A stretch of DNA of 64,000 bases from an uncultured Pseudomonadales bacterium (lineage in GTDB: Bacteria > Pseudomonadota > Gammaproteobacteria > Pseudomonadales > Azotimanducaceae): assembly GCA_958296295.1 (NCBI GenBank), contig OY282460.1, forward strand, positions 744,001 through 808,000, given 5' to 3'. The translations under genes were made by a program, and so were the position numbers. The notes below the pieces were generated by a model. The model was not told the origin of the DNA. It saw only the letters and a program-made list of their open reading frames with translations, and did not search any database. How positions within the stretch are numbered: position 1 is the stretch's first letter; each line of letters opens with the position of its first letter. Of the stretch, positions 1 to 64,000 are shown piece after piece.

Positions 1-2
1 TG

Positions 3-1169
3 GAGGCCTTCGTGGCAAACGGGCGCGTGCCAAACTTGGTCACGCTGGTCGCCCGGCGCGGCCAAATCGTCCACCAGCACGCCTGCGGCGTCTTGGATCT
101 GGACGAAGACGCGCCGGCCGGCATGGACACGTTGTTCCGCATGTGGTCGAACACCAAGCCCGTGGCCGGCGTGGCAACGCTCATCCTCTACGAGCGCGGC
201 GCGCTTACGCCGGACGACCCGGTGGCGAAGTTCCTGCCGGAATACGCGGACATGCGCGTACACAACCCAATGGAGATGGCACCTGTGGCGGCGAAGCGCC
301 CCATCACCATCCGCGACTGCTTGACCAACACCACGGGCCTGGCAGATCCGGGCAACGCGCCGATGTCCTATCGCCAGCAATACCGCGAGACCCTTGAGAC
401 ACTCGGCTGGTTGCGCCCCAAAGAAGAATGGGAAGAGGCGCGGCCGCACAACCGCGAGCGCGTGCGGGCGCTTGCCCAACTGCCGCTCGCCGCGCAGCCG
501 GGCGAACATTTCGGCTACCACGTAGGCTACCCGGTACTCTCCGCGGTGCTCGAAGAGGCGAGTGGCCAGCGCTTGGACGCCTTCTTCCACGACAACATCT
601 TCGCGCCGCTCGGCATGAAGGACACCGGCTTCTACCTACAAGAAGGCCAACTGCCCCGCTTCGGCGCCAGCTACCTGCCGCGCGAAGTGGATGGCGAGAT
701 GCGCCTGGTGGCCATGGACAAGGCCGCGACCAGCGAGAAGACCGTTGGCCCGCAGCGCGTGTTCTCGGCCGGTGGCGATGCCGGTGGCCTGCTTTGCACC
801 GCCGGCGACTACGCCCGCTTCGGCCAGATGCTGCTGAACGGCGGCGAGTTGGATGGCGCGCGCATAATCGGGCGCAAGACCGTGGAGATGATGATCGGCA
901 ACCACACCGGCGACATGGCGATGCCGAAGCTCGGCCGCGGCTTCCACTGGGGCTTGGGCGTCGCCACCTACCACGGTCGCGGGCAGCCGCCGCTCATCCG
1001 AAGCGTTGGCACCTACGGTTGGAGCGGTGCCGCCGGCACCACCTACTTCGCGGATCCGGCGGAGGAGCTCTTGGGTGTGTGCTTGACGCAGGTGATGGGT
1101 GCCGGACTCATCCCGAACAACACCTACCAAGCGGATTTCGAACGGCTCGTCTACCAAGCGCTGGTGTGA
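3..1169 (+). CDS. Serine hydrolase, beta-lactamase/EstB family, 5' end outside the window
   Basis: The frame is open to the left edge, so the true start lies upstream; a GTG at 12 is internal to what looks like conserved sequence. Counting from that GTG, the class C beta-lactamase/esterase nucleophile motif S-N-T-K is at residues 46-49, a G-Y-H-V-G-Y stretch at 168-173 supplies the second-motif tyrosine, and a glycine-rich G-W-S-G-A-A-G-T segment near the C-terminus matches the third motif region. Family members hydrolyse esters, amides or D-amino peptides; the substrate cannot be told from sequence. No signal peptide can be assessed because the N-terminus is missing. Confidence 0.85.
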   Translation, partial: EAFVANGRVPNLVTLVARRGQIVHQHACGVLDLDEDAPAGMDTLFRMWSNTKPVAGVATLILYERGALTPDDPVAKFLPEYADMRVHNPMEMAPVAAKRPITIRDCLTNTTGLADPGNAPMSYRQQYRETLETLGWLRPKEEWEEARPHNRERVRALAQLPLAAQPGEHFGYHVGYPVLSAVLEEASGQRLDAFFHDNIFAPLGMKDTGFYLQEGQLPRFGASYLPREVDGEMRLVAMDKAATSEKTVGPQRVFSAGGDAGGLLCTAGDYARFGQMLLNGGELDGARIIGRKTVEMMIGNHTGDMAMPKLGRGFHWGLGVATYHGRGQPPLIRSVGTYGWSGAAGTTYFADPAEELLGVCLTQVMGAGLIPNNTYQADFERLVYQALV

Positions 1170-1306
1170 GGGTGTGCGACATTTCCGTCGAGTAGCAATC
1201 GCACGGCACTCTCCAGACTCCCCACCGTGAGCGCAGCGGTTTTGGTGCGGCGCGTTCATCATGGAGCGTGGCGCTTCCACGCCCTGAACCGAGCCGCGGG
1301 AGAACC

Positions 1307-2233
1307 TCAGGGCGCGTCGTCGCTCGAATGGCCGCGCAAGAGCTTCAAGGCGGCCTCCAACTCCGCGACGCGCGCCTGCGCAGCCCTGTGCTTGGCGGCC
1401 TCCTCTCTCGCGTGCGCCGCTTCCCGATCGGCCCGCGCCTCCGCCGCGCTGTGTTGCGCCGCTTCCGCCCTCCCATGCGCCGCCTCCCGCTCCGCACGCG
1501 CTTCGGCAACCTTGCGCTGTGCCGCGTGCCGCTTGGCGCGCTTCGCCTGCCTCTTGGCGTGCTTCGCCTGCCGCTTGGCGGCCGCCTCGGATTCGCGATG
1601 GTGCCGCACGTCCTCCCCGGTCGCCAGGTCGCGGAAGCGGATGAACTCGCCTTCCGCGCGCAAGTCCAAACCCAGCACCGGGCTGCGGATCAGCCGCAGC
1701 CCGTCTTCCACGCGCTCTTCCAGCGGCTCGTACTTGCCGTCCACCAGCGCGAGGCCCCGCAGCCGCGGCCGCCCGCGGGGGTACAGGTCGCCCGTCGGGT
1801 CGAACAGCCAGTACTCCGGCACCCCCATCGCCGCGTAGGCGCGCCGCTTCTCGCGCAGGTCGTTCCGCGCCGAGCTCGGCGACGCCACCTCCAGCACCCG
1901 GTCCGGCGGCTTGCCCTCCAGCCACGTCAGATAGGTCGAGCGGCTGCGCGTCCCGATGCCGAACGCCACCAGCACGTCCGGCGCGATGCGGTTGTCCGGA
2001 TTCCCCTCCTCCGGGTACACCAGGATGTCCGCCGCCACCAGCGCGTCCGGGCGGGCCACCTGGTCGAGATCGCTGACGGCTTTCACGATGGCCCGCGACT
2101 GGTGCATGTTGTCGGACATCGGCCTACCGTCCGCGCACGGGTACAGCGCGTCCAGCGCGCCGGCGTTGGCGGCGATGTCCAGGGAGGCGACCGCGGAAGC
2201 CGCCGCGGCCTGTGCGGCTGGCGGCGCTGGCAT
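1307..2233 (-). CDS. Uma2-family PD-(D/E)XK protein with alanine/lysine-rich coiled-coil tail
   Basis: The 308-residue protein is read from an ATG at 2233 preceded by a GGAG Shine-Dalgarno sequence; the frame stays open far upstream but only this part resembles a family. Residues about 75-145 carry the Uma2/DUF820 pattern: P-D at 85-86, L-E-V at 114-116, K-R-R-A-Y at 129-133 and G-V-P-E-Y-W at 137-142, the expected acidic pair and lysine of a PD-(D/E)XK fold. The last ~90 residues are an unbroken Ala/Lys/Arg/Glu helix built from imperfect short repeats. Family function is unproven; nuclease activity is inferred from the fold. It is transcribed away from the amidohydrolase gene. Confidence 0.8.
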   Translation of the reverse strand: MPAPPAAQAAAASAVASLDIAANAGALDALYPCADGRPMSDNMHQSRAIVKAVSDLDQVARPDALVAADILVYPEEGNPDNRIAPDVLVAFGIGTRSRSTYLTWLEGKPPDRVLEVASPSSARNDLREKRRAYAAMGVPEYWLFDPTGDLYPRGRPRLRGLALVDGKYEPLEERVEDGLRLIRSPVLGLDLRAEGEFIRFRDLATGEDVRHHRESEAAAKRQAKHAKRQAKRAKRHAAQRKVAEARAEREAAHGRAEAAQHSAAEARADREAAHAREEAAKHRAAQARVAELEAALKLLRGHSSDDAP

Positions 2234-2659
2234 GTGGCTGTTCTCCGTGATGGCGTTCCGGCGCGGCCCGCCGCCGCGCCAGTGGGGAAAGTAGCATAGT
2301 CCCTGCCGACTCCGTCCCGTGTGAACCGGCCCGGCGTGGGCCTGCTTGACACCGGGGAATCGCGGAGTGTCACCGCTGGATATGCGCTTGTCTGTAGGAA
2401 ATTGACTCGATTTTCGTGCGAATTTCCTGTGATTTTCGGCTTGGGCTGCGGCCCGGCGCAGGGGAACAGGGCCGGTGGGCTGGGCCACGGAAACATCGCA
2501 TGCGCCGGTGTGAGGCGACTTTGCCCGTCCCGCGCTATGATCAGCGCGTCCAACGATCAGCGCCGACATGGTGCGTGAACACAGTTTCGCGCCGCGACCA
2601 TGTGCTAGGGGTTGGGCAAACACGGGGAAGGCGATTGCGCCACAAGGGAGGAACGACAC
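2234..2659. other. Divergent intergenic region
   Basis: This 426-bp stretch separates two divergent genes and must hold both promoters. Around 2396-2428 there is an AT-richer segment with an 8-bp inverted repeat (AGGAAATT at 2396-2403 and AATTTCCT at 2421-2428) separated by 17 bp, a plausible operator. GATCAGCGC occurs twice, at 2539-2547 and 2555-2563. I see no convincing coding sequence. Confidence 0.4.
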
Positions 2660-4348
2660 ATGGCACATGATCTGGTTATTCGCGGCGGCGAAGTGGTGGA
2701 CGGCACGGGTGCCGCATCTTTCGTAGGCGACGTGGCGGTGGACGGCGACGTCATCGCCGAAGTCGGCGAGACGACCGGGCCGGGCCGCCGGGAAATCGAC
2801 GCCGAGGGGCACTTGGTGACGCCCGGCTTCGTCGACCTGCACACGCACTTCGATGCCCAGGCGGGCTGGGACCCGCTGCTCACGCCGGTTTCGTGGCATG
2901 GCGTGACGACGGCGCTCTTCGGCAACTGCGGCGTCACCTTCGCGCCGTGCAAACCGGCGGATCGGGAGTTCCTCGCCGGCATGATGGAGACGGTGGAGGA
3001 CATCCCGAAGAACGCCATCCTCACCGGCTTGCCGTGGGATTGGGAATCCTACGGCGAATACCTGGATTCAATCGAGAAGCTGAATCCCGCCATCAACATC
3101 ACCGGCTTGGTGGGGCATTGCGCTTCGCGTTTCTTCGTGATGGGCGAACGCGCCATCACCGACGACGCCACCGAGGACGAGATTCGCCAAATCGCCGCGT
3201 TGGTGGGGCAATCCGTCAAAGACGGCGCCGTGGGCTTCTCCACCAACCGGCTGCCCGGCCACACGCTGCCGGACGGACGCTCCATTCCTGGCACGTTCGC
3301 CAAGGAAGAGGAGCTGGTGGCCATCTCCAAAGCGGTGGGCCGCCACGGCGGTTTGCTGCAAAGCGTGCTGAACTACGGCAAGTTGGACGAAGAGATGGAC
3401 ATCCTCGCCAAGCAATGCCGTGCCGCCGGCACGCGCCTGTTGTTCAGCGCCCCCTACTTCCCGGGCACGAACGGGTCCGACGGGGCCGGCGAAGGCACGG
3501 GCTACGACCAGGCCATCGCCGCCATGCGGGACGAGGGCTTGGACGTGAGCGGCCTGACGCTGCCGCGTAGCGGCGGCTTCGTCTCCGGCCTATGCACGGA
3601 CGCGCTGTTCCCCACTCCGGCATGGGGCGAGATCCGCAAGCTGGGTTTCGCCGAACGCTTGGCCGCCATCCAAGACGCCGACACCCGCGCCAAGCTCGTC
3701 GCCGAAGCGCAGGAAGTACCGGAAATCGAACAGCGTGCGCGGGGCGTCTTCTGGCTCGGCAACGCCGACCGGCCGCACTACACCCGCGACGCCGAGGAGA
3801 GCCTCTACCACCAGGCGAAGGCGGCCGGTGTCCACCCGGTGGCGTTGTGGCTCGACAAGATGCTGGAAACGAACGGCGAGACGCTATTCCATGTGCGCTT
3901 CTTCAACACCGACCTCCACGCCCTCGAATCCTTCCTGACGCTGGATTGGATGTTGCCCGGCATCGGCGACGCCGGCGCCCACGTGAGCCAGATCATGGAT
4001 TCTGGCTGGACGTCCTTCCTGCTCGCGCACTGGGTGCGCGACCGCGGCCTCTTCTCCAAAGAGGAAGCGGTACGCCGCATGACCAGCGCCTCCGCCCGCG
4101 TGCTCGGCTTCACCGATCGCGGCACCTTGCAACCCGGCGCCAAGGCCGATGTGAACGTCATCGACTTGGCCCGCGTGGCCGAGCGCCAGCCGCAAATGGT
4201 CCACGACTTCCCCGGCGGCGCCCCACGCCTGATCCAGAAAGCCGTGGGCTACAAGGCCACCGTCTGCAACGGCGTCCCCATCCTGCAAGACGACGAGCAC
4301 ACGGGGGAGCGGGCCGGGCGAGTGCTGCGGAACCCGGCGGCGGGGTGA
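2660..4348 (+). CDS. D-aminoacylase / N-acyl-D-amino-acid deacylase-like amidohydrolase
   Basis: The 562-residue protein starts at the ATG at 2660, which follows a strong GGGAGGAA ribosome-binding site. It is an amidohydrolase-superfamily TIM barrel: the N-terminal beta-sandwich strand L-V-I-R-G-G-E-V-V-D-G-T-G is followed by the metal site D-L-H-T-H-F-D with H61 and H63, and a late G-D-A-G-A-H motif carries the catalytic aspartate region. Length and the G-T-G-A start pattern fit the N-acyl-D-amino-acid deacylase branch, which hydrolyses N-acyl groups from D-amino acids, although substrate range in this branch is wide. It appears to be monocistronic and cytoplasmic. Confidence 0.85.
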   Translation: MAHDLVIRGGEVVDGTGAASFVGDVAVDGDVIAEVGETTGPGRREIDAEGHLVTPGFVDLHTHFDAQAGWDPLLTPVSWHGVTTALFGNCGVTFAPCKPADREFLAGMMETVEDIPKNAILTGLPWDWESYGEYLDSIEKLNPAINITGLVGHCASRFFVMGERAITDDATEDEIRQIAALVGQSVKDGAVGFSTNRLPGHTLPDGRSIPGTFAKEEELVAISKAVGRHGGLLQSVLNYGKLDEEMDILAKQCRAAGTRLLFSAPYFPGTNGSDGAGEGTGYDQAIAAMRDEGLDVSGLTLPRSGGFVSGLCTDALFPTPAWGEIRKLGFAERLAAIQDADTRAKLVAEAQEVPEIEQRARGVFWLGNADRPHYTRDAEESLYHQAKAAGVHPVALWLDKMLETNGETLFHVRFFNTDLHALESFLTLDWMLPGIGDAGAHVSQIMDSGWTSFLLAHWVRDRGLFSKEEAVRRMTSASARVLGFTDRGTLQPGAKADVNVIDLARVAERQPQMVHDFPGGAPRLIQKAVGYKATVCNGVPILQDDEHTGERAGRVLRNPAAG

Positions 4349-4394
4349 CAAGTCCGCGGTCTCACCGTACGGTTCGACCGCCACTTGTGCATAG

Positions 4395-4405
4395 GGAGTA
4401 GGGAA
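4395..4405 (+). promoter_or_regulatory. Duplicated ribosome-binding leader of nuclease gene A
   Basis: GGAGTAGGGAA lies directly before the GTG start at 4406. The identical 11-mer precedes the ATG of the downstream paralogue at 5473-5483, which fixes both starts and shows that the duplication included the leader. Confidence 0.7.
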
Positions 4406-5410
4406 GTGGCACTCTATCGTTGGCAGGACGACGGCCTCGAAAGCGTCGAGCCGAGCAAGTTCGAAGACAAGAACGTGCTGGAAGGAAGCTTGCAGCAACT
4501 CTTGGGCCGCCATCCCGATGCCTTAGAGGACGGGTTGTTCACGATCGCCACCGAATATTCACTGGCCAAATTGTGGAAAACTCAGCGTGCGGTAGACCTG
4601 CTGGCGCTAGACCAAGGAAACAGGTTGGTGGTCGTCGAGCTGAAACGCGATCAAAAAGCTGCCCACGCCGAACTACAGGCCATACGGTACGCCGCGCTCG
4701 TGTCCAATATGACGCACGATGAGGTGATTGAAGCCCATGCCGATTACTTGGAAAAGAAGTCCAGCCATGAGCCGGGCGAAGAGAAGAAAGGCGGGCGGGC
4801 GTACAACGAGGAGGCCAAGAAAGCGATTCAAGAGCACTTGGAAGGGGCAGAAATAGAAACAGCTCGTCCCCGCATAATCTTGGCCTCGGCCGACTTCTCG
4901 AAGGAGCTGACTGCCAGTGTTCTTTGGCTACGAGACAATTCCAAAGTGGAAATCACATGTATAAAAGTGACGCTGTACGATACGGGAAAAGAAGTACTAT
5001 TGGATACCGACACTATCATTCCATTGCCGGAGGCCGAAGACTATTTGTTGAAGAGACAAGAGCAACAGTTCAGGAACTTGACAAAACAAGAGAAGGAGCG
5101 CAAGGACAGAGCGGCCAATTTTCGGCTCCCAATGGTTGGGATCGAAGGCGGTGAGATCCTAGTCTTTGACAAAAACCACAAAATCAGATGCGAGGTTGTA
5201 GACCCCGAAAAGGCAACGGTGAAGAATCCTGATGAGCCTGAATCTCCGGTAGAGACACTGACTGATTACACAAAAAGGCACATAGAGACGAAGGATGGCA
5301 GACCATACACATCTGTGCGGTGGGCCCTTTATTGGCGTTACCGCGGCAAGACTCTCCAGGAACTGCGGCACCAGCATGAAGGCAAGTCGCTTAGAAAGGC
5401 GGAACGCTAG
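4406..5410 (+). CDS. NucS/DUF91-type PD-(D/E)XK nuclease with RAMA-like C-terminus (copy A)
   Basis: The 334-residue protein is read from a GTG chosen because its leader and N-terminus match copy B. The nuclease core has D64 in V-D-L-L-A-L-D, E78-L-K80 in V-V-V-E-L-K-R, and Q91 in E-L-Q-A-I-R-Y-A, the pattern of the NucS/DUF91 PD-(D/E)XK family. A charged linker (about 120-150) leads to a second alpha/beta segment. The last ~80 residues end in W-x-Y-R-G-K-T-L-Q-E-L-R, resembling the RAMA domain found in restriction and methylase proteins. The 3' half is visibly AT-richer than its neighbours, suggesting acquisition. Predicted DNA endonuclease, possibly recognising modified or mismatched DNA; activity is inferred. 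Confidence 0.75.
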   Translation: MALYRWQDDGLESVEPSKFEDKNVLEGSLQQLLGRHPDALEDGLFTIATEYSLAKLWKTQRAVDLLALDQGNRLVVVELKRDQKAAHAELQAIRYAALVSNMTHDEVIEAHADYLEKKSSHEPGEEKKGGRAYNEEAKKAIQEHLEGAEIETARPRIILASADFSKELTASVLWLRDNSKVEITCIKVTLYDTGKEVLLDTDTIIPLPEAEDYLLKRQEQQFRNLTKQEKERKDRAANFRLPMVGIEGGEILVFDKNHKIRCEVVDPEKATVKNPDEPESPVETLTDYTKRHIETKDGRPYTSVRWALYWRYRGKTLQELRHQHEGKSLRKAER

Positions 5411-5472
5411 ATCGCGGCGGGTCTCCGGGGCTAGATAACAGATCGATTGAAGCTGGCGCATCTCGCGCACAA

Positions 5473-5483
5473 GGAGTAGGGAA
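5473..5483 (+). promoter_or_regulatory. Duplicated ribosome-binding leader of nuclease gene B
   Basis: A second copy of GGAGTAGGGAA is placed immediately before the ATG at 5484 and supports that start. Confidence 0.7.
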
Positions 5484-6527
5484 ATGGCATTGTTTCGTTG
5501 GGAGGACACCGGGTTGAAGAGTGTCGAAGGGCACGCGTTGGAAGACAAAAACGTGAAGGAGCGTAATTTGCAGGACGCCCTGATGGCCAATCCCGATCCG
5601 CTAGAGCAAGGGCTTTTCATCATCGCCACCGAGTTCGGCGATTGGGAGGACTCTAGGCGCCGTATCGACTTGTTGGCGCTAGACGACAGGGCCAGGCTGG
5701 TGGTGGTCGAGTTGAAACGCTCTCAGACCGGCGACCACGCCGAACTGCAGGCCATACGGTACGCCGCTATGGTATCGAATATGACGCGCGAACGGATCAT
5801 TCGCGCACATAGCGAACACTTGAAGAAATCGCTACAGCAGAGAGGAACCGGCGGAGACGGCGACGAAAGCGAAGGAGCGAACGTCGTGGATTACTCAGGA
5901 TGTGCTGAGAAAAAGCTGACGGAACACTTGAAGAAAGTGAGAGAGAGGGGAGAACAAGCTGGCGTAGAACCCGAAACTACGCTGGAGCTGTGGGACACTA
6001 TTGAGACAGAGCGCCCTCGGATCATCTTGGCTTCCGCCGGATTTTCGCAGGAGGTCACGACGAGTGTCCTTTGGTTAGTCGAGAAGTACGAATTGGACAT
6101 CACATGCGTTGAACTGCAACTGTACGAAACAGATCAGGGAAAACAATTCCTGACCGACAACAGGATCATTCCATTGGCTGGAGAGGAATATCGTATGAGG
6201 GCCAAGGAACACAAAGTTGAGAGAGAACGCATCGAGAAGAAGCGCAGAGATAGATTCACTTTCGAAATGGTTGGGATTGAGGTCGGTGCTACTCTGGTCC
6301 TTAGAGACACAAACATAGAGTGTACGGTTGCTGATGGCAAGACAGGCGTGATTTACAAAAAACAACGCGGCGCACGGGAGAACGTGCCCACCGGCCGCTA
6401 TGCGCTGACCACACTGGCGAACGAACTAGGATACTTGGGCGGGACCACTTCTTGGCGTTACAAGGGTAAGACATTGAAGGCTCTGCGCGATGAGTTAGAG
6501 CGGGAGTCGCCTAGGTCGGCAGAATAG
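5484..6527 (+). CDS. NucS/DUF91-type PD-(D/E)XK nuclease with RAMA-like C-terminus (copy B)
   Basis: The 347-residue paralogue of the preceding gene lies 73 bp downstream. It keeps D62, E77-L-K79 and Q89 of the nuclease core and the T-S-W-R-Y-K-G-K-T-L-K-A-L-R tail. Compared with copy A it has a longer insert after the core (about residues 120-175, rich in charged residues) and a shorter segment before the tail. Divergence is spread over the whole length with both active sites intact, so this is an old tandem duplication in which both copies are kept, consistent with subunits of a heteromer or with different specificities. Its DNA is also AT-richer than the flanking genes. Confidence 0.75.
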   Translation: MALFRWEDTGLKSVEGHALEDKNVKERNLQDALMANPDPLEQGLFIIATEFGDWEDSRRRIDLLALDDRARLVVVELKRSQTGDHAELQAIRYAAMVSNMTRERIIRAHSEHLKKSLQQRGTGGDGDESEGANVVDYSGCAEKKLTEHLKKVRERGEQAGVEPETTLELWDTIETERPRIILASAGFSQEVTTSVLWLVEKYELDITCVELQLYETDQGKQFLTDNRIIPLAGEEYRMRAKEHKVERERIEKKRRDRFTFEMVGIEVGATLVLRDTNIECTVADGKTGVIYKKQRGARENVPTGRYALTTLANELGYLGGTTSWRYKGKTLKALRDELERESPRSAE

Positions 6528-6561
6528 TAACCGCCAGAGAAACTCACGGGCGCCCGCCTCT

Positions 6562-7608
6562 CTAGATCTCCACCTCCCCCCCACCGCTCTCCGCCGAGCG
6601 ATACAACCCGTCGAGCATTCGCTGCACGGCAAGGCCGTCTTCACCCGGCGCCAGCGTCGGGGCGTCGTGGAGGCAATGGTCTACGAAGTTGTTCATCTTG
6701 CGGGAGAAGATGTCGTCTTTGGGTAGCCAGCCGGGGGATTTGTCCACCATGTGGCCGTGCTCGTCGGTGAAGATGCGCGTCGGGTTCCAGCTGGCGCCGC
6801 CCTTGTCGCCCATCAACTCGAAGTTCCAGGCGTCCTCGGCGTGGACGGCGAACGCGGATTCGACATGGGCGACGGCGCCGTTGGCGAAGCGGATGCGGCC
6901 GACGGCCAGATCCTCCACCGTGTGGTTCTCGTAGTCCCAGCCTTTCCACATGGATTCCACGCGATCCGAGGGCTTGTTGCCAATGTAGGCGAACATGTCC
7001 GCGGCGGCGCTCACCGGGCGCGGCGAGCCCATCGCGTAGTGGGCCATCTCCAGAACGTGAACGCCGATGTCGATGAGTGGGCCGCCGCCTTGCAGGTCTT
7101 TGCGTCCGAACACGCCCCAGTTCGGAATGCCGCGGCGGCGGATGGCGCGCACGCGCGCGAACAAGACGTTGCCGAATTGCCCGGCCTTGAAGGCTTGGCG
7201 CAGGTATCGGGTGCGCGGGTGGTAGCGGTATTGAAAGCCGATCACCAGCTTGCGGCCATGCTCGTGGGCCGCCGCCACCATGCGCTCGCCGGCGGCGGCG
7301 GAGTGCGCCAGGGGCTTTTCGCAGAGCACATGGCAACCGGCGGCCAAGGCGTCAATCGTCGGTTCTTCGTGGAGCTTGTTGGGCGTGCAAACGGAAACCG
7401 CGTCCAAGTTCTCGGTGGCGAGCATCTCGCGCCAGTCCGTGTGGGTTCCGGGGATGCTGAACTGCTTTTGGCAACGGCGCATCGCGGCTTCGGAGATGTC
7501 CGCCAGCGCCACCACTTCCACGTCGTCGCGGCGTACCAGATCCCGCAAGTGCGCGGCGGCGATGCCGCCGGCGCCGATGAAGCCGTAGCGCAGTTTCTTG
7601 TCTGCCAT
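6562..7608 (-). CDS. Gfo/Idh/MocA-family NAD(P)-dependent oxidoreductase
   Basis: The 348-residue protein starts at the ATG at 7608, 10 nt after AAGGA. The Rossmann start G-F-I-G-A-G-G-I-A (about residues 9-17), the C-E-K-P-L-A-H-S motif with the conserved E-K-P, and the C-terminal alpha/beta domain with a D-I-G-V-H stretch identify the family, which oxidises or reduces sugar or cyclitol hydroxyls. It is the last gene of a minus-strand cluster with an epoxide hydrolase, dapD and a second Gfo/Idh/MocA gene; sugar or xenobiotic catabolism is an inference. Confidence 0.88.
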   Translation of the reverse strand: MADKKLRYGFIGAGGIAAAHLRDLVRRDDVEVVALADISEAAMRRCQKQFSIPGTHTDWREMLATENLDAVSVCTPNKLHEEPTIDALAAGCHVLCEKPLAHSAAAGERMVAAAHEHGRKLVIGFQYRYHPRTRYLRQAFKAGQFGNVLFARVRAIRRRGIPNWGVFGRKDLQGGGPLIDIGVHVLEMAHYAMGSPRPVSAAADMFAYIGNKPSDRVESMWKGWDYENHTVEDLAVGRIRFANGAVAHVESAFAVHAEDAWNFELMGDKGGASWNPTRIFTDEHGHMVDKSPGWLPKDDIFSRKMNNFVDHCLHDAPTLAPGEDGLAVQRMLDGLYRSAESGGGEVEI

Positions 7609-7667
7609 TTGTGTTTGTTCCTTGTTCGTGAGCGGCGAGCGTTGGCTGCGTGCTGAAGAAGCGCGCG

Positions 7668-8834
7668 CTAGCGGAGCAAGCGGAAACAGGCTCGCATTTC
7701 GTCCACGAAGAGCGCCGGTTGCTCGAAGGCCGCGAAGTGGCCGCCCTTCTCCAGTTCGTTCCAATAGACGATGTTGGCGTAGCGCTGCTCCGCCCAAGCC
7801 CGCGGCGTCGGCACGATCTCGTGCGGAAAGATGCTGCATCCGGTGGGCAGTTCCACGCGGCTTGGGCCGCCGCTTCCGAAGGCGCGGTTGAAACTCTCCC
7901 AATAGAGCCGCGCCGAGGAGGCGCCTGTGTCCGTAAGCCAATAGAACATCACGTTGTCGATGAGCTCCTCGCGGCTAACCGCGTTCTCCGGGTGCTTGCC
8001 CGGGCGCGCGCCGCCTTCGCAGTCCGTCCACTCCTGGAACTTCTCGATCACCCAGGCGGCTTGTCCCATCGGCGAATCGGCCAAGCCGTAGCCGAGCGTC
8101 TGCGGGCGCGTGCTTTGCTGCTTGGAATAGCCGGAACCCCATTCTTGGTAGTAGCGTCCGCCGTCGAACGCGCGTTTGTCCCGGTCGCTCGGGTTCTCCC
8201 GCGCCTCGGGCGTTGGGCCGGCGCTCGGCATGTTCACGTGAATGCCGGCGCAAGCGCCGGCGTTGCGCATGGCGATGGCCGTGGTCACGGCTGCGCCCCA
8301 ATCGCCGCCTTGGGCGAAATAGCGGGAGTAGCCGATGTGTTCCATCAGCGCGTCCCACACCTCGGCGATCTTGCCCACGCCCCAGCCCGGCGAAGCCGGT
8401 TTGCCGGAGAATCCGTAGCCGGGCAGCGATGGGCAGATCACGTGGAAGGCGTCCGCTTCGTCGCCACCGTGGCCGGCGGGATCCGCGAGCGGCTCGATCA
8501 CCTTGTGGAACTCCACCACGGATCCGGGCCAGCCGTGCGTGATGAGCAGGGCCGGCGCGTCCGCGCGGGCGGCGCGGCGGTGGATGAAGTGGATGTCCAA
8601 ACCTTCGATGCGCGTTTTGAATTGGGGAAAGCGGTTGAAGTAGGCTTCCCGCGCCCGCCAGTCGTAGCCTTCGAGCCAGTAATCGCGCAGCTCCTTGGCG
8701 TATGCCAGGGGCAACCCTTGGCTCCAGTCGTCCGGCGTTTCGGCGTCCGGCCAGCGCGTGTTTGCCAACCGGCGGCGCAGATCGTCCAGCTCCGCTCGTG
8801 GAATGTCGATGCGAAATTCGGCTATTTGGCTCAT
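7668..8834 (-). CDS. Epoxide hydrolase, microsomal-type with EHN domain
   Basis: The 388-residue alpha/beta hydrolase has an N-terminal EHN lid segment (about 1-105) typical of microsomal-type epoxide hydrolases. The oxyanion motif T-H-G-W-P-G-S begins at residue 99, the nucleophile is D178 in Q-G-G-D-W-G-A, and the catalytic histidine lies in G-G-H-F-A-A-F-E near the C-terminus. The enzyme hydrates epoxides to vicinal diols through a covalent ester intermediate. No signal peptide is visible. It lies 59 bp upstream of the Gfo/Idh/MocA gene and 21 bp downstream of dapD. Confidence 0.9.
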   Translation of the reverse strand: MSQIAEFRIDIPRAELDDLRRRLANTRWPDAETPDDWSQGLPLAYAKELRDYWLEGYDWRAREAYFNRFPQFKTRIEGLDIHFIHRRAARADAPALLITHGWPGSVVEFHKVIEPLADPAGHGGDEADAFHVICPSLPGYGFSGKPASPGWGVGKIAEVWDALMEHIGYSRYFAQGGDWGAAVTTAIAMRNAGACAGIHVNMPSAGPTPEARENPSDRDKRAFDGGRYYQEWGSGYSKQQSTRPQTLGYGLADSPMGQAAWVIEKFQEWTDCEGGARPGKHPENAVSREELIDNVMFYWLTDTGASSARLYWESFNRAFGSGGPSRVELPTGCSIFPHEIVPTPRAWAEQRYANIVYWNELEKGGHFAAFEQPALFVDEMRACFRLLR

Positions 8835-8855
8835 GTTGCCTCGTTGTCGGGCGCT

Positions 8856-9692
8856 TCAATCGCGCAACAGCTCGTTGATGGAGGTTTTGGCGCGGGTGCG
8901 CTCGTCCACACGCTTGATGATCACGGCGCAATAGAGGCCGGGCCGCGCCACGCCATCCTCGCCAACGCCGCCCGGCAGGGCGCCCGCCACCACCACCGAG
9001 TAGGCCGGCACGCGGCCTTGGAACACCTCGCCGGTGAAGCGATCGACGATCTTCGTGGAGGCGCCGATGAAGACGCCCATGCCGAGCACCGCGCCTTCTT
9101 CCACGATTACGCCCTCCACCACTTCCGAACGGGCGCCGATGAAGCAGTTGTCCTCCACGATCACCGGCGCCGCCTGCAACGGTTCGAGCACGCCGCCGAT
9201 GCCGGCGCCGCCGGAAATGTGGCAGTTCTCGCCGATCTGCGCGCAGGAGCCGACTGTGGCCCAAGTGTCCACCATCGTGCCCTTGCCCACATACGCGCCG
9301 ATGTTTACGAAGCTGGGCATCAGCACTACCGAGGGCGCGATGTGCGCGGCGTGTCGGACGATGGCGCCTGGCACGGCGCGAAAACCGGCGGCCCGAAACC
9401 GCGCCGCGTCCCAACCTTGGAACTTGGACGGCACTTTGTCCCACCAGCAAGCGCCGCCCGGCCCGCAGGGCACGACTTCGGAGTCGTTGAGCGCGAAACT
9501 CAGCAACACGGCTTTTTTCAGCCATTCGTGAACTATCCAGGTGCCGCCGATTTTCTCCGCCACCCGCGCTTCGCCGTTGTCCAAGGCCCCGAGCGCGGCG
9601 CGCACCGCCTCGCGTACCGGCCCTTGGGTGTCTGGGCGCAATTCGCCGCGCTGTTCCCAAGCGGCGTCGATAATGTTTCGCGAATCTCGCAT
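8856..9692 (-). CDS. dapD: 2,3,4,5-tetrahydropyridine-2,6-dicarboxylate N-succinyltransferase
   Basis: The 278-residue protein is close to the 274-residue E. coli DapD. An N-terminal helical domain (1-100) ends in [13 protein letters not shown], followed by a left-handed beta-helix of hexapeptide repeats (about 105-240) with conserved [10 protein letters not shown] and [11 protein letters not shown] segments. It succinylates tetrahydrodipicolinate in the succinylase branch of lysine and diaminopimelate synthesis. It sits between catabolic-looking oxidoreductase genes rather than with dapE or dapC, an unusual location. Confidence 0.95.
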
Positions 9693-9702
9693 TTGGTTGC
9701 CG

Positions 9703-10698
9703 CTAAGTTCCGCGGGGCTTCATGCCGGCCGCTCGATACGCGCTGTCGATTAGCCGCATCTGCTTTATGGCGTCCGCCGCATCCGTGGGCAGGCGTTCGC
9801 CAGTCTCAAGCGCGCGCACGAAGGCGTCGAGTTGGAAATCGTAGGTGGGGCGGCGGGTGAGCGTTTCGGTTTCCGTTTTGCCGTTTACCTCCACTTTGAT
9901 TTCGTGGCCCATCTGCGGCACCAGCGGGTTCGCGACGGTGAGTTTGCCTTTGCTGCCCTGCACCACCAGGGTTGCGCGAAAGTCTTCGCCCGGCAACATC
10001 GAGCCGGATGCGGATCCCGTGGCGCCGCTTGGAAACTCCATCGTGGCCTTCAAGCGCAAATCCACGTCGGGAGGGCCTTCCACCGCTTCCGCGACAACCA
10101 CGCGAGGTTCTTCGTCGGTGAAGTGCCGCAGCCAGGAAAGCGGATAGCACCCCATGTCCATGGTCGCGCCGCCGCCGGTGGCGTAGATCATGCGGATGTT
10201 GGTCTTGGGTATGCCGGCGGGGCCCACGCCGGCGTGAAACACGCCTTCGATTCGCTCGATGGCCCCGATGGCGCCGGAGCGGTGAATCTCCCGCGCCCGC
10301 AGGAACACGGGATGGTAGCGGTAGTGAAACGCCTCGATCAGCAGCAGGCCGGCTTTGTCGGCGGCTTCGGCCATCTCCTCGGCCTCGCGCTGGTTCAAGG
10401 CGAACGCCTTTTCGCAAAGCACAGGTTTGCCGGCGGCGAGCGCCTTCAACGTCCACTCGCGATGGTGGCTGATTGGCAACGGGTTGTAGATGGCGTTTAC
10501 ATCCGGGTGCTCGATGACGGCTTGGTAGTCGTCCAGCACATGGGCGACGCCGCCTTTTTCCGCCATCGCCGCGGCGCGGGCGCGGTCTCGGGCCGCGATG
10601 GCGACCACTTGTACTTCCGCGTTGCCGTTTGCCGGTTCCAGCAATGCGCGCGGAGTGATGTTGGCCGCCCCGAGGGTGCCGAATCGAACACTCGTCAT
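9703..10698 (-). CDS. Gfo/Idh/MocA-family oxidoreductase (second copy)
   Basis: The 331-residue protein starts at the ATG at 10698 behind AAGGGGAG; longer open frames upstream are not homologous sequence. G-T-L-G-A-A-N-I begins the Rossmann fold, C-E-K-A replaces the usual E-K-P motif but keeps the lysine, and [11 protein letters not shown] marks the C-terminal domain, as in the dehydrogenase branch close to dimeric dihydrodiol/xylose dehydrogenases. It is the promoter-proximal gene of the minus-strand cluster down to 6562 and diverges from the acyltransferase gene after only 42 bp. Confidence 0.88.
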
Positions 10699-10740
10699 AC
10701 TTTGGGTATCTCCCCTTGCCAGTGTCGCCTGCTTGACACT

Positions 10741-11586
10741 ATGGTAGCCGCTTGTGGCGGGCTCTGGGGAAGGGGCTTGTTCGACGCAATGATGAGGACG
10801 GTGAGTCGGATGCCGGTGGAACGCCTGCACCTCTTTGCGGGAGACTTGGCGTCCCTCGCCGGCGCCGGTTACCGGCCGCGCTTGGTTGCAGCCAACTTGG
10901 CGCGCGCGTTCCCCGAGGCGGATGCGGAAGCGCTGGCGCGGGAGTTCTACGCGCGCTTCGCCGAAGAGTGCGTGGAGATGGTGCGGCTTCTCGCCATGGA
11001 CAAAGGCGAGTTGCGGGCGCGGGTGCGCTGCGAAGGCGAGGAGGCGCTGCGGGACGGCAACGCGGTGTTGTTGATGGCACACCGGGCGAACATGATCTGG
11101 GCGGCTTGCGCTTTGGCGAGCCGAATCCCGGCGGCAATGTCCATGGTTTACAAGCCGCCGCACGCGCCGGCCATGCGCGAGCTGCTGCTCGCCCTCGCCA
11201 AGCGTTTCGATATTGAGCTGGTGCCGGTGAAGGATGTGCGGCGCAAACTGGTGAAGAAAGGTGCCCGCCGCGGCCGGTTATGGACGCTGGTGGCGGATCA
11301 ACGGCCGGGCAAGGATCACCACCACGCCGAGTTCTGCGGCCAACGGACGCGGTTTTTCCTTGGCCCGGAACGCATCGCCCGGGCCCTCGGTTGGCCGGTG
11401 TTCTACCTTTCGTCGCAGCGGACCGGGGCCGGCGCCTACCTCTCTCGGGTGGAAAAGATCGCCGAGCCGCCTTACGAGGAGAGGGTGGGCTTCATCGTGG
11501 AGCGGTACGCGGCGAAGTTGCAAGCGGATTTGGACGACGCGCCGGCTGACTGGCTTTGGTCTCACGATCGTTGGCGCGGCGGTTGA
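10741..11586 (+). CDS. LpxL/HtrB-like lysophospholipid acyltransferase lacking the acidic catalytic residue
   Basis: The 281-residue protein from the ATG at 10741 has the layout of bacterial lipid A/lysophospholipid acyltransferases: an amphipathic N-terminal helix, L-L-M-A-H-R-A-N-M-I-W at 110-120, a middle K-P-P-H-A-P segment, and L-V-A-D-Q-R-P-G-K-D in the C-terminal half. The family active site is H-X4-D/E; here H114 is followed at +5 by isoleucine (I119), so the acidic partner is absent at the expected place. It may therefore be a divergent acyltransferase or catalytically altered. It is expected at the inner membrane. A later start near 10789 is possible. Confidence 0.75.
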   Translation: MVAACGGLWGRGLFDAMMRTVSRMPVERLHLFAGDLASLAGAGYRPRLVAANLARAFPEADAEALAREFYARFAEECVEMVRLLAMDKGELRARVRCEGEEALRDGNAVLLMAHRANMIWAACALASRIPAAMSMVYKPPHAPAMRELLLALAKRFDIELVPVKDVRRKLVKKGARRGRLWTLVADQRPGKDHHHAEFCGQRTRFFLGPERIARALGWPVFYLSSQRTGAGAYLSRVEKIAEPPYEERVGFIVERYAAKLQADLDDAPADWLWSHDRWRGG

Positions 11587-11679
11587 CGCCGGGTTTGAAG
11601 GCTGCCCGCGCATAGTGGAGTGCGGGCGGAGAGTTGGGCTTGGACGGGTGTTGACGCCCGCCGAACGGCAGGCCGTGCG

Positions 11680-12510
11680 TTAGTTGCCCTTGAATTGCGG
11701 CGGTGCCGCTTCCTCTGCCCCGCCCAGGGTTTTCTCCCGATAGGCGGTCGCGGCGATGTTCCTATCCTCGGTGCCAGCGGCCAAGAGGTTCTGATCCACG
11801 TCCATGTGCATCACCGCGCCATCGGTGACGCCGACGATGGCGTTGACGCTGCGTTTGATCATCTGCGCGGCGATGGGAGGCTTGGCGGCGTACCTTCGCG
11901 CCCACGCAAGCGCCGTCTCCGTCAGCTTCGCCGGCGGCACCACGGCGTCCAGCACACCCCACTCGGCTAGCTGTGGCGCTTGCAGGCGCTCGCCGCCCAC
12001 GACCAGTCTTTTCGCGCGCGCCGGGCCGGCCAACCGGGCGATCAGCGCCAGGCCCTTCCACATGAGGTTCACGCCGATGTCGATTTCCGGGTATTGCATG
12101 AAGCAGTCTTCCGCCCCGATGCGGAAGTCCATGGCGGTCGCCAGCACCGCGCCGCCGCCCATCGCCGCGCCATTCCAGGCCGCGATGGTGATTTGGTCCA
12201 TGTCGTACACCGCCAGCGTCGCCCGCTCGCCGATGCGCGCCAACCGTCGCCTCTCAAGCAGGCCGGGCGCGGGGTTGCGGCCGGGGGCGCCCGGCGACAG
12301 ATCCGCGCCCGACGAGAAGTGCCGCCCAGCGCCCGTGAACACCACGGCGCGGGTGGCAGCGTCCTCGCGGAACGCGAGCGCCACCGCTTCGATGTCCGCC
12401 AAGTGCGCGTGGTTGAGCGCGTTGGCCTTGGCCGGCCGATTGAAGGTGACCACGGCGATGTGGCCTTCCCGCCGCACGGTCAGGTTTTCGTAGCGTGGTT
12501 CCTCGGCCAT
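11680..12510 (-). CDS. Enoyl-CoA hydratase/isomerase family protein
   Basis: The 276-residue crotonase-fold protein has the N-terminal A-V-V-T-F-N-R-P-A-K-A-N-A-L signature, the first oxyanion element H-F-S-S-G-A-D-L and the second G-A-A-M-G-G-G-A-V-L. The catalytic glutamate pair of true hydratases is only partly evident (Q-Y-P-E-I-D-I-G), so hydratase, isomerase or another crotonase chemistry remains open. It is converging with the acyltransferase gene and no fatty-acid oxidation partner is adjacent. Confidence 0.85.
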   Translation of the reverse strand: MAEEPRYENLTVRREGHIAVVTFNRPAKANALNHAHLADIEAVALAFREDAATRAVVFTGAGRHFSSGADLSPGAPGRNPAPGLLERRRLARIGERATLAVYDMDQITIAAWNGAAMGGGAVLATAMDFRIGAEDCFMQYPEIDIGVNLMWKGLALIARLAGPARAKRLVVGGERLQAPQLAEWGVLDAVVPPAKLTETALAWARRYAAKPPIAAQMIKRSVNAIVGVTDGAVMHMDVDQNLLAAGTEDRNIAATAYREKTLGGAEEAAPPQFKGN

Positions 12511-12922
12511 TGGCGTCCTCGGTTTCGTCGTAGCGCCGTCAACGCTCGGCCGCGATCCGTCGGCGTCGCGGCAAGTGACGATGGCGACAGTAACAGATGG
12601 GTGGGGTGGGCCGTCGTTGCGGGTTTGAGACGATGAGGAGGCGACAGACTAATGGCTTAAGCCGAAGTGAAGGCTCACTAACTGCCCGGAGGTGGAGGGA
12701 TTCCCGGCCCGAAGAAAAGCAGGCTAGGGCGACATCATCGGGCCGTTGGGCTTGGTGGCGGCGTTTGGAACTAGGCCGTGCCGACAGTATCTGACAGCAG
12801 CTTCAGTGTACCGGTTCGAACTGTCAGGGATGACGAAGCACACTCTAACTCTTGGTGCATTTGGTTGAGCTGGCGCGTAGCAGTAGGGTGTAAGGTACGG
12901 CAACCAAGGCGCGAGCTAGGCG
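12511..12922. other. Non-coding gap at the edge of the modification gene cluster
   Basis: This 412-bp stretch lies between the enoyl-CoA hydratase start and the C5 methyltransferase start. Its composition changes from GC-rich to more balanced near 12620, which may mark the island boundary. A T-arm-like GGTTCGAACT at 12813-12822 is not part of a foldable tRNA. I recognise no gene. Confidence 0.35.
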
Positions 12923-13906
12923 ATGATTCGCACCTACGACATGTTCAGCGGGCTGGGCGGAAGCAGCCACGGTGCCGCGGCGGCTGGGGCGACGATCGCG
13001 GGCGGCATCGATGCATGGGATCTCGCTGCTCATGTCTTTGCCGACCACTTTCCCGAGGCGCATGTGGACGCGGCACCCGTCGAAGCACGGGAGCCGTGCC
13101 AGATCGCCGCGCAAGTAGGCCAAATCGACCTTCTTTTGGCATCGCCTGAATGCACCAGCCATAGCTGCGCCCGCGGAGGACGACCGCGATCCGACGCAAG
13201 CCGCGATCTCGCGTTCGAGGTCGTGCGCTATGCCCGTGCCATGGCGCCGCGGTGGATAGTCGTCGAGAATGTGATCCAAATGCGGTCTTGGCACGGATAT
13301 TCGGAGCTTGAGACCGCATTTCGAAGCTTGGGCTACCGCGTTAGGCAGCATGTTCTGGACGCCGCCGACTATGGCGTTCCGCAGAGACGCAGACGACTGT
13401 TCCTTCTCTGCGACAGCGAGGCCGAGCCGCCCTCCCGCATCCCGAAGAGACGTGGGCCGAAGCCTTCCGCGGCCCGCATCCTCGATTCGCCGGGCCTCTG
13501 GCGCACATCACGTCTCGACAATGGAAGCCGCGCATCAGCGACCCTTGCTCGAGCGCACAGGGCCGCCGCCGCGTTGGGGGGCGACTCATCCTTCTTGGTC
13601 GTGTACTACGGCAACGACGGGGCCGGCGGCTGGCAGCCACTGACAGTGCCACTGCGTACGGTCACCACGATCGATCGGTTTGGACTCTGCGAGCCTTCGC
13701 CGGATGGTGCAACGCTGAGAATGCTCCAAGTTTCCGAACTCACACGCGCCATGGGATTCAAGGGCGATTTGATCCTTCGCCGAGGCACACGCCGGGAGCG
13801 GATCATGATGCTCGGCAACGCGGTGTGTCCGCCGGTCATGAAGGCGGTGGTCGAGACGCTTGTCGAACGGAGTTCGCCGAACTCCAGAGCCAGCGTGATA
13901 CGCTAA
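12923..13906 (+). CDS. DNA (cytosine-5) methyltransferase
   Basis: The 327-residue protein shows C5-methyltransferase motifs in order: motif I D-M-F-S-G-L-G-G (6-13), motif IV S-P-E-C-T-S-H-S (74-81) with catalytic C77, motif VI E-N-V (115-117), motif VIII Q-R-R-R-R (154-158) and motif X L-G-N-A-V-C-P-P-V. It transfers methyl from S-adenosylmethionine to C5 of cytosine. Motif IV has Glu before the cysteine rather than the usual Pro-Cys. The target recognition region is short. No cognate endonuclease is adjacent; the gene converges on and overlaps by 4 nt the receiver-domain gene. The SD is weak (CTAGGCG). Confidence 0.88.
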   Translation: MIRTYDMFSGLGGSSHGAAAAGATIAGGIDAWDLAAHVFADHFPEAHVDAAPVEAREPCQIAAQVGQIDLLLASPECTSHSCARGGRPRSDASRDLAFEVVRYARAMAPRWIVVENVIQMRSWHGYSELETAFRSLGYRVRQHVLDAADYGVPQRRRRLFLLCDSEAEPPSRIPKRRGPKPSAARILDSPGLWRTSRLDNGSRASATLARAHRAAAALGGDSSFLVVYYGNDGAGGWQPLTVPLRTVTTIDRFGLCEPSPDGATLRMLQVSELTRAMGFKGDLILRRGTRRERIMMLGNAVCPPVMKAVVETLVERSSPNSRASVIR

Positions 13907-15222
13907 CGCAGCGAAACGATGCCGGGCCGGGTTAGATAGCTGCCGGCATGCGCAATCAATTGCATCAGAAGCTGCTCGCGAAGTCGGTAGACTGACTGCC
14001 ACTCCTCCGTGCAGGCCTTTACCATGTTCAGCGCGTAACGAGCGTTGACCTCGAGTACGAACGGGTCATCTTCGTTTACCGCAAGAGTAGGAGAAGACCA
14101 CACTGAAGCGGGGAGCTTCCCCTTGCGTCTGCATCCCACGGGAACTTCAAGGGCCAGTAGATAGGTGAGTGGGCCTGGTCGGTTCTGGGCGTGGTCACAG
14201 GCGGCTCCGATACGAACTAGCCGAGGTCGGCATCGTTCTCCTTCTTCCTTCCTCAGCATGTGTTCCTGCTCCAATAGTTCGCACCGAGTCACATCGAAAC
14301 GTTTTTTCATTTTTTCATCTGTCCACCAAGCATCGGGCAATTTCACCACCGCACCCCAATCAATAGGCTTGATAGTCTCCGGAGGAACCGCGATGTGCAG
14401 CATGCGGTTGACTTTGCCGAGCGACATCGGATCCAACGCTGTCTCGCTATTGCCCGCGACTGCGCTCTTCCACACATCCGACGCAGCCTCGGATTCCCGC
14501 TGGTTGACGATCCGGTCGGCAAGAATAGGGGCGAGGGCGGACGTGATCGCGGCTCGGGGATCGGCTGCGACGTGAGGTTCTCCCACAGCGGCACCTGCCA
14601 AGCGTGCCAGAACGCCGCCAAGTCTATCTGCGAACTCGGCGCTATGCTGGCCCTCGTCCGGTACGAGTTCCATCAACGTGGCGAGCGTCTCGCTGGCGGC
14701 TGCCTGAACGTCGGCTTCCCATGAGAGAAGAGCTGCAAGCTGGGGTATGTCCTCTATGGTGGCAGCTACTGCATCGCGCAAATCTCGCGCCTTGTCGGCA
14801 AGGACTCCGCCGGTGCCGACGTTGATGAACTGGTCCTTGGGCAGACTGACAATGGCAAGCGGTCTGGCAGGGCTTGCTTCGTCGATGGCCTCGTCCAGAT
14901 ATGTCTTCAGCGGTTCAACGGATTGTTCGTGGGCGGTCCACACGACTAAAACGAAGGGGCCACCAGACCTCGAAATGTTGTCCTGTAGAAGCCCCGCAAT
15001 GTGCGCAAAGTGCTGTTTGTCATCCGTCGTTGGCGTGTGGTCGATCAGGTGTAGGTCTAGAAAGAGCGCCCGCACACCCTCGAAGTTCGCCTTGTCGAGT
15101 CCCTCGGGTTGGTAGGTGACGCCGAGGCATGGCGTTCCGAGTTCTTGGAATACGTTGAGAATCGCATTGAGATGCCGGCTATCGTCATCTACAACGACGA
15201 ATCGCGGCGACGTGAAGATCAT
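13903..15222 (-). CDS. Receiver-domain protein with unknown C-terminal output domain
   Basis: The 439-residue protein begins like a response regulator: the acidic pocket V-V-V-D-D-D at 9-14, candidate phospho-acceptor D56 in L-F-L-D-L-H-L, the Thr/Ser position in V-V-W-T-A-H-E and a lysine in S-L-P-K-D-Q. The receiver is longer than usual (inserts around 60-80). The remaining ~290 residues are mainly helical and match no DNA-binding or enzymatic output domain I recognise. Its ATG overlaps the TGA of the GHKL ATPase gene (ATGA), indicating translational coupling, so it is the likely phospho-acceptor partner of that protein. Third gene of a three-gene operon. Confidence 0.7.
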   Translation of the reverse strand: MIFTSPRFVVVDDDSRHLNAILNVFQELGTPCLGVTYQPEGLDKANFEGVRALFLDLHLIDHTPTTDDKQHFAHIAGLLQDNISRSGGPFVLVVWTAHEQSVEPLKTYLDEAIDEASPARPLAIVSLPKDQFINVGTGGVLADKARDLRDAVAATIEDIPQLAALLSWEADVQAAASETLATLMELVPDEGQHSAEFADRLGGVLARLAGAAVGEPHVAADPRAAITSALAPILADRIVNQRESEAASDVWKSAVAGNSETALDPMSLGKVNRMLHIAVPPETIKPIDWGAVVKLPDAWWTDEKMKKRFDVTRCELLEQEHMLRKEEGERCRPRLVRIGAACDHAQNRPGPLTYLLALEVPVGCRRKGKLPASVWSSPTLAVNEDDPFVLEVNARYALNMVKACTEEWQSVYRLREQLLMQLIAHAGSYLTRPGIVSLR

Positions 15223-17399
15223 TGCCGCGCATCCTGGGGAAATACCAGAGCCACTACAGCCCCATCGAACGCCTCAGGGATTTCGGCCTCACTTCGGTCC
15301 GGAAACGCCAAGCGCCCGCCTCCGAGTTCCATGACCAAGTGCGCGTAGTAGAGGCCAAGCCCCATCCCTTCGGGGCGTCGGCTGAAGAATGGGCGGATCA
15401 AATCGTCGGGGCCGTCCACCAAGCCAGGGCCGGTGTCGGCGACAACGATGGATGGACCGGGTGCCATGTCCAAGTTGACGCTCAGATGAATTGCCCTTTC
15501 CGACGCATCACCCTCGGGCCAGCGCACCGGAAGCCAATAGAATGCGTTGTCGAGGAGATTATTCAATGCACCTAGTGCCAGACCAAAGACGAAGCTGGTG
15601 GTAGCGTCCGGCACGTCGTCCCCCAGAGCGGGGCATTCCAGACGAACATGGTGCTTGCGAAATCTCACGCGATTGATGTCCCGCACACGTCGGATCAGGT
15701 CCTTCAGGCCGTTGCGACGCCGTTCGCCCTTGCGCAACAGGTCTGCGAAGCCGCCGAGAATACCTGCTAGCTCGCGAGCCCTCTGCCGGATGGCCTCTCG
15801 CTCGCCTCCGGTCTCGATCAACTCGTACAGACCGCGCACCCCATGTTCCACCTCGTGGAAGAAAACAGCAAGACCCATGCCAGAGAGCCCGGCGCGCAAC
15901 ATGGAGTCGCGCAGCTCGTCGTAGTCGCGCTCCAGCTTGTCGATGAGTGGCTCTAACTCGTCCTTCAAGTTGTGCTTGTGAGCGGCAGTTCGCAACTGTT
16001 GTAGCGGTCGCTTTATGAGTTTCGTCTCGCGGTCTTGCGCTCCGCCGACGATCCTGCGGATGTGGTTCTTGTCCTTTCCGCGTTCGACTTCCAAGGGCGT
16101 CAACGCTCCAAGAACGATCTGTTTAAGCCGTCCCAACGCCGCGTTCTCGACAAAGCCCTCGCGGTTGGTCTTCTCCTTTAGAGCAGTGCTGCTTTCGAGC
16201 GAGAGATCGATGGCGCCCACGACTATGTTCCGGCTGAACATCCGAGTCGGCGCATTGACGCGACGGAGATCAAGCCCCAACCAGTCGTCATCCAGCTCTC
16301 CATAGTTGTAGACCCGTATTCCGTCGCGATAGACCCGAATGCCCCCGTTCTCGTCGAGGTAGTTCTTGAAGAGCCTAGGCTCGCCTAGTTTGGAAAGGAC
16401 GGCTGGGTCCCGGTCGAAGACGTAGAACTCGCCCGTCACCGGGCCGATTCCTTTCGCGATAGAGGCATTGGCGCGAACAGGCCTCCGGCGGCGTCCTGCC
16501 AAGCCTCTGTCGCCGACATCACTCACATCGGCCTCAGGGGGTACAAGCAATGGATCGTCCTCCTTCCCTGTCGTGTTCCGGCCTTCGAGTTTGATGCCTG
16601 TAACGCCGCGAAAACGATACCGCCAATCGAAGCGGCCTTCATCGAAACGGAAACGGTAGTGCCATGGTGCGCGTTCCAGCAACGTGTCGGCGTCCGGTAC
16701 ATCGGCTATCCACTTCTCATGACCGGGGACCTCCAACCACGGGGAGAATTCGTCGGATACTCGTTCGAAGGGCGATGTGATGGAGGTGATCTGACGTCGG
16801 AGGCGGCGCACCTCCGCCCGGGTCCAGTTTCTCTCTCGCAGGTCGAAGATCGTGATGCGCGTGCCGGTGCGGTCTTTCGAGAAGACGGCCGGATCTCGTG
16901 TGGCCACATGGACCGTGGCGTCGGAGAGATTCTGGTGTTGAATCAGGGCGTCCCAATCGATGGAGACCACGCACTCGGGTTCTTCATAGGCCCGGCTGAC
17001 GACTTCAATGCGGTTCCCTAGCTTGTGGGCCGCGAACCGGCCAAGCCCCTTCTCGCCAAGGGGGAGCCGGCCCCGACGCGTCCGCTGCAGAGCCGCCCTT
17101 TGCCGGGCACGGTGGTCATGTCCTGGAACGAGCCAGATGTCGCGAATGGTCTCCAGCGTCATCCCATCGCCATCGTCTTCGACCACGATGCTCGCATCGG
17201 CTCTATCAACGTCCTCCAAGACGACTCTGACCAGATGCGCATCTGCATCGTACGCGTTTTTTACCAACTCGAAGACCGCGAGCCGGGGGGAACCGATCAA
17301 CTCGTCGCCAAGGAGCTGCAGAATGCGTGCCCGCGGCCTGAAGGGCAGCGCCAGAGATGCGCCACTCCGGCCCAGCTTCGACTTCGCTTGCCTAGACAT
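15219..17399 (-). CDS. Double-GHKL ATPase / sensor histidine kinase-like protein
   Basis: The 726-residue protein has two Bergerat-fold ATPase domains. The N-terminal one is Hsp90/MORC-like: N-box E44-L-V-K-N48-A-Y-D-A-D-A, E-D-D-G-D-G-M (74-80) and G-E-K-G-L-G-R-F (115-122). A middle alpha/beta region (about 180-430) precedes a helical DHp-like segment with V-F-F-H-E-V-E-H near 513, then a histidine-kinase ATPase with N-L-L-D-N-A-F (about 615), V-A-D-T-G-P-G-L (about 653) and G-M-G-L-G-L-Y-Y-A-H (about 683). No membrane segment is visible, so it is cytoplasmic. The gene overlaps the upstream gene by 8 nt and the downstream receiver gene by 4 nt. I infer a sensor for a DNA or nucleoprotein state signalling to the receiver. 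Confidence 0.75.
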   Translation of the reverse strand: MSRQAKSKLGRSGASLALPFRPRARILQLLGDELIGSPRLAVFELVKNAYDADAHLVRVVLEDVDRADASIVVEDDGDGMTLETIRDIWLVPGHDHRARQRAALQRTRRGRLPLGEKGLGRFAAHKLGNRIEVVSRAYEEPECVVSIDWDALIQHQNLSDATVHVATRDPAVFSKDRTGTRITIFDLRERNWTRAEVRRLRRQITSITSPFERVSDEFSPWLEVPGHEKWIADVPDADTLLERAPWHYRFRFDEGRFDWRYRFRGVTGIKLEGRNTTGKEDDPLLVPPEADVSDVGDRGLAGRRRRPVRANASIAKGIGPVTGEFYVFDRDPAVLSKLGEPRLFKNYLDENGGIRVYRDGIRVYNYGELDDDWLGLDLRRVNAPTRMFSRNIVVGAIDLSLESSTALKEKTNREGFVENAALGRLKQIVLGALTPLEVERGKDKNHIRRIVGGAQDRETKLIKRPLQQLRTAAHKHNLKDELEPLIDKLERDYDELRDSMLRAGLSGMGLAVFFHEVEHGVRGLYELIETGGEREAIRQRARELAGILGGFADLLRKGERRRNGLKDLIRRVRDINRVRFRKHHVRLECPALGDDVPDATTSFVFGLALGALNNLLDNAFYWLPVRWPEGDASERAIHLSVNLDMAPGPSIVVADTGPGLVDGPDDLIRPFFSRRPEGMGLGLYYAHLVMELGGGRLAFPDRSEAEIPEAFDGAVVALVFPQDARQ

Positions 17400-18186
17400 G
17401 CAGCACCTTCATCACTTCGTCCCCTAAGTGATTGATTACCTTCACCGCAATCCGTCCGGACGTTGGTTTCTCGAACGGCCGTGAGACGTCGCTGTACAGC
17501 GTGTTCCAAGCATCCGCGTCGATTTCGGCCTTCAGGGTGGTCTTGAGGGATTTGTAGGGGTCGCTGGCGCCGGCGCCGAGGAAGTAGGCGTGGCGGACGA
17601 AGAAGCTCTCGCCGTTGTAGTCCGTGTCGACGAACCAGCAGGCGATGCCGTCGGCGTTGTCGCTGGTTATGTCGCCTGAGGCTGGGTGGTAAACATCCAC
17701 GCCCCTTACTCGTACGCGCAGTTGGTCGCCCGCTTCCTCGATGGCGATGTCTGGTTCGCCGAAGACGACGAACAGGTTGCCTTTGCCCGTTGGACTTTCG
17801 CCCATACACACTTTCCAAGCGTGCTCCTCAAGCCGCTCGGACACCTCTCCGGTGGAGGCGACCATATCAGCCACACCCAACGACAACTGCGCCGGGGCGC
17901 CGTTGCGCTTCCGAACGGCTTCAATGATGGTGCGCGGATCGATGCGTTCGTGAACATGCAGCGAGACGGTAGGCACCTCGAATGACTTGTGTTCGGCTTT
18001 GCCGGCCCAAGAGAGCTGCGGATCGATGTGCGGATCGTGCTGGTAGGTTTTGCGCGGCGCGTCGTTGTCCGTGTCCGGCGTCACCAAGCCCACCGGCGGG
18101 TTGTTCACGCGCTCCTTGTCTGCGTGCGCGTAGTTCTCGATGTCCCGCTTGCGCGGCTTGCGCGGCTGCCTTGCCTTCGCCATCAA
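17392..18186 (-). CDS. N- plus C-terminal remnant of a type III-like adenine methyltransferase (Mod) without catalytic core
   Basis: The 264-residue protein begins with sequence I associate with the N-terminus of large type III-like site-specific adenine methyltransferases (N-N-P-P-V-G-L-V-T-P, D-P-H-I-D-P-Q-L-S-W-A-G-K, V-S-L-H-V-H-E-R-I-D-P-R). From about residue 125 it continues with what I recall as their extreme C-terminus (F-V-V-F-G-E-P-D-I, A-C-W-F-V-D-T-D-Y, V-K-V-I-N-H-L-G-D-E-V-M-K-V). The central several hundred residues with the D-P-P-Y and F-x-G-x-G motifs are missing, the junction lying around residues 98-120. The frame is open and overlaps the kinase gene by 8 nt. It is either an in-frame deletion product or a reused accessory subunit; it cannot methylate by itself. 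Confidence 0.7.
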   Translation of the reverse strand: MMAKARQPRKPRKRDIENYAHADKERVNNPPVGLVTPDTDNDAPRKTYQHDPHIDPQLSWAGKAEHKSFEVPTVSLHVHERIDPRTIIEAVRKRNGAPAQLSLGVADMVASTGEVSERLEEHAWKVCMGESPTGKGNLFVVFGEPDIAIEEAGDQLRVRVRGVDVYHPASGDITSDNADGIACWFVDTDYNGESFFVRHAYFLGAGASDPYKSLKTTLKAEIDADAWNTLYSDVSRPFEKPTSGRIAVKVINHLGDEVMKVLHV

Positions 18187-18243
18187 CGCCTCGTCAAGTT
18201 GTCCGAGGGAGGTAAGTCCCGCGAGTGTACTGGTTCGTGGCGT

Positions 18244-19290
18244 TCACCGGGCCTCAACCGGCGGCGCTGGCGGGGTGAACTCGTAGCGGTTCATCGTCAC
18301 CACGCATTTGCCCACCACGTTCCGGTTCTCCAGCATCCGCAAGGCGTCGACGGCGCGTTCGAGGGGGAAACCGGCGCAAACGTAGGGGTCTATGGCGCCG
18401 CCTTCGGCAAGCTCGGCCAGCGCCGCCTGGTTGCGCTTGCCCAATGCGGGATCGCGGCGGCCGATTTCGCCGGCGCGCACGCCGATGACGGCGATGCTCT
18501 TGATGAGAATCAGGTTCACCGGCGCTTGCGGCCAGCGCCCGCTGGTGAATCCCACGGTCAGAATCCGGCCGCGCCAATTGACGCAGCGCATGGATTCGTC
18601 GAACACGGTGCCGCCCACGGGGTCGAGAATCACGTCCGCGCCGCCGGTGCCGGTCAACTCCTTCACCCGGTCGCGGAAACCGCCAAGCGAACCGTCGGGC
18701 AGGGTGTAGTTGATAACCGCGTCCGCGCCGCGGGATTTCACCACCCGCAGCTTGTCGTCGTGCCCCCCGGTGGCTATCACTCGTGCGCCGTAGTGCTTGC
18801 CCAAGTCCACGGCGGCCATGCCGACGCCGCCGGTTGCGCCATGCACCAAGAGCCACTCGCCGGCCGCCAAACCGCCGCGCACCTTCAGCGCCACATAGGC
18901 CGTCATGTAGGTGGTGTGGTAGGAAGCCGCCTTTTCGTAGGTCATCTTGCCCGGTACCGGTTGCACCGACGCCGCCGGCACGTTCACGGCTTCGGCGAAT
19001 CCGCCCACTTGGCTGCCGAAACACACGGCGTCCCCTTCCTTGGTGCCGACAACGCCGCGGCCCACCGCCGCGACGTCGCCGGCCGCCTCGCCGCCCGGCG
19101 CGAACGGCAGGGCCGGCTTGTGCTGGTACTTGCCCTGCACCATGAGGATGTCCGGGAAGTTCACGGCGCAAGCCTTCGTTCGCACCTGCACCTCGCCGGG
19201 CCCGGGCGCGGGCAGATCCACCTCGTCGTGGACGAGCGTGCCGATGTCTTCGCTCAGCGCATGGCATCGAACCGTGACAATGCGCGTCAT
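18244..19290 (-). CDS. NADPH:quinone oxidoreductase-family zinc-independent MDR protein
   Basis: The 348-residue medium-chain reductase has the GroES-like domain (N-F-P-D-I-L-M-V-Q-G-K-Y), the glycine-rich cofactor motif L-V-H-G-A-T-G-G-V-G-M-A-A and a C-terminal substrate-binding part. Zinc-ligand cysteines are absent, placing it with quinone oxidoreductases/enoyl reductases. It is probably cytoplasmic and NADPH-dependent. The start at 19290 has a weak SD. Confidence 0.87.
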   Translation of the reverse strand: MTRIVTVRCHALSEDIGTLVHDEVDLPAPGPGEVQVRTKACAVNFPDILMVQGKYQHKPALPFAPGGEAAGDVAAVGRGVVGTKEGDAVCFGSQVGGFAEAVNVPAASVQPVPGKMTYEKAASYHTTYMTAYVALKVRGGLAAGEWLLVHGATGGVGMAAVDLGKHYGARVIATGGHDDKLRVVKSRGADAVINYTLPDGSLGGFRDRVKELTGTGGADVILDPVGGTVFDESMRCVNWRGRILTVGFTSGRWPQAPVNLILIKSIAVIGVRAGEIGRRDPALGKRNQAALAELAEGGAIDPYVCAGFPLERAVDALRMLENRNVVGKCVVTMNRYEFTPPAPPVEAR

Positions 19291-19416
19291 GGGCTCAACT
19301 CGGTGCGGGGGCGCAACGCGGAAACGGTGCGCCTCCGGCCTTGACCGGCCGGGCCGGAAGCAACCGCAAGTGGTTCATTGAGCGGGGAGGCCCCGTCGTT
19401 TCCCGGCAAAAACGGT

Positions 19417-19890
19417 TCAGCCTTGCGCGGCGTTGAGCGCGTCCAACACCTTGTCTGGGTGATCCGCCGCCTTGGCCACGCGCCGCCAGTGCTTGACCAC
19501 TTTCCCGTCCGGCCCCACCAGCACCGTGGACCGGATTACGCCCATGGTCTTCTTGCCGTACATCATCTTCTCGCCGTACGCGCCGTACTTCGTCATCACG
19601 TTGCGGTCGGGGTCGCAAAGCAGCGTGAACGGCAACCCGTACTTGTCGCGGAACTTGCGATGCGATTCCTCCTTGTCTGGCGAGATGCCAAGCACCACGG
19701 CGTTGGCGTCTTGCAGCGCCTGCCAGTGGTCGCGAAAGCCGCAGGCCTCCTTGGTGCAGCCCGGCGTGTCGTCCCGCGGGTAGAAATAGACCACAACGTG
19801 TTGGCCCCGCAAATCCTTGAGGGCCACCTTGTTGCCGTCCGCGTCCGTTAGCGTGAAAAGTGGTGCTGCTTTTCCTTCTTCAACTGCCAT
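19417..19890 (-). CDS. bcp: Thioredoxin-dependent peroxiredoxin, Bcp/PrxQ type
   Basis: The 157-residue protein has the AhpC/TSA fold. Peroxidatic C45 lies in P-R-D-D-T-P-G-C-T-K-E-A-C and the resolving cysteine is C50, the five-residue spacing typical of Bcp. It reduces hydroperoxides with thioredoxin. AGGAG lies 8 nt before the ATG at 19890. A short GC-rich inverted repeat (CGGGG/CCCCG at 19383-19395) lies just past the stop and could act as a weak terminator. Confidence 0.93.
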   Translation of the reverse strand: MAVEEGKAAPLFTLTDADGNKVALKDLRGQHVVVYFYPRDDTPGCTKEACGFRDHWQALQDANAVVLGISPDKEESHRKFRDKYGLPFTLLCDPDRNVMTKYGAYGEKMMYGKKTMGVIRSTVLVGPDGKVVKHWRRVAKAADHPDKVLDALNAAQG

Positions 19891-19952
19891 TTCTTAACTC
19901 CTGTTGCCTTGAGATTTGGTGAGCTTTTTCGCTGGTCAGCGCCGTGCGCACG

Positions 19953-21263
19953 CTACTCGTACCGTTTGCGAATGTCCGCGAGGCCAGCGTCCAGCTCGGC
20001 GCGGTCGAGATAGCGGCCGCGGACCATTACGCCGACGACTTCACGCGTGGCCGCGATGTTCGCCAGCGGGTCGGCGGCGAGCACCAGACAATCCGCGTCC
20101 AGGCCGGGCGCGATGGCGCCCCAAGTTTGCTCTTGGCCATAGAAACGCGCCGGTGCCGTGGTGCCGGTGATGATCGCTTCGAATGGCGTGAGGCCGGCGG
20201 CCACCATTGCCGCCAGCTCGCGGTGAATCGAGAAACCGGGGACGTTGAATATCTGCGGCGAGTCCGAGCCGAGCAGGATCGGCACGCCGCCCCGGAACGC
20301 CGCGGCGATCAGCCGTTTGCGCAAATCCAGGAACTTCGTCGCGGCGTCCGCATCGAAACCGCCCACGGCGCGCGCATAGCCAATCCGCAAATTGCGCGGC
20401 AGATAGGCGTTTTCCTCGCGCGCCTGCAAATCCGAGAGTTTGGCGGAGACATTCTCCAGCAACGTCTCGGTGGGCACCACAGCGGCGCCCGCGGTGCGCA
20501 GGGCGGCGACCATCGCCGGGATGCGCCGTTCGTCGACGAAGGGAACGAGGTCCGCGCCGAACCAAGAGGGACGGCGATTCTCCAGACGTTCCGGCGCAAC
20601 CAAGGTCTCGAGGAAACCGTCCAGGTGATCAATGGTGTGTTGGCCGGCTTTCAAGCTGGCGAACAAGCCCACCGATTCGGTGACATGTCCAGCAAAACGG
20701 ATGCCCTCGGCGTTTGCGGCCTCTGCAACAGCTTGGAACACGTCGGCGGACATGCCCGGATGGATCTTCAGAAAATCGTAACCGGCGGCTTTCTGATCGC
20801 GCACGCGTTGCGCTGCGGCTTGCGCGTCTCGAGCGCTGCCGCCGCTGAACGAAGGGCCTGATGTCACCAACGCCGGCCCCAGCACTTCGTGACGAGCCAA
20901 GGCGCCGCGCAATTCCAGATGCGAAGGATGGCCGAGCATCCCCCGCGCCCGGGTGACGCCGTTCGCGACCCACAGGAACAGAACGTCTTCGCGGTAGCCG
21001 GGGACGTCGAGCCGCTGCGTCGGCACATGGGCGTGCATCTCCGCGAGCCCCGGCAGGACGTAACTGCCGCCCAGATCGATTCTGCGCGCATCCGGCGCGG
21101 GCTCGCCTTCCGCGAACCGGCCGTCGCGCACGAGAAGCGCGCCGCGGCTGTACTCCGGGCCGTCGCGCATTGTCAGGACAAGGGCGTTCTCGAGCACCAC
21201 ATCGGCGGCTGCCGCCGACACCCCCAGCACCGCCACGGCGAACGCTGCCCAAGCCGGCTTCAT
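19953..21263 (-). CDS. Exported amidohydrolase, imidazolonepropionase-like
   Basis: The 436-residue protein starts at the ATG at 21263 behind AGGAGG. The first ~20 residues are a signal peptide (K-P-A-W then an Ala/Val core ending A-A-A-A-D). The amidohydrolase metal site is M-H-A-H (H77, H79), with later histidines in F-A-G-H-V-T-E and T-I-D-H-L-D-G and the aspartate in L-L-G-S-D-S-P-Q. This branch includes imidazolonepropionase-like and prolidase-like exported hydrolases; the substrate is unknown. It lies 62 bp upstream of bcp. Confidence 0.85.
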   Translation of the reverse strand: MKPAWAAFAVAVLGVSAAAADVVLENALVLTMRDGPEYSRGALLVRDGRFAEGEPAPDARRIDLGGSYVLPGLAEMHAHVPTQRLDVPGYREDVLFLWVANGVTRARGMLGHPSHLELRGALARHEVLGPALVTSGPSFSGGSARDAQAAAQRVRDQKAAGYDFLKIHPGMSADVFQAVAEAANAEGIRFAGHVTESVGLFASLKAGQHTIDHLDGFLETLVAPERLENRRPSWFGADLVPFVDERRIPAMVAALRTAGAAVVPTETLLENVSAKLSDLQAREENAYLPRNLRIGYARAVGGFDADAATKFLDLRKRLIAAAFRGGVPILLGSDSPQIFNVPGFSIHRELAAMVAAGLTPFEAIITGTTAPARFYGQEQTWGAIAPGLDADCLVLAADPLANIAATREVVGVMVRGRYLDRAELDAGLADIRKRYE

Positions 21264-21489
21264 ATCGGTTCGCCTCCTGCCAATTTCTCTCCCGGCGATG
21301 GCCAGCGCCATCGCCCCATGACCGCGCTTCGCCACAAAAGCAGCGCTGTCTCTGCGGCGCAGAGTCTTTAGCATAGCCTAGGCCGCGGCCTTGGCGACGC
21401 CGGCCGAATGCGCCCGTTCATCACGTCTTGGCGCAAGGGACTCTCTTGGGTCGCGGCGCGAACAGAGGCGCATCCGCAGGCCGTGCCGG

Positions 21490-22395
21490 CTACTTCCAGA
21501 TCGAGAAGAACTCCTCGAAGGCTTGGAATTGGCCGCCGCGGGTGGATGACGGCACGATGATCGGCGTTCGCACGCCGGCGTCGATCCAAGCTTCGATGCC
21601 GGCGCGCACTTGCGCCGCGCTGCCGAACAACGTGGTGTCGGCCAGCCAGCGGTCGGAGAGGCAACGCGCCACGCCGTCGAAATCCTTGGCCGCCAACGCG
21701 GCCTCCACGGCGGCCATCTCGTGGGCGTAGCCGGCTTCCTTCCAGTACGCGCGGTAGTTCGGCAAAGCCGCGTAGCGGGCGAGCGTGCGGCGGTTGCGCG
21801 CTTTCGCGGCAACCATGTCGTCGTCCACCACCGTGGGGATCATGTTGGCGATGAGAAACTCTGGATCGGCCCGGGTGTCCGCGCCAAGCACCGCCAGAGA
21901 ATCGGCCATGTGCGAGCGTGCCGCGTTGGCGAACACGATGCCGCCGGCGATCTCCTCGGCGAGCCGGATCATGCGCTTGCGCAACGTCGCGAGCACGATT
22001 CGGGGCAACTCGCCGACGCGCGGCACGGAGGCCAGGTTTTCCACGAACCGGCGCATGTCGCCGAGCGGCTTGCCGGTGACCACGCCGAGCGGTTGCATGG
22101 ACGGCGCGTGGCTGACGCCGACGCCGAAGTCGAAGCGCCCGCCGGACACCTCGTGGATGAAGCTGGCCGCCTGCGCGAAGTCCTGGACGTTGCGCGTGTA
22201 AATGGGCGCGATGCTGGTGCCGAAGCGCACGCGCTCCGTCACATGCGCCAAGGCGGCGCAGAGCGAAATGCCGTCGCCCGGGCTGGGGCAGTAGATCGCC
22301 GGGAAGCCGCGCGCTTCGATGTCGCGCGCCAGTTGCAGCGTTGCGCCTCGGCGTCCGTGTACGGCTACGAGGCTCAGAGCGGGAAGTTGCGTCAT
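21490..22395 (-). CDS. LLM-class flavin-dependent oxidoreductase
   Basis: The 301-residue luciferase-like monooxygenase family protein starts at the ATG at 22395. The conserved A-R-D-I-E-A-R-G-F, T-S-I-A-P-I-Y-T-R-N and S-G-G-R-F-D-F-G-V-G-V-S segments support an F420- or FMN-dependent TIM barrel. The substrate is not evident. The C-terminal region with T-L-F-G-S-A-A-Q-V-R is typical of the family. Confidence 0.85.
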   Translation of the reverse strand: MTQLPALSLVAVHGRRGATLQLARDIEARGFPAIYCPSPGDGISLCAALAHVTERVRFGTSIAPIYTRNVQDFAQAASFIHEVSGGRFDFGVGVSHAPSMQPLGVVTGKPLGDMRRFVENLASVPRVGELPRIVLATLRKRMIRLAEEIAGGIVFANAARSHMADSLAVLGADTRADPEFLIANMIPTVVDDDMVAAKARNRRTLARYAALPNYRAYWKEAGYAHEMAAVEAALAAKDFDGVARCLSDRWLADTTLFGSAAQVRAGIEAWIDAGVRTPIIVPSSTRGGQFQAFEEFFSIWK

Positions 22396-22924
22396 GGCGA
22401 AGCGGCCTTCGGCTGGTGGTTCGTTAGGGAAGTATGTCCTGACTACAGTGGCGCGCGACTTTTCCGTCTTTGCCGCCTCAAGACGTCGTGGTTCTCGCCG
22501 AACAGGCTCTCGGCGAACTGCCGGCAACCGCGAAGGCCAGAGGCGTCAGTCGGCCTTCTCGAAGAACAGAAGGTAGCCTTCGCCGAACGTCCAAAGCCCC
22601 AGGGTGCAGACGAGGACGGCGAGCGAGACGAGACGCATGAAGAGGTTCTGGCCGGCCAGCCCCGCCGTGGCGGTCAACCGCCATCCTTCGAGAGCCTGTT
22701 GCTCGACTTCATGGCCAAGCGTCCTTTTTGGGGTTGGTCGCAAGGGCGCCAAGCAAGCCGCCGGCGACGGTCTTTCGGATCACTCTCGCTTGCATGTGAA
22801 CGCCTTTGATCGCGTCATGTCGTTGGCCAGTGTATCAATCCCGCTCTTGCCGCATGTATGTCAATTGACCAATCGGCCCGCGTCTTCTTTGCGGTGCCGG
22901 TGCGCGTCGGGTACCGTTCGCGGC
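22396..22924. other. Divergent intergenic region with a possible small membrane ORF
   Basis: This 529-bp stretch lies between the LLM oxidoreductase and the uracil-DNA glycosylase. A minus-strand frame ending at 22546 (ATG at 22638, 30 codons; open further upstream to 22752) encodes one hydrophobic segment, L-V-S-L-A-V-L-V-C-T-L-G-L-W-T-F, followed by a charged tail, as in a one-helix membrane peptide. It has no clear SD and may be chance or a gene relic. The promoters of both flanking genes must lie here. Confidence 0.3.
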
Positions 22925-23659
22925 ATGTCCAGTGCGGGCGTTGGCGATCTGGTGGCGATTCAACGCCGGCTTCGGGATGGCGTGGACGCGCTCTCGTTCG
23001 GGCCGCCGGTCACCCACGTTTACAACCCGTTGCGCTACGCTTGGCGAACTGCGGAGGTTTACCTGCGCAGATACGGGCGTGCGCCCACGCGAGTCCTGTT
23101 CCTTGGCATGAATCCGGGGCCGTGGGGCATGGCGCAAACCGGCGTGCCGTTCGGCGATGCCGTCGTCGTGCGCGACTGGCTTCGCATCCCCATTGTGGTT
23201 GATCGCCCGGCGCGCCCGCATCCGCGGCGTCCGGTGCTGGGGGCGGATTGCGTTCGCCGCGAAGTGAGCGGGAAGCGGTTCTGGGGCTGGGCGCGGGAAC
23301 GGTTCGGCACGCCCGAAGCGTTTTTCCGGCACTTCGCAGTGATCAACTACTGCCCGCTCCTTTTCCTCGTGCCGGGTAGCGGTGATGGCGCTCGCAACCG
23401 TACGCCGGACCAGCTTCCGGCGGCGGAAAGAAAAGCGCTCTTTCGGCTCTGCGATGACGCGCTCGCAGCCAGTTGCGAAGCGCTGTCGCCGGACCTGGTG
23501 ATAGGCGTTGGCGAATTCGCCTTTAGCCGCGCCCGGGCCGCTTTGCCGAGCAGCGTTCGCGTTGGGAAAATACTGCACCCGAGCCCGCGCAGCCCGCAAG
23601 CCAATCGAGATTGGCTTGCGGGCAAAGCGGAAGGCCAACTGCGGGAACTGGGCGTGTGA
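22925..23659 (+). CDS. SMUG1-type single-strand-selective uracil-DNA glycosylase
   Basis: The 244-residue protein (human SMUG1 is 270) has the family motif 1 G-M-N-P-G-P-W-G-M-A-Q-T-G-V-P-F-G at 61-77 with the water-activating Asn, and motif 2 H-P-S-P-R-S-P near the C-terminus with the intercalating-loop histidine. It excises uracil and oxidised pyrimidines from DNA, starting base-excision repair. The ATG at 22925 is the best start by length, although the frame is open upstream. The gene contains a perfect 32-nt inverted repeat near its 3' end. Confidence 0.9.
   Translation: MSSAGVGDLVAIQRRLRDGVDALSFGPPVTHVYNPLRYAWRTAEVYLRRYGRAPTRVLFLGMNPGPWGMAQTGVPFGDAVVVRDWLRIPIVVDRPARPHPRRPVLGADCVRREVSGKRFWGWARERFGTPEAFFRHFAVINYCPLLFLVPGSGDGARNRTPDQLPAAERKALFRLCDDALAASCEALSPDLVIGVGEFAFSRARAALPSSVRVGKILHPSPRSPQANRDWLAGKAEGQLRELGV
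23592..23623. repeat. Perfect 15-bp inverted repeat inside the SMUG1 gene
   Basis: The arms 23592-23606 and 23609-23623 are exactly complementary (15 bp) around a 2-nt centre, and would form a very stable hairpin in mRNA or single-stranded DNA. It lies in the conserved HPSPxSPxAN-coding region, 36 nt before the stop codon. Confidence 0.9.
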
Positions 23660-23757
23660 CTTTCTTGCATGCGTAATGCTTGCGAATCAACGCGAGGCCG
23701 GTGTCGTTGGGACTTTAGCCGCGCATAGGAATCGGTGCCAAGCGCTTCACGCCCTTT

Positions 23758-24828
23758 TCACGGCGATGCCGCCAACTCGTCGAGCGCGGCCACCAGGGCG
23801 TTGTTTTCGTTCGGCGCGCCCACGGTGACGCGCAGGCAGTCGCGCAAACGCGGCGTGTCGAAGTGGCGAACCAGAATGCCGCGCTTGCGAAGCCCGGTTT
23901 GCAGCGTCGCCGCGTTGGGTGTTCTCGCGAGCAGGAAGTTGGCCTCGGAGTCCGGCACCGCGAATCCGCGCGAGCGCAGGTTGGCGGCCAAGCGGCCACG
24001 CTCGGCGCGAACGCGGGCGCATAGCTCGGCGGCATACCGCCGGTCGCGCAACGCGGCCGCCGCCACGGCTTGGGCGATGGCGTCCACGTTGTAGCTGTCG
24101 CGCGTCTTGGTGAGAACCGGGGCGATGAGCGCCGCGTCGCCGATGAGAAAACCCACGCGGAGGCCGGCCAGCGCGTAGCCTTTGGAAAGGGTGCGCAACA
24201 ACAGCAGATTCGGGTGCGCGACGACCAGTGGCGCGAGGTTGTGGCGGCGGTTTGGATTGACGAAGTCCACATACGCCTCGTCCACCAGCAGCACGCCGTC
24301 GAGCGCCGAGGCAAGCGTCGATACGAAGTCCGCGTCGAGCAAAACGCCGGAAGGCGCGTGCGGATTGACCAGGCATGTCAGCTTCGCGCCGGCGTCGTTC
24401 AACCGCTTGGCGGTGTCCGTTGGCGGTTTCCAATCCGCGTCGAGCGGCACGGTGCGCATGCGGCAGTCTTGCGCGGCGCCGAGCACGGGCATCAACGAAT
24501 ACGCCGGTTCGGCGAGGCCCAGCGTTGCGCCGGGATCCACGAATGTCGCCAACGCCAGCCGCAACGCTTCGTCGCCGCCGTTGGCGGCCACCACGTTGTC
24601 CATTTCCACGCCAAGCTGCTCGGCGAACTCGCCGCGCAGGGGATCCGCGGTTGCCGGCGGATAGCGCCGCAACGTGTCGACGTCGAACGCGGCCAGCGCT
24701 TCGCGCACAGCCGGGGACGGCGGGTACGGGTTTTCGTTGGTGTTGAGCTTGATGACGGCGGGATCGGCGGGTTGTTCTCCATAGACGTAACCCGCCATGC
24801 GGCGGATGTTCTCGCGCTCGTAGCTCAC
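23758..24828 (-). CDS. hisC: Histidinol-phosphate aminotransferase
   Basis: The 356-residue fold-type I PLP enzyme has L-N-T-N-E-N-P-Y-P-P (substrate phosphate region), L-V-N-P-H-A-P-S-G, the V-D-E-A-Y-V-D-F aspartate and the PLP lysine in T-L-S-K-G-Y-A-L-A-G-L-R. It converts imidazole-acetol phosphate to histidinol phosphate. The start is placed at the GTG at 24828, which overlaps the stop of the AI-2E transporter gene (GTGA); this gives the R-E-N-I-R-R-M-A-G-Y N-terminus usual for HisC. It is the last gene of a long minus-strand run. No other his genes are near. Confidence 0.9.
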   Translation of the reverse strand: MSYERENIRRMAGYVYGEQPADPAVIKLNTNENPYPPSPAVREALAAFDVDTLRRYPPATADPLRGEFAEQLGVEMDNVVAANGGDEALRLALATFVDPGATLGLAEPAYSLMPVLGAAQDCRMRTVPLDADWKPPTDTAKRLNDAGAKLTCLVNPHAPSGVLLDADFVSTLASALDGVLLVDEAYVDFVNPNRRHNLAPLVVAHPNLLLLRTLSKGYALAGLRVGFLIGDAALIAPVLTKTRDSYNVDAIAQAVAAAALRDRRYAAELCARVRAERGRLAANLRSRGFAVPDSEANFLLARTPNAATLQTGLRKRGILVRHFDTPRLRDCLRVTVGAPNENNALVAALDELAASP

Positions 24829-25904
24829 GGCGGCTGGGCTGGCTCGGACGGCGGCTCGTTCGGTTCGGACGGCGGCTCGACCTGCTTGGTCTCCGCGGGA
24901 TCCAGCAGATGCGCGATCCACTCGGTTTTCGGGTTGGCTTCCAGCGCGATTTTCGCCGTCATCGTGAGCGGCACGGAAAGCAGCATCCCGACCGGGCCGA
25001 GCATCCAGTTCCAAAAGACCAGGGAGAGGAACACGGCCAAAGTCGACAGGCCCAGACTGCGTCCCATGAAACGCGGCTCCACCACGTTGCCCATCACCAC
25101 GTTCACCACCACGAAGACCGCGAAAGTGGCGCCGGCGCCACCGATGCCAAGCTGCACTTGGGCCAACAGCACCGGCGGCACGGCGGCGATCACGCTGCCG
25201 ATGGTGGGAATGTAATTCAGCATGAACGCGAGCAATCCCCAAAGGATCGGATAGTCCACGCCAATGATTCCGAGCGCCAAACTCACGAACACGCCGGTGG
25301 CGACGCTCACGGTGGTCTTGATGCCGATGTAGCGGTTCACGTTTTGGGCGAAACGCTCGAAGTGCGGGAGGTCGCGGGCGGGGTCGGCGAGGACAACGCT
25401 CAATTTGCGCGGGAACGAAAGCGCTTCGGCGAGAATGAAGATGACGGTGAGCAGGATCACGAAGCCGTTGGAGAGGATGCTCACGAAGTTCTGCAACGCG
25501 TCGCCGACGAACCCGAGCGCGGCGCCGGGATCGACGAAGCCCGGTTTCAATTCCACGCCGAATCGGGCGAGCAGTTGCAGCGCGCCGGCCTGCATCTCGG
25601 CCACCCCTTCTTGATAGACCGGCAAGCGCTCGCGGAAGTCGGCCACGGATTGCGCCACCACCGTGCCGACTCCGACCAGCGTGACGACCAACGCCAACAC
25701 GACGATGGCGATGGCGAGGCCGATCGGCACCCGAAAACGGTGCAGCCAAAACACCGGCGTGGCGGCGATGGTGGCGAGGAACGCCGAAAGCAGAAACGGC
25801 ACCATGAGCTGCTCCGCGGCTTTCACACCGGCCGCGATCACGACCAGCGCGGCCACGGTGACCAGCGTGCCGTGGCGGCCGCTCGATTGCGCGTCCCGGG
25901 TCAC
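24825..25904 (-). CDS. AI-2E family (PerM-like) membrane transporter
   Basis: The 359-residue membrane protein has about seven to eight hydrophobic helices in the family pattern: two N-terminal pairs, a soluble stretch around residues 85-140 and a C-terminal helix cluster with F-M-L-N-Y-I-P-T-I-G-S and N-V-V-E-P-R-F-M-G-R-S-L-G-L, the most conserved family signatures. The C-terminus ends in a short P-P-S-E-P repeat tail. The GTG start overlaps the nitrilase stop by 4 nt and its stop overlaps hisC by 4 nt. The transported substrate is unknown. Confidence 0.88.
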   Translation of the reverse strand: MTRDAQSSGRHGTLVTVAALVVIAAGVKAAEQLMVPFLLSAFLATIAATPVFWLHRFRVPIGLAIAIVVLALVVTLVGVGTVVAQSVADFRERLPVYQEGVAEMQAGALQLLARFGVELKPGFVDPGAALGFVGDALQNFVSILSNGFVILLTVIFILAEALSFPRKLSVVLADPARDLPHFERFAQNVNRYIGIKTTVSVATGVFVSLALGIIGVDYPILWGLLAFMLNYIPTIGSVIAAVPPVLLAQVQLGIGGAGATFAVFVVVNVVMGNVVEPRFMGRSLGLSTLAVFLSLVFWNWMLGPVGMLLSVPLTMTAKIALEANPKTEWIAHLLDPAETKQVEPPSEPNEPPSEPAQPP

Positions 25905-26737
25905 TCGAACGGGCGCCGGTTGGCGAGGCTCGGCAGTTGCGTCCTCACCGCTTCAACCCGGGCCGGGTCCACCTCGGCGAGCGCGAAACCGTCGCCGTTT
26001 TCGCATTCGGCGAGCACCGCGCCCCAAGGATCCACCACGAGCGCGTGGCCGTAGGATTGCCGGCCGCGGTGCTGGTGGTCGCCGTGCTGTGCGGGGGCCA
26101 GGATGTAGCACTGGCATTCGATGGCGCGGGCGCGCAGCAACACGTGCCAATGGGCTTGGCCCGTGGTCTTGAAAAAGGCGCTTGGCACGGCGATGGCGAC
26201 GGCCCCGGCATCCGCCAGCTTCTGGTAAAGAAGCGGGAAACGCATGTCGTAGCACACGGTCAGCCCCAGTGTGCCGAAAGGCGCTTCGGTGACCACGCAA
26301 CGGTCGCCCGGCGCGGTGCCGCGCGATTCGCGCACCCTGTTGCCGTCCGCCAAATCCGCGTCGAAAAGGTGGATCTTGCGATAGGTTGCCGCGATGGCGC
26401 CGTCCGGCGAGATGTGAACGCAGGTGTTGTGGGCGCGGCCGTCCGCGGCCTTTTCCGGGAAACCGCCGAGCACGAGATGCGTTGCCGTTCGTCTCGCCGT
26501 GTCGATGCAGCGGGCGAGTATCGGGCCGGGATTGTCGTCCGCGTTGACCGGAATGCGCTCCAACAGTCGCGCTTGCGCCCGCTCGGAACCAATGAACGCG
26601 AACGCCTCCGGCAACAGCACCATGTTCGCGCCGGCGGCGGCGGCTTGGGCGACCAAAGCGGTGGCGGTATCGACGTTCTCGCCAACGTTGTCGGTGGCGC
26701 GCATCTGCACTATGGCGACGGTCGTTTTGCCGGCCAT
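25901..26737 (-). CDS. Carbon-nitrogen hydrolase, Nit1/Nit2-like amidase
   Basis: The 278-residue protein has the complete E-K-C triad: E44 in L-L-P-E-A-F, K121 in Y-R-K-I-H-L-F-D and C162 in L-T-V-C-Y-D-M-R-F-P. The sequence around the triad is that of Nit-type amidases that repair deaminated glutathione or hydrolyse omega-amides. A good AAAGGAG lies before the ATG at 26737. It lies 15 bp from the DEAD helicase gene and is translationally coupled to the transporter gene. Confidence 0.9.
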   Translation of the reverse strand: MAGKTTVAIVQMRATDNVGENVDTATALVAQAAAAGANMVLLPEAFAFIGSERAQARLLERIPVNADDNPGPILARCIDTARRTATHLVLGGFPEKAADGRAHNTCVHISPDGAIAATYRKIHLFDADLADGNRVRESRGTAPGDRCVVTEAPFGTLGLTVCYDMRFPLLYQKLADAGAVAIAVPSAFFKTTGQAHWHVLLRARAIECQCYILAPAQHGDHQHRGRQSYGHALVVDPWGAVLAECENGDGFALAEVDPARVEAVRTQLPSLANRRPFE

Positions 26738-26752
26738 TTGGGTGGCTCCTTT

Positions 26753-27928
26753 CTAAATTTCCGGCGGCGTCGTGTTGATGGGGTGGCCGAGCAAGGCCTC
26801 GATCGCCGGCAGGTCGAACGCGTCGTCTTCGGAAACGAAGCTGATGGCTATGCCGGTGGCGCCGGCCCTGCCGGTGCGGCCGATGCGATGCACATAGTCC
26901 TCGGCGTCCTCCGGCAAGTTGTAGTTGATGACGTGGCTGATGCCTTCCACGTGGATGCCGCGGCCGGCGACGTCCGTCGCCACCACCAGGTTGGTCTCGC
27001 CGTCCTTGAAGCGCTGCATGGTGGCGAGGCGCTTGCGCTGCGGAATGTCGCCGGCCAATTCCTCGCAATGCAATCCTTTGTCGCGCAGATATTCCGTCAG
27101 CCGATGCGCTTGGTCGCGCCGGTTTACGAACACCAGCGTGTGGTCGGGATCGTGCCGGCGCATGAAGGCGAGGAGCGTGGTGCGCTTGCGGTTGCGCGGC
27201 AGTGTCCAGAAACGTTGATCCACGGTGTCCACCGCCACGGAGTCCGGTTTGATCGCGACATGCAAAGGATCCAGTGTCCATTGCTGCGCGAGCCGCCTCA
27301 CATCTTCCGTGAAGGTGGCGCTGAAGAACATCGTTTGGCGTTCGCGCTTCCTGGGCGTTTGGTAGACGATGCGGCGCACATCCGGGATGAAACCCATGTC
27401 GAGCATTCGATCCGCTTCGTCAATGACCAGAACCTCCGTGGTGCGAAGGTGGACCAGATTCTGGCCGCAGAAATCCAGCAAACGGCCGGGGGTCGCAACG
27501 AGAATGTCCACCGAGCGCTCGCGCAGTAGCTGGCGCTGTTTGTCGTAGTCGATTCCGCCAACCAGACAAACGACCCGCGTGTCGGTGTGGCGGGAGAGAT
27601 CGTTGGCGTCCGTCTCGATCTGCATCGCCAGCTCGCGCGTTGGCGCCAGCACGAGGGCCCGGGCGGCACCCGCCGGCAGCGGCCGTCGCAATGGGAACTC
27701 CAACTGCCGGGCGAGAATCGTGATGAGAAAGGCGGCTGTTTTGCCCGTGCCGGTTTGCGCTTGGCCCGTGATGTCGTAGTCGGCGAGGCTGTACGGGAGC
27801 ACTTCCGCCTGAATGGGCGTGCAACGCTCGAAACCGAGCCCGTTCGTGGCGGCGACTATGGGTTGCGGCAAAGCGAGTTCCTCGAAGCGCACCACGCTTG
27901 CCTCGTCCGTTGCCACCGGCTCGGTCAT
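26753..27928 (-). CDS. DEAD-box ATP-dependent RNA helicase, RhlB-like
   Basis: The 391-residue protein carries the Q motif G-F-E-R-C-T-P-I-Q, Walker A A-Q-T-G-T-G-K-T, P-T-R-E-L-A, T-P-G-R-L, D-E-A-D, S-A-T, V-A-T-D-V-A-G-R-G-I and H-R-I-G-R-T-G-R-A-G. It is short, with almost no C-terminal extension, as in RhlB-type helicases, and is expected in RNA turnover or ribosome assembly. The ATG at 27928 overlaps the stop of the aminotransferase gene (ATGA). Confidence 0.93.
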   Translation of the reverse strand: MTEPVATDEASVVRFEELALPQPIVAATNGLGFERCTPIQAEVLPYSLADYDITGQAQTGTGKTAAFLITILARQLEFPLRRPLPAGAARALVLAPTRELAMQIETDANDLSRHTDTRVVCLVGGIDYDKQRQLLRERSVDILVATPGRLLDFCGQNLVHLRTTEVLVIDEADRMLDMGFIPDVRRIVYQTPRKRERQTMFFSATFTEDVRRLAQQWTLDPLHVAIKPDSVAVDTVDQRFWTLPRNRKRTTLLAFMRRHDPDHTLVFVNRRDQAHRLTEYLRDKGLHCEELAGDIPQRKRLATMQRFKDGETNLVVATDVAGRGIHVEGISHVINYNLPEDAEDYVHRIGRTGRAGATGIAISFVSEDDAFDLPAIEALLGHPINTTPPEI

Positions 27929-29166
27929 GACGCGCTGCTTGAACGCGCGGCGGCCAGCTTCACGCACAACGCGAGCACTTCGATGCTCTTCGCCACCGCC
28001 TCGACGGTGGCGAAGGTGGGCGCGATGCGTATGTTCCGATCTTCCGGATCGCGGCCGTGGGGGAATGTCGCGCCGGCCGGCGTGAGCGCGACGCCGAGTT
28101 GCCGGGCCAGCGCGACGGATTCGGAAGCGAGGCCCGGGCGCGTATTCAAAGACACGAAATAACCGCCCCGCGGGTTCGTCCACTCGGCCAGACCAGTGCC
28201 GCCGAGGCCGCGCTCCAGTCCCCGCCGCACGGCCTCGAACTTGGGCCGCACCAGGCTCGCGTGGGCGCGCATGTGCTGTTCCAAGCGCGGGCCGAGAAAG
28301 CGGGCGTGGCGCAGCTGGTTCACCTTGTCCGCGCCGATCATGAGGATCGCGAGGCGCTTTTCCATATCCGCCAAGAAGCGCTCCGCGCCGCCGAGAAAGG
28401 CCATGCCGCCGCTGGCGAAGGTCACCTTGGAGGTGGAAGCGAAAAGCGCCATGCCGTCCTCGGTGCCGGCGGCCCGGGCCAAGGGCAGGAGCGGCGTCAG
28501 CCGCGCGGCGGGGAACTCGAAGTCGTGAACCGCGTAGGCGTTGTCCCACAGCACGAGAAACGGGCCGCGCGCTTTGGCCGGCAGCAAGGCGAGCCGGCGC
28601 ACCGTGTCCGGCGAATAGACGCAGCCGGTGGGGTTCGCGTACTTCGGCACGCACCAGATGCCCCGCACTTGCGGATCCGCTGCAACGAGCGCTTCGACGC
28701 GATCCATGTCCGGCCCGTCGTCCGTCATCGGCACGGTGGGGAGCTCCATGCCGAGAGCATCGGCGAGTGCGAAATGGCGGTCGTAGCCCGGCACCGGGCA
28801 AATCACCTTTTGCTTCGCGCCGCTTTCGCGCCAGGGCGGCCCGCAAAGGCCGGCGTTCTGCGCCGCGTCTAGCACGTGGAACATCAGCGTGAGGCTGGAG
28901 TTGCCGGCGGCGATCACGTCGTCCGCTTCCACGTCCAAGAGTCGCGCGCCCAAGGCCCGCGCTTCGGGGATGCCGCGCAGCATGCCGTAGTTGCGCGCAT
29001 CGGTGCCGTCTTCGGTGCGGAAATCGCCGGCCAACGCGCCGTCGAGAGCGTTCGACAAATCGAGTTGCTCGGCCGCGGGTTTGCCGCGCGTGAGATCGAG
29101 TGCGAGGTTCGTGCGTTTGAGGGCTTGGAACTGCTGTTCCAAGTCCGCCAGGTTGTCCGTTGGCAT
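27925..29166 (-). CDS. Class I aminotransferase, MocR/Asp-aminotransferase-like (PF12897 type)
   Basis: The 413-residue PLP enzyme starts at the ATG at 29166 behind GAGGAG. Motifs are D-L-T-R-G-K-P (N-terminal substrate loop), Y-A-N-P-T-G-C, W-D-N-A-Y-A-V-H (PLP aspartate region) and the Schiff-base lysine in A-S-T-S-K-V-T-F. These fit the stand-alone MocR-related aspartate aminotransferase family. The exact substrate is unknown. Confidence 0.85.
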   Translation of the reverse strand: MPTDNLADLEQQFQALKRTNLALDLTRGKPAAEQLDLSNALDGALAGDFRTEDGTDARNYGMLRGIPEARALGARLLDVEADDVIAAGNSSLTLMFHVLDAAQNAGLCGPPWRESGAKQKVICPVPGYDRHFALADALGMELPTVPMTDDGPDMDRVEALVAADPQVRGIWCVPKYANPTGCVYSPDTVRRLALLPAKARGPFLVLWDNAYAVHDFEFPAARLTPLLPLARAAGTEDGMALFASTSKVTFASGGMAFLGGAERFLADMEKRLAILMIGADKVNQLRHARFLGPRLEQHMRAHASLVRPKFEAVRRGLERGLGGTGLAEWTNPRGGYFVSLNTRPGLASESVALARQLGVALTPAGATFPHGRDPEDRNIRIAPTFATVEAVAKSIEVLALCVKLAAARSSSAS

Positions 29167-29221
29167 TCGATTTCTCCTCGGGTGCGTTGGTCGTGGGCTT
29201 TTCGTACGACGCGGCGTGTTT

Positions 29222-30166
29222 CTAAACGCGTGTCTCAAGCCCCATCGTTTCGGGCAACCCGAGCATCAAATTGAGGTTTTGCACCGCCGCCCCCGCGGCG
29301 CCTTTGCCGAGATTGTCGTAGCGGCAGGCGATTTGCATTTGCGTCTCGTGGCCGAACACCAGAATGTCCAGCTGATTGGTGCCGTTGCGCGTCGTCGGCG
29401 AAAGAAATCCGTCTTCCAAAGCGTGCGCGGCGTTGTCGGAATGCACGTGGACGAAGGGCTCGTTGTCGTAGCGTTCGGCCAAGGTTTGTTGGAGCTCGGC
29501 CACCGTCGCGCCGTTGTCGAGTTCGCTCGCGAACAACCCCACCTGCACCAGCATTCCGCTGTGGTAATGGCCGACGGAAGGCGAGAACAGCGGGCGCGCG
29601 TTCGTTCCGGCGTAGGCGCGCATTTCCGCCACGTGCTTGTGGCCAAGGCCCAAGGCGTAGGGACGGATGCGCCAAGCGGCCTGGTCGCATGCCTCGTATT
29701 TCGCGATCATGCCTTTGCCGCCGCCCGAGTAGCCGGAAACCGCATGGACGCGCAGTGGCACGTCGGCGCCCAGCAAGCCGCTGTCGATCAGCGGTCGAAC
29801 GCCCAGCACGAAGCCGGTGGCGTAGCAGCCCGGGTTCGCCACGCGGGTGGCGCCGCGAATTGCCCCGCGCTGCGTGGCCGCGAGCTCCGGCAGGCCGTAG
29901 ACCCAGCCGTTGGCAACGCGGTGGGCGGTGCTGGCGTCCAGGATTCGCGTGTCCGGGCCGAGGTTCACGGCTTCCCTGGCCGCATCGTCCGGCAGGCACA
30001 ACACGGTGATGTCCGCCTCGTCGAACAGCGCCCGGCGGCGCCCGGCGTCCTTGCGGTGGTTCTCCTCGATAGTGAGCAGGCGGATTTCGGGATGATTCGC
30101 CAAGCGCTCGGCGAGTTGTAGCCCGGTGGTACCCGCCTGCCCGTCAATGAACACGGCGTGGGTCAA
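29222..30166 (-). CDS. argC: N-acetyl-gamma-glutamyl-phosphate reductase, type 2
   Basis: The 314-residue protein has the short-form ArgC start V-F-I-D-G-Q-A-G-T-T-G, the catalytic C114 in N-P-G-C-Y-A-T-G and the S-G-Y-S-G-G-G-K-G segment. It reduces N-acetylglutamyl phosphate to the semialdehyde in arginine synthesis. The best N-terminus uses a TTG at 30166; SD support is weak and a GTG a few codons in is an alternative. Confidence 0.93.
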   Translation of the reverse strand: MTHAVFIDGQAGTTGLQLAERLANHPEIRLLTIEENHRKDAGRRRALFDEADITVLCLPDDAAREAVNLGPDTRILDASTAHRVANGWVYGLPELAATQRGAIRGATRVANPGCYATGFVLGVRPLIDSGLLGADVPLRVHAVSGYSGGGKGMIAKYEACDQAAWRIRPYALGLGHKHVAEMRAYAGTNARPLFSPSVGHYHSGMLVQVGLFASELDNGATVAELQQTLAERYDNEPFVHVHSDNAAHALEDGFLSPTTRNGTNQLDILVFGHETQMQIACRYDNLGKGAAGAAVQNLNLMLGLPETMGLETRV

Positions 30167-30269
30167 AGGGAAGATTGCTCGTGGGTGGGTTCGAGCGGTG
30201 GATTATAAAGGAGCTTGGCCTGCGCCAACCGTCCAAAACCCGCGGCTTTCGATGATTCGGCACCCGGCC

Positions 30270-30800
30270 TCAAAGCGGGGCGATGCCGGTTTCGACCAGC
30301 TGGTAGAGCTCGGCCTGGGGAGCGCCGCCGTGGATGTTCAAGAAACCGATGGTGCCGAGCCGCAGCGACTTGTTGTGCGGCAGAGTCGGCGACCCCGGGT
30401 TCACGAACAGGACTCCGCCCACGGCGTGTATCTCCTCGATGTGGGTGTGACCGTAGACGATCACATCGGGTGTTCGGCCGGAGAATCGCTTGGCCGCCTG
30501 TTCGAGGATGAAGTCCGCCGGACGGCGGCCGGGCGACGGGAACTCGTGCAACATGCCAACGGCCACGCCGTCGCAATCCAGCAGACAGCGCTCTTCCAGA
30601 GTGGCGTGTTCCACGCCGAGATCGCCGTTTCCCCGGGCGACATGGACGGGTGCCAACTCGCTGAGCTCGTCGATGACGGCCGGCGCCCAAACATCGCCGG
30701 CGTGCAGGATCGCGTCCACGCCGGCGAACGCCTCCAGCACCTGTGGCCAAAGCAACCCGCGCTTCGTTAGATGGGAATCCGAAATCAAACCAATGCGCAT
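30270..30800 (-). CDS. YfcE/MJ0936-type metallophosphoesterase
   Basis: The 176-residue calcineurin-like phosphoesterase has I-S-D-S-H-L (metal ligands Asp and His), H-A-G-D-V-W, V-A-R-G-N-G-D and V-Y-G-H-T-H-I. Length and the G-N-G-D form fit the YfcE/MJ0936 phosphodiesterase family. It is the first gene of the minus-strand run and diverges from the epimerase gene. The SD is weak. Confidence 0.88.
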   Translation of the reverse strand: MRIGLISDSHLTKRGLLWPQVLEAFAGVDAILHAGDVWAPAVIDELSELAPVHVARGNGDLGVEHATLEERCLLDCDGVAVGMLHEFPSPGRRPADFILEQAAKRFSGRTPDVIVYGHTHIEEIHAVGGVLFVNPGSPTLPHNKSLRLGTIGFLNIHGGAPQAELYQLVETGIAPL

Positions 30801-31118
30801 TTGAACGCTCAATCCGCCAGAAAAACCGACCGCGCCCGGCCAAATCCCACGGTACGTGGCCGGCGACTCCCGCCGCGCGCTTGACTCTCGAGGGCGAAAT
30901 CCATTGCGCGCCGCCAACCCGAACACGAATGAACGAGGCGTCGGCGACGGATACGGACGATTGCCCGCCAAAGCACGGGGAGTGACGCATGTTACACCCG
31001 CGACCGGGCCGCATTGGGAGTTTTTGGGTAAACGTGCCCGCCGGCGTTGCGGCGACAACGGGCCGCGACGTTCAGCGTGGCGTTACAATCGGACCATCGA
31101 ACCCATGGAAATCCCTTG
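30801..31118. other. Divergent promoter region
   Basis: This 318-bp stretch lies between the phosphoesterase and epimerase genes. A good -10-like TACAAT at 31084-31089 lies 30 bp before the epimerase start, but no clear -35 element is placed at 16-18 bp. No coding sequence is seen. Confidence 0.35.
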
Positions 31119-32216
31119 ATGCCTGCGATCTCTCCTCACGACGGCCCGGTGGCCGTAACCGGCTGCTCCGGCTTCACCGGCGGACACATGGTGCGCGAAC
31201 TCGCCATCCACGGCTACGAAGTGCGCGCCTGCATCCGCGACGCGAACTCTTGGCGTGGCAAAGACGCCGCCGAGTACCTGCAACGGGTGTCGAACGTCAC
31301 GTTGGTGGACGGCTGCGATCTGTTCACGCCGGGCTCTTACGACGACGCTTTCAGGGGCTGCGCCGGCGTCTTCCACGTCGCGGCTGTTCTCGGCAATTCG
31401 GCGGACGGCAAATCCCAGCCGCACGGCAGCGGCGACGTGTCTCAAGACGTGTACAACGGCGGCAGGGTCGGCACGGCCAACGTGGTGGGCGCCGTGAACG
31501 CCAGCGGCAGCGTGCGGCGCTTGGTCTACACCAGTTCGACGGCCGCGGTGCTGGGCGCGAAAGCGCGCACGGTGCCGGACGGCTACGAGTGGACGGAAAC
31601 GGATTGGGCGTCCGACGAGGTGGACGAGGAACGCTGGCATAGCGCCCGCAGCTCCTACGCCCGCAGCAAGGTGGACACCGAGCACTTCATCAACAAGGCG
31701 GCGGACGAAAGCGGCGGGCGGTGGGACGCCGTCACCATGAATCCGGCGATGATTTGCGGGCCGCTTCTGTTCAAGGCGCAGGTGGGCCAGTGGGTGGAGG
31801 CCCTCGGCCGCATTGCCGGCGGCCTTGTTCCGTTCTCGCCTCTCGAATACGACAGGGACTACAACATCATCGATGTGCGGGATTTGGTGAAGGCGCATCG
31901 GCTGGCGGCGGAATCCGCGGTGGATCACAAGGCGACCCGGGGTGGCAACCGCTACATCCTGCACGGCTCCGGCGGTCGCTCCTCGTTGCGCTTTAGCACG
32001 GAAGTGCGCGAAATCATTCACGAGCAATTCCCGTGGTTGCAACTCGGCGAACCGAAGGCGGGCGGTGGCGGCGGGCCGACCTTCGTGAACGACTGCAAAA
32101 AGGCGAAGGAAGTGCTGGGCGCCACCATTCGTCCGGTGGAGGAGACCCTGCGCGATCTGGTGGAAAGCTCTGTGGAGCTTGGAGTCATCACGCCGCGGGT
32201 GAAGGCCGCGGCCTAG
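31119..32216 (+). CDS. NAD-dependent epimerase/dehydratase, dihydroflavonol-reductase-like
   Basis: The 365-residue extended short-chain dehydrogenase has the nucleotide-binding G-C-S-G-F-T-G-G at 15-22, the V-Y-T-S-S-T-A-A-V catalytic serine region and the Y-A-R-S-K catalytic pair. The sequence after the Rossmann domain resembles dihydroflavonol-4-reductase/cinnamyl-CoA-reductase-like enzymes acting on aldehydes or ketones. The substrate is unknown. Confidence 0.85.
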   Translation: MPAISPHDGPVAVTGCSGFTGGHMVRELAIHGYEVRACIRDANSWRGKDAAEYLQRVSNVTLVDGCDLFTPGSYDDAFRGCAGVFHVAAVLGNSADGKSQPHGSGDVSQDVYNGGRVGTANVVGAVNASGSVRRLVYTSSTAAVLGAKARTVPDGYEWTETDWASDEVDEERWHSARSSYARSKVDTEHFINKAADESGGRWDAVTMNPAMICGPLLFKAQVGQWVEALGRIAGGLVPFSPLEYDRDYNIIDVRDLVKAHRLAAESAVDHKATRGGNRYILHGSGGRSSLRFSTEVREIIHEQFPWLQLGEPKAGGGGGPTFVNDCKKAKEVLGATIRPVEETLRDLVESSVELGVITPRVKAAA

Positions 32217-32314
32217 CGGCTCGATGCGAGCGTGGCGAGGTTTCAGTACGTGCTTCAGCACGCCTTGGCGCGACGGTTGCAGGTTTCTTGGGTAGAGATT
32301 GGAGGGAGAATGCG

Positions 32315-32743
32315 ATGAGGAATGGGAAAGCCGCTTGGGTGGTGTGCGCCGTCCTGGGCGTTGGGGCGCTCGCCGTTGCCGCGTCCGAGGGCGCGGTGAA
32401 GTACCGTCAGCACACCATGAGCGCCATCGGCGGCCACATGCAGGCCATCGTGGACATCATCCGCGGCCAGGTGCCCCACACCGGCCATCTGCCAACCCAC
32501 GCCAACGCGCTGGCGGAGTTGGCGGAACTCGCGCCGGCGCTGTTTGCCGAAGGCACGCAAGGCGGGGACGCGCTGCCGGCGGTGTGGGAGAACGCGGAGG
32601 ATTTCGAAGCCAAACTCGGCGCCTTCAAGGAGGCCACCGCGAACTTCAAGGCCGTGGTGGACGCCGGCGAAGACGCCCGCGGCGCGTTCCGTGGCGTGGG
32701 CCAGGCCTGCAAAGGCTGCCACGACAGCTACCGCGCCGAATAG
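32315..32743 (+). CDS. Cytochrome c' (class II cytochrome c)
   Basis: The 142-residue protein has a signal peptide (about 1-23, M-R-N-G-K then a hydrophobic V-V-C-A-V-L-G-V-G core) and a four-helix bundle. The haem-binding C-K-G-C-H (C132, C135, H136) lies eight residues from the end, the hallmark of class II cytochromes. GGAGGGAGA precedes the ATG at 32315. It is periplasmic; roles in NO binding or electron transfer are known for the family. It is tail-to-tail, 1 bp apart, with a cytochrome b561 gene, a pairing that suggests a shared redox role. Confidence 0.93.
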   Translation: MRNGKAAWVVCAVLGVGALAVAASEGAVKYRQHTMSAIGGHMQAIVDIIRGQVPHTGHLPTHANALAELAELAPALFAEGTQGGDALPAVWENAEDFEAKLGAFKEATANFKAVVDAGEDARGAFRGVGQACKGCHDSYRAE

Positions 32744-32744
32744 G

Positions 32745-33479
32745 TCACCACCGCTCCGCGTAGATCGCCACCAAGACCACGCCGGCCGCCGCTAGCGCGG
32801 TGAGCCCGGCGCGCACCCAGAAGTGAGGCGTTGACGGCAGCAGCGCGGATTTGGGTTTGCGCCCGGTGAACATGGCGAGCGGCGTCCTGTCGCGCATGCC
32901 GAATGCGTACACGGCGTTGGCGGCTAAGTGAGCGCTCACCGCACCGAGAATCAGCCAATGCAAGCGCCGGTGGACCCATGAAGCGGCACGGGCGAATTCG
33001 TCCGATACGAAAACCAAAAGCGGCCCCTCGTTGAAGATCTCGTCGGTGGTGAAGAGACCGGTGCCCACTTGCGCCGTCGTGGCCAATGCGAAAACAATCG
33101 CCAGCCCGACGCCCGGCGTGGTGTGGGACAACGTTGCCGGCGCACGCCCGCGAAAGTGCTCAAGCAACGCCTTCGTCGTAGTCCGAGGCGACACGCGGTA
33201 GTGGCGAAAACGGGCGTAGCGCCCGCCCCATGCCGCCCAGCCGAACCGGAACACCAGCAAACCAAGCAGCGCCAGACCGGAGCGCTGATGCCACTGCAAA
33301 AGGTCGATGTCGCCGTACAGCCCGGAAAAGAGCGAAAAACCGATGCACGCCGCGAACGCCCAGTGCCAAAGCCGCAGCGGCCAATCCCAGATCATGCCTT
33401 TGGTGGCGCCTTGGGCCGCCGCCGCAGCGCCCGCGTCGGCACTGCTTGGCGGCGGCGTGGCTGGCGTCGAATCGCCCAT
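32745..33479 (-). CDS. Cytochrome b561-family membrane protein
   Basis: The 244-residue protein has four transmembrane helices after a Pro/Ala-rich N-terminus. W-D-W-P-L-R-L-W-H-W-A-F carries the first haem histidine, L-L-Q-W-H-Q-R-S-G the second, and W-V-H-R-R-L-H-W another. It is a dihaem quinol- or cytochrome c-linked electron carrier in the inner membrane. Its start at 33479 is uncertain; M-I-W-D-W-P about 30 residues later is an alternative. It is likely co-transcribed with the cupin gene 22 bp upstream. Confidence 0.88.
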   Translation of the reverse strand: MGDSTPATPPPSSADAGAAAAAQGATKGMIWDWPLRLWHWAFAACIGFSLFSGLYGDIDLLQWHQRSGLALLGLLVFRFGWAAWGGRYARFRHYRVSPRTTTKALLEHFRGRAPATLSHTTPGVGLAIVFALATTAQVGTGLFTTDEIFNEGPLLVFVSDEFARAASWVHRRLHWLILGAVSAHLAANAVYAFGMRDRTPLAMFTGRKPKSALLPSTPHFWVRAGLTALAAAGVVLVAIYAERW

Positions 33480-33501
33480 CGGCGCGTTCGCAGGCGATTG
33501 T

Positions 33502-33972
33502 TCAGGCACTGTAGGGCCTGCCGTCCTTGCGTGAGAAGACGCCGCCCCGGCCGCGCCGGTGGATGCGCATGTCGATGTCCGGGTAGTCCACGTCGTCGTC
33601 TTCGCGCCGCGTCCCCACTTCCAAGTACACCACCCGGTCACCCGTCTCGTTCACCAGATGGTGGCCGTCCGCTTCGCCTTTGCGAAAACCGGCGCACATG
33701 CCGGGCCGCAGCTTCGTGCGCCCGGCGTCCGTGATCAACGTCGGCTCGCCTTCAAGCACATAGACGAGCTCGTCCTCGGCGCTGTGCCAATGACGCTGCG
33801 ACGACCACGCGCCCGGCGGCAGCGTCACCACGTTCACGCCGTAGTCCGTGAGCCCGAACGCATCGCCAAGAGCCCGCTTCTGGCGGTCGGCGCACGGCCC
33901 GTCGTACGGCTTCGGGTACCCGCTGCCCCGGCGGACAGGCAGATCTTCGGTATCGACAGCCTTTGCGCCCAC
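33502..33972 (-). CDS. Cupin-domain protein
   Basis: The 156-residue protein is read from a GTG at 33972, chosen for the GGGAGG 7 nt upstream. The cupin motif 1 is R-H-W-H-S-A-E-D-E-L-V-Y-V-L-E-G-E and motif 2 lies in G-H-H-L-V-N-E-T-G-D; the metal ligands are mostly present. The N-terminal R-x4-P-K-P-Y pattern is common in small cupins of proteobacteria whose function is unknown. Confidence 0.8.
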   Translation of the reverse strand: MGAKAVDTEDLPVRRGSGYPKPYDGPCADRQKRALGDAFGLTDYGVNVVTLPPGAWSSQRHWHSAEDELVYVLEGEPTLITDAGRTKLRPGMCAGFRKGEADGHHLVNETGDRVVYLEVGTRREDDDVDYPDIDMRIHRRGRGGVFSRKDGRPYSA

Positions 33973-34162
33973 GCTCCACCTCCCAAGGCACGACGTCGGG
34001 CGATGATGCCAGAAACGAAAGGGCGACATGGCCGACACGGCAAGCGGCGTAGCCCGAGGCTGATGCGGTGGTAGGGGGTGGTAGGGGCTTGCTTGTCGGA
34101 ACGGCCGGCGCGATGGTCTACGCCTCCAGATGAGGCTTGGGCGGATTGAGGAAGGCAGGAGA

Positions 34163-34402
34163 ATGAGTTTGCTACTTACGGCGGTCATCCGGCGCGAGAG
34201 CGACGGCTATTTCGCGTTGTGTCCCGATCTGGACATAGCGAGCCAAGGCGGGACGGTGGCGGAAGCGCGCGAGAACTTGAAGGAAGCGTTGGAGCTGTTC
34301 TTCGAGGCGGCGGGCGCGGACGAAGCCCCACCGCACCTCGGTGGCGAGGTGTATGTGACGCAAGTGGAGGTATCGGCAGCGGTTGGCCAAGTGGCGCGTT
34401 GA
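34163..34402 (+). CDS. HicB-like antitoxin domain protein without a HicA partner
   Basis: The 79-residue protein is preceded by AGGCAGGAGA. I-R-R-E-S-D-G-Y-F-A-L-C-P-D-L-D-I-A-S-Q-G begins the partial RNase H fold of HicB, followed by T-V-A-E-A-R-E-N-L-K-E-A-L-E-L-F. It lacks the C-terminal ribbon-helix-helix or HTH seen in regulatory HicB. No HicA-like small basic ORF is found on either side. Confidence 0.8.
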   Translation: MSLLLTAVIRRESDGYFALCPDLDIASQGGTVAEARENLKEALELFFEAAGADEAPPHLGGEVYVTQVEVSAAVGQVAR

Positions 34403-34450
34403 GTCGGGCGTGAGTCTGCCGGCTATTCTCGATACACGGCCGCGAAGCGC

Positions 34451-36679
34451 TCACTCCATCGGCTGGAGGTTCGCGTAGGCCAGCATGAGCCACTTCGTGC
34501 CGCGCGAGCGGAAACGCACCTGCACGCGGGTGCGCTCGCCCTGGCCGTCCGCGTGCAGGATCACGCCCTCGCCGAATGTGGCGTGGCGAACGTTCTGGCC
34601 GATTCGCAAACCTTCGGCGGGATTGGTTTCGACGGCTGCGCCGTTGTTTCGTCTCGGGCGGAAAGGCCGCGAGACGCTGCCGCCCAGGCGCACCTCTTCC
34701 ACGCAGTCGCGGGGCATTTCCTCCAGGAACCGGGAAGGCCAGCTTGTGGTTTGCGCGCCGTACAGCCGCCGCGTTTCGGCGTGCGTCAAATAAAGCTCGC
34801 GCATCGCCCGGGTGATGCCGACGTAGGCTAGCCGGCGCTCCTCTTCCAAGCGGCCGGGTTCCTCCACGGATCGGCGGTTCGGGAAGAGGCCCTCCTCCAT
34901 GCCGGCGATGAACACCAGCGGAAACTCCAAGCCCTTTGCGGAATGCAATGTCATCATCTGCACGGCGGGGCCACCGCTTTGGTAGTCTCCGCTCTCGAGT
35001 GCGGCCTGATCCAGAAACTCCTGCAATTCCGAGGTGTTCTCGTCGGTTTCCCCGGCATCGTTCGCAAGCATCCCAAAAGCCAACTCGCCCCGCCCGAACT
35101 CGCTGCAGGCGTTCACCAGCTCTTCCAGGTTCTCTTTGCGAGCTATGCCACGCTCGCCGCCTTCACGCATGTGGTACTCCACAAGACCGCTGCTCTCGAT
35201 GCAATGGGCGGCGATTTGCCGCAGGCCGCAACCGTCCACGGCGGCGGCCATGTCGTCCACCAGCTTGAGGAATGCCGCCACGGCCGCGGCGGCGCGGCCG
35301 GCCAAGACGCCCTCGGCGATGCCTTCCTTGCACGCTTGCCACATGGAAACGCCGCGCTGGCGGGCGATTGCCCGGATGGCCTCCACCGTCTTGCCGCCGA
35401 TGCCGCGCGGCGGCGTGTTCGCCACGCGCTCGAACGCCACGTCCGCGTGGCGCTGTCCAACCAGCCGCATGTAGCCGAGGGCGTTGCGTATCTCCGCCCG
35501 TTCGTAAAAGCGCACGCCGCCGTGGATGCGGTACGGAATGTCCAATCGCAGCAGAGCCTCTTCGATCACCCGGGATTGCGCGTTGGATCGGTACAGCACC
35601 GCGATTTCCGAATGGTCGCCGCCGCGGTCCACCCATTGCTGGGCCCGCTCGGCGACAAAACGCGCCTCGTCCAAGTCGTTGTAGCCGGAGTACACCTTGA
35701 TCGGATCGCCATCCTTCGCGTCTGTCCAGAGGTTCTTGCCGAGCCGTTCCTGGTTCCGGTCGATAAGCGCGTTGGCGGCCCGCAGGATATGGCCCGTGGA
35801 GCGGTAGTTCTGTTCCAAGCGAACGACGCCCACGTCTTGGAAATGGCTTTGGAAACGGTGGATGTTCTCGATCTTGGCGCCGCGCCACCCGTAAATGGCT
35901 TGATCGTCGTCGCCCACGGCCCAGACCGTGGCGGCCGGCGCGGAAACCGATGGCCGGGAGGCGCCGGCCAACAGCCGCAGCCAATCGTACTGAATGCGGT
36001 TGGTGTCTTGGAACTCGTCCACCAACAGGTGCCGGAAACGCCCCCGGTAGTGTTCCAGCAGGTCCGCGCGTTCCAGCCACAACTCGTGGCTGCGCAGCAG
36101 AAGTTCGGCGAAATCCACCAAACCGCCTTGTCCGCAGAGGGCTTCGTAAGCGGTGTACACCTTGGCGTGGGTGGACGCGAACAGGTCGTCGCCGCGGGCG
36201 CGCACGTCCTTGGCGCGACGGCCCTCGTCCTTTTGCGCGTTGATGAACCACACCGCTTGGCGGGCCGGCCACTTTTGCTCGTCCAACTCCAACTCGCGCA
36301 TTACCCGTTTCACCAAGCGAAGTTGATCGTCCGCGTCCAGGATCTGGAAATTGCGGGGCAGTCCGGCGTCTTGCCAATGCATGCGCAACAGCCGATGCGC
36401 GATGCCGTGAAACGTGCCCACCCACATCGCCCGCGCCGGGCCCTCGAGCAGCCGTTCCACGCGCCCGCGCATTTCTCCCGCCGCCTTGTTCGTGAACGTG
36501 ACCGCGAGAACGCCGCTCGGCGGCACCCGCTCCACCTCCACGAGCCAAGCGATGCGATGCACCAGCACGCGGGTCTTGCCGCTGCCGGCGCCGGCCACCA
36601 CCAAGAGGTTGCCGAGCGGCGCGGTGACGGCTTGGCGCTGCCGGTCGTTCAAGCCCTCCATAATGTGCGTCACATCCAC
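34451..36679 (-). CDS. uvrD: DNA helicase II
   Basis: The 742-residue protein has all superfamily 1A motifs: G-A-G-S-G-K-T (I), G-T-F-H (Ib region), D-E-F-Q-D-T-N (II), G-D-D-D-Q-A-I-Y-G-W-R-G-A (III), L-E-Q-N-Y-R-S-T (IV), T-L-H-S-A-K-G-L-E-F (V) and Y-V-G-I-T-R-A (VI). The C-terminal ~60 residues form the Tudor-like module (G-Q-N-V-R-H-A-T-F-G-E-G) that binds RNA polymerase in UvrD. The start is placed at a GTG giving M-D-V-T-H-I-M-E-G-L-N-D, matching related UvrDs. It unwinds DNA in excision and mismatch repair. Confidence 0.95.
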   Translation of the reverse strand: MDVTHIMEGLNDRQRQAVTAPLGNLLVVAGAGSGKTRVLVHRIAWLVEVERVPPSGVLAVTFTNKAAGEMRGRVERLLEGPARAMWVGTFHGIAHRLLRMHWQDAGLPRNFQILDADDQLRLVKRVMRELELDEQKWPARQAVWFINAQKDEGRRAKDVRARGDDLFASTHAKVYTAYEALCGQGGLVDFAELLLRSHELWLERADLLEHYRGRFRHLLVDEFQDTNRIQYDWLRLLAGASRPSVSAPAATVWAVGDDDQAIYGWRGAKIENIHRFQSHFQDVGVVRLEQNYRSTGHILRAANALIDRNQERLGKNLWTDAKDGDPIKVYSGYNDLDEARFVAERAQQWVDRGGDHSEIAVLYRSNAQSRVIEEALLRLDIPYRIHGGVRFYERAEIRNALGYMRLVGQRHADVAFERVANTPPRGIGGKTVEAIRAIARQRGVSMWQACKEGIAEGVLAGRAAAAVAAFLKLVDDMAAAVDGCGLRQIAAHCIESSGLVEYHMREGGERGIARKENLEELVNACSEFGRGELAFGMLANDAGETDENTSELQEFLDQAALESGDYQSGGPAVQMMTLHSAKGLEFPLVFIAGMEEGLFPNRRSVEEPGRLEEERRLAYVGITRAMRELYLTHAETRRLYGAQTTSWPSRFLEEMPRDCVEEVRLGGSVSRPFRPRRNNGAAVETNPAEGLRIGQNVRHATFGEGVILHADGQGERTRVQVRFRSRGTKWLMLAYANLQPME

Positions 36680-36806
36680 GGGCGCTTGTCTCGTGCTGTC
36701 ACTGTTCGTTGATCCGCCTGCGGCCCGGCCGCTCCTTGGCCGCGATGTTTCCTGTACAAGTTGCCAGTATAGCCGCAATGTCGGCAAAAGCCGCGCGGCT
36801 TCGCGA

Positions 36807-38444
36807 TCACGCCTCGCCTCTCGCCTCCACGACGATCAGGTCCAGAATGTCCATACTGGTAACCACGCCGACGAGCTCTTCCGAATCTTCAGCCACCACG
36901 GGCATCGCGGTCACGGCGTTGTCCGTCATCCGTTGCAAGGCGTCTTCCACCGGTTCGGCTGGCCAAGCCCGCGGCGTGTCCCGGCGCAGGACGTCGCGCA
37001 ACGGCGTATGCGCCCAGCGCGGTTTCGGCAGATAACGCAGCATTCGCAAGGAGACGATTCCGGCCAAGCGGCCGTCGGCAGTGACAACGTAATCCTCCTG
37101 ATCCGAGACGATCCAGCGGTTGGCGAACTCCCGCACGGAGATATCCGCGTCCGGGAACCGCCGTGTGCGGTCGACGATGCTCTCCACCGTGGCGCCGTCC
37201 AGCGCGAATCGCGCCAAGGCGGGCGTCACCGCAAGTTCGCTCGGTTCGTCCGCGGCGGTGGCGCGCCTCCCGGCCCGGCGCACGGCGTAGCCGAGCGCGT
37301 AGGGCGTCACCAGAATGTAGCCGAACATGATCAGCACGAGGAGTGAAAACACGTCCTCCTCGATGACGCCGCTGTCCAGCAAGATGAGCAGCAGCGCGAT
37401 TTCGGCCACGCCTTTGGCCATGAGGCCGGTGGAGAGCGCCAAACGGCTCCCCAGCCGCGCCAGATGCGCACCCACCGCGGCTCCGGCGAACTTGCCCAAG
37501 AGCGGCACCAGCACCACCGCGGTGATGGTCCAAACCGGAAGGTCGACAAACGACCAGTTGAAATGCAGTCCCGCGGAAGCGAAGAACAGCGGCACGAAGA
37601 GCCCTTCGCCAACGCTATGGAACCCGGGCACGATCTCGCGTCGCACCTGATGCGGCAAGCCGGAAAGAGACGCGCCGAACAGCAGGGCGCCGAGCGAACC
37701 GTGCAAGCCGATGCGCTCCGCCGCCATCACCATGAGGAAGAGGCCCCCCAGCACGAGCCCCAAGGACAATTGCGAGACGGGCAGAAAGCGCTGCAAAAAC
37801 ACGATCAAGTGCGGCACCACCCGTTTGGAGAGCACCCAAGTGACCACGGTGAACGCGACGATCTGCCCCGCCAACACGCCCAACTCGAGCGCCGCATGCT
37901 GGTGAAACGGCTCGCCGATGGTGAAGCCCACCACCAGCAGCACGATCAACTCGGCGATAAGGACTATGGCGAATATCTCCATTCCCAGACGCAGCCGCAG
38001 CTGTCCGTTGTCGCAAAGCACCTTGGCGACCATGCCGAGGCTCGACAAGGCGAAGACCCCGGCCAACGCCAGCGAGCCGCCGAGATCCTTCGGGCCGAGA
38101 TTGAAGTCGAAGAAGACATCGGTGGTCACGGCCAACGCCGAGAGAATGGACACCACGACGCAGGCGATGGCCGCGAGGAAAAACCGGCCGCGCAACGTCG
38201 CCATGAAGCCGGAGATGTCGACTTCGTCCAAGCCGATGAGAAAGAAGAAAATGAAAATGCCGATGCCGAGCAGCGTGTCGAGATCGCCGCCGGTGTCAAC
38301 CAGGCCGGTGGCCGGGCCGAGAATCACGCCGGTGAGCGTGTAGGCGATGATGGAGTTGACGCCGACGCGGCTGAGCACGGCTTCGGCGAGTTTGGCCACC
38401 ACGATCAGCAGCCCCACTTGGAAAACCGTTTCCTCGAATGTCAC
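36807..38444 (-). CDS. CPA2-type cation:proton antiporter with C-terminal CBS domains
   Basis: The 545-residue protein has about 12 transmembrane helices (residues 1-385) of the Na+/H+ exchanger fold, with F-F-F-L-I-G-L-D-E-V-D-I and S-L-G-A-L-L-F-G-A-S-L-S typical of CPA2 KefB-like proteins. A cytoplasmic tail with two CBS motifs (about 420-540) follows, probably an adenine-nucleotide-responsive regulator. CBS replaces the TrkA-N domain of KefB/KefC. The start at the GTG at 38444 follows GGGGGA; a TTG two codons upstream is an alternative. Confidence 0.88.
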   Translation of the reverse strand: MTFEETVFQVGLLIVVAKLAEAVLSRVGVNSIIAYTLTGVILGPATGLVDTGGDLDTLLGIGIFIFFFLIGLDEVDISGFMATLRGRFFLAAIACVVVSILSALAVTTDVFFDFNLGPKDLGGSLALAGVFALSSLGMVAKVLCDNGQLRLRLGMEIFAIVLIAELIVLLVVGFTIGEPFHQHAALELGVLAGQIVAFTVVTWVLSKRVVPHLIVFLQRFLPVSQLSLGLVLGGLFLMVMAAERIGLHGSLGALLFGASLSGLPHQVRREIVPGFHSVGEGLFVPLFFASAGLHFNWSFVDLPVWTITAVVLVPLLGKFAGAAVGAHLARLGSRLALSTGLMAKGVAEIALLLILLDSGVIEEDVFSLLVLIMFGYILVTPYALGYAVRRAGRRATAADEPSELAVTPALARFALDGATVESIVDRTRRFPDADISVREFANRWIVSDQEDYVVTADGRLAGIVSLRMLRYLPKPRWAHTPLRDVLRRDTPRAWPAEPVEDALQRMTDNAVTAMPVVAEDSEELVGVVTSMDILDLIVVEARGEA

Positions 38445-38509
38445 GCCCAATCCCCCAAGGTCCGCGGCGCGCGGCTACATTGACGCACGCTGAACTGCCG
38501 CAGCCGCCA

Positions 38510-40345
38510 TCACTCGACGGTTACCGACTTCGCCAGATTGCGCGGCTGATCCACGTCCGTGCCTTTGTGTACCGCGGTGTGGTAGGCAAGCAACTGCAAC
38601 GGCACGGTGTACACCACGGGCGCGAGCAAATCGTGCGTCTTCGGCACCTCCACCACCGTCACGCCGTCTTCTTCGGCGATGCCGGCGTCCGCGTCCGCGA
38701 ACACGAACAGCTCGCCGCCCCGGGCGCGCACCTCTTCGAGGTTGGAGCGCACCTTGCGCGCCAGCTCGTCGCCGGGCGCGACGGCCACGATCGGCATGTC
38801 CTCGTCCACGAGGGCGAGAGGGCCGTGTTTCAGTTCTCCCGCCGGGTAGCCTTCAGCATGGATGTAGGAGAGCTCCTTGAGTTTCAACGCGCCCTCCAAG
38901 GCCACCGGATAGTGCAGGCCGCGGCCTAGGAAGAGCGCGTGATGACGATGGATGAAGCGTGCGGCCAAGCGGCGGATGCGGCGGTTGAGGCCCAAGGTCT
39001 CCTCCACGACGGCCGGCAAGTCGCGCAGCGCCGCCACCAGTTCGCGTTCCTTTTCCGCGCCGAGGCCGCGGCGTCTTGCGAGCAGGATGGCGAGCATCAT
39101 CAACACCGCGAGCTGGGTGGTGAAAGCCTTGGTGGAAGCCACGCAGATCTCGGTGCCGGCCTCCGTGATCATGGCCAGCTCCGATTCGCGCACTTGGGTG
39201 CTGGTGGGAACGTTGCAAACCGTGGCGGTGTGCGCGAAGCCGGCGGCTTTGGCGATGTCGTGGGCGGCCAGGGTGTCTGCGGTTTCGCCGGACTGGGTGA
39301 TGGTCAGGAACAGTCCCCCCACCGGCGTGACGAAATTGCGGTAGCGGAACTCGGACGCGATCTCCACGGTGCAGGGGATGCCGGCGAGTTCCTCGATCCA
39401 GTTTCTGGCGACGCAGCCGGCGTAGTAGGCGGTGCCGCAAGCGGCGATGGTGACGGCGCGCGTGTCGTCCAGCACTTGCCGAGCGTTGATGCCAAACGCC
39501 TGCTCCAGCACCCGGGTTCGGCCCAAGCGCCCATCAAGGGTGGCGCGAAGGGCGCGCGGCTGTTCGTGGACCTCCTTCTCCATGTAGTGGCGGTACTCGC
39601 CCTTGTCGGTCGCGTCGGCGGTGGACTCCACGCGCACCGTAGCCCGCACCACGGCGCGGTTCTCGGCATTCCACACCGCGATGCTCGATGGCGTGATGTC
39701 CACCAGGTCGCCTTGCTCCAAGTAGATGAAGCGATCCGTCACCGGGCGCAGGGCCAGCGCGTCCGAGGCGATGAAGTTCTCGCCGATGCCCACGCCCACC
39801 ACGAGCGGGCCGCCGGCGCGGGCGGCGACGATGCGCTCCGGCTGGTCCTTGCAGATCACGCCGAGCGCGTAAGCGCCTTCTAGGCGTCGCACGGCTTTGG
39901 CCACCGCCTCGAGCAGGTCGGCTTCCTCGCCAAGCGCCATTTCGACCAGATGGGCGACCACTTCGGTATCCGTCCGGGATTCGAACCGATAGCCGGCTTC
40001 GGCCAACTCGGCGCGCAACTCGTCGTGGTTTTCGATGATGCCGTTGTGGACAAGGCAAACGCGCCCGCGCGACATGTGCGGGTGGGCGTTTTCCACCGCC
40101 GGCGCGCCATGCGTGGCCCAGCGGGTGTGGGCGATTCCGGTGACGCCGTGGAGCGGCGCTTCGCGCAGGCTGTCGGCCAGTTCCCGCACCCGGCCAAGGG
40201 TGCGGCGGCGGTGGATGTCCGCGGTGCCGTTCGCCGCCACGGCGATGCCGGCCGAGTCGTAGCCCCGGTATTCCAGCCGTTGCAACCCTTCGAGCAGAAT
40301 GGCGGGCACGTCCCGTTTGGCCACCGCTCCAACGATTCCGCACAT
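38510..40345 (-). CDS. glmS: Glutamine-fructose-6-phosphate aminotransferase (isomerizing)
   Basis: The 611-residue protein (609 in E. coli) starts M-C-G-I-V-G-A-V; the cysteine becomes the N-terminal nucleophile, which decides the ATG at 40345 over the in-frame TTG nine bases earlier. GGGAGG (complement of 40355-40360) lies 9 nt upstream. The glutaminase domain carries T-R-W-A-T-H-G and G-I-I-E-N-H, two SIS domains follow (T-Q-S-G-E-T-A-D-T), and it ends L-A-K-S-V-T-V-E. It makes glucosamine-6-phosphate. It follows glmU by 5 bp. Confidence 0.97.
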   Translation of the reverse strand: MCGIVGAVAKRDVPAILLEGLQRLEYRGYDSAGIAVAANGTADIHRRRTLGRVRELADSLREAPLHGVTGIAHTRWATHGAPAVENAHPHMSRGRVCLVHNGIIENHDELRAELAEAGYRFESRTDTEVVAHLVEMALGEEADLLEAVAKAVRRLEGAYALGVICKDQPERIVAARAGGPLVVGVGIGENFIASDALALRPVTDRFIYLEQGDLVDITPSSIAVWNAENRAVVRATVRVESTADATDKGEYRHYMEKEVHEQPRALRATLDGRLGRTRVLEQAFGINARQVLDDTRAVTIAACGTAYYAGCVARNWIEELAGIPCTVEIASEFRYRNFVTPVGGLFLTITQSGETADTLAAHDIAKAAGFAHTATVCNVPTSTQVRESELAMITEAGTEICVASTKAFTTQLAVLMMLAILLARRRGLGAEKERELVAALRDLPAVVEETLGLNRRIRRLAARFIHRHHALFLGRGLHYPVALEGALKLKELSYIHAEGYPAGELKHGPLALVDEDMPIVAVAPGDELARKVRSNLEEVRARGGELFVFADADAGIAEEDGVTVVEVPKTHDLLAPVVYTVPLQLLAYHTAVHKGTDVDQPRNLAKSVTVE

Positions 40346-40350
40346 TGCGG

Positions 40351-41736
40351 TCAACCTCCCTTGCGGCGTTTGGCCGGTGGCGTCCAGCCTTGGATGTTGC
40401 GCTGCCGGCCTCGGCTTATGGCGAGTTCGGCGCGGCCAACCGCGCTGGTGATGGTGGAACCCGCCCCCACATAGGCTTCGTCCTCAAGGGTCAGGGGCGC
40501 GACCAGCGTGGCGTTGGTGCCGACGAAGACGCCATCGCCGATCTCGGTGCGGTGCTTGGCCACGCCGTCGTAGTTGCAGGTGATCGCGCCGGCGCCGATG
40601 TTGCTCTCGGCGCCCACCGAAGCGTCGCCGAGATAGGCCAGGTGGTTGGCCTTCGCGCCATCGCCGAGCCGGGCCTTCTTGGTCTCCACGAAGTTGCCGA
40701 CATGCACGCCCACTCCTAGGTCGGTGCCCGGCCGCAAGCGCGCGAACGGGCCGATCCGGCAACCGCTGGCCACGCGCGCGCCGTGGATGCAGCACATCGG
40801 CAACACTTCCACGTCGTTGCCCAACACGGTGTCCGCGACGACGCAGTTGGCGCCGATCCGCACGCCATCGCCCAGCGTCACCTCGCCTTCGAGCACCACG
40901 CCCACGTCGATGACGCAGTCGCGCCCGGCATGCACGGCGCCGCGAATGTCCAGCCGCGCCGGGTCCAACACGGTGACGCCGGCCGCAGCCAGCGCCTCGG
41001 CTTGGCGCCGCTGGTAATGGCGCTCCAAGTGCGCCAGCTGGATGCGATCGTTGACGCCCAGCGCCTCCTCGGGTTCCTCGGCGCGCACGGCCTCGATCGC
41101 CAGACCGCGCGCGGTCGCCAAGGACGCCACATCGGTGAGGTAGTACTCGCCTTGCGCGTTGTCCGGCGTCACCGCTCGCAGCAGTTCGCCGAGAAGTCCG
41201 CTGGGCGCGGCGAGCATTCCAGAGTTCACTTCGGCGATGGCCAACTGATCCGGGCTTGCGTCTTTCTCTTCGACGATGCCCACAACCCGCTCGCCATCAC
41301 GCAGAATCCTCGCGCCGAGACCATCCGGCTGTGGCACCTGGGCCGACACCAGGGCCAGGCCCCGCCGCCCCCGGTCAACGCATTTGGCCAGCGTGGGCTC
41401 TCGCACGAGGGGCACGTCGGCAAGCAGCACGAGCACGGTGGCGGATGCCGACACTTGGGGCAACGCTTGCGCCACGGCGTGGCCGGTACCGAGGCGCGGC
41501 GCCTGCAACACCCAGGAAAGATCGCGCCGATCGGCGAAGCAAGCCTTCACTTCGCCGGCCTGCTCGCCCACCACGACGTGGATCTTGTCGGGCCCTAGGG
41601 CGGCGGCGGCGTCCAGCACATGGGCGAGCAGAGGTTGGCCGCCTAGGCCGTGCAGCACCTTTGGCAACCGCGACCGCATCCGGGTGCCGGTTCCCGCCGC
41701 GAGGACTATCACCTCCAAGGCGCTTGCGCAGGTCAT
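40351..41736 (-). CDS. glmU: Bifunctional UDP-N-acetylglucosamine pyrophosphorylase / glucosamine-1-phosphate N-acetyltransferase
   Basis: The 461-residue protein has the pyrophosphorylase signature L-A-A-G-T-G-T-R-M-R-S-R-L-P-K-V-L-H in the first 30 residues. A C-terminal left-handed beta-helix (about 255-440) has L-R-P-G-T-D-L-G, N-F-V-E-T-K-K and C-N-Y-D-G. It completes UDP-GlcNAc synthesis for peptidoglycan and lipopolysaccharide. With glmS immediately downstream it forms a conserved operon. Confidence 0.97.
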   Translation of the reverse strand: MTCASALEVIVLAAGTGTRMRSRLPKVLHGLGGQPLLAHVLDAAAALGPDKIHVVVGEQAGEVKACFADRRDLSWVLQAPRLGTGHAVAQALPQVSASATVLVLLADVPLVREPTLAKCVDRGRRGLALVSAQVPQPDGLGARILRDGERVVGIVEEKDASPDQLAIAEVNSGMLAAPSGLLGELLRAVTPDNAQGEYYLTDVASLATARGLAIEAVRAEEPEEALGVNDRIQLAHLERHYQRRQAEALAAAGVTVLDPARLDIRGAVHAGRDCVIDVGVVLEGEVTLGDGVRIGANCVVADTVLGNDVEVLPMCCIHGARVASGCRIGPFARLRPGTDLGVGVHVGNFVETKKARLGDGAKANHLAYLGDASVGAESNIGAGAITCNYDGVAKHRTEIGDGVFVGTNATLVAPLTLEDEAYVGAGSTITSAVGRAELAISRGRQRNIQGWTPPAKRRKGG

Positions 41737-41827
41737 CTGGGGCTTCCGAGCCAGTTGAGCATGGCATTATAGAAGCCCGCGGCGGCCCTCCGTATCGGGG
41801 CCGGTGCTTTTCTCACGGTGCCGAGAG

Positions 41828-41860
41828 CGGCCCGACAGCGGCCCGACGGCGGGCCGACAG
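41828..41860. repeat. Three tandem 11-bp repeats between glmU and galU
   Basis: CGGCCCGACAG (41828), CGGCCCGACGG (41839) and CGGGCCGACAG (41850) are consecutive 11-bp units with one or two changes. They lie directly before the galU ribosome-binding site AAAGGAGG (41863-41870), in its 5' untranslated region. Periodic near-helical-turn spacing could mark protein binding or simple slippage. Confidence 0.75.
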
Positions 41861-41875
41861 CGAAAGGAGGCTTCC

Positions 41876-42772
41876 TTGTCTTTGCCAAGGCCAGCGCAGG
41901 ACGCGCCCATCACCAAGGGAGTAATCGCCGCGGCCGGCAGCGGCACGCGCTTCCTGCCGGCCACGAAATCGATCCCCAAGGAGATGATTCCGCTCATCGA
42001 CCGGCCGATAGTGCAGTACGTCGTCGAAGAGCTTGCGGCCAGCGGCATCCGCGATGTGGTGTTCGTGAGCCGGTGGGACAAGAAGGTGCTGGAGGATCAT
42101 TTCGACCAACACCCCACCCTGGAGGACGCGCTCGCCACGACGGAAAAGCGCCACTACTTGGAGGAGACCCGGCGCGCCGGCGATTTGGTGAACGCGGCGT
42201 ACATTCGCCAACGCGGCCCCTATGGCAACGGCACGCCGGCGCTCAATGCCGGGCGGTTGGTGGGCGACGGGCCGTTCGTGTACGCCTTCGGCGACGACTT
42301 GGTGAGCTCCGCCGTGCCGTTCACGCGCCAGCTCATCGCCCAATACCGCAAGACGCCGGGCGTCATTCTGGGCGCCCAAGAGGTGGCCCCGGAAGAAGTG
42401 CCGAGCTACGGGATGATCGAGACCGATGACCAGCTTCGCGTGACGCGCATCGTGGAGAAACCGGCCCGGTCGGCGATCACGTCCACGCTCGTGGGTTTTG
42501 GACGCTACATCCTTCCATGTGACATCCTCGACATTCTCGGCGAGATTCCCGTCGGCAAGGACGGCGAGCTTTGGCTGATGGACGCCATTGAGGCGTACAT
42601 GCTGCGCGGCGGCCATGTGTACGCCTGCCCGGTGCGCGGCGGCCGTTGGCTCACCACCGGCGATCCCGTGAATTATCTGGAGGCGCTGTTCCACTACGCG
42701 CTGCGCCGGGACGATCTGAAGGACGACGTGCGGCGCATAGTGCGCCGCATCGCCGCGACGTTGGATACTTGA
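41876..42772 (+). CDS. galU: UTP-glucose-1-phosphate uridylyltransferase
   Basis: The 298-residue protein (302 in E. coli) is read from a TTG at 41876 because AAAGGAGG ends 5 nt before it and no upstream residue looks conserved. A-A-G-S-G-T-R-F-L-P-A-T-K-S-I-P-K-E-M is the nucleotide-binding loop, and V-E-K-P and L-T-T-G-D-P-V-N-Y-L-E complete the family pattern. It makes UDP-glucose. It is divergent from glmU, so both arms of nucleotide-sugar supply share one intergenic region. Confidence 0.95.
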   Translation: MSLPRPAQDAPITKGVIAAAGSGTRFLPATKSIPKEMIPLIDRPIVQYVVEELAASGIRDVVFVSRWDKKVLEDHFDQHPTLEDALATTEKRHYLEETRRAGDLVNAAYIRQRGPYGNGTPALNAGRLVGDGPFVYAFGDDLVSSAVPFTRQLIAQYRKTPGVILGAQEVAPEEVPSYGMIETDDQLRVTRIVEKPARSAITSTLVGFGRYILPCDILDILGEIPVGKDGELWLMDAIEAYMLRGGHVYACPVRGGRWLTTGDPVNYLEALFHYALRRDDLKDDVRRIVRRIAATLDT

Positions 42773-42939
42773 AGCGGCGACCCGCGGGGCCGCGGGGTGG
42801 ACGCGGTTTGATGCGCCTAGGCGACGCCCGCTATGTGCGCCACCCCGCCAACGGCGGTGCCGGAGCGTTCGGACGGAGGATGGCGCAGATAGTTTGCCGC
42901 GTGGCGAAATCCTGTTGATCCGCTGCCGGCGCGCAGACT

Positions 42940-43113
42940 GGGCCGCAGCAGCACGTTGGCCAGCAGCAGGAGCTTGCGCATGACGGCGACCAGCGCCACC
43001 TTCGGTGGCTTGCCGCGGCCGATCAGGTCGCGGTACTTGCGGCCGAGATCGGGGTTGTGCCGGGTGGCGGCGACGGCCGCCATGTAGAGCACCGCATCAA
43101 TGAGCACCGCTTG
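42940..43113 (-). pseudogene. C-terminal remnant of an IS110-family transposase
   Basis: The minus-strand translation reads A-V-L-Y-M-A-A-V-A-A-T-R-H-N-P, then G-K-P-P-K-V-A-L-V-A-V-M-R-K-L-L-L-L-A-N-V-L-L-R, the well-known C-terminal end of IS110/IS492 transposases. The DEDD domain and the serine-containing Tnp_20 core are missing, so it is inert. Confidence 0.7.
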
Positions 43114-43237
43114 AGTGGTCAGCAAGTCCGCGTTCGATGGTGTTCCACGTCGAGCAAGGAGTGTCAGCCACCACTGCGCGACTGTTTCGCAATCGTAGAC
43201 ATTACGCTTTCGCACGTCGGTTGGACCGGCCGCGGCC

Positions 43238-43390
43238 GCGGTCGAGTGGCGCGACATCGAAGACGGCGCCGCCGACGAAACGATTCTGCTCACGGTGCGC
43301 ACGAGCAAGACGAACCAAGCCGGCGCGACGAAGAAGGACCTGCGCCTGGTCAAGGGCGGCACCGCACGTACGCATGTGCGGGCAGGCGGG
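43238..43390 (+). pseudogene. Fragment of a tyrosine recombinase/integrase
   Basis: The plus-strand frame reads V-E-W-R-D-I-E-D-G, a 3-residue insert, then L-L-T-V-R-T-S-K-T-N-Q-A-G, resembling the beta-sheet after the first catalytic arginine in phage-type integrases. There is no start, no catalytic H-x-x-R or tyrosine, and similarity fades after about 50 residues. Confidence 0.45.
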
Positions 43391-43596
43391 GTTCGACCGA
43401 CTGCGGATATAGGTAGTCGGCCCTGTTGCGGCGCGGGGCTGTCGCACGCGCCACCGAGGCGTTCAATCTCCGCAGCGAGGGTCCCACGTTCAATAACTGT
43501 CACCCCGCCCGCCCGGTGCTGGCGCACCCCGTTCGCGTTGCAATGTATTGCACATGGTTGCTCGCTTGACGGGCGAAGCGTACCACCTCGATACCG

Positions 43597-43725
43597 CGAT
43601 TTTCGTGGCGCTCGCGCCTTAGAGTGATCGCAATGACGACGCCTCGGCAAACGACCCTCAATGTGCGTCCCAGCGAGCGTGTGGGGGACGTTCTGGATCG
43701 CATACGTCGCGAGGCTTCCAGCGAA
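43597..43725 (+). repeat. Left copy of a ~130-bp direct repeat (5' end of a restriction-helicase gene)
   Basis: This copy aligns with 50241-50375: both contain TTTCGTGGCGC, CGCGCCTTAGA and CCTCGGCAAACGACC, then the codons for V-R-P-S-E-R-V-G-D-V-L-D-R-I-R-R and S-S-E. Here the ATG at 43633 opens M-T-T-P-R-Q-T-T-L-N-V-R-P-S-E-R in frame, and the reading frame ends at a TAG at 43744. Homology stops abruptly after GCGAA in both copies. Confidence 0.85.
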
Positions 43726-43794
43726 TGGAGACACATACCGCGCTAGAGCGGTTCGTGGCCCCCCTAACGGGAAAGTCTGACGTGCACGATCAAA

Positions 43795-46700
43795 TCACCG
43801 ACGCGTAGCTGCCACCCGCTTGGCACCGAGGTGGAACCAGGACTCCATAGGCAACACCACCTCCAACCCTTGTAGCAGCGCGTCGAACTCATTTAGACCA
43901 TCGCTCGGCCGTGCCGGTAGTGCCCGCGCAAACTCGGTGAGCTTTTCGTCCAGCCAGTCCGTCCAATCATCCACCGTGCGGTGCGCCGCTGCGGCCCGCA
44001 GAAGCGGGGTCACCATCTGCGCCACATGCTCGGCCTTAGAAGCTCTTGGGGCCAGTCTTCCGACCACGACCGCCACTCCGTCTGCGACACACTCACTCCC
44101 CGCTGCCGCCGCAACAATGCTGGCTAGATGCAGCTGCGGCAACACATCATCAAATTCCGCCTCGCCTGCTCTTCCGGCTACATCTCGCAGACCCACACCA
44201 ATCTGCGCAAGGTGCCGCGCCTCAACTACCGACCACTGCGACCACCACGCGAGGGTGTTCAAAGCATCGAAGTAGTCCTCGCCGCACGACATCTCTGAGA
44301 CCTGGTCCGCAAGCCCCTCTGGCATCGGTTCCTGGGGCCGAAGATGCAACTCGCATGGCCCGGGCAACGCATGCCTTGGATTCGATGGCGCCCCGTCCGA
44401 ACGTGCTAATGCAGATTCGATCTCCTCACTCATCGGTACCTCGCATCCCGCCTTTTCGTGCCTTTGCTTCAGCAACCAGAGCCGCCCCAGAATCTCGCGA
44501 CGAAGGTTTCGGGCGCCCATCACATCGCTAATGAACAACGGCTCGTCACGAATGTCCGTTTGTCTCCGCAGGGCACCTTCCCATGTCGCGTTCGCCACAC
44601 ACGCCCTCTCTAGGGCGTCCACATCCAACGCTGCGCCGCGCCCAATCAACATCTGGGTCACCAACCCCGCCTGCATCCACGCGCACATCCGTCTCCAGTG
44701 GCCCGGGCAACTGGCGCCGCCTTCGATAGCGCTCAGCGAGTTCATCTCTAATTCGCACAGGACCTCGAACACCTTGTAGACGTCGCAGCCATCGACTCTC
44801 ATGGAGTCATCCAGAAGTGTCGCGATCGCATCGGCCGCAAACTCGCGGAAACGCTCTTGCCGAACTCGGTACAACGCAACATCTAGGGCACCGAGCAACG
44901 CGATCGGATTGCCATGCGCCTCCACCATCTGCAGCGCACCCCAAACCGCGTCGTCGTCGAACCCGATCAGCCACGCCCCCGGCGAGAGGTCGTCGCGCAA
45001 AGCACCAGAACAGCAAATGCTCAGGCCACCCGCCAAATCTCGTTCGAGCAACTCACGTCGATAGGGAATCAGTCGTTCGCGCAACCAAGCCTCTACGCCC
45101 GGGCTTTCCGGACGTGGTCCGCAAAACCGCTCCCAATACTCCAACGTCGGCGGCGCGACCTCGTCGAAAGTAGGAGACTTCCCGTGAGCGACCTTTTGGG
45201 CCAACCGGCCTTGCAGGGGGGCTACGCCGCTCGATAGTTCGTTGAACACCAAAGACATCTCATCTGGCGATAGCGAACGCACGGCCACCTGTTCGACTAG
45301 GCTCGAGGGCAAACGTGCCGTTGGGCCAAGACTATTCAAGATGTCCTTCAGCGTTTGCTGCCTTACTGTGCTGTCCTGACAGAGCAGGCCAAGCGCCGGC
45401 ATCGGCATGATGTGGCCAGTCCATTTCACACAGAGGGTCTCTCCGCCAGCCACTCTCTCAACTGTCGTCTGGACGCCAGATAGGTCGATGACTTGGACAC
45501 TCGCACTGCCTTCGAGCACGGCGCTCGCGGCCGCGATCAACTCATTCTCCGCCAACTGGACTTCGCCACCCTCGCCCCCTAGCCCAATCACGGACGAGTA
45601 GTGGAGGCCGCAGTCGCTTGCGAACGCCGGATCCATCCTGGCTACTTGGTCCCTCAGCGTCGCCGGTAGGCAATCGAGGAACACCTTGCCGACTAGCTCC
45701 CGATGCTCCTCAACGCTCGAAATCATCGAGAGAGCACGCCGCAGCGCATCTTCGACCATATCCGCGTTCGCTGGTCTCAGAGGACCGACAATACACCGTC
45801 CTACCCAAGTGCCGTACGCGGCGCGTCTCTCAGCCGACTGCATCATCGGTGGCACGAAGACGAGAGCGATCCGCCGAACAATCGAATCGCGATTTCCCTC
45901 GTCACGCCCACCCAATTCGGAACGCTTAAACAGATATGTGGTTGCCGCCAGATGGCACCATACCCACGTGCATAGAGCCTCAGCGACTTTGTCGTCGATT
46001 GACGTGTTCGCCCATAGCTCCCGGATCACTTGAGCGTTCACGAGCTGCATCGCAGCCGACAACTCCCACAACTCCCGCTCGTCGGCCAGCCAATTCGACT
46101 CTACAGTGTTTATGGTCTGTCGGATCGTCCGCAACTCGGGACTCTCGACCACCTCCCCGGCATCCACGCGCACATCCTCAAGCCAGTGACGCAGCTCGTC
46201 CGCGTCGACCGGTACAAATACGAATCCAGCGTCACGAAGCTCGTGCGTCGCAGTCCAACATTGCTCGTTGCTGATGACGTTTCGAGAGCGCAGATGCCTC
46301 AGCAGGTCCAGCACGCAAACCACCGGCACACTCGCTCCAGTCGGCCCCGCGCATGCCGGATGGCTGTTCATGTAGCGGTCGTCGACGCAGAGTGCCTGGC
46401 ACCGTTCGGCCGCCAGAACAAAACCTTCAAGAGAGGCGACACTCGCCACCCGTCCGATCTTTTCACGCCTGTCGGACAACTGTGGAAGTAGCGACACGGC
46501 ACCACATTCCATGCCTTTCCGCAGCACCGCGACCAGCCGCTCAACCTCGTTCGCAAGGTCGTCGCCCGCGTCGCCTGCTTCTACTAACGCGTTGGCCATG
46601 TCGCGCACGTTCGGATGCACCCGAATGTCCACCCCGTGACTCGTGATGACGTCCAATACGTGTGCTGACTGCAGGTACGAAAGCGCGGGTTCGTCAACGT

Positions 46701-49700
46701 ATACGGGGCCGTTGAGCATCGAGTCCGGCAGACTAGGCCGTGGTTCCTGGTCCTGGCTTGCCAAGAACCCCTTCGCCCTCTTGTACGTCTGGGCGTCGAC
46801 GAATCCCCGCTTGCGGGCCACTGCGCATAGGTCCGCTGGCGAGAAGATCAGGTCCTCGTAGGCCGACGTGTCCGCAAGCTCCTCCATCAACGAATGAGCC
46901 TTGTGTAGCGGCTCAACGCAAATCATGACGCCAGCCTCCTCACGGCAAGCCTCCAGCAGCATCGCTAGCTCAATCCCGAACTCCTCCACCGCTGCTGTGT
47001 TCGAGACGAACGCATCTTCAACGACGTTGATCCGATTCCGATCGAACAGGCGCCGTATCTGCTTGGCCTGCTGCACCAGCGCCGGTTGGTGAAACCGGAC
47101 CGCGTCCCTCTCCGCGTACAGGGTGGCCATCGCGTCGTGCGTGATCTCCACGTGACCGAGCGCATCGATCGTGGTCTCCAGCAGGCCCACATGCCCCAGC
47201 ACTAGGATGGATGTCAGGTCCAGGCCGACGGTCCATTGATCCTCCAGCTCCACCGGTCGCCGGACTCCCGACAAAATCGGTATGACGGGCCGTTCGCGCC
47301 CATTACGCCGTCCATCCAGCAACACCCGCGACAGTGGCAGGTTGAGCGTCCCGGCCGCTATGCCAATGGGCACGTCGCCTTTGAAGAGCATGTCAATGAT
47401 CCGCTCATTGCGCTCCCTCATCGCGGGCAGCCGCTGGTCGACGAGTTCCTTCAAGTCCGTGCGCCAGATCGGCCCCTCGTCCTCCGATGAGTGTTTCACC
47501 GCCTGCGCGAGCCACTCAGGATCAGCTTGGTCGTCGTGACCTAGCTCGAAGTGGAGTCCGTAGGCCGACGCCAGCACACCGGGATCTTCTGGAGCCTTTG
47601 CTGCTGCCAGAGCCGCCAGTTCGAGCGCACGTTCCGGTAGCTGGCCCGGGTGGCGCGCTACCCAGGCCAACATCATCAGCACGTCCGGCCCCAAATGCTG
47701 TCTCCGAGGCCACTCGCGCTCAACGACTCCCGTAAGCCTCCCCCAATCCCCCGCCGCGATCGCGAGTTGGACATCGAGCCTCAAGTCGTCGACGTTCGCC
47801 CTGCTGGTTAGAAGTCTTTCGTTGATCGCCCGCGCGTCGCTCAACCGACCCGCATGGAACAGCGCCCACGCTCGGGCCCCACAAATGTCCTTGTTCTGCT
47901 CGGCGAGGTTCGGGTACTCGTCTAGGAACATCAGAAGTGCCGCATGGTCCGCAGCCCGGTGACTCAGAAAAGCCACGAGCTCGTGCGCGTTGCCGATCGT
48001 TCGATCCAGTTCGAACAACTTGCGCAAGCGCTGGCCGAGTGCTCTCCGATCATCTACCTTCCTCAGGTGCGCGATTAAGTTCCGCAGATCCACAACGCTT
48101 CCGGACTTGAGATACAGTTCCTCGAGCTGACGCCGTGGATCGGTGCCTTCCTGCGCGTCCAATGCAGCGTTCATTCGCGCCACCATGGAAGGATCCAGAC
48201 GCGAACTTCGCGTCGAGATCCACTCCCGCGCCCGTTCAGTCTGCGCGTCACTTAGCAGAGCGTGGAACAGCATCGCCGTCGTCGTCGACTCCGGCAACAC
48301 CCGATCGAGACGCTCCATGTGGAGTTCGACATAACCCGCGAACTCGCCAGCGTCCATCGTCTGATCGTTAAGTAGGCATTCCGCTACGACTTCTGCATCG
48401 CTCATTCCGCCTAAGCGCCTGCTTTGCCGTAGTCGGGCGCACAGAGCACCGTCGTCGAACTCGATCCCGAAGGCCCACGCGAAGGCGATGTGATGAACGG
48501 CGTCCACGCCGTTCTTCATCCGGCTCTGTATCTCGTGGCGAGCCTCATCGTTCTCAGCCCGTATGGGACTCATGAGCCGAAGCCACAAACGCCAATCGTC
48601 GACTGTCGTGCTCAGATCCTTGTTCGCCCACGCTCCGAGATTTGTGCCGACATACTCGAAACATGCAGCCGCACGCTCTCGATGCTGCTCAGCCGCCGCG
48701 TCCACGCTCGGCCCGACGCCGAGATAGAACGGTATGCTGTCGAGCACGCCGCTACGGCGTTCCTCCGGCAGAAGAAACGCCGCGTTGACGGTCCCCTCAA
48801 CCAGTGCGACGCGGGGTTCCCAGCCGTGGTGTCGCTCCACTTCCCGCAGCCCGCGAGCTGCATCCTCCCACCGTCCGGCTCTCGCCATATGAACAGCCCA
48901 ATTTCCGCATCCCCCATGGGTGAAGTGCGTAGGCAGGTCAGTCGGGTCCACGTCTATACACCATGCCAGTGCCTCCGCTTCGCCGCAGAGTCGCGCCAGC
49001 AGACTGACAAACACGGTTCGACAGTCGGGATCGTCGACATCACGAATCAGCCGCATTGCCTCGTCTCCCTTGTCGCTGGTGGCGGCAATCCAAGCATCCA
49101 CCACCAACAGGCTTTCCTCTGTCTGCCTTTCGGAGAGACCCTTGCGAATACGCTGCGCGGTCGCCAAGCTCTCGGTCGTCGTAGCGCACAACCTTGCCGT
49201 CCAGTAACGCACCCTGTTCTTCAGCGCGTCTGTCGCACCTGCGAGTTCTCCGCCATCCTCCGTTTGCCGGTGAAGTTCCTGAATACGCTCGGTGGCTTGG
49301 CTTGGGTCGAACGTCCGTTGCGTAAGAATGTCCGAGAGTTCACTTTGGGCTTCTTTATCGTGCACGTGCTGCACCACCGGATCAAATCGCGGCCCACGTG
49401 CCACGTCGTCCAGCTTCGCCTCGATCCGCTTTACACCCTTGTCGACTTGTTGGATCATTCCGGCGGTCGCCCGTTCACTGTCGGGAATCGTCGCGATGTA
49501 ACCAGCGATCAGGACGGCAAGCACCACATCGATCGGTCCCTCTGCAAAGTGCTCGGCCTCTCCAGTCACGTCGGCGTAACACGCGCCCAACCGATTGCGA
49601 ATGCCCTGTCCATCATCCGCTGCCACTCCCATGACGTTCGCCTTGGCCAAGGCCATGAACCATTCCGGTACAGCGTCGCTACGCAACCATTTCTGCAACG

Positions 49701-49956
49701 CTGGCATCTTCAGGAAGTCCGGGGCCACGTAGGCCTGCTCCACTGCATCTAGAACCGACCGCCACCAGGCATCGTCCACTGGTCCAACCAGCCGTGCCCA
49801 CGTGCCGCGCAGGACCTCGCCCATCAGATCCGCGGGACCGGGGGAACCGCCAACGGCCGCCTTCCGTTCCGCCGACAGCACCCGGATGTGCCCGGCGGCT
49901 GCTTTTGCAAGTGGCAACAGTGGCTTGGCGGCGATGCCTAACAACTCTTCGGTCAT
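43795..49956 (-). CDS. Giant 2053-residue alpha-solenoid protein with embedded PIN-type nuclease modules
   Basis: A single intact frame starts at the ATG at 49956 with AGAAGGTGA upstream. Residues 1-190 are helical and end in a short coiled segment (I-Q-Q-V-D-K-G-V-K-R-I-E-A-K-L). About 200-880 is TPR-like helical repeat (many A-x-x-L/G-R-W-x-D-A patterns). Near 905-1010, G-L-D-L-T-S-I-L-V-L-G-H-V-G-L-L resembles a first, probably degenerate PIN fold. At about 1080-1275, P-V-Y-V-D-E-P-A-L-S-Y-L, A-L-C-V-D-D-R-Y (about 1181-1188) and V-C-V-L-D-L-L-R-H-L give a convincing PIN nuclease pattern. The last ~770 residues are helical with no recognised motif. No Walker A is found. Predicted cytoplasmic; I infer a defence RNase triggered through the solenoid, but function is unknown. 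Confidence 0.75.
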   Translation of the reverse strand: MTEELLGIAAKPLLPLAKAAAGHIRVLSAERKAAVGGSPGPADLMGEVLRGTWARLVGPVDDAWWRSVLDAVEQAYVAPDFLKMPALQKWLRSDAVPEWFMALAKANVMGVAADDGQGIRNRLGACYADVTGEAEHFAEGPIDVVLAVLIAGYIATIPDSERATAGMIQQVDKGVKRIEAKLDDVARGPRFDPVVQHVHDKEAQSELSDILTQRTFDPSQATERIQELHRQTEDGGELAGATDALKNRVRYWTARLCATTTESLATAQRIRKGLSERQTEESLLVVDAWIAATSDKGDEAMRLIRDVDDPDCRTVFVSLLARLCGEAEALAWCIDVDPTDLPTHFTHGGCGNWAVHMARAGRWEDAARGLREVERHHGWEPRVALVEGTVNAAFLLPEERRSGVLDSIPFYLGVGPSVDAAAEQHRERAAACFEYVGTNLGAWANKDLSTTVDDWRLWLRLMSPIRAENDEARHEIQSRMKNGVDAVHHIAFAWAFGIEFDDGALCARLRQSRRLGGMSDAEVVAECLLNDQTMDAGEFAGYVELHMERLDRVLPESTTTAMLFHALLSDAQTERAREWISTRSSRLDPSMVARMNAALDAQEGTDPRRQLEELYLKSGSVVDLRNLIAHLRKVDDRRALGQRLRKLFELDRTIGNAHELVAFLSHRAADHAALLMFLDEYPNLAEQNKDICGARAWALFHAGRLSDARAINERLLTSRANVDDLRLDVQLAIAAGDWGRLTGVVEREWPRRQHLGPDVLMMLAWVARHPGQLPERALELAALAAAKAPEDPGVLASAYGLHFELGHDDQADPEWLAQAVKHSSEDEGPIWRTDLKELVDQRLPAMRERNERIIDMLFKGDVPIGIAAGTLNLPLSRVLLDGRRNGRERPVIPILSGVRRPVELEDQWTVGLDLTSILVLGHVGLLETTIDALGHVEITHDAMATLYAERDAVRFHQPALVQQAKQIRRLFDRNRINVVEDAFVSNTAAVEEFGIELAMLLEACREEAGVMICVEPLHKAHSLMEELADTSAYEDLIFSPADLCAVARKRGFVDAQTYKRAKGFLASQDQEPRPSLPDSMLNGPVYVDEPALSYLQSAHVLDVITSHGVDIRVHPNVRDMANALVEAGDAGDDLANEVERLVAVLRKGMECGAVSLLPQLSDRREKIGRVASVASLEGFVLAAERCQALCVDDRYMNSHPACAGPTGASVPVVCVLDLLRHLRSRNVISNEQCWTATHELRDAGFVFVPVDADELRHWLEDVRVDAGEVVESPELRTIRQTINTVESNWLADERELWELSAAMQLVNAQVIRELWANTSIDDKVAEALCTWVWCHLAATTYLFKRSELGGRDEGNRDSIVRRIALVFVPPMMQSAERRAAYGTWVGRCIVGPLRPANADMVEDALRRALSMISSVEEHRELVGKVFLDCLPATLRDQVARMDPAFASDCGLHYSSVIGLGGEGGEVQLAENELIAAASAVLEGSASVQVIDLSGVQTTVERVAGGETLCVKWTGHIMPMPALGLLCQDSTVRQQTLKDILNSLGPTARLPSSLVEQVAVRSLSPDEMSLVFNELSSGVAPLQGRLAQKVAHGKSPTFDEVAPPTLEYWERFCGPRPESPGVEAWLRERLIPYRRELLERDLAGGLSICCSGALRDDLSPGAWLIGFDDDAVWGALQMVEAHGNPIALLGALDVALYRVRQERFREFAADAIATLLDDSMRVDGCDVYKVFEVLCELEMNSLSAIEGGASCPGHWRRMCAWMQAGLVTQMLIGRGAALDVDALERACVANATWEGALRRQTDIRDEPLFISDVMGARNLRREILGRLWLLKQRHEKAGCEVPMSEEIESALARSDGAPSNPRHALPGPCELHLRPQEPMPEGLADQVSEMSCGEDYFDALNTLAWWSQWSVVEARHLAQIGVGLRDVAGRAGEAEFDDVLPQLHLASIVAAAAGSECVADGVAVVVGRLAPRASKAEHVAQMVTPLLRAAAAHRTVDDWTDWLDEKLTEFARALPARPSDGLNEFDALLQGLEVVLPMESWFHLGAKRVAATRR

Positions 49957-50240
49957 GCATTCACCTTCTAATCACTACCGGTCCGTCCTAATGACAAACG
50001 TATTCTTGCGGCAGCGGTCGACCTGCCTGCGCACCGGCTTGCGTTTGGCAAGCATGGGCCGTCGTCCTTTCGTCCATCCATGTCCCATCATACGCTTGCG
50101 GGCAGTTAGCAGCTTCTCGTAGCGGTTCGACAGGGGTTGACCAGTCCCTCGAACAGATCGTGCTTCCAGTCCGAAGACCGGAGCCAACCTCGATAGGTAT
50201 TTTTGCACGTACGTGCCTGCCAGCGCCCACGGCGACGCGG
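49957..50240. other. Upstream region of the giant gene
   Basis: This stretch holds the promoter side of the 2053-residue gene and runs to the right copy of the direct repeat. A minus-strand frame (GTG at 50208 to 49975, 77 codons, very Arg/Lys-rich) lies 18 bp before the giant gene; it has no recognised homology and I do not call it a gene. A weak hairpin GCTTG/CAAGC occurs at 50028-50044. Confidence 0.35.
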
Positions 50241-50375
50241 CGACTTTCGTGGCGCCCGCGCCTTAGAATGACGCATGACCATGCGAACAACACCTCGGCA
50301 AACGACCTCGATGTGCGCCCCAGCGAGCGCGTGGGGGACGTTTTGGATCGGATCCGTCGCGACGCCTCCAGCGAA
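50241..50375 (+). repeat. Right copy of the ~130-bp direct repeat
   Basis: This is the second copy of the segment at 43597-43725, in the same orientation. Relative to the left copy it has an extra 6-7 nt near the start codon (ATGACCATGCGAACAACA) and lacks one C in ACGACC(C)TC. As a result, the ATG equivalent to the left copy's start (50275) is out of frame with the downstream domain. Confidence 0.85.
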
Positions 50376-50880
50376 GCCGAGAAGGGGCGCTGGTTCGAGC
50401 ATCTGTTTATGGCGACGGTGCGCGACAACGCCGAGTTCGACGTGGCGGAAATCTGGCCGTGGCGCGACTGGCCGGATCGCGAGCAGCTAACGGGCTTGGA
50501 CGGCCGCGACCACGGCATCGACCTCGTGGCGCGGCAGATGGACGGCGCGCTGGTCGCTGTTCAGTGCAAGTGCTACGCGGCAGACGCGGTGATCGGCAAG
50601 CGGCACATCGATAGCTTTCTGAACGAATCGGCACGTCCGGCGTTCGGGCTGCGTTGGATCGTCTCGACATCTACTTGGAACTCGGCCGCCGAACGCGCCA
50701 TCGCCGGCCGGCAACCCAGAATCGCCCGCATCGACTTCCTGGATTTCCTGGATCACGAAATCCGCGAACTCCAAAGGCCGGCGGAACGGTGTCACCCGAA
50801 GCCGCTTCAGCAGAAAGCCATCGACGCCGTATACGACGGCTTGGTTACGCAGGGCAACGATCGCGGCAAGCTGGTGGTTG
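50268..50880 (+). pseudogene. N-terminal fragment of an Mrr-type restriction helicase
   Basis: From an ATG at 50268 the frame encodes V-R-P-S-E-R-V-G-D-V-L-D-R-I-R-R, then G-R-W-F-E-H-L-F and a nuclease core with R-D-H-G-I-D-L-V-A and V-A-V-Q-C-K-C-Y, the D/Q-x-K pattern of Mrr-like PD-(D/E)XK domains. It continues to L-Q-Q-K-A-I-D-A-V-Y and stops resembling a helicase just before Walker A, where R-G-K-L-V-V joins transposase sequence. The helicase motor is absent. This is the beginning of a large DEAD/DEAH restriction protein destroyed by an ISAs1 element. Confidence 0.75.
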
Positions 50881-51241
50881 GGGAGCGCCGTCTCGCGGAT
50901 GGCACGGAGAGCGTCGACGCCCGCTACCACCCGCTCAGCGCACAGCCGGATGCCGAGCGCTTCGGACGGATCGTCCGATCCCACTCGGCGATCGAGAACA
51001 GCCTGCACTGGGTGCTCGACGTGTCTATGGACGAGGACCGGGCGCGCAACCGCAAGGGCAACGGCGCGGCCTGCCTGGCCGTGGTCCGGCGGCTGGCTCT
51101 GAACATCGCCCGGATGCATCCCGACAAGCGATCCATCCGCCGCAAGTTCTGCACGCGCAGCGAAAGCAGGAGTTCCTCATCGACATGATCCGCCGCATCC
51201 GCAGGGCGGGGTAGCCCCCGATCTCAAATGCGATTGCCCTG
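50881..51241 (+). mobile_element. 3' remnant of an ISAs1-family insertion sequence
   Basis: Fused in frame to the helicase fragment, this encodes the C-terminus of an ISAs1 transposase: S-A-Q-P-D-A-E-R-F-G-R-I-V-R-S-H, I-E-N-S-L-H-W-V-L-D-V-S-M-D-E-D-R-A-R-N-R-K and L-A-L-N-I-A-R. A frameshift near 51145 diverts the frame to a stop at 51188; the original end (E-F-L-I-D-M-I-R-R-I-R) lies in another frame up to about 51214. The terminal repeat probably ends at GCCCTG (51236-51241). The left end and the catalytic N-terminal part are missing. Confidence 0.75.
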
Positions 51242-51514
51242 AGTGCAGGCCGTCTTGGGAACTCGCAAAGCCCGGCACCGACGAGCGTGCTACGCTTGAG
51301 TACACCCAAAACCACTTGGCGGCTCACGGTGGCACTCCAACGCAGCGCCAAGGTGCATTCTTGGACGAATAGCTATGATCACATCTCCGCGCCTCAAGGA
51401 CTTAGCCAGTGAACAGCCATCAGGAAGCGAGGTACTAGCCCTCTCGCCAAAGAGGGTTTCACGGATCGAACCGCGTCCCGGTGGGGTCCCGATGCGGCAT
51501 CGAGGTTGGACACG
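51242..51514. other. Spacer between the ISAs1 remnant and the ATPase gene
   Basis: This 273-bp stretch should contain the promoter of the ATPase/DUF4276-like pair. A small hairpin CCCTCT/AGAGGG with a 6-nt loop lies at 51440-51457. A 47-codon frame (51375-51518) overlaps the ATPase ATG but has no SD. Confidence 0.35.
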
Positions 51515-51866
51515 ATGAGTGGCGCGCTACGTCGCGTATCGGTGGCCAACTACCGCTGCCTGCGGAACGTGGATGTTGAAATAGACCAGTTCCATGTGCT
51601 TGTTGGCGCGAATGGCAGTGGCAAGAGTGCGCTTTTCGATGTTCTTCTCTTTGTTCACGATCTGTTGATAGTTGGCCTAGACGCCGCGGTTGACCGGCGA
51701 ACAAGCAACTTCCGCGACTTGGTGTGGGGCCGCCCTGACGGCGACTTGGCGTTCAAGTTCTCCTTCGAGCTGGATGTGCCGGACAGCATCAGGGAGGAAA
51801 TACCTGGATCCTATGACCGATTTACTGTCTCTCTGCGTGTGCATGAAGTGAACAATGGTGACTTGA
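51515..51866 (+). pseudogene. 5' part of an AAA_21-type ATPase gene interrupted by an insertion sequence
   Basis: The ATG at 51515 (GAGG upstream) opens an ATPase: V-A-N-Y-R-C-L-R-N-V-D-V-E-I is the SMC/RecF-like N-terminal strand and G-A-N-G-S-G-K-S (31-38) is Walker A. The first 116 codons are intact up to the 4-bp target site TTGA; the frame then runs into the IS and stops at 51883. Removing the IS and one TTGA joins this exactly in frame to the 3' part at 53611, giving a 375-residue protein with Walker B and the H-switch. Confidence 0.85.
51863..51866 (+). repeat. Left target-site duplication TTGA
   Basis: TTGA directly precedes the left inverted repeat and recurs at 53611-53614 directly after the right one. 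Confidence 0.85.
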
Positions 51867-53610
51867 CCCTATTGTTGCATTAGGTTCGCCGATCTATAGG
51901 GCGAAAGCGGCGAGGTAGTCGTTCATCGTGGCCTCGGTCCTAGGGTCGCACATGATGGAAAGAACGGGTTTTCGCTGCGGGTGGAGGAAGCGGCCTGCGC
52001 GCAGCAGGAAGTCGTTGCGCATCGTGCGCAGCTGCTCGAAGTTCCAGAGCGGGGAGCGCTTGGCGTTGGCGCGGCGTTGCGGCGCGCGGGCGGCCATCTG
52101 GAGTTCTCTGGCGAGGTTGTGGGCGAGCATGGCGGCGAGCGCGAACAGGCGGTTGGCGGGTTCGCGGCGGGCGGGGACGTGGGACAGTCCGCACTGCGAT
52201 TTGAGTTCGGCGAACAGGGCCTCCTGGGCGCCGCGGCCGTCGTGGAACAGGGCGACGCGCCGGGCGCTCTGGCGCTTGTTGGTGACGACGGCCTTGAACT
52301 CGAAGCCGCGGGCGCGGGGTTCGAACAGGTCGAGCTGCAGAGGCCCCGGGCGGCGGATCGGCACGCGCCGGCGGATCACGACGACGCGGCGCCGGCTGGC
52401 CCAGCTGTTCGGCTTCCAGTCCGGCTCGAAGCACTCGACGTCCCGGCCGGCCTTGCGCCATCGGGTCCGGCTCTCGATCAGCCGCTTGAGCGCCGGGAAG
52501 CGCTCGAAGGGCACGGACACGGAGTAGTCGACGCGGCGCCGCTCGAACAGGCCGAGGATGTCCTCGCCGAAGAAGGCGCCGTCGGCGCGCGCCTCCAGCC
52601 GCGTTCCGGGCAGCGCGCCGCGCAGGCGGGCCAGCGTTTCGTCCATGAACTCCCGGGCTCCCGTGGAGTCGGCCACGTTGCCGGGGCGGTGCAGCACGTC
52701 CAGCACTTGGCTGGTCTGCGCCACGGTGGCGAACAGCGGCCAGTAGCTGCGCTGGCCCTTGCGCCGCGGGTTGTAGCCCGCCGCCGCGCCTTCCGCCCGC
52801 CGCCTCGTGCCCAGCACCGATCCGTCGAAGTCGACCGTCGCGCGCGCCGGGCGCAGCGCCCGCAGCCGCCCGACCACCAGTTCCCGGTTCGCCGCCCGCA
52901 CCTTGTCGACGCCGCGCCCGTCCATGCCGGCGAGCGCGCGGGAGACCGTCGACACGTCCGGCAGCCGCCGCAGGCCCACCGCGCGCCGCACCGCCTCGTC
53001 GTCGCGGTAGCGCGCCATGTCGCGCAGGCCGCGGCAGCCGAGCAGCAGGTGGACCACGAGCAGCAGCACGATGGCGTGCGGCGGATAGGCGCGCTCCGGC
53101 AGGTGCCGGAAGCACTGCCGCAGGCTCTCCTTCAGCCCCAGCCGGGCGAAAAGCCGCTGGAAGACCACCAGCCCGGCGTGCGACGTGAGGCGCTGCGCCT
53201 CGAACCGGATTTCCAGCGCCCGGTTCGCTTTTCCGCGCACGGCGTTCCTGCTAAGCTTCACTTCGGCGGCCTCCTTCGATGTTTGTTCAACAGCTTCCAT
53301 CGTACCAAGGGGGGCCGCCGCTTCCCAGATCGGCAGAACGATTCGGCATCGGTTTTCGAAAGAGCGAAAAGCGCCGTCGAAGCGGCGCCGCTTAGGCCAA
53401 CCGCCGGTGTGTTTGAGCGACACGCCGGAAAACCGCATGGGATCCAGTCGGGGCGAGTGCCGAATCGCCTTTGCCGAAGCGTCGTCGTCACGCCTTTCCT
53501 TGGCGTGCGACTACTCTTCCGCCGCCTCGTTTTCCGTTGGAGAATCCAGTTGTGACTCGCTATGCCTCCCATCCGAGGCGATAGATTGAGAATCTAATGC
53601 AACAATAGGG
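51867..53610 (-). mobile_element. Complete IS1380-family insertion sequence, 1744 bp
   Basis: It is bounded by perfect 17-bp inverted repeats starting CCCTATTGTTGCATTAG (51867-51883 and the complement of 53594-53610), with imperfect similarity continuing further in, and flanked by a 4-bp TTGA duplication as expected for IS1380. It carries one full-length transposase gene on the minus strand. Both ends and the gene are intact, so it appears recent and possibly active. Confidence 0.92.
51894..53300 (-). CDS. IS1380-family DDE transposase
   Basis: The 468-residue protein from the ATG at 53300 fits IS1380 transposases in length. The N-terminal region has the helical L-F-A-R-L-G-L-K-E-S-L-R segment. 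The DDE residues are placed in T-V-D-F-D-G-S-V-L-G (first Asp), R-A-D-G-A-F-F (second Asp) and A-Q-E-A-L-F-A-E-L-K (Glu), with N-R-L-F-A-L-A-A-M-L-A-H-N-L after the last. SD is poor; the frame is open to 53438. Confidence 0.9.
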   Translation of the reverse strand: MEAVEQTSKEAAEVKLSRNAVRGKANRALEIRFEAQRLTSHAGLVVFQRLFARLGLKESLRQCFRHLPERAYPPHAIVLLLVVHLLLGCRGLRDMARYRDDEAVRRAVGLRRLPDVSTVSRALAGMDGRGVDKVRAANRELVVGRLRALRPARATVDFDGSVLGTRRRAEGAAAGYNPRRKGQRSYWPLFATVAQTSQVLDVLHRPGNVADSTGAREFMDETLARLRGALPGTRLEARADGAFFGEDILGLFERRRVDYSVSVPFERFPALKRLIESRTRWRKAGRDVECFEPDWKPNSWASRRRVVVIRRRVPIRRPGPLQLDLFEPRARGFEFKAVVTNKRQSARRVALFHDGRGAQEALFAELKSQCGLSHVPARREPANRLFALAAMLAHNLARELQMAARAPQRRANAKRSPLWNFEQLRTMRNDFLLRAGRFLHPQRKPVLSIMCDPRTEATMNDYLAAFAL

Positions 53611-53614
53611 TTGA
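53611..53614 (+). repeat. Right target-site duplication TTGA
   Basis: This is the second copy of the 4-bp target site flanking the IS1380 element. Confidence 0.85.
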
Positions 53615-54390
53615 GTGCAAAGCTGAAAGCGAACCTCAAGCAAAGAGCCGGCCGAGAAGAGCCGAGCAGGAGCGATTTCGCGCCCGGTCTTTGGACGACG
53701 GAGATGAAGTTCGACTCTGCGAGCCCGTTCATGCAAGCGGTAGGTTTCGAACATCCGCTCGTCACTCGCCTTATCACAGAAATGTTCGTTCGGGTCAGAG
53801 AACTTACCCTTGAAAACCGCGTTCTTCGCAAAGCAAGTCGACCGCCAAGACTCGGGAGACCAACACCTGACAGTCATCTCCCTTGGGTCATTCTTGGACT
53901 CAGGCGCTACCCAGATCGCTACGACGCTTGGCTAGAGCACATACGCACAGCCGTCGCAGACTTCCGCGACATTCGCGTGAAGACCCGCGAGGACGACAGG
54001 CACAAGTATCTGGTTGCGGTCTTCGACGGTGGTATGGAGGTGCCTTCTTGGGCCATGTCCGACGGTACATTGCGACTGTTGGCGTTGACGATCATTGCGT
54101 ACTTGCCAGAGTATGGACGCGCCTACCTCATCGAGGAGCCAGAGAACGGCGTTCATCCGCTGGCCGTTGAGGCAGTCTATCGATCTCTTTCGTCCGCCTA
54201 CGGCTCGCAGGTGCTGATCGCCACGCACTCGCCTGTGCTCTTGGCCTGTACCGAGCCCAAGGAACTGTTGTGTTTCTCGAAGCGAGACGGCGAAACACAG
54301 ATCATTCGTGGCGACGAACATCCCCTTCTGGCTCACTGGCAAAGCGCCGCTGACGTCGACCTACTGTTTGCCTCGGATGTCCTAGGATAG
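53611..54390 (+). pseudogene. 3' part of the interrupted AAA_21-type ATPase gene
   Basis: Starting at the right TTGA, the frame resumes L-S-A-K-L-K-A-N-L-K and runs to a normal stop. It contains the ABC-like signature region M-S-D-G-T-L-R-L-L-A-L, Walker B Y-L-I-E-E-P-E-N-G-V-H-P and the switch A-T-H-S-P-V-L-L, all as in AAA_21/OLD-like ATPases. No secondary mutation is evident. The coding end is 7 bp before the DUF4276-like gene. Confidence 0.85.
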
Positions 54391-54397
54391 TGCAGGC

Positions 54398-55018
54398 ATG
54401 AAAGACCTCTTTGTGCTCGTCGCCGACCAAGATATGGCTGAAACAGTAAAGGCCCTACTTCGGCGACGGGAGAGCCTTGGCATTCGGAGTACCCGGCACA
54501 CGGTTGAGAAGCACATACAGCACGACCCCGGCTGCCGTACCGACGCTTCTCGAAGACTACGACCCTATTTGCGTCAGTATTGCAGGGCAATTGTCGTGCT
54601 CGACAAGAAAGGCTGTGGCCGAGAAAGTGCCTCCCGAGAGGACATTCAGCACGAAATCGAACGGGACCTGGCGACCGACGGGTGGAGTGATCGAGCGAAA
54701 GCGATTGTTATTGATCCCGAGCTGGAGGCGTGGGTCTGGTCGGGGTCCCCACACGTCGCAAAGGTTTTGGGATGGTCGAAAGGATACGAAGATCTGAAGG
54801 CTTGGCTTGTAGACCGTGATCTATGGTCGGCTAGCAGCGCCAAGCCATCGGAACCGAAGGCCGTTATGAGGGCCGTGCTGCGTGAGACGAGAAGACCACC
54901 GTCGGCGGCCCTGTTCGGCCAAATGGCCCAACGGGTGACTTTGCGCCGCTGCCAGTGTCCCGCGTTTGCGGAGCTCAAGCAAACCCTACAGCACTGGTTC
55001 GGCGAGGAAGCGGTGTGA
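54398..55018 (+). CDS. DUF4276/Toprim-like partner protein of the AAA ATPase
   Basis: The 206-residue protein has the strand pattern of compact Toprim-like DUF4276 proteins: L-F-V-L-V-A-D-Q-D-M-A-E at the start, A-I-V-V-L-D-K-K-G-C-G with D69, and A-I-V-I-D-P-E-L-E-A-W (D106, E108, E110), where E-x-E-A-W is the family hallmark. The first-strand glutamate seen in many Toprims is Asp here. It lies 7 bp after the ATPase gene, so the two form an OLD-like split pair; I recall a similar ATPase plus small-protein pair as MAD3-MAD4 in the methylation-associated defence system. The IS upstream probably silences or alters its expression. Confidence 0.65.
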   Translation: MKDLFVLVADQDMAETVKALLRRRESLGIRSTRHTVEKHIQHDPGCRTDASRRLRPYLRQYCRAIVVLDKKGCGRESASREDIQHEIERDLATDGWSDRAKAIVIDPELEAWVWSGSPHVAKVLGWSKGYEDLKAWLVDRDLWSASSAKPSEPKAVMRAVLRETRRPPSAALFGQMAQRVTLRRCQCPAFAELKQTLQHWFGEEAV

Positions 55019-55143
55019 GGCGAGTGCTGCCGGCAGTTCGGACGATTAGCCGGGTTCACGGCTCTGCGCCTCAAGAACTGCCAAAAGCCAGCGTTCGGCG
55101 CAGCCAATGGCGAGAGCGCAAAACCGCCTGGCGACGGTAACCG

Positions 55144-57045
55144 TCACTCCACTTCGATCACCAGCGCGGCGCGCGGGCGCAGTTCGATGGGCGCGGCGAG
55201 GTCGTAGACGCCGCCTCGAATCACATCCACGCCGCGCGTGGCGTCGCCCAGAGACTCGGCGAAACGCGCGGTGTCCAGGGTGACGGGTTGGGTGTTTTTG
55301 TTCAACACGACCATCACCACGTCTTCGGCCAAAGACCGGAAATAGACGTAGACGCCGTCCCTTGGCAAGAAGTGCTTCAGATCGCCCTTGTGAATCGCCG
55401 GCTCGGTTTTGCGCCAAGTAAAGAGGGTCCGCACCAATGTTTGCGCTTGCTTCTGCGCGTCCGTCAGTCCGCGCCCGGAGACGGCGTCCACGGCATCCCC
55501 CGGCCAGCCGCCCGGAAAGTCGCTGCGAATGTAGCCGTGGCCTGCTTCGTCGTGCGAGCCGAGTATTTCCGTCGCGTAGTAGATTTGCGGCACGCCGCGC
55601 ATGGTGGCGAGGTAGGCCATCGCCAACTCGAACAGCGCTTCGTCTTCGCCAAGTTGCCAGAAGATACGCGGGGTGTCGTGGTTGTCGCCGAAGATCAGAA
55701 GATCGTGCGGGCTCGGGTATAGCACGTCGTTCACCAGTGCTTCGTACAGCGTGATCAATCCGCTTGACCACTGCTCTTCGTCCACCAAAGCCGGGGCGAG
55801 TTTGATTTGCAGGGGAAAGTCCATCGCGTGCGTCAAGTGGGATTCGTAGCCGTCGTGTTTGCGTGGGCCGCGCTGCCAATAGGCGGCGACCAGTGGATTG
55901 TTGGTCCATTCCTCGCCGACGACGGAAAAACGCGGGTATTCGCGCATGACCCGACGCGTCCACTCGGCCATGAAGGCTTTACCGCCGTAGGGGTAGGTGT
56001 CCATGCGCACCCCGTGCAGACCGAGCGTCTCGATCCACCAAATGGCGTTTTGGATCAGGTACTCCGCCATCAGCGGGTTTTGCTGGTTGAGATCCGGCAT
56101 GTCCGGCACGAACCAGCCGTCGTAAAGGCCGCGCCGATCCACTTCGGCCGCGTAGGGATCCAAACTCACGGTCTTGGCGTGGTTGGTTTGGACATAGCTT
56201 GACCAGCTCTCGCCCCTTTCCAACCAGGCCGCAAGTTCCTGGCGCGAAGGCGCGCTGGCGTTGACCCAGTCTTCGCTGGGCGGATCCCGCATCCACCAAT
56301 GGTGCAGGCCGCAGTGGTTCACGATCACGTCCATGATCAGGCCGACGCCGCGATCCCGCGCCGCGTTCGCCAGCGCGATGAAGTCCTCGTTGCCGCCAAA
56401 GCGCGGGTCTACGCGATAGAAGTCCGTCGTGGCGTAACCGTGGTAGGAATGCTTCGGCATCGCGTTCTCCAGCACGGGGTTCACCCAAATCGAAGTGAAG
56501 CCGAGCGAAGCGATGTAGTCGAGCCGTTCCGTGACGCCTTTGAGATCGCCGCCGTGGCGGGTGAGGGGGAGGCTGCGATCCAAGCGATCGCCCAAGCCGC
56601 CGGCGTCGTCGTTGCCCGGGTCGCCGTTGGCGAACCGATCCGGCGTGATGAGATACATCGCGTCGGCGGACGTGAACCCTTGCGCTCGGGCGAGCTCCGG
56701 GTCCCGGCGTTCGATCCGGTAGGGATGGACGAGCCGCTCGCCACCGCCGGTGAACACGATGTCGAACGTGCCGGGGGTTGCTTGCGGGTCTAGCCGCAAG
56801 GTCACGAACAGGTAGTTCGGGTTGCCGGTGGTGGCCGCCTCGATCACGGCGACGCCACGCTTGTCCACCGATGGCGCGAGACCCCCCACGCCTTCTCCGT
56901 ACACGAGGAGCTGCACCTCGGCGCGGTCGAAGCCGGTCCACCAGTTTGGCGGCTCGACACGTTCGATCTCGGCGGCCGTAGCGCCGAGCGCCAATGCCCC
57001 CCACGTCAATGCGAGCGCCGTTCGCGCCGCCAGCTTGCCCTTCAT
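55144..57045 (-). CDS. Exported GH13 alpha-amylase-family enzyme, cyclomaltodextrinase-like
   Basis: The 633-residue protein starts at the ATG at 57045 behind GGGGGAGAAAA and has a signal peptide (about 1-24, ending A-T-A-A). An N-terminal immunoglobulin-like domain (about 25-120, P-P-N-W-W-T-G-F) matches the cyclomaltodextrinase N domain. In the catalytic barrel the nucleophile Asp is in V-R-M-D-T-Y-P-Y (about 348), the acid Glu in V-G-E-E-W (about 377) and the third Asp in G-D-N-H-D-T-P-R (about 454). It degrades cyclodextrins or maltodextrins in the periplasm. Confidence 0.92.
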   Translation of the reverse strand: MKGKLAARTALALTWGALALGATAAEIERVEPPNWWTGFDRAEVQLLVYGEGVGGLAPSVDKRGVAVIEAATTGNPNYLFVTLRLDPQATPGTFDIVFTGGGERLVHPYRIERRDPELARAQGFTSADAMYLITPDRFANGDPGNDDAGGLGDRLDRSLPLTRHGGDLKGVTERLDYIASLGFTSIWVNPVLENAMPKHSYHGYATTDFYRVDPRFGGNEDFIALANAARDRGVGLIMDVIVNHCGLHHWWMRDPPSEDWVNASAPSRQELAAWLERGESWSSYVQTNHAKTVSLDPYAAEVDRRGLYDGWFVPDMPDLNQQNPLMAEYLIQNAIWWIETLGLHGVRMDTYPYGGKAFMAEWTRRVMREYPRFSVVGEEWTNNPLVAAYWQRGPRKHDGYESHLTHAMDFPLQIKLAPALVDEEQWSSGLITLYEALVNDVLYPSPHDLLIFGDNHDTPRIFWQLGEDEALFELAMAYLATMRGVPQIYYATEILGSHDEAGHGYIRSDFPGGWPGDAVDAVSGRGLTDAQKQAQTLVRTLFTWRKTEPAIHKGDLKHFLPRDGVYVYFRSLAEDVVMVVLNKNTQPVTLDTARFAESLGDATRGVDVIRGGVYDLAAPIELRPRAALVIEVE

Positions 57046-57161
57046 TCGGTTTTCTCCCCCCTTGGAAACGTTTGGATGATACAAGCCTGCTTCGCCGAGG
57101 GCGCGGGCTTGGCCGCGGCGGGAGGCGAAGGGTGGCGGAAGCGCCCAGTCGGTACGGCAGC

Positions 57162-59021
<1,860 letters not shown>

Positions 59022-59118
59022 GCGGGTGAGTATACGCGCCGGGTGTCGGTGCGGCGTGTTCGCCAAATCCGTCGCGCTGCGAATCCGCCTTGGCGCGGTG
59101 CTGCTATAGTCGCCGAAC

Positions 59119-61689
59119 ATGACCGAGCCGGATGCGTATTTCCGCGGCAGCAGCTTGGCCGGTCTGCCGCGTGCCTTGCGCGACGATGTGCGCCTGCTCG
59201 GCAGCCTGCTAGGCCATGTGATCGCCGATCACCGCGGCGACGAATTCGTCGCCCGCATTGAAGTGATCCGCGCTTTGGCGAAACGGGCGCGGCGTGGCGG
59301 CGCCGAGGATTGGCGGCGCCTCGGCGATCAGCTGGCGGCCTTGCCCCAGGACCAGCTCACGGACTTCGCCCGCGCTTTCAATCAATTCCTCAACCTCGCC
59401 AACATCGCCGATCAACGCCAAGCGGCGCGCGCGGTGATCTGGCCGTCAACGGTGGATGCCGAGGCGCTGGCGCGCGTGCGTGTGGAACTGGTTCTCACCG
59501 CGCATCCGACGGAAGTTCTGCGGCGCACGCTCATTCAGAAATACGACGAAATCGCCGTGTTGCTGGAGGAGCGCGGGCGGCGTGCCGCAAAGGAACGGCG
59601 GCCGCTTGACGCCCGGCTCGAACGCTTGATCGCCGAGAGTTGGCACACCGACGAGATCCGCCGCGAACGTCCGTCCCCGGCGGACGAGGCGCGCTGGGGG
59701 TTCGCCGTCGTGGAGAGTTCGCTGTGGCACGCCGTGCCGGCGGCCATGCGCGAATTGGACGCCCGCAGCGGCGGCGTTCTGCCCCTTGACGTGATGCCGT
59801 TCGCGTTCGCCTCGTGGATGGGTGGCGATAGGGACGGCAACCCGCGCGTTACCGCCGCCGTCACCCGCGATGTGCTGCTGCAGGCGCGTCGGACGGCGGC
59901 CACCATGTTCATCCGCGACGTGGACGCCTTGAACGCCGCGCTCTCCATGCACGCGTGTTCGCCGGCGTTGCGCGCCGTGGCCGATGGTGCCGCCGAGCCG
60001 TATCGGGCGGTCTTGCGCGAACTGCGCGACCGCCTGGCCGCCACGAGAGAGTGGGCGGAGGCAGGCGGAGCGCCGCCTGATGAGGCCATCGTCTTGGACG
60101 ATCAGCTGATCGGCCCGCTGAAAGCGTGTTACGACTCGCTGGTGGAATGCGGGCTGGCGGCGATCGCCCGCGGCCCGCTGCTGGACGCGCTGCGCCGGGC
60201 GCGCTGCTTTGGCGTTTGTTTGGTGCGGCTCGACATTCGCCAGCACGCCGAGCGGCACACCCAAGTGCTCGACGAACTCACACGCTATTTGCTCGGCAAC
60301 CCCGCGGATGGCGGTTTTGCGTCTTGGTCAGAGGCCCGCCGCACCGCTTGGCTGCTCGAGGAGCTCGCGTCTCGCCGCCCGCTCTTTCCCGGCGCTTGGC
60401 CGCGCAGCGCGGATGCCGAGGAGGTCATCGAAACCTGCGCCGCCATCGCCGAGCGGGACGGTGCCGGCGTTGCCGCCTATGTCGTTTCGATGGCGTCCGC
60501 ACCCAGCGACGTGCTTGCCGTGGCGCTGCTGCTCAAGGAGGCCGGCGTGGCCAAGCGCCTGCCCATCGTGCCGTTGTTCGAGACGCTGGCGGACTTGGAG
60601 GGCGCCGCCCAGACCGTGGACGCGCTGCTGCGCATGCCGTGGTACCGCGACTACGTTGGCGACCGCATGGTGGTGATGATCGGCTATTCGGACTCGGCGA
60701 AGGACGCCGGGCAACTGGCCGCGGCGTGGGCCCAGTATCGCGCCCAGGAAGCGCTTGCCGCCGTGGCCGCGCGCCACGGCGTGGCGGTGACGCTCTTTCA
60801 CGGCCGCGGCGGCGCGGTGGGACGCGGCGGCGGCCCCTCAGCGCAAGCCATCGCCTCGCAACCGCCCGGCACGGTGGCCGGCACCATCCGGGTGACCGAG
60901 CAGGGCGAGATGATCCGTTTCAAACTCGGCACTCCGGCCATCGCCAAGGCGACGCTCAGCCACTATCTCACCGCCACGTTGGCCGCCACCGTGAACCCGG
61001 CGCCGGCCCCGGACGCCGCGCTGCGCCAGCACATGACGCGGCTTGCCGGGGCGGCGCTTGCAAGTTATCGACGCTGCGTGCGCGCCCCGGCGTTCGTGGA
61101 CTTCTTCGCCGCCATCACACCGTCGACGGAGCTCGCGGCGCTGGCGCTTGGCAGCCGCCCGGCCCGCCGCCGACAAACGCGGGACCTGGACGGGTTGCGG
61201 GCCATCCCGTGGGTGTTCGCGTGGACGCAGATCCGCTTGATGCTGCCGGCGTGGCTTGGCACCGAGCGCGCTTTCGCCGTGCTCGCCGACGATCCCGCCG
61301 TGTATCGGCGCTTGCGCCGCTGGCCGTTCTTCGCGATGCAGGCGGACATGCTGGAGATGGTGGTGGCCAAGGCGGACGCCACGTTGGTGGCCTACTACGC
61401 CCGCCGGCTGGCGACGCCGGCGGAGCAGCGCATGGCGGAGCGCCTGCTGGCGCGGCTGCGGAAACTGCGACGCGACATCCTGCGGCTCACCGGCGGCGCG
61501 GAACTCCTCGCGCACGCACGGTCCGTGCGCGATTCGATCACCGTGCGCAACACCTATTTGGACCCCCTCCATCTGCTGCAGGTGGAGCTGCTCGCCCGCC
61601 GCCGCGCCGGCAACGAATCGCAAGCCGTTAGCCAAGCCCTGAAAGTGACCATGGCCGGCATAGCCAGCGGCCTGCGGAACACGGGCTGA
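59119..61689 (+). CDS. ppc: Phosphoenolpyruvate carboxylase
   Basis: The 856-residue protein (883 in E. coli) has the catalytic histidine H129 in L-T-A-H-P-T-E-V, the second signature [14 protein letters not shown] (around 560) and a C-terminal R-N-T. It carboxylates phosphoenolpyruvate to oxaloacetate. The allosteric C-terminal region is complete; the slightly shorter length comes from internal loops. Confidence 0.96.
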
Positions 61690-61742
61690 CGTGGGCGGCG
61701 TTTGGACAAACGGGACGGGCCATCCCGGCTACCGGTGCCGTC

Positions 61743-63771
61743 ATGCGTGAGATCAAGACCTTGGTGCGCGGCTGGATCCGTTTTTGGACCCAACCCGCCG
61801 CGTTGCCACTGGTTCTCCTGCTGGCAGCCCTGTCAACGGTGTTCGCGTTCGGCAACGACCGGGGCGTCTTTTACCGCGAAGGACACCATGACTGGCTGAC
61901 GTCGCAGAACTTGGCGCAGGCCGTGAACCTGTCTCCGGAACACAATTTTCTGCTGTTCATTTCCCGGACATTGGATGCGGACGGCGCGCCTTCTTACCTC
62001 ACCTACGCTCGTTGGCCGGTAGGCAGCCACGCGCTGGTCAAGCTGGCTACCCTGCCTTTCGACGGCAACCTGTCGGCGCAACTTTACGCAACTCGGATTG
62101 TGATGCTGCCTTTTCGCCGGCAGCGCCGTCCTTAGCCTCTCTGCCTTGGTCCGAGTCACAAGGGATGGCTGGATCGGATTGACCGCAACGCTGCTGGCTT
62201 TTTCTTCCTACTACGCTCTTTACTATAGCGACGCCTTCGCCCCCGACGCGGTTCCGGCCCTTTTCGGCATGATGCTGACGTTTCACGGCATGGTCGTTTT
62301 CGTTCAAGAGGGCCGTTTTCGACAGCTGCTGGTCAAGTCGTGCGTGGCGTTGCTGCTTTGCTGGCCGGTTTACGCGCTGCTGCTGCCATTTGTCGTATTG
62401 GGCATGGCGAGCGAACTGGTCAAGTTGCGCGCCGGCAAACCTGTCCCTTGGAGTCTGGCAAATTGGCTCAAGCGCTATGTGAAGGCGATGTTGTTTAGCC
62501 GCTACCTGACGCTGGGCGTCGTCACGCTGCTCTTCGGCGTGGCCGTGCTTTCCTTCAACTTGGCGACCGAATACCGTGCGTTTGGCGGAGAGATTCCGCT
62601 AACTGAGCTGCCCACGGTGGAGTCCATGAAGTTCCGCCTCGGAGCGAGTCCTAGCTGGGACAAGAGTGTCGGAGAGGTTCTGGGATGGGGGAACTTCTTG
62701 GAGCAAGAGTTCTCCGACATCACCAGAGCCACGCTGCCGTTCGTGGCAAGCCCTTTTGACCGCTACAAGAGCAGCGTCCTCGGCGTGGTCGTGGGGGCAT
62801 TGGCTGTGGGAGTCGCCTGTCTGGGGTTGGCTTTCGTCCGCGCTGCCAGCAAGTTGCCACTGGCGGCGTTGGTGCTTGCGGGTTTCTGCTGGGCGTTGCC
62901 GCTGCGGCGCTCCGCCGTGTTCCACGACTTCCAAGCATTGTTTTACATAGGTGTTCCTTTGACGACTTTCTCTGTGATTCTGCTCTACATACGAAAGTTG
63001 TCTAGCGACCAGTTCGTCTCCGCCTTCAGCGTAGCCGCTCTGCTCCTGTTCGTTCTTTCGAGCGCTAAGATGGCCGGTGTTGGACATGACCCCAACCAAG
63101 CGTTGATAGAGGATGAGACGATGCGGGACTTTGAGGCCATACGCAGCATAGTGAACGACGGCGTTGTCCTCGTCCCAGTGGGACAGTTCGATCGGGAGAT
63201 TGGTGCGACGACAATGGTGTTGAGCTACCTTCTTGCGGGAAGTACCATCGAATTCGACATTTCCGAAGGTGACGAATTGCCCCACAGGAACCTGCACCTG
63301 CATCCAATCCATAGTCGAGACAGGAGGCCCCTTTTGGACTACTTTGTTTCGACCCAACGCGAAGAGAGCACCGCTTTGCTTACGCCGGACAACCGGCGGT
63401 TCTTCTTGTACGACCGGGCGCTTTACGATAGGCAGTACGATGAACAATCTCTCGGCACTCCGATCATTGCGTCTGATTGGGATGTGTACTTAAGAGACGG
63501 CAGTTTGGCGTACGTCAGTGCAGGGTGCGCCCACATGGATGACAGGTTCTTTCTGCATGTGTTCCCCTCTGACGCAAGTGATCTGCCGGATAAGCAGTAC
63601 GAGTTTGAGCATTTGGACTTTCTATTCGCCGATCATGCCATGCTAAGGAGTGGGAACAAGTGCGTGGCGGTGCGCGAGCTCCCAGAGTACGCCATTAGTT
63701 CGCTTCGAACCGGGCAGTATGTCCCGGGCGAAGGTCGAATCTGGGAGGCCGAGGTGGATCTTCGCGAGTAG
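61743..63771 (+). pseudogene. Frameshifted polytopic membrane protein (glycosyltransferase-like)
   Basis: The first frame (61743-62135, 130 codons) opens with a hydrophobic helix, then H-H-D-W-L-T-S-Q-N-L-A-Q-A, and derails into R-R-Q-R-R-P and a stop. The next frame continues seamlessly from about 62110 as L-F-A-G-S-A-V-L-S-L and runs to 63771 with about eight hydrophobic helices and a ~250-residue soluble C-terminus. A single extra base in GCTGCCTTTTCGCC (62105-62118) explains it. Restored, it would be about 675 residues, with the layout of ArnT/PMT-like glycosyltransferases. The last kilobase is less GC-rich. A sequencing error is possible. Confidence 0.65.
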
Positions 63772-63851
63772 GACGGGTTCACTAGAATGGTGCGGCGTGG
63801 GGCGCGAACGGCATGCGCTGTTCTGGGGGTGCCGGACGGAGGTGCCGGGAG

Positions 63852-64000
63852 ATGCGCTTCTGGTGGGTTTTCCCGGTAGATGGTCAACCTTCGTCCGCCG
63901 ACCAGGAGACGTTCAGCGGGGTTCTGGCCTTCCAGTACGAGGTTCGGGTGACGCTCGGCACATCCCAACTCTGCCGCCGGACCGAACCTGCGAGAGGACT
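63852..64000 (+). CDS. Possible start of an unknown gene, cut by the window end
   Basis: An ATG at 63852 opens a frame reading M-R-F-W-W-V-F-P-V-D-G-Q, then E-T-F-S-G-V-L-A-F-Q-Y-E-V-R-V-T-L-G, which remains open to the edge. Composition is protein-like but only 49 codons are visible and no family is recognised. Confidence 0.3.
   Translation, partial: MRFWWVFPVDGQPSSADQETFSGVLAFQYEVRVTLGTSQLCRRTEPARG

Follow-up and report, generated by a model that had tools for sequence, protein, structure and literature searches.

The window analysed here (the whole stretch of 64,000 nucleotides) carries a minus-strand gene (43795..49956, stop included) for a giant TPR-HTH-double PIN protein of 2053 aa. 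With a probability of roughly 0.6, we read this protein as a variant of the TPR-PIN conflict family: a stand-alone sensor-RNase that would cleave RNA when triggered by infection, its activity and its role in defence both being predicted from sequence. The preliminary description had seen in it a new sensor-effector layout. This does not hold, since TPR-GreA/B-C-PIN, a TPR-PIN conflict system that has swappable N-terminal effectors and no STAND ATPase, was described in 2021 (Kaur et al., 2021; PMC8195603), and Pfam has the entry PF24407, titled "HTH upstream of double PIN", for the element preceding the PINs. The layout is thus not new; it is a distinct, little described variant of the TPR-PIN defence family, and literature searches on "double PIN" found no dedicated paper on the PF24407 architecture. 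Newly seen here are an Asp of the first PIN-like unit that never varies (D913) against a first-strand Asp of the second unit that does (D1088), and single-PIN relatives in which the halves carrying the conserved acids are joined.

Domain layout

All features of the protein are encoded on the minus strand, a point missed in the preliminary description. The N-terminal part contains a clade-specific helical N-domain (residues ~43–157; 49486..49830), followed by a linker of low confidence in the structure model (residues 163–189; 49390..49470). A TPR-like alpha solenoid spans residues ~193–830 (47467..49380), modelled for residues 193–410 and assigned from sequence and family alignment for the rest. 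The best PDB matches of the modelled part (residues 193–409/410) are TPR proteins with Z about 11, which agrees with the long TPR-like arrays claimed before. The solenoid is followed by an HTH element (PF24407, HTH_upst_double_PIN; residues 835–899; 47260..47454) found with an E-value of 9.3e-8 and 32.7 bits against a cut-off of 27, and with 43–77 bits in relatives. A motif scan for Walker A ([AG]xxxxGK[ST]) found none in the giant protein or in the proteins of 13 relatives, in line with the earlier statement that it is not a STAND ATPase.

The two ends of the protein had also been overlooked. By comparison with relatives, the N-terminal 190 residues fill a variable effector slot and the last 640 residues form a C-terminal module found elsewhere as a separate gene. 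This module B (residues ~1420–2053; 43798..45699) has no Pfam match over its ~640 residues. It is encoded by a separate downstream gene, overlapping or adjoining the first gene, in the relatives at loci L014, L016, L022, L023 and L032. As the two-gene form occurs at more than one place on the tree, fusion or fission has happened repeatedly.

Relatives and N-terminal domains

Relatives with TPR, HTH and PIN parts were found in Acidobacteria, Desulfobacterota, Armatimonadetes, Alphaproteobacteria and Cyanobacteria, with swapped N-termini. Outside the close clade, homology starts at about residue 160–240 or covers only the later part of the protein. The N-terminus is a caspase in the Leptolyngbya relative (L021; E 2e-10), a DUF676 esterase in the Agrobacterium relative (E 1e-5), a PNPase in L030 (PNP_UDP_1; E 8e-16), an HNH domain in L032 (HNH_2; E 6e-6) and a death-like domain in L031 (bDLD3; E 1.7e-26). 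The Rhizobium relative has a weak match to an Mrr-like nuclease (Mrr_cat; E 1e-3), and the Methylophaga relative has a hydrophobic segment which looks like a transmembrane segment by eye. This pattern follows the effector-adaptor logic given for TPR-GreA/B-C-PIN (Kaur et al., 2021; PMC8195603). At L031, a PNPase-bDLD3 gene (513–1703) overlaps the bDLD3-TPR-PIN giant gene (1675–7512), in which effector and sensor would be paired through a death-like domain.

The N-domain of the giant protein has no Pfam match and no PDB sequence match worth noting. Neither its own genome nor 398 genomes of the phylum gave a second protein with this domain, which was found only in the giant family. The idea that the N-domain is an adaptor for a separately encoded effector was therefore considered and set aside as unsupported here.

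The family is sparsely distributed. The giant protein was matched in 6 of 197 relatives searched and PF24407 in 4 of 299 genomes of the phylum, while searches of viral contigs and phage genomes gave no relatives.

Two PIN-like units

Secondary structure places two alpha/beta units after the HTH element. The PIN1-like unit comprises residues ~905–1070 (46747..47244) and has no DDR motif of the kind seen in the PIN2 unit (residues ~1080–1290; 46087..46719), which is of the PF20698 type by profile and family evidence. PF20698 represents the PIN domain found in the TPR-GreA/B-C-PIN proteins of Kaur et al. (2021; PMC8195603). In the giant protein it reaches 20.1 bits on the second unit, below the cut-off of 27.8, but a 57% identical relative scores 38.8 bits and the cut-off is passed in L009, L016, L021, L022 and L023. 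The profile matches at two places in the L023 and L032 proteins, and is matched over its full length and above cut-off by PIN2 of L009 and L023. The family profiles of PIN1 and PIN2 match each other with an E-value of 8.8e-8, and the units are thus probably a duplication.

From the Pfam matches and the secondary structure we infer a PIN fold for both units. Other searches gave no further indication of it. Foldseek and VIA with an 815-residue model listed only HEAT/ARM-like rows, with the helical region 367–628 filling the lists and no PIN fold listed. PDB profile searches with the PIN alignments found no relative, and hhalign of PIN1 or PIN2 against three TPR-PIN proteins of ~1100 aa matched the first strand only. 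The preliminary description had distinguished one convincing PIN domain from a weaker PIN-like one ahead of it. The profile evidence, stronger for the second unit, confirms that order of strength; the notion of one good and one weak PIN stands only in this respect, as the acidic residues point instead to a composite site.

Conserved acidic residues

The acidic residues were compared in an alignment of 21 proteins: 19 with two PINs and two (L030 and L031) with a single PIN. D913 (codon 47218..47220) is Asp in all 21, and no other column of the PIN1 alignment is invariant. The DDR motif of PIN2 (D1192-D1193-R1194; codons 46375..46383) is kept as D/E, D and R in every protein, D1192 being Glu in one of them and D1193 and R1194 being invariant. 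D1217 (codon 46306..46308) is D or E throughout. The PIN-type acids at strand ends (D913, D1192, D1193 and D/E1217) are thus kept in 20–21 of the 21 proteins and are spread over both units.

Among the 19 two-PIN proteins, eight (L011, L029, L027, L028 and four cyanobacterial members) have H, S, N, G or E in place of D1088, the first-strand Asp of PIN2, which the giant protein itself retains. L030 and L031 lack the middle part, and their single PIN consists of the D913 half joined to the DDR half. The distance from the first Asp to the DDR motif is 126–127 residues in these two proteins and 238–286 in the others, and the joined piece aligns to positions 2–133 of PF20698, below cut-off.

Since one of the acids that cannot be lost comes from PIN1 and the rest from PIN2, a single composite metal site is the simplest reading, and the alignment suggests an RNase site made up of D913 together with D1192, D1193 and D1217. 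Composite PINs are known from SMG5-SMG6, and PRORP1 has a similar set of acids (PMC12923823). As proposed for the giant protein, the PINs of SMG5-SMG6 are paralogous, one of them is incomplete and the acids are pooled in one site; the difference is that SMG5-SMG6 are two proteins of eukaryotic mRNA decay, whereas the giant protein is one chain whose composite site is predicted. A split PIN also occurs in the defence protein DS-3 of the DefensePredictor study, where the catalytic residues are needed for phage defence (PMC13092281). By its description DS-3 is alike in being a single protein with a PIN RNase built from separated pieces of sequence and no antitoxin, and it is thought to be auto-inhibited.

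We tentatively extend this to a switch, at odds clearly short of even. The RNase site would be split over the tandem PINs of one chain and would act as a nuclease only when the units meet, so that sensing by the solenoid could assemble the site without ATP, a second messenger or a protease. A competing possibility, which we hold to be somewhat unlikely, leaves the rest of the system unchanged but makes PIN2 alone the active RNase (D1088, D1192, D1193 and D1217), in which case PIN1 would be an inactive scaffold or would bind RNA, and D913 would be kept for folding. PIN2 could act alone in the giant protein, as D1088 is kept there and in most of its close relatives, and the PIN2 of L009 and L023 fits the whole of PF20698. 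Against this, eight members have lost D1088 whereas D913 never varies, and the single-PIN members retain the D913 half and not the D1088 half.

Proposed mechanism

In the sensor-RNase reading, the long TPR-like solenoid, probably together with the HTH element and module B, would sense that infection has altered a macromolecule of the host or the phage. As no NTPase is present, the switch is most likely one of binding or conformation. In the resting state the solenoid and its flanking modules would hold the PIN units in a closed or separated arrangement. Once the target is bound, the RNase would be unlocked, D913 of PIN1 and D1192/D1193/D1217 of PIN2 then forming one metal site, and the cleavage of RNA would halt phage production, probably at a cost to the cell. 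The clade-specific helical domain that fills the N-terminal slot here would add a further action, as an additional effector or as an adaptor. Should the split-site reading be true, the switch would be a simple one, with two half-sites approaching each other and neither antitoxin nor ATPase involved, and it would apply to a defence family that is large, widely transferred and uncharacterised.

Comparison with TPR-GreA/B-C-PIN

The giant protein is a member of PF24407, with the domain above cut-off directly ahead of the two PIN units, and does not differ from that architecture. With TPR-GreA/B-C-PIN (PMC8195603, Fig. 2K) the family shares the TPR core, a PF20698-type PIN, swappable N-terminal effectors or death-like/EAD adaptors, mostly stand-alone genes and the lack of a STAND NTPase. 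It differs in having two tandem PINs instead of one, the PF24407 HTH element ahead of them, an extra C-terminal module of ~640 aa and a length of about 2050 residues as opposed to about 1100.

For TPR-GreA/B-C-PIN, Kaur et al. (2021; PMC8195603) proposed an action on transcription complexes. By analogy, the giant protein might dock on RNA polymerase and cut phage transcripts while they are being made, the N-domain serving as a back-up killer, and the PIN type, the TPR part and the swappable N-terminus common to both systems would fit. We regard this as unlikely, as no GreA/B-C was found by Pfam in the giant protein and an HTH element stands in its place. The test is a weak one, since the PF20698 relatives of ~1100 aa at L035 and L041 also lack a match to the Gre Pfam family, and the structure search of this region was dominated by matches to the solenoid.

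Genomic neighbourhoods

The loci of relatives were inspected by hand, as single cases. Copies stand near restriction-modification (R-M) genes at several of them: beside MmeI R-M, ZacB-like and nSTAND3-TPR genes in L009, near Eco57I-type R-M and integrase-like genes in L010 and near a PstI-type R-M in L013. In L030, L029, L032 and L023 the copies follow the genes of other systems at 19–160 bp. These are type I R-M HsdS-HsdR (19 bp, L030), HmaB-HmaC (about 25 bp, L029), HmaC (directly behind, L032) and, on a Methylophaga plasmid, Wadjet-like genes (JetD-like to MksE) with the two-gene form right behind them (L023; 1968–13677). A congeneric species (G013; L033) has a decayed copy (8655–9158) between PglZ (5528–7861) and BrxL (9213–11267) of a BREX locus. 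The ends of this remnant are 87% and 84% identical in DNA, about 5.7 kb of the middle is deleted and there is a frameshift.

The relatives thus adjoin R-M, Hma, Wadjet-like, BREX and nSTAND genes, which upholds the defence context proposed before; their loci differ. In the window, the giant gene shares no operon with a second intact system.

PrrC and RloC are anticodon nucleases that guard, or are linked to, a restriction operon. They resemble the giant protein in this link between an RNase and restriction, but PrrC has an ATPase and its nuclease fold is unrelated to PIN. The giant protein could in the same manner guard a partner system (R-M, Hma, Wadjet or BREX) and fire when that system is inhibited. 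The copies immediately downstream of type I R-M, Hma and Wadjet-like genes, and the one inside BREX in L033, speak for such a guard. We nevertheless consider it rather improbable: the partner systems are unrelated to one another, many copies stand alone, the one in the window included, and a common operon may reflect mere co-transfer. If the split site is real, the recurring position behind R-M, Hma, Wadjet and BREX genes, together with the modular N-terminus (caspase, nucleases, PNPase and death-like domain), would help in asking whether these sensors detect the phage or the failure of a neighbour.

Further genes were noted at three of the loci. Beside the closest full-length relative, L009 encodes a ZacB-like PLD protein and an nSTAND3-TPR protein with an LmuA-like N-terminus (17681–24661). 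On a Leptolyngbya plasmid, a multi-ubiquitin and ThiF cluster shortly precedes the caspase-TPR-double PIN gene (L021; 1–10008). A Ppl-like gene adjoins the decayed copy in L033.

Intactness of the gene and decay of the island

The frame runs from an ATG through 2053 codons to its stop with zero internal stops, as had been reported, and a frame of this length at 61% G+C cannot have stayed open by chance. Homologues aligned over the full length (57, 45, 44, 44, 35 and 32–33% identity) are all free of stops, and in L016 and L014 the homologous stretch is open as two genes. Compared with the 57% identical relative, the differences at codon positions 1, 2 and 3 are 0.31, 0.235 and 0.558, which indicates purifying selection on the giant gene. 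Both lines of evidence support the selection that the preliminary description had supposed. The gene is present as a single copy in its own 4.33-Mb genome.

The surroundings are wrecked, as described earlier. A 5' fragment of an Mrr-type nuclease/helicase gene lies on both sides of the giant gene, with 82–89% DNA identity between the copies: a truncated one at 43583..43735 and a longer one (Mrr_cat_2; 50227..51188), fused to transposase debris, both on the plus strand. An AAA_21 ATPase gene is split by an IS into two pieces (51506–51883 and 53611–54390), and the fragment adjoining galU matches IS110-like transposases from other loci. In a partial empty-site comparison with 1.5 kb flanks, glmU-galU is kept across the genus without the island there.

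That the giant protein is a housekeeping RNA-processing protein, or its frame a chance survivor in a dying island, is highly improbable: the adjoining genes are indeed broken and G013 keeps a remnant only, but the distribution is patchy in both searches given above, the loci differ, the codon pattern is purifying and the neighbours are defence genes.

Two minus-strand ORFs (49988–50518 and 50487–51119) were first taken as operon partners of the giant gene. They were rejected because they have no homologues beside the relatives and are antisense to the Mrr-type gene fragment. The IS within the ATPase gene (51863–53614) looks complete: it has an IS1380-like DDE_Tnp_1_4 transposase, its terminal inverted repeats are good, and the duplicated target is TTGA.
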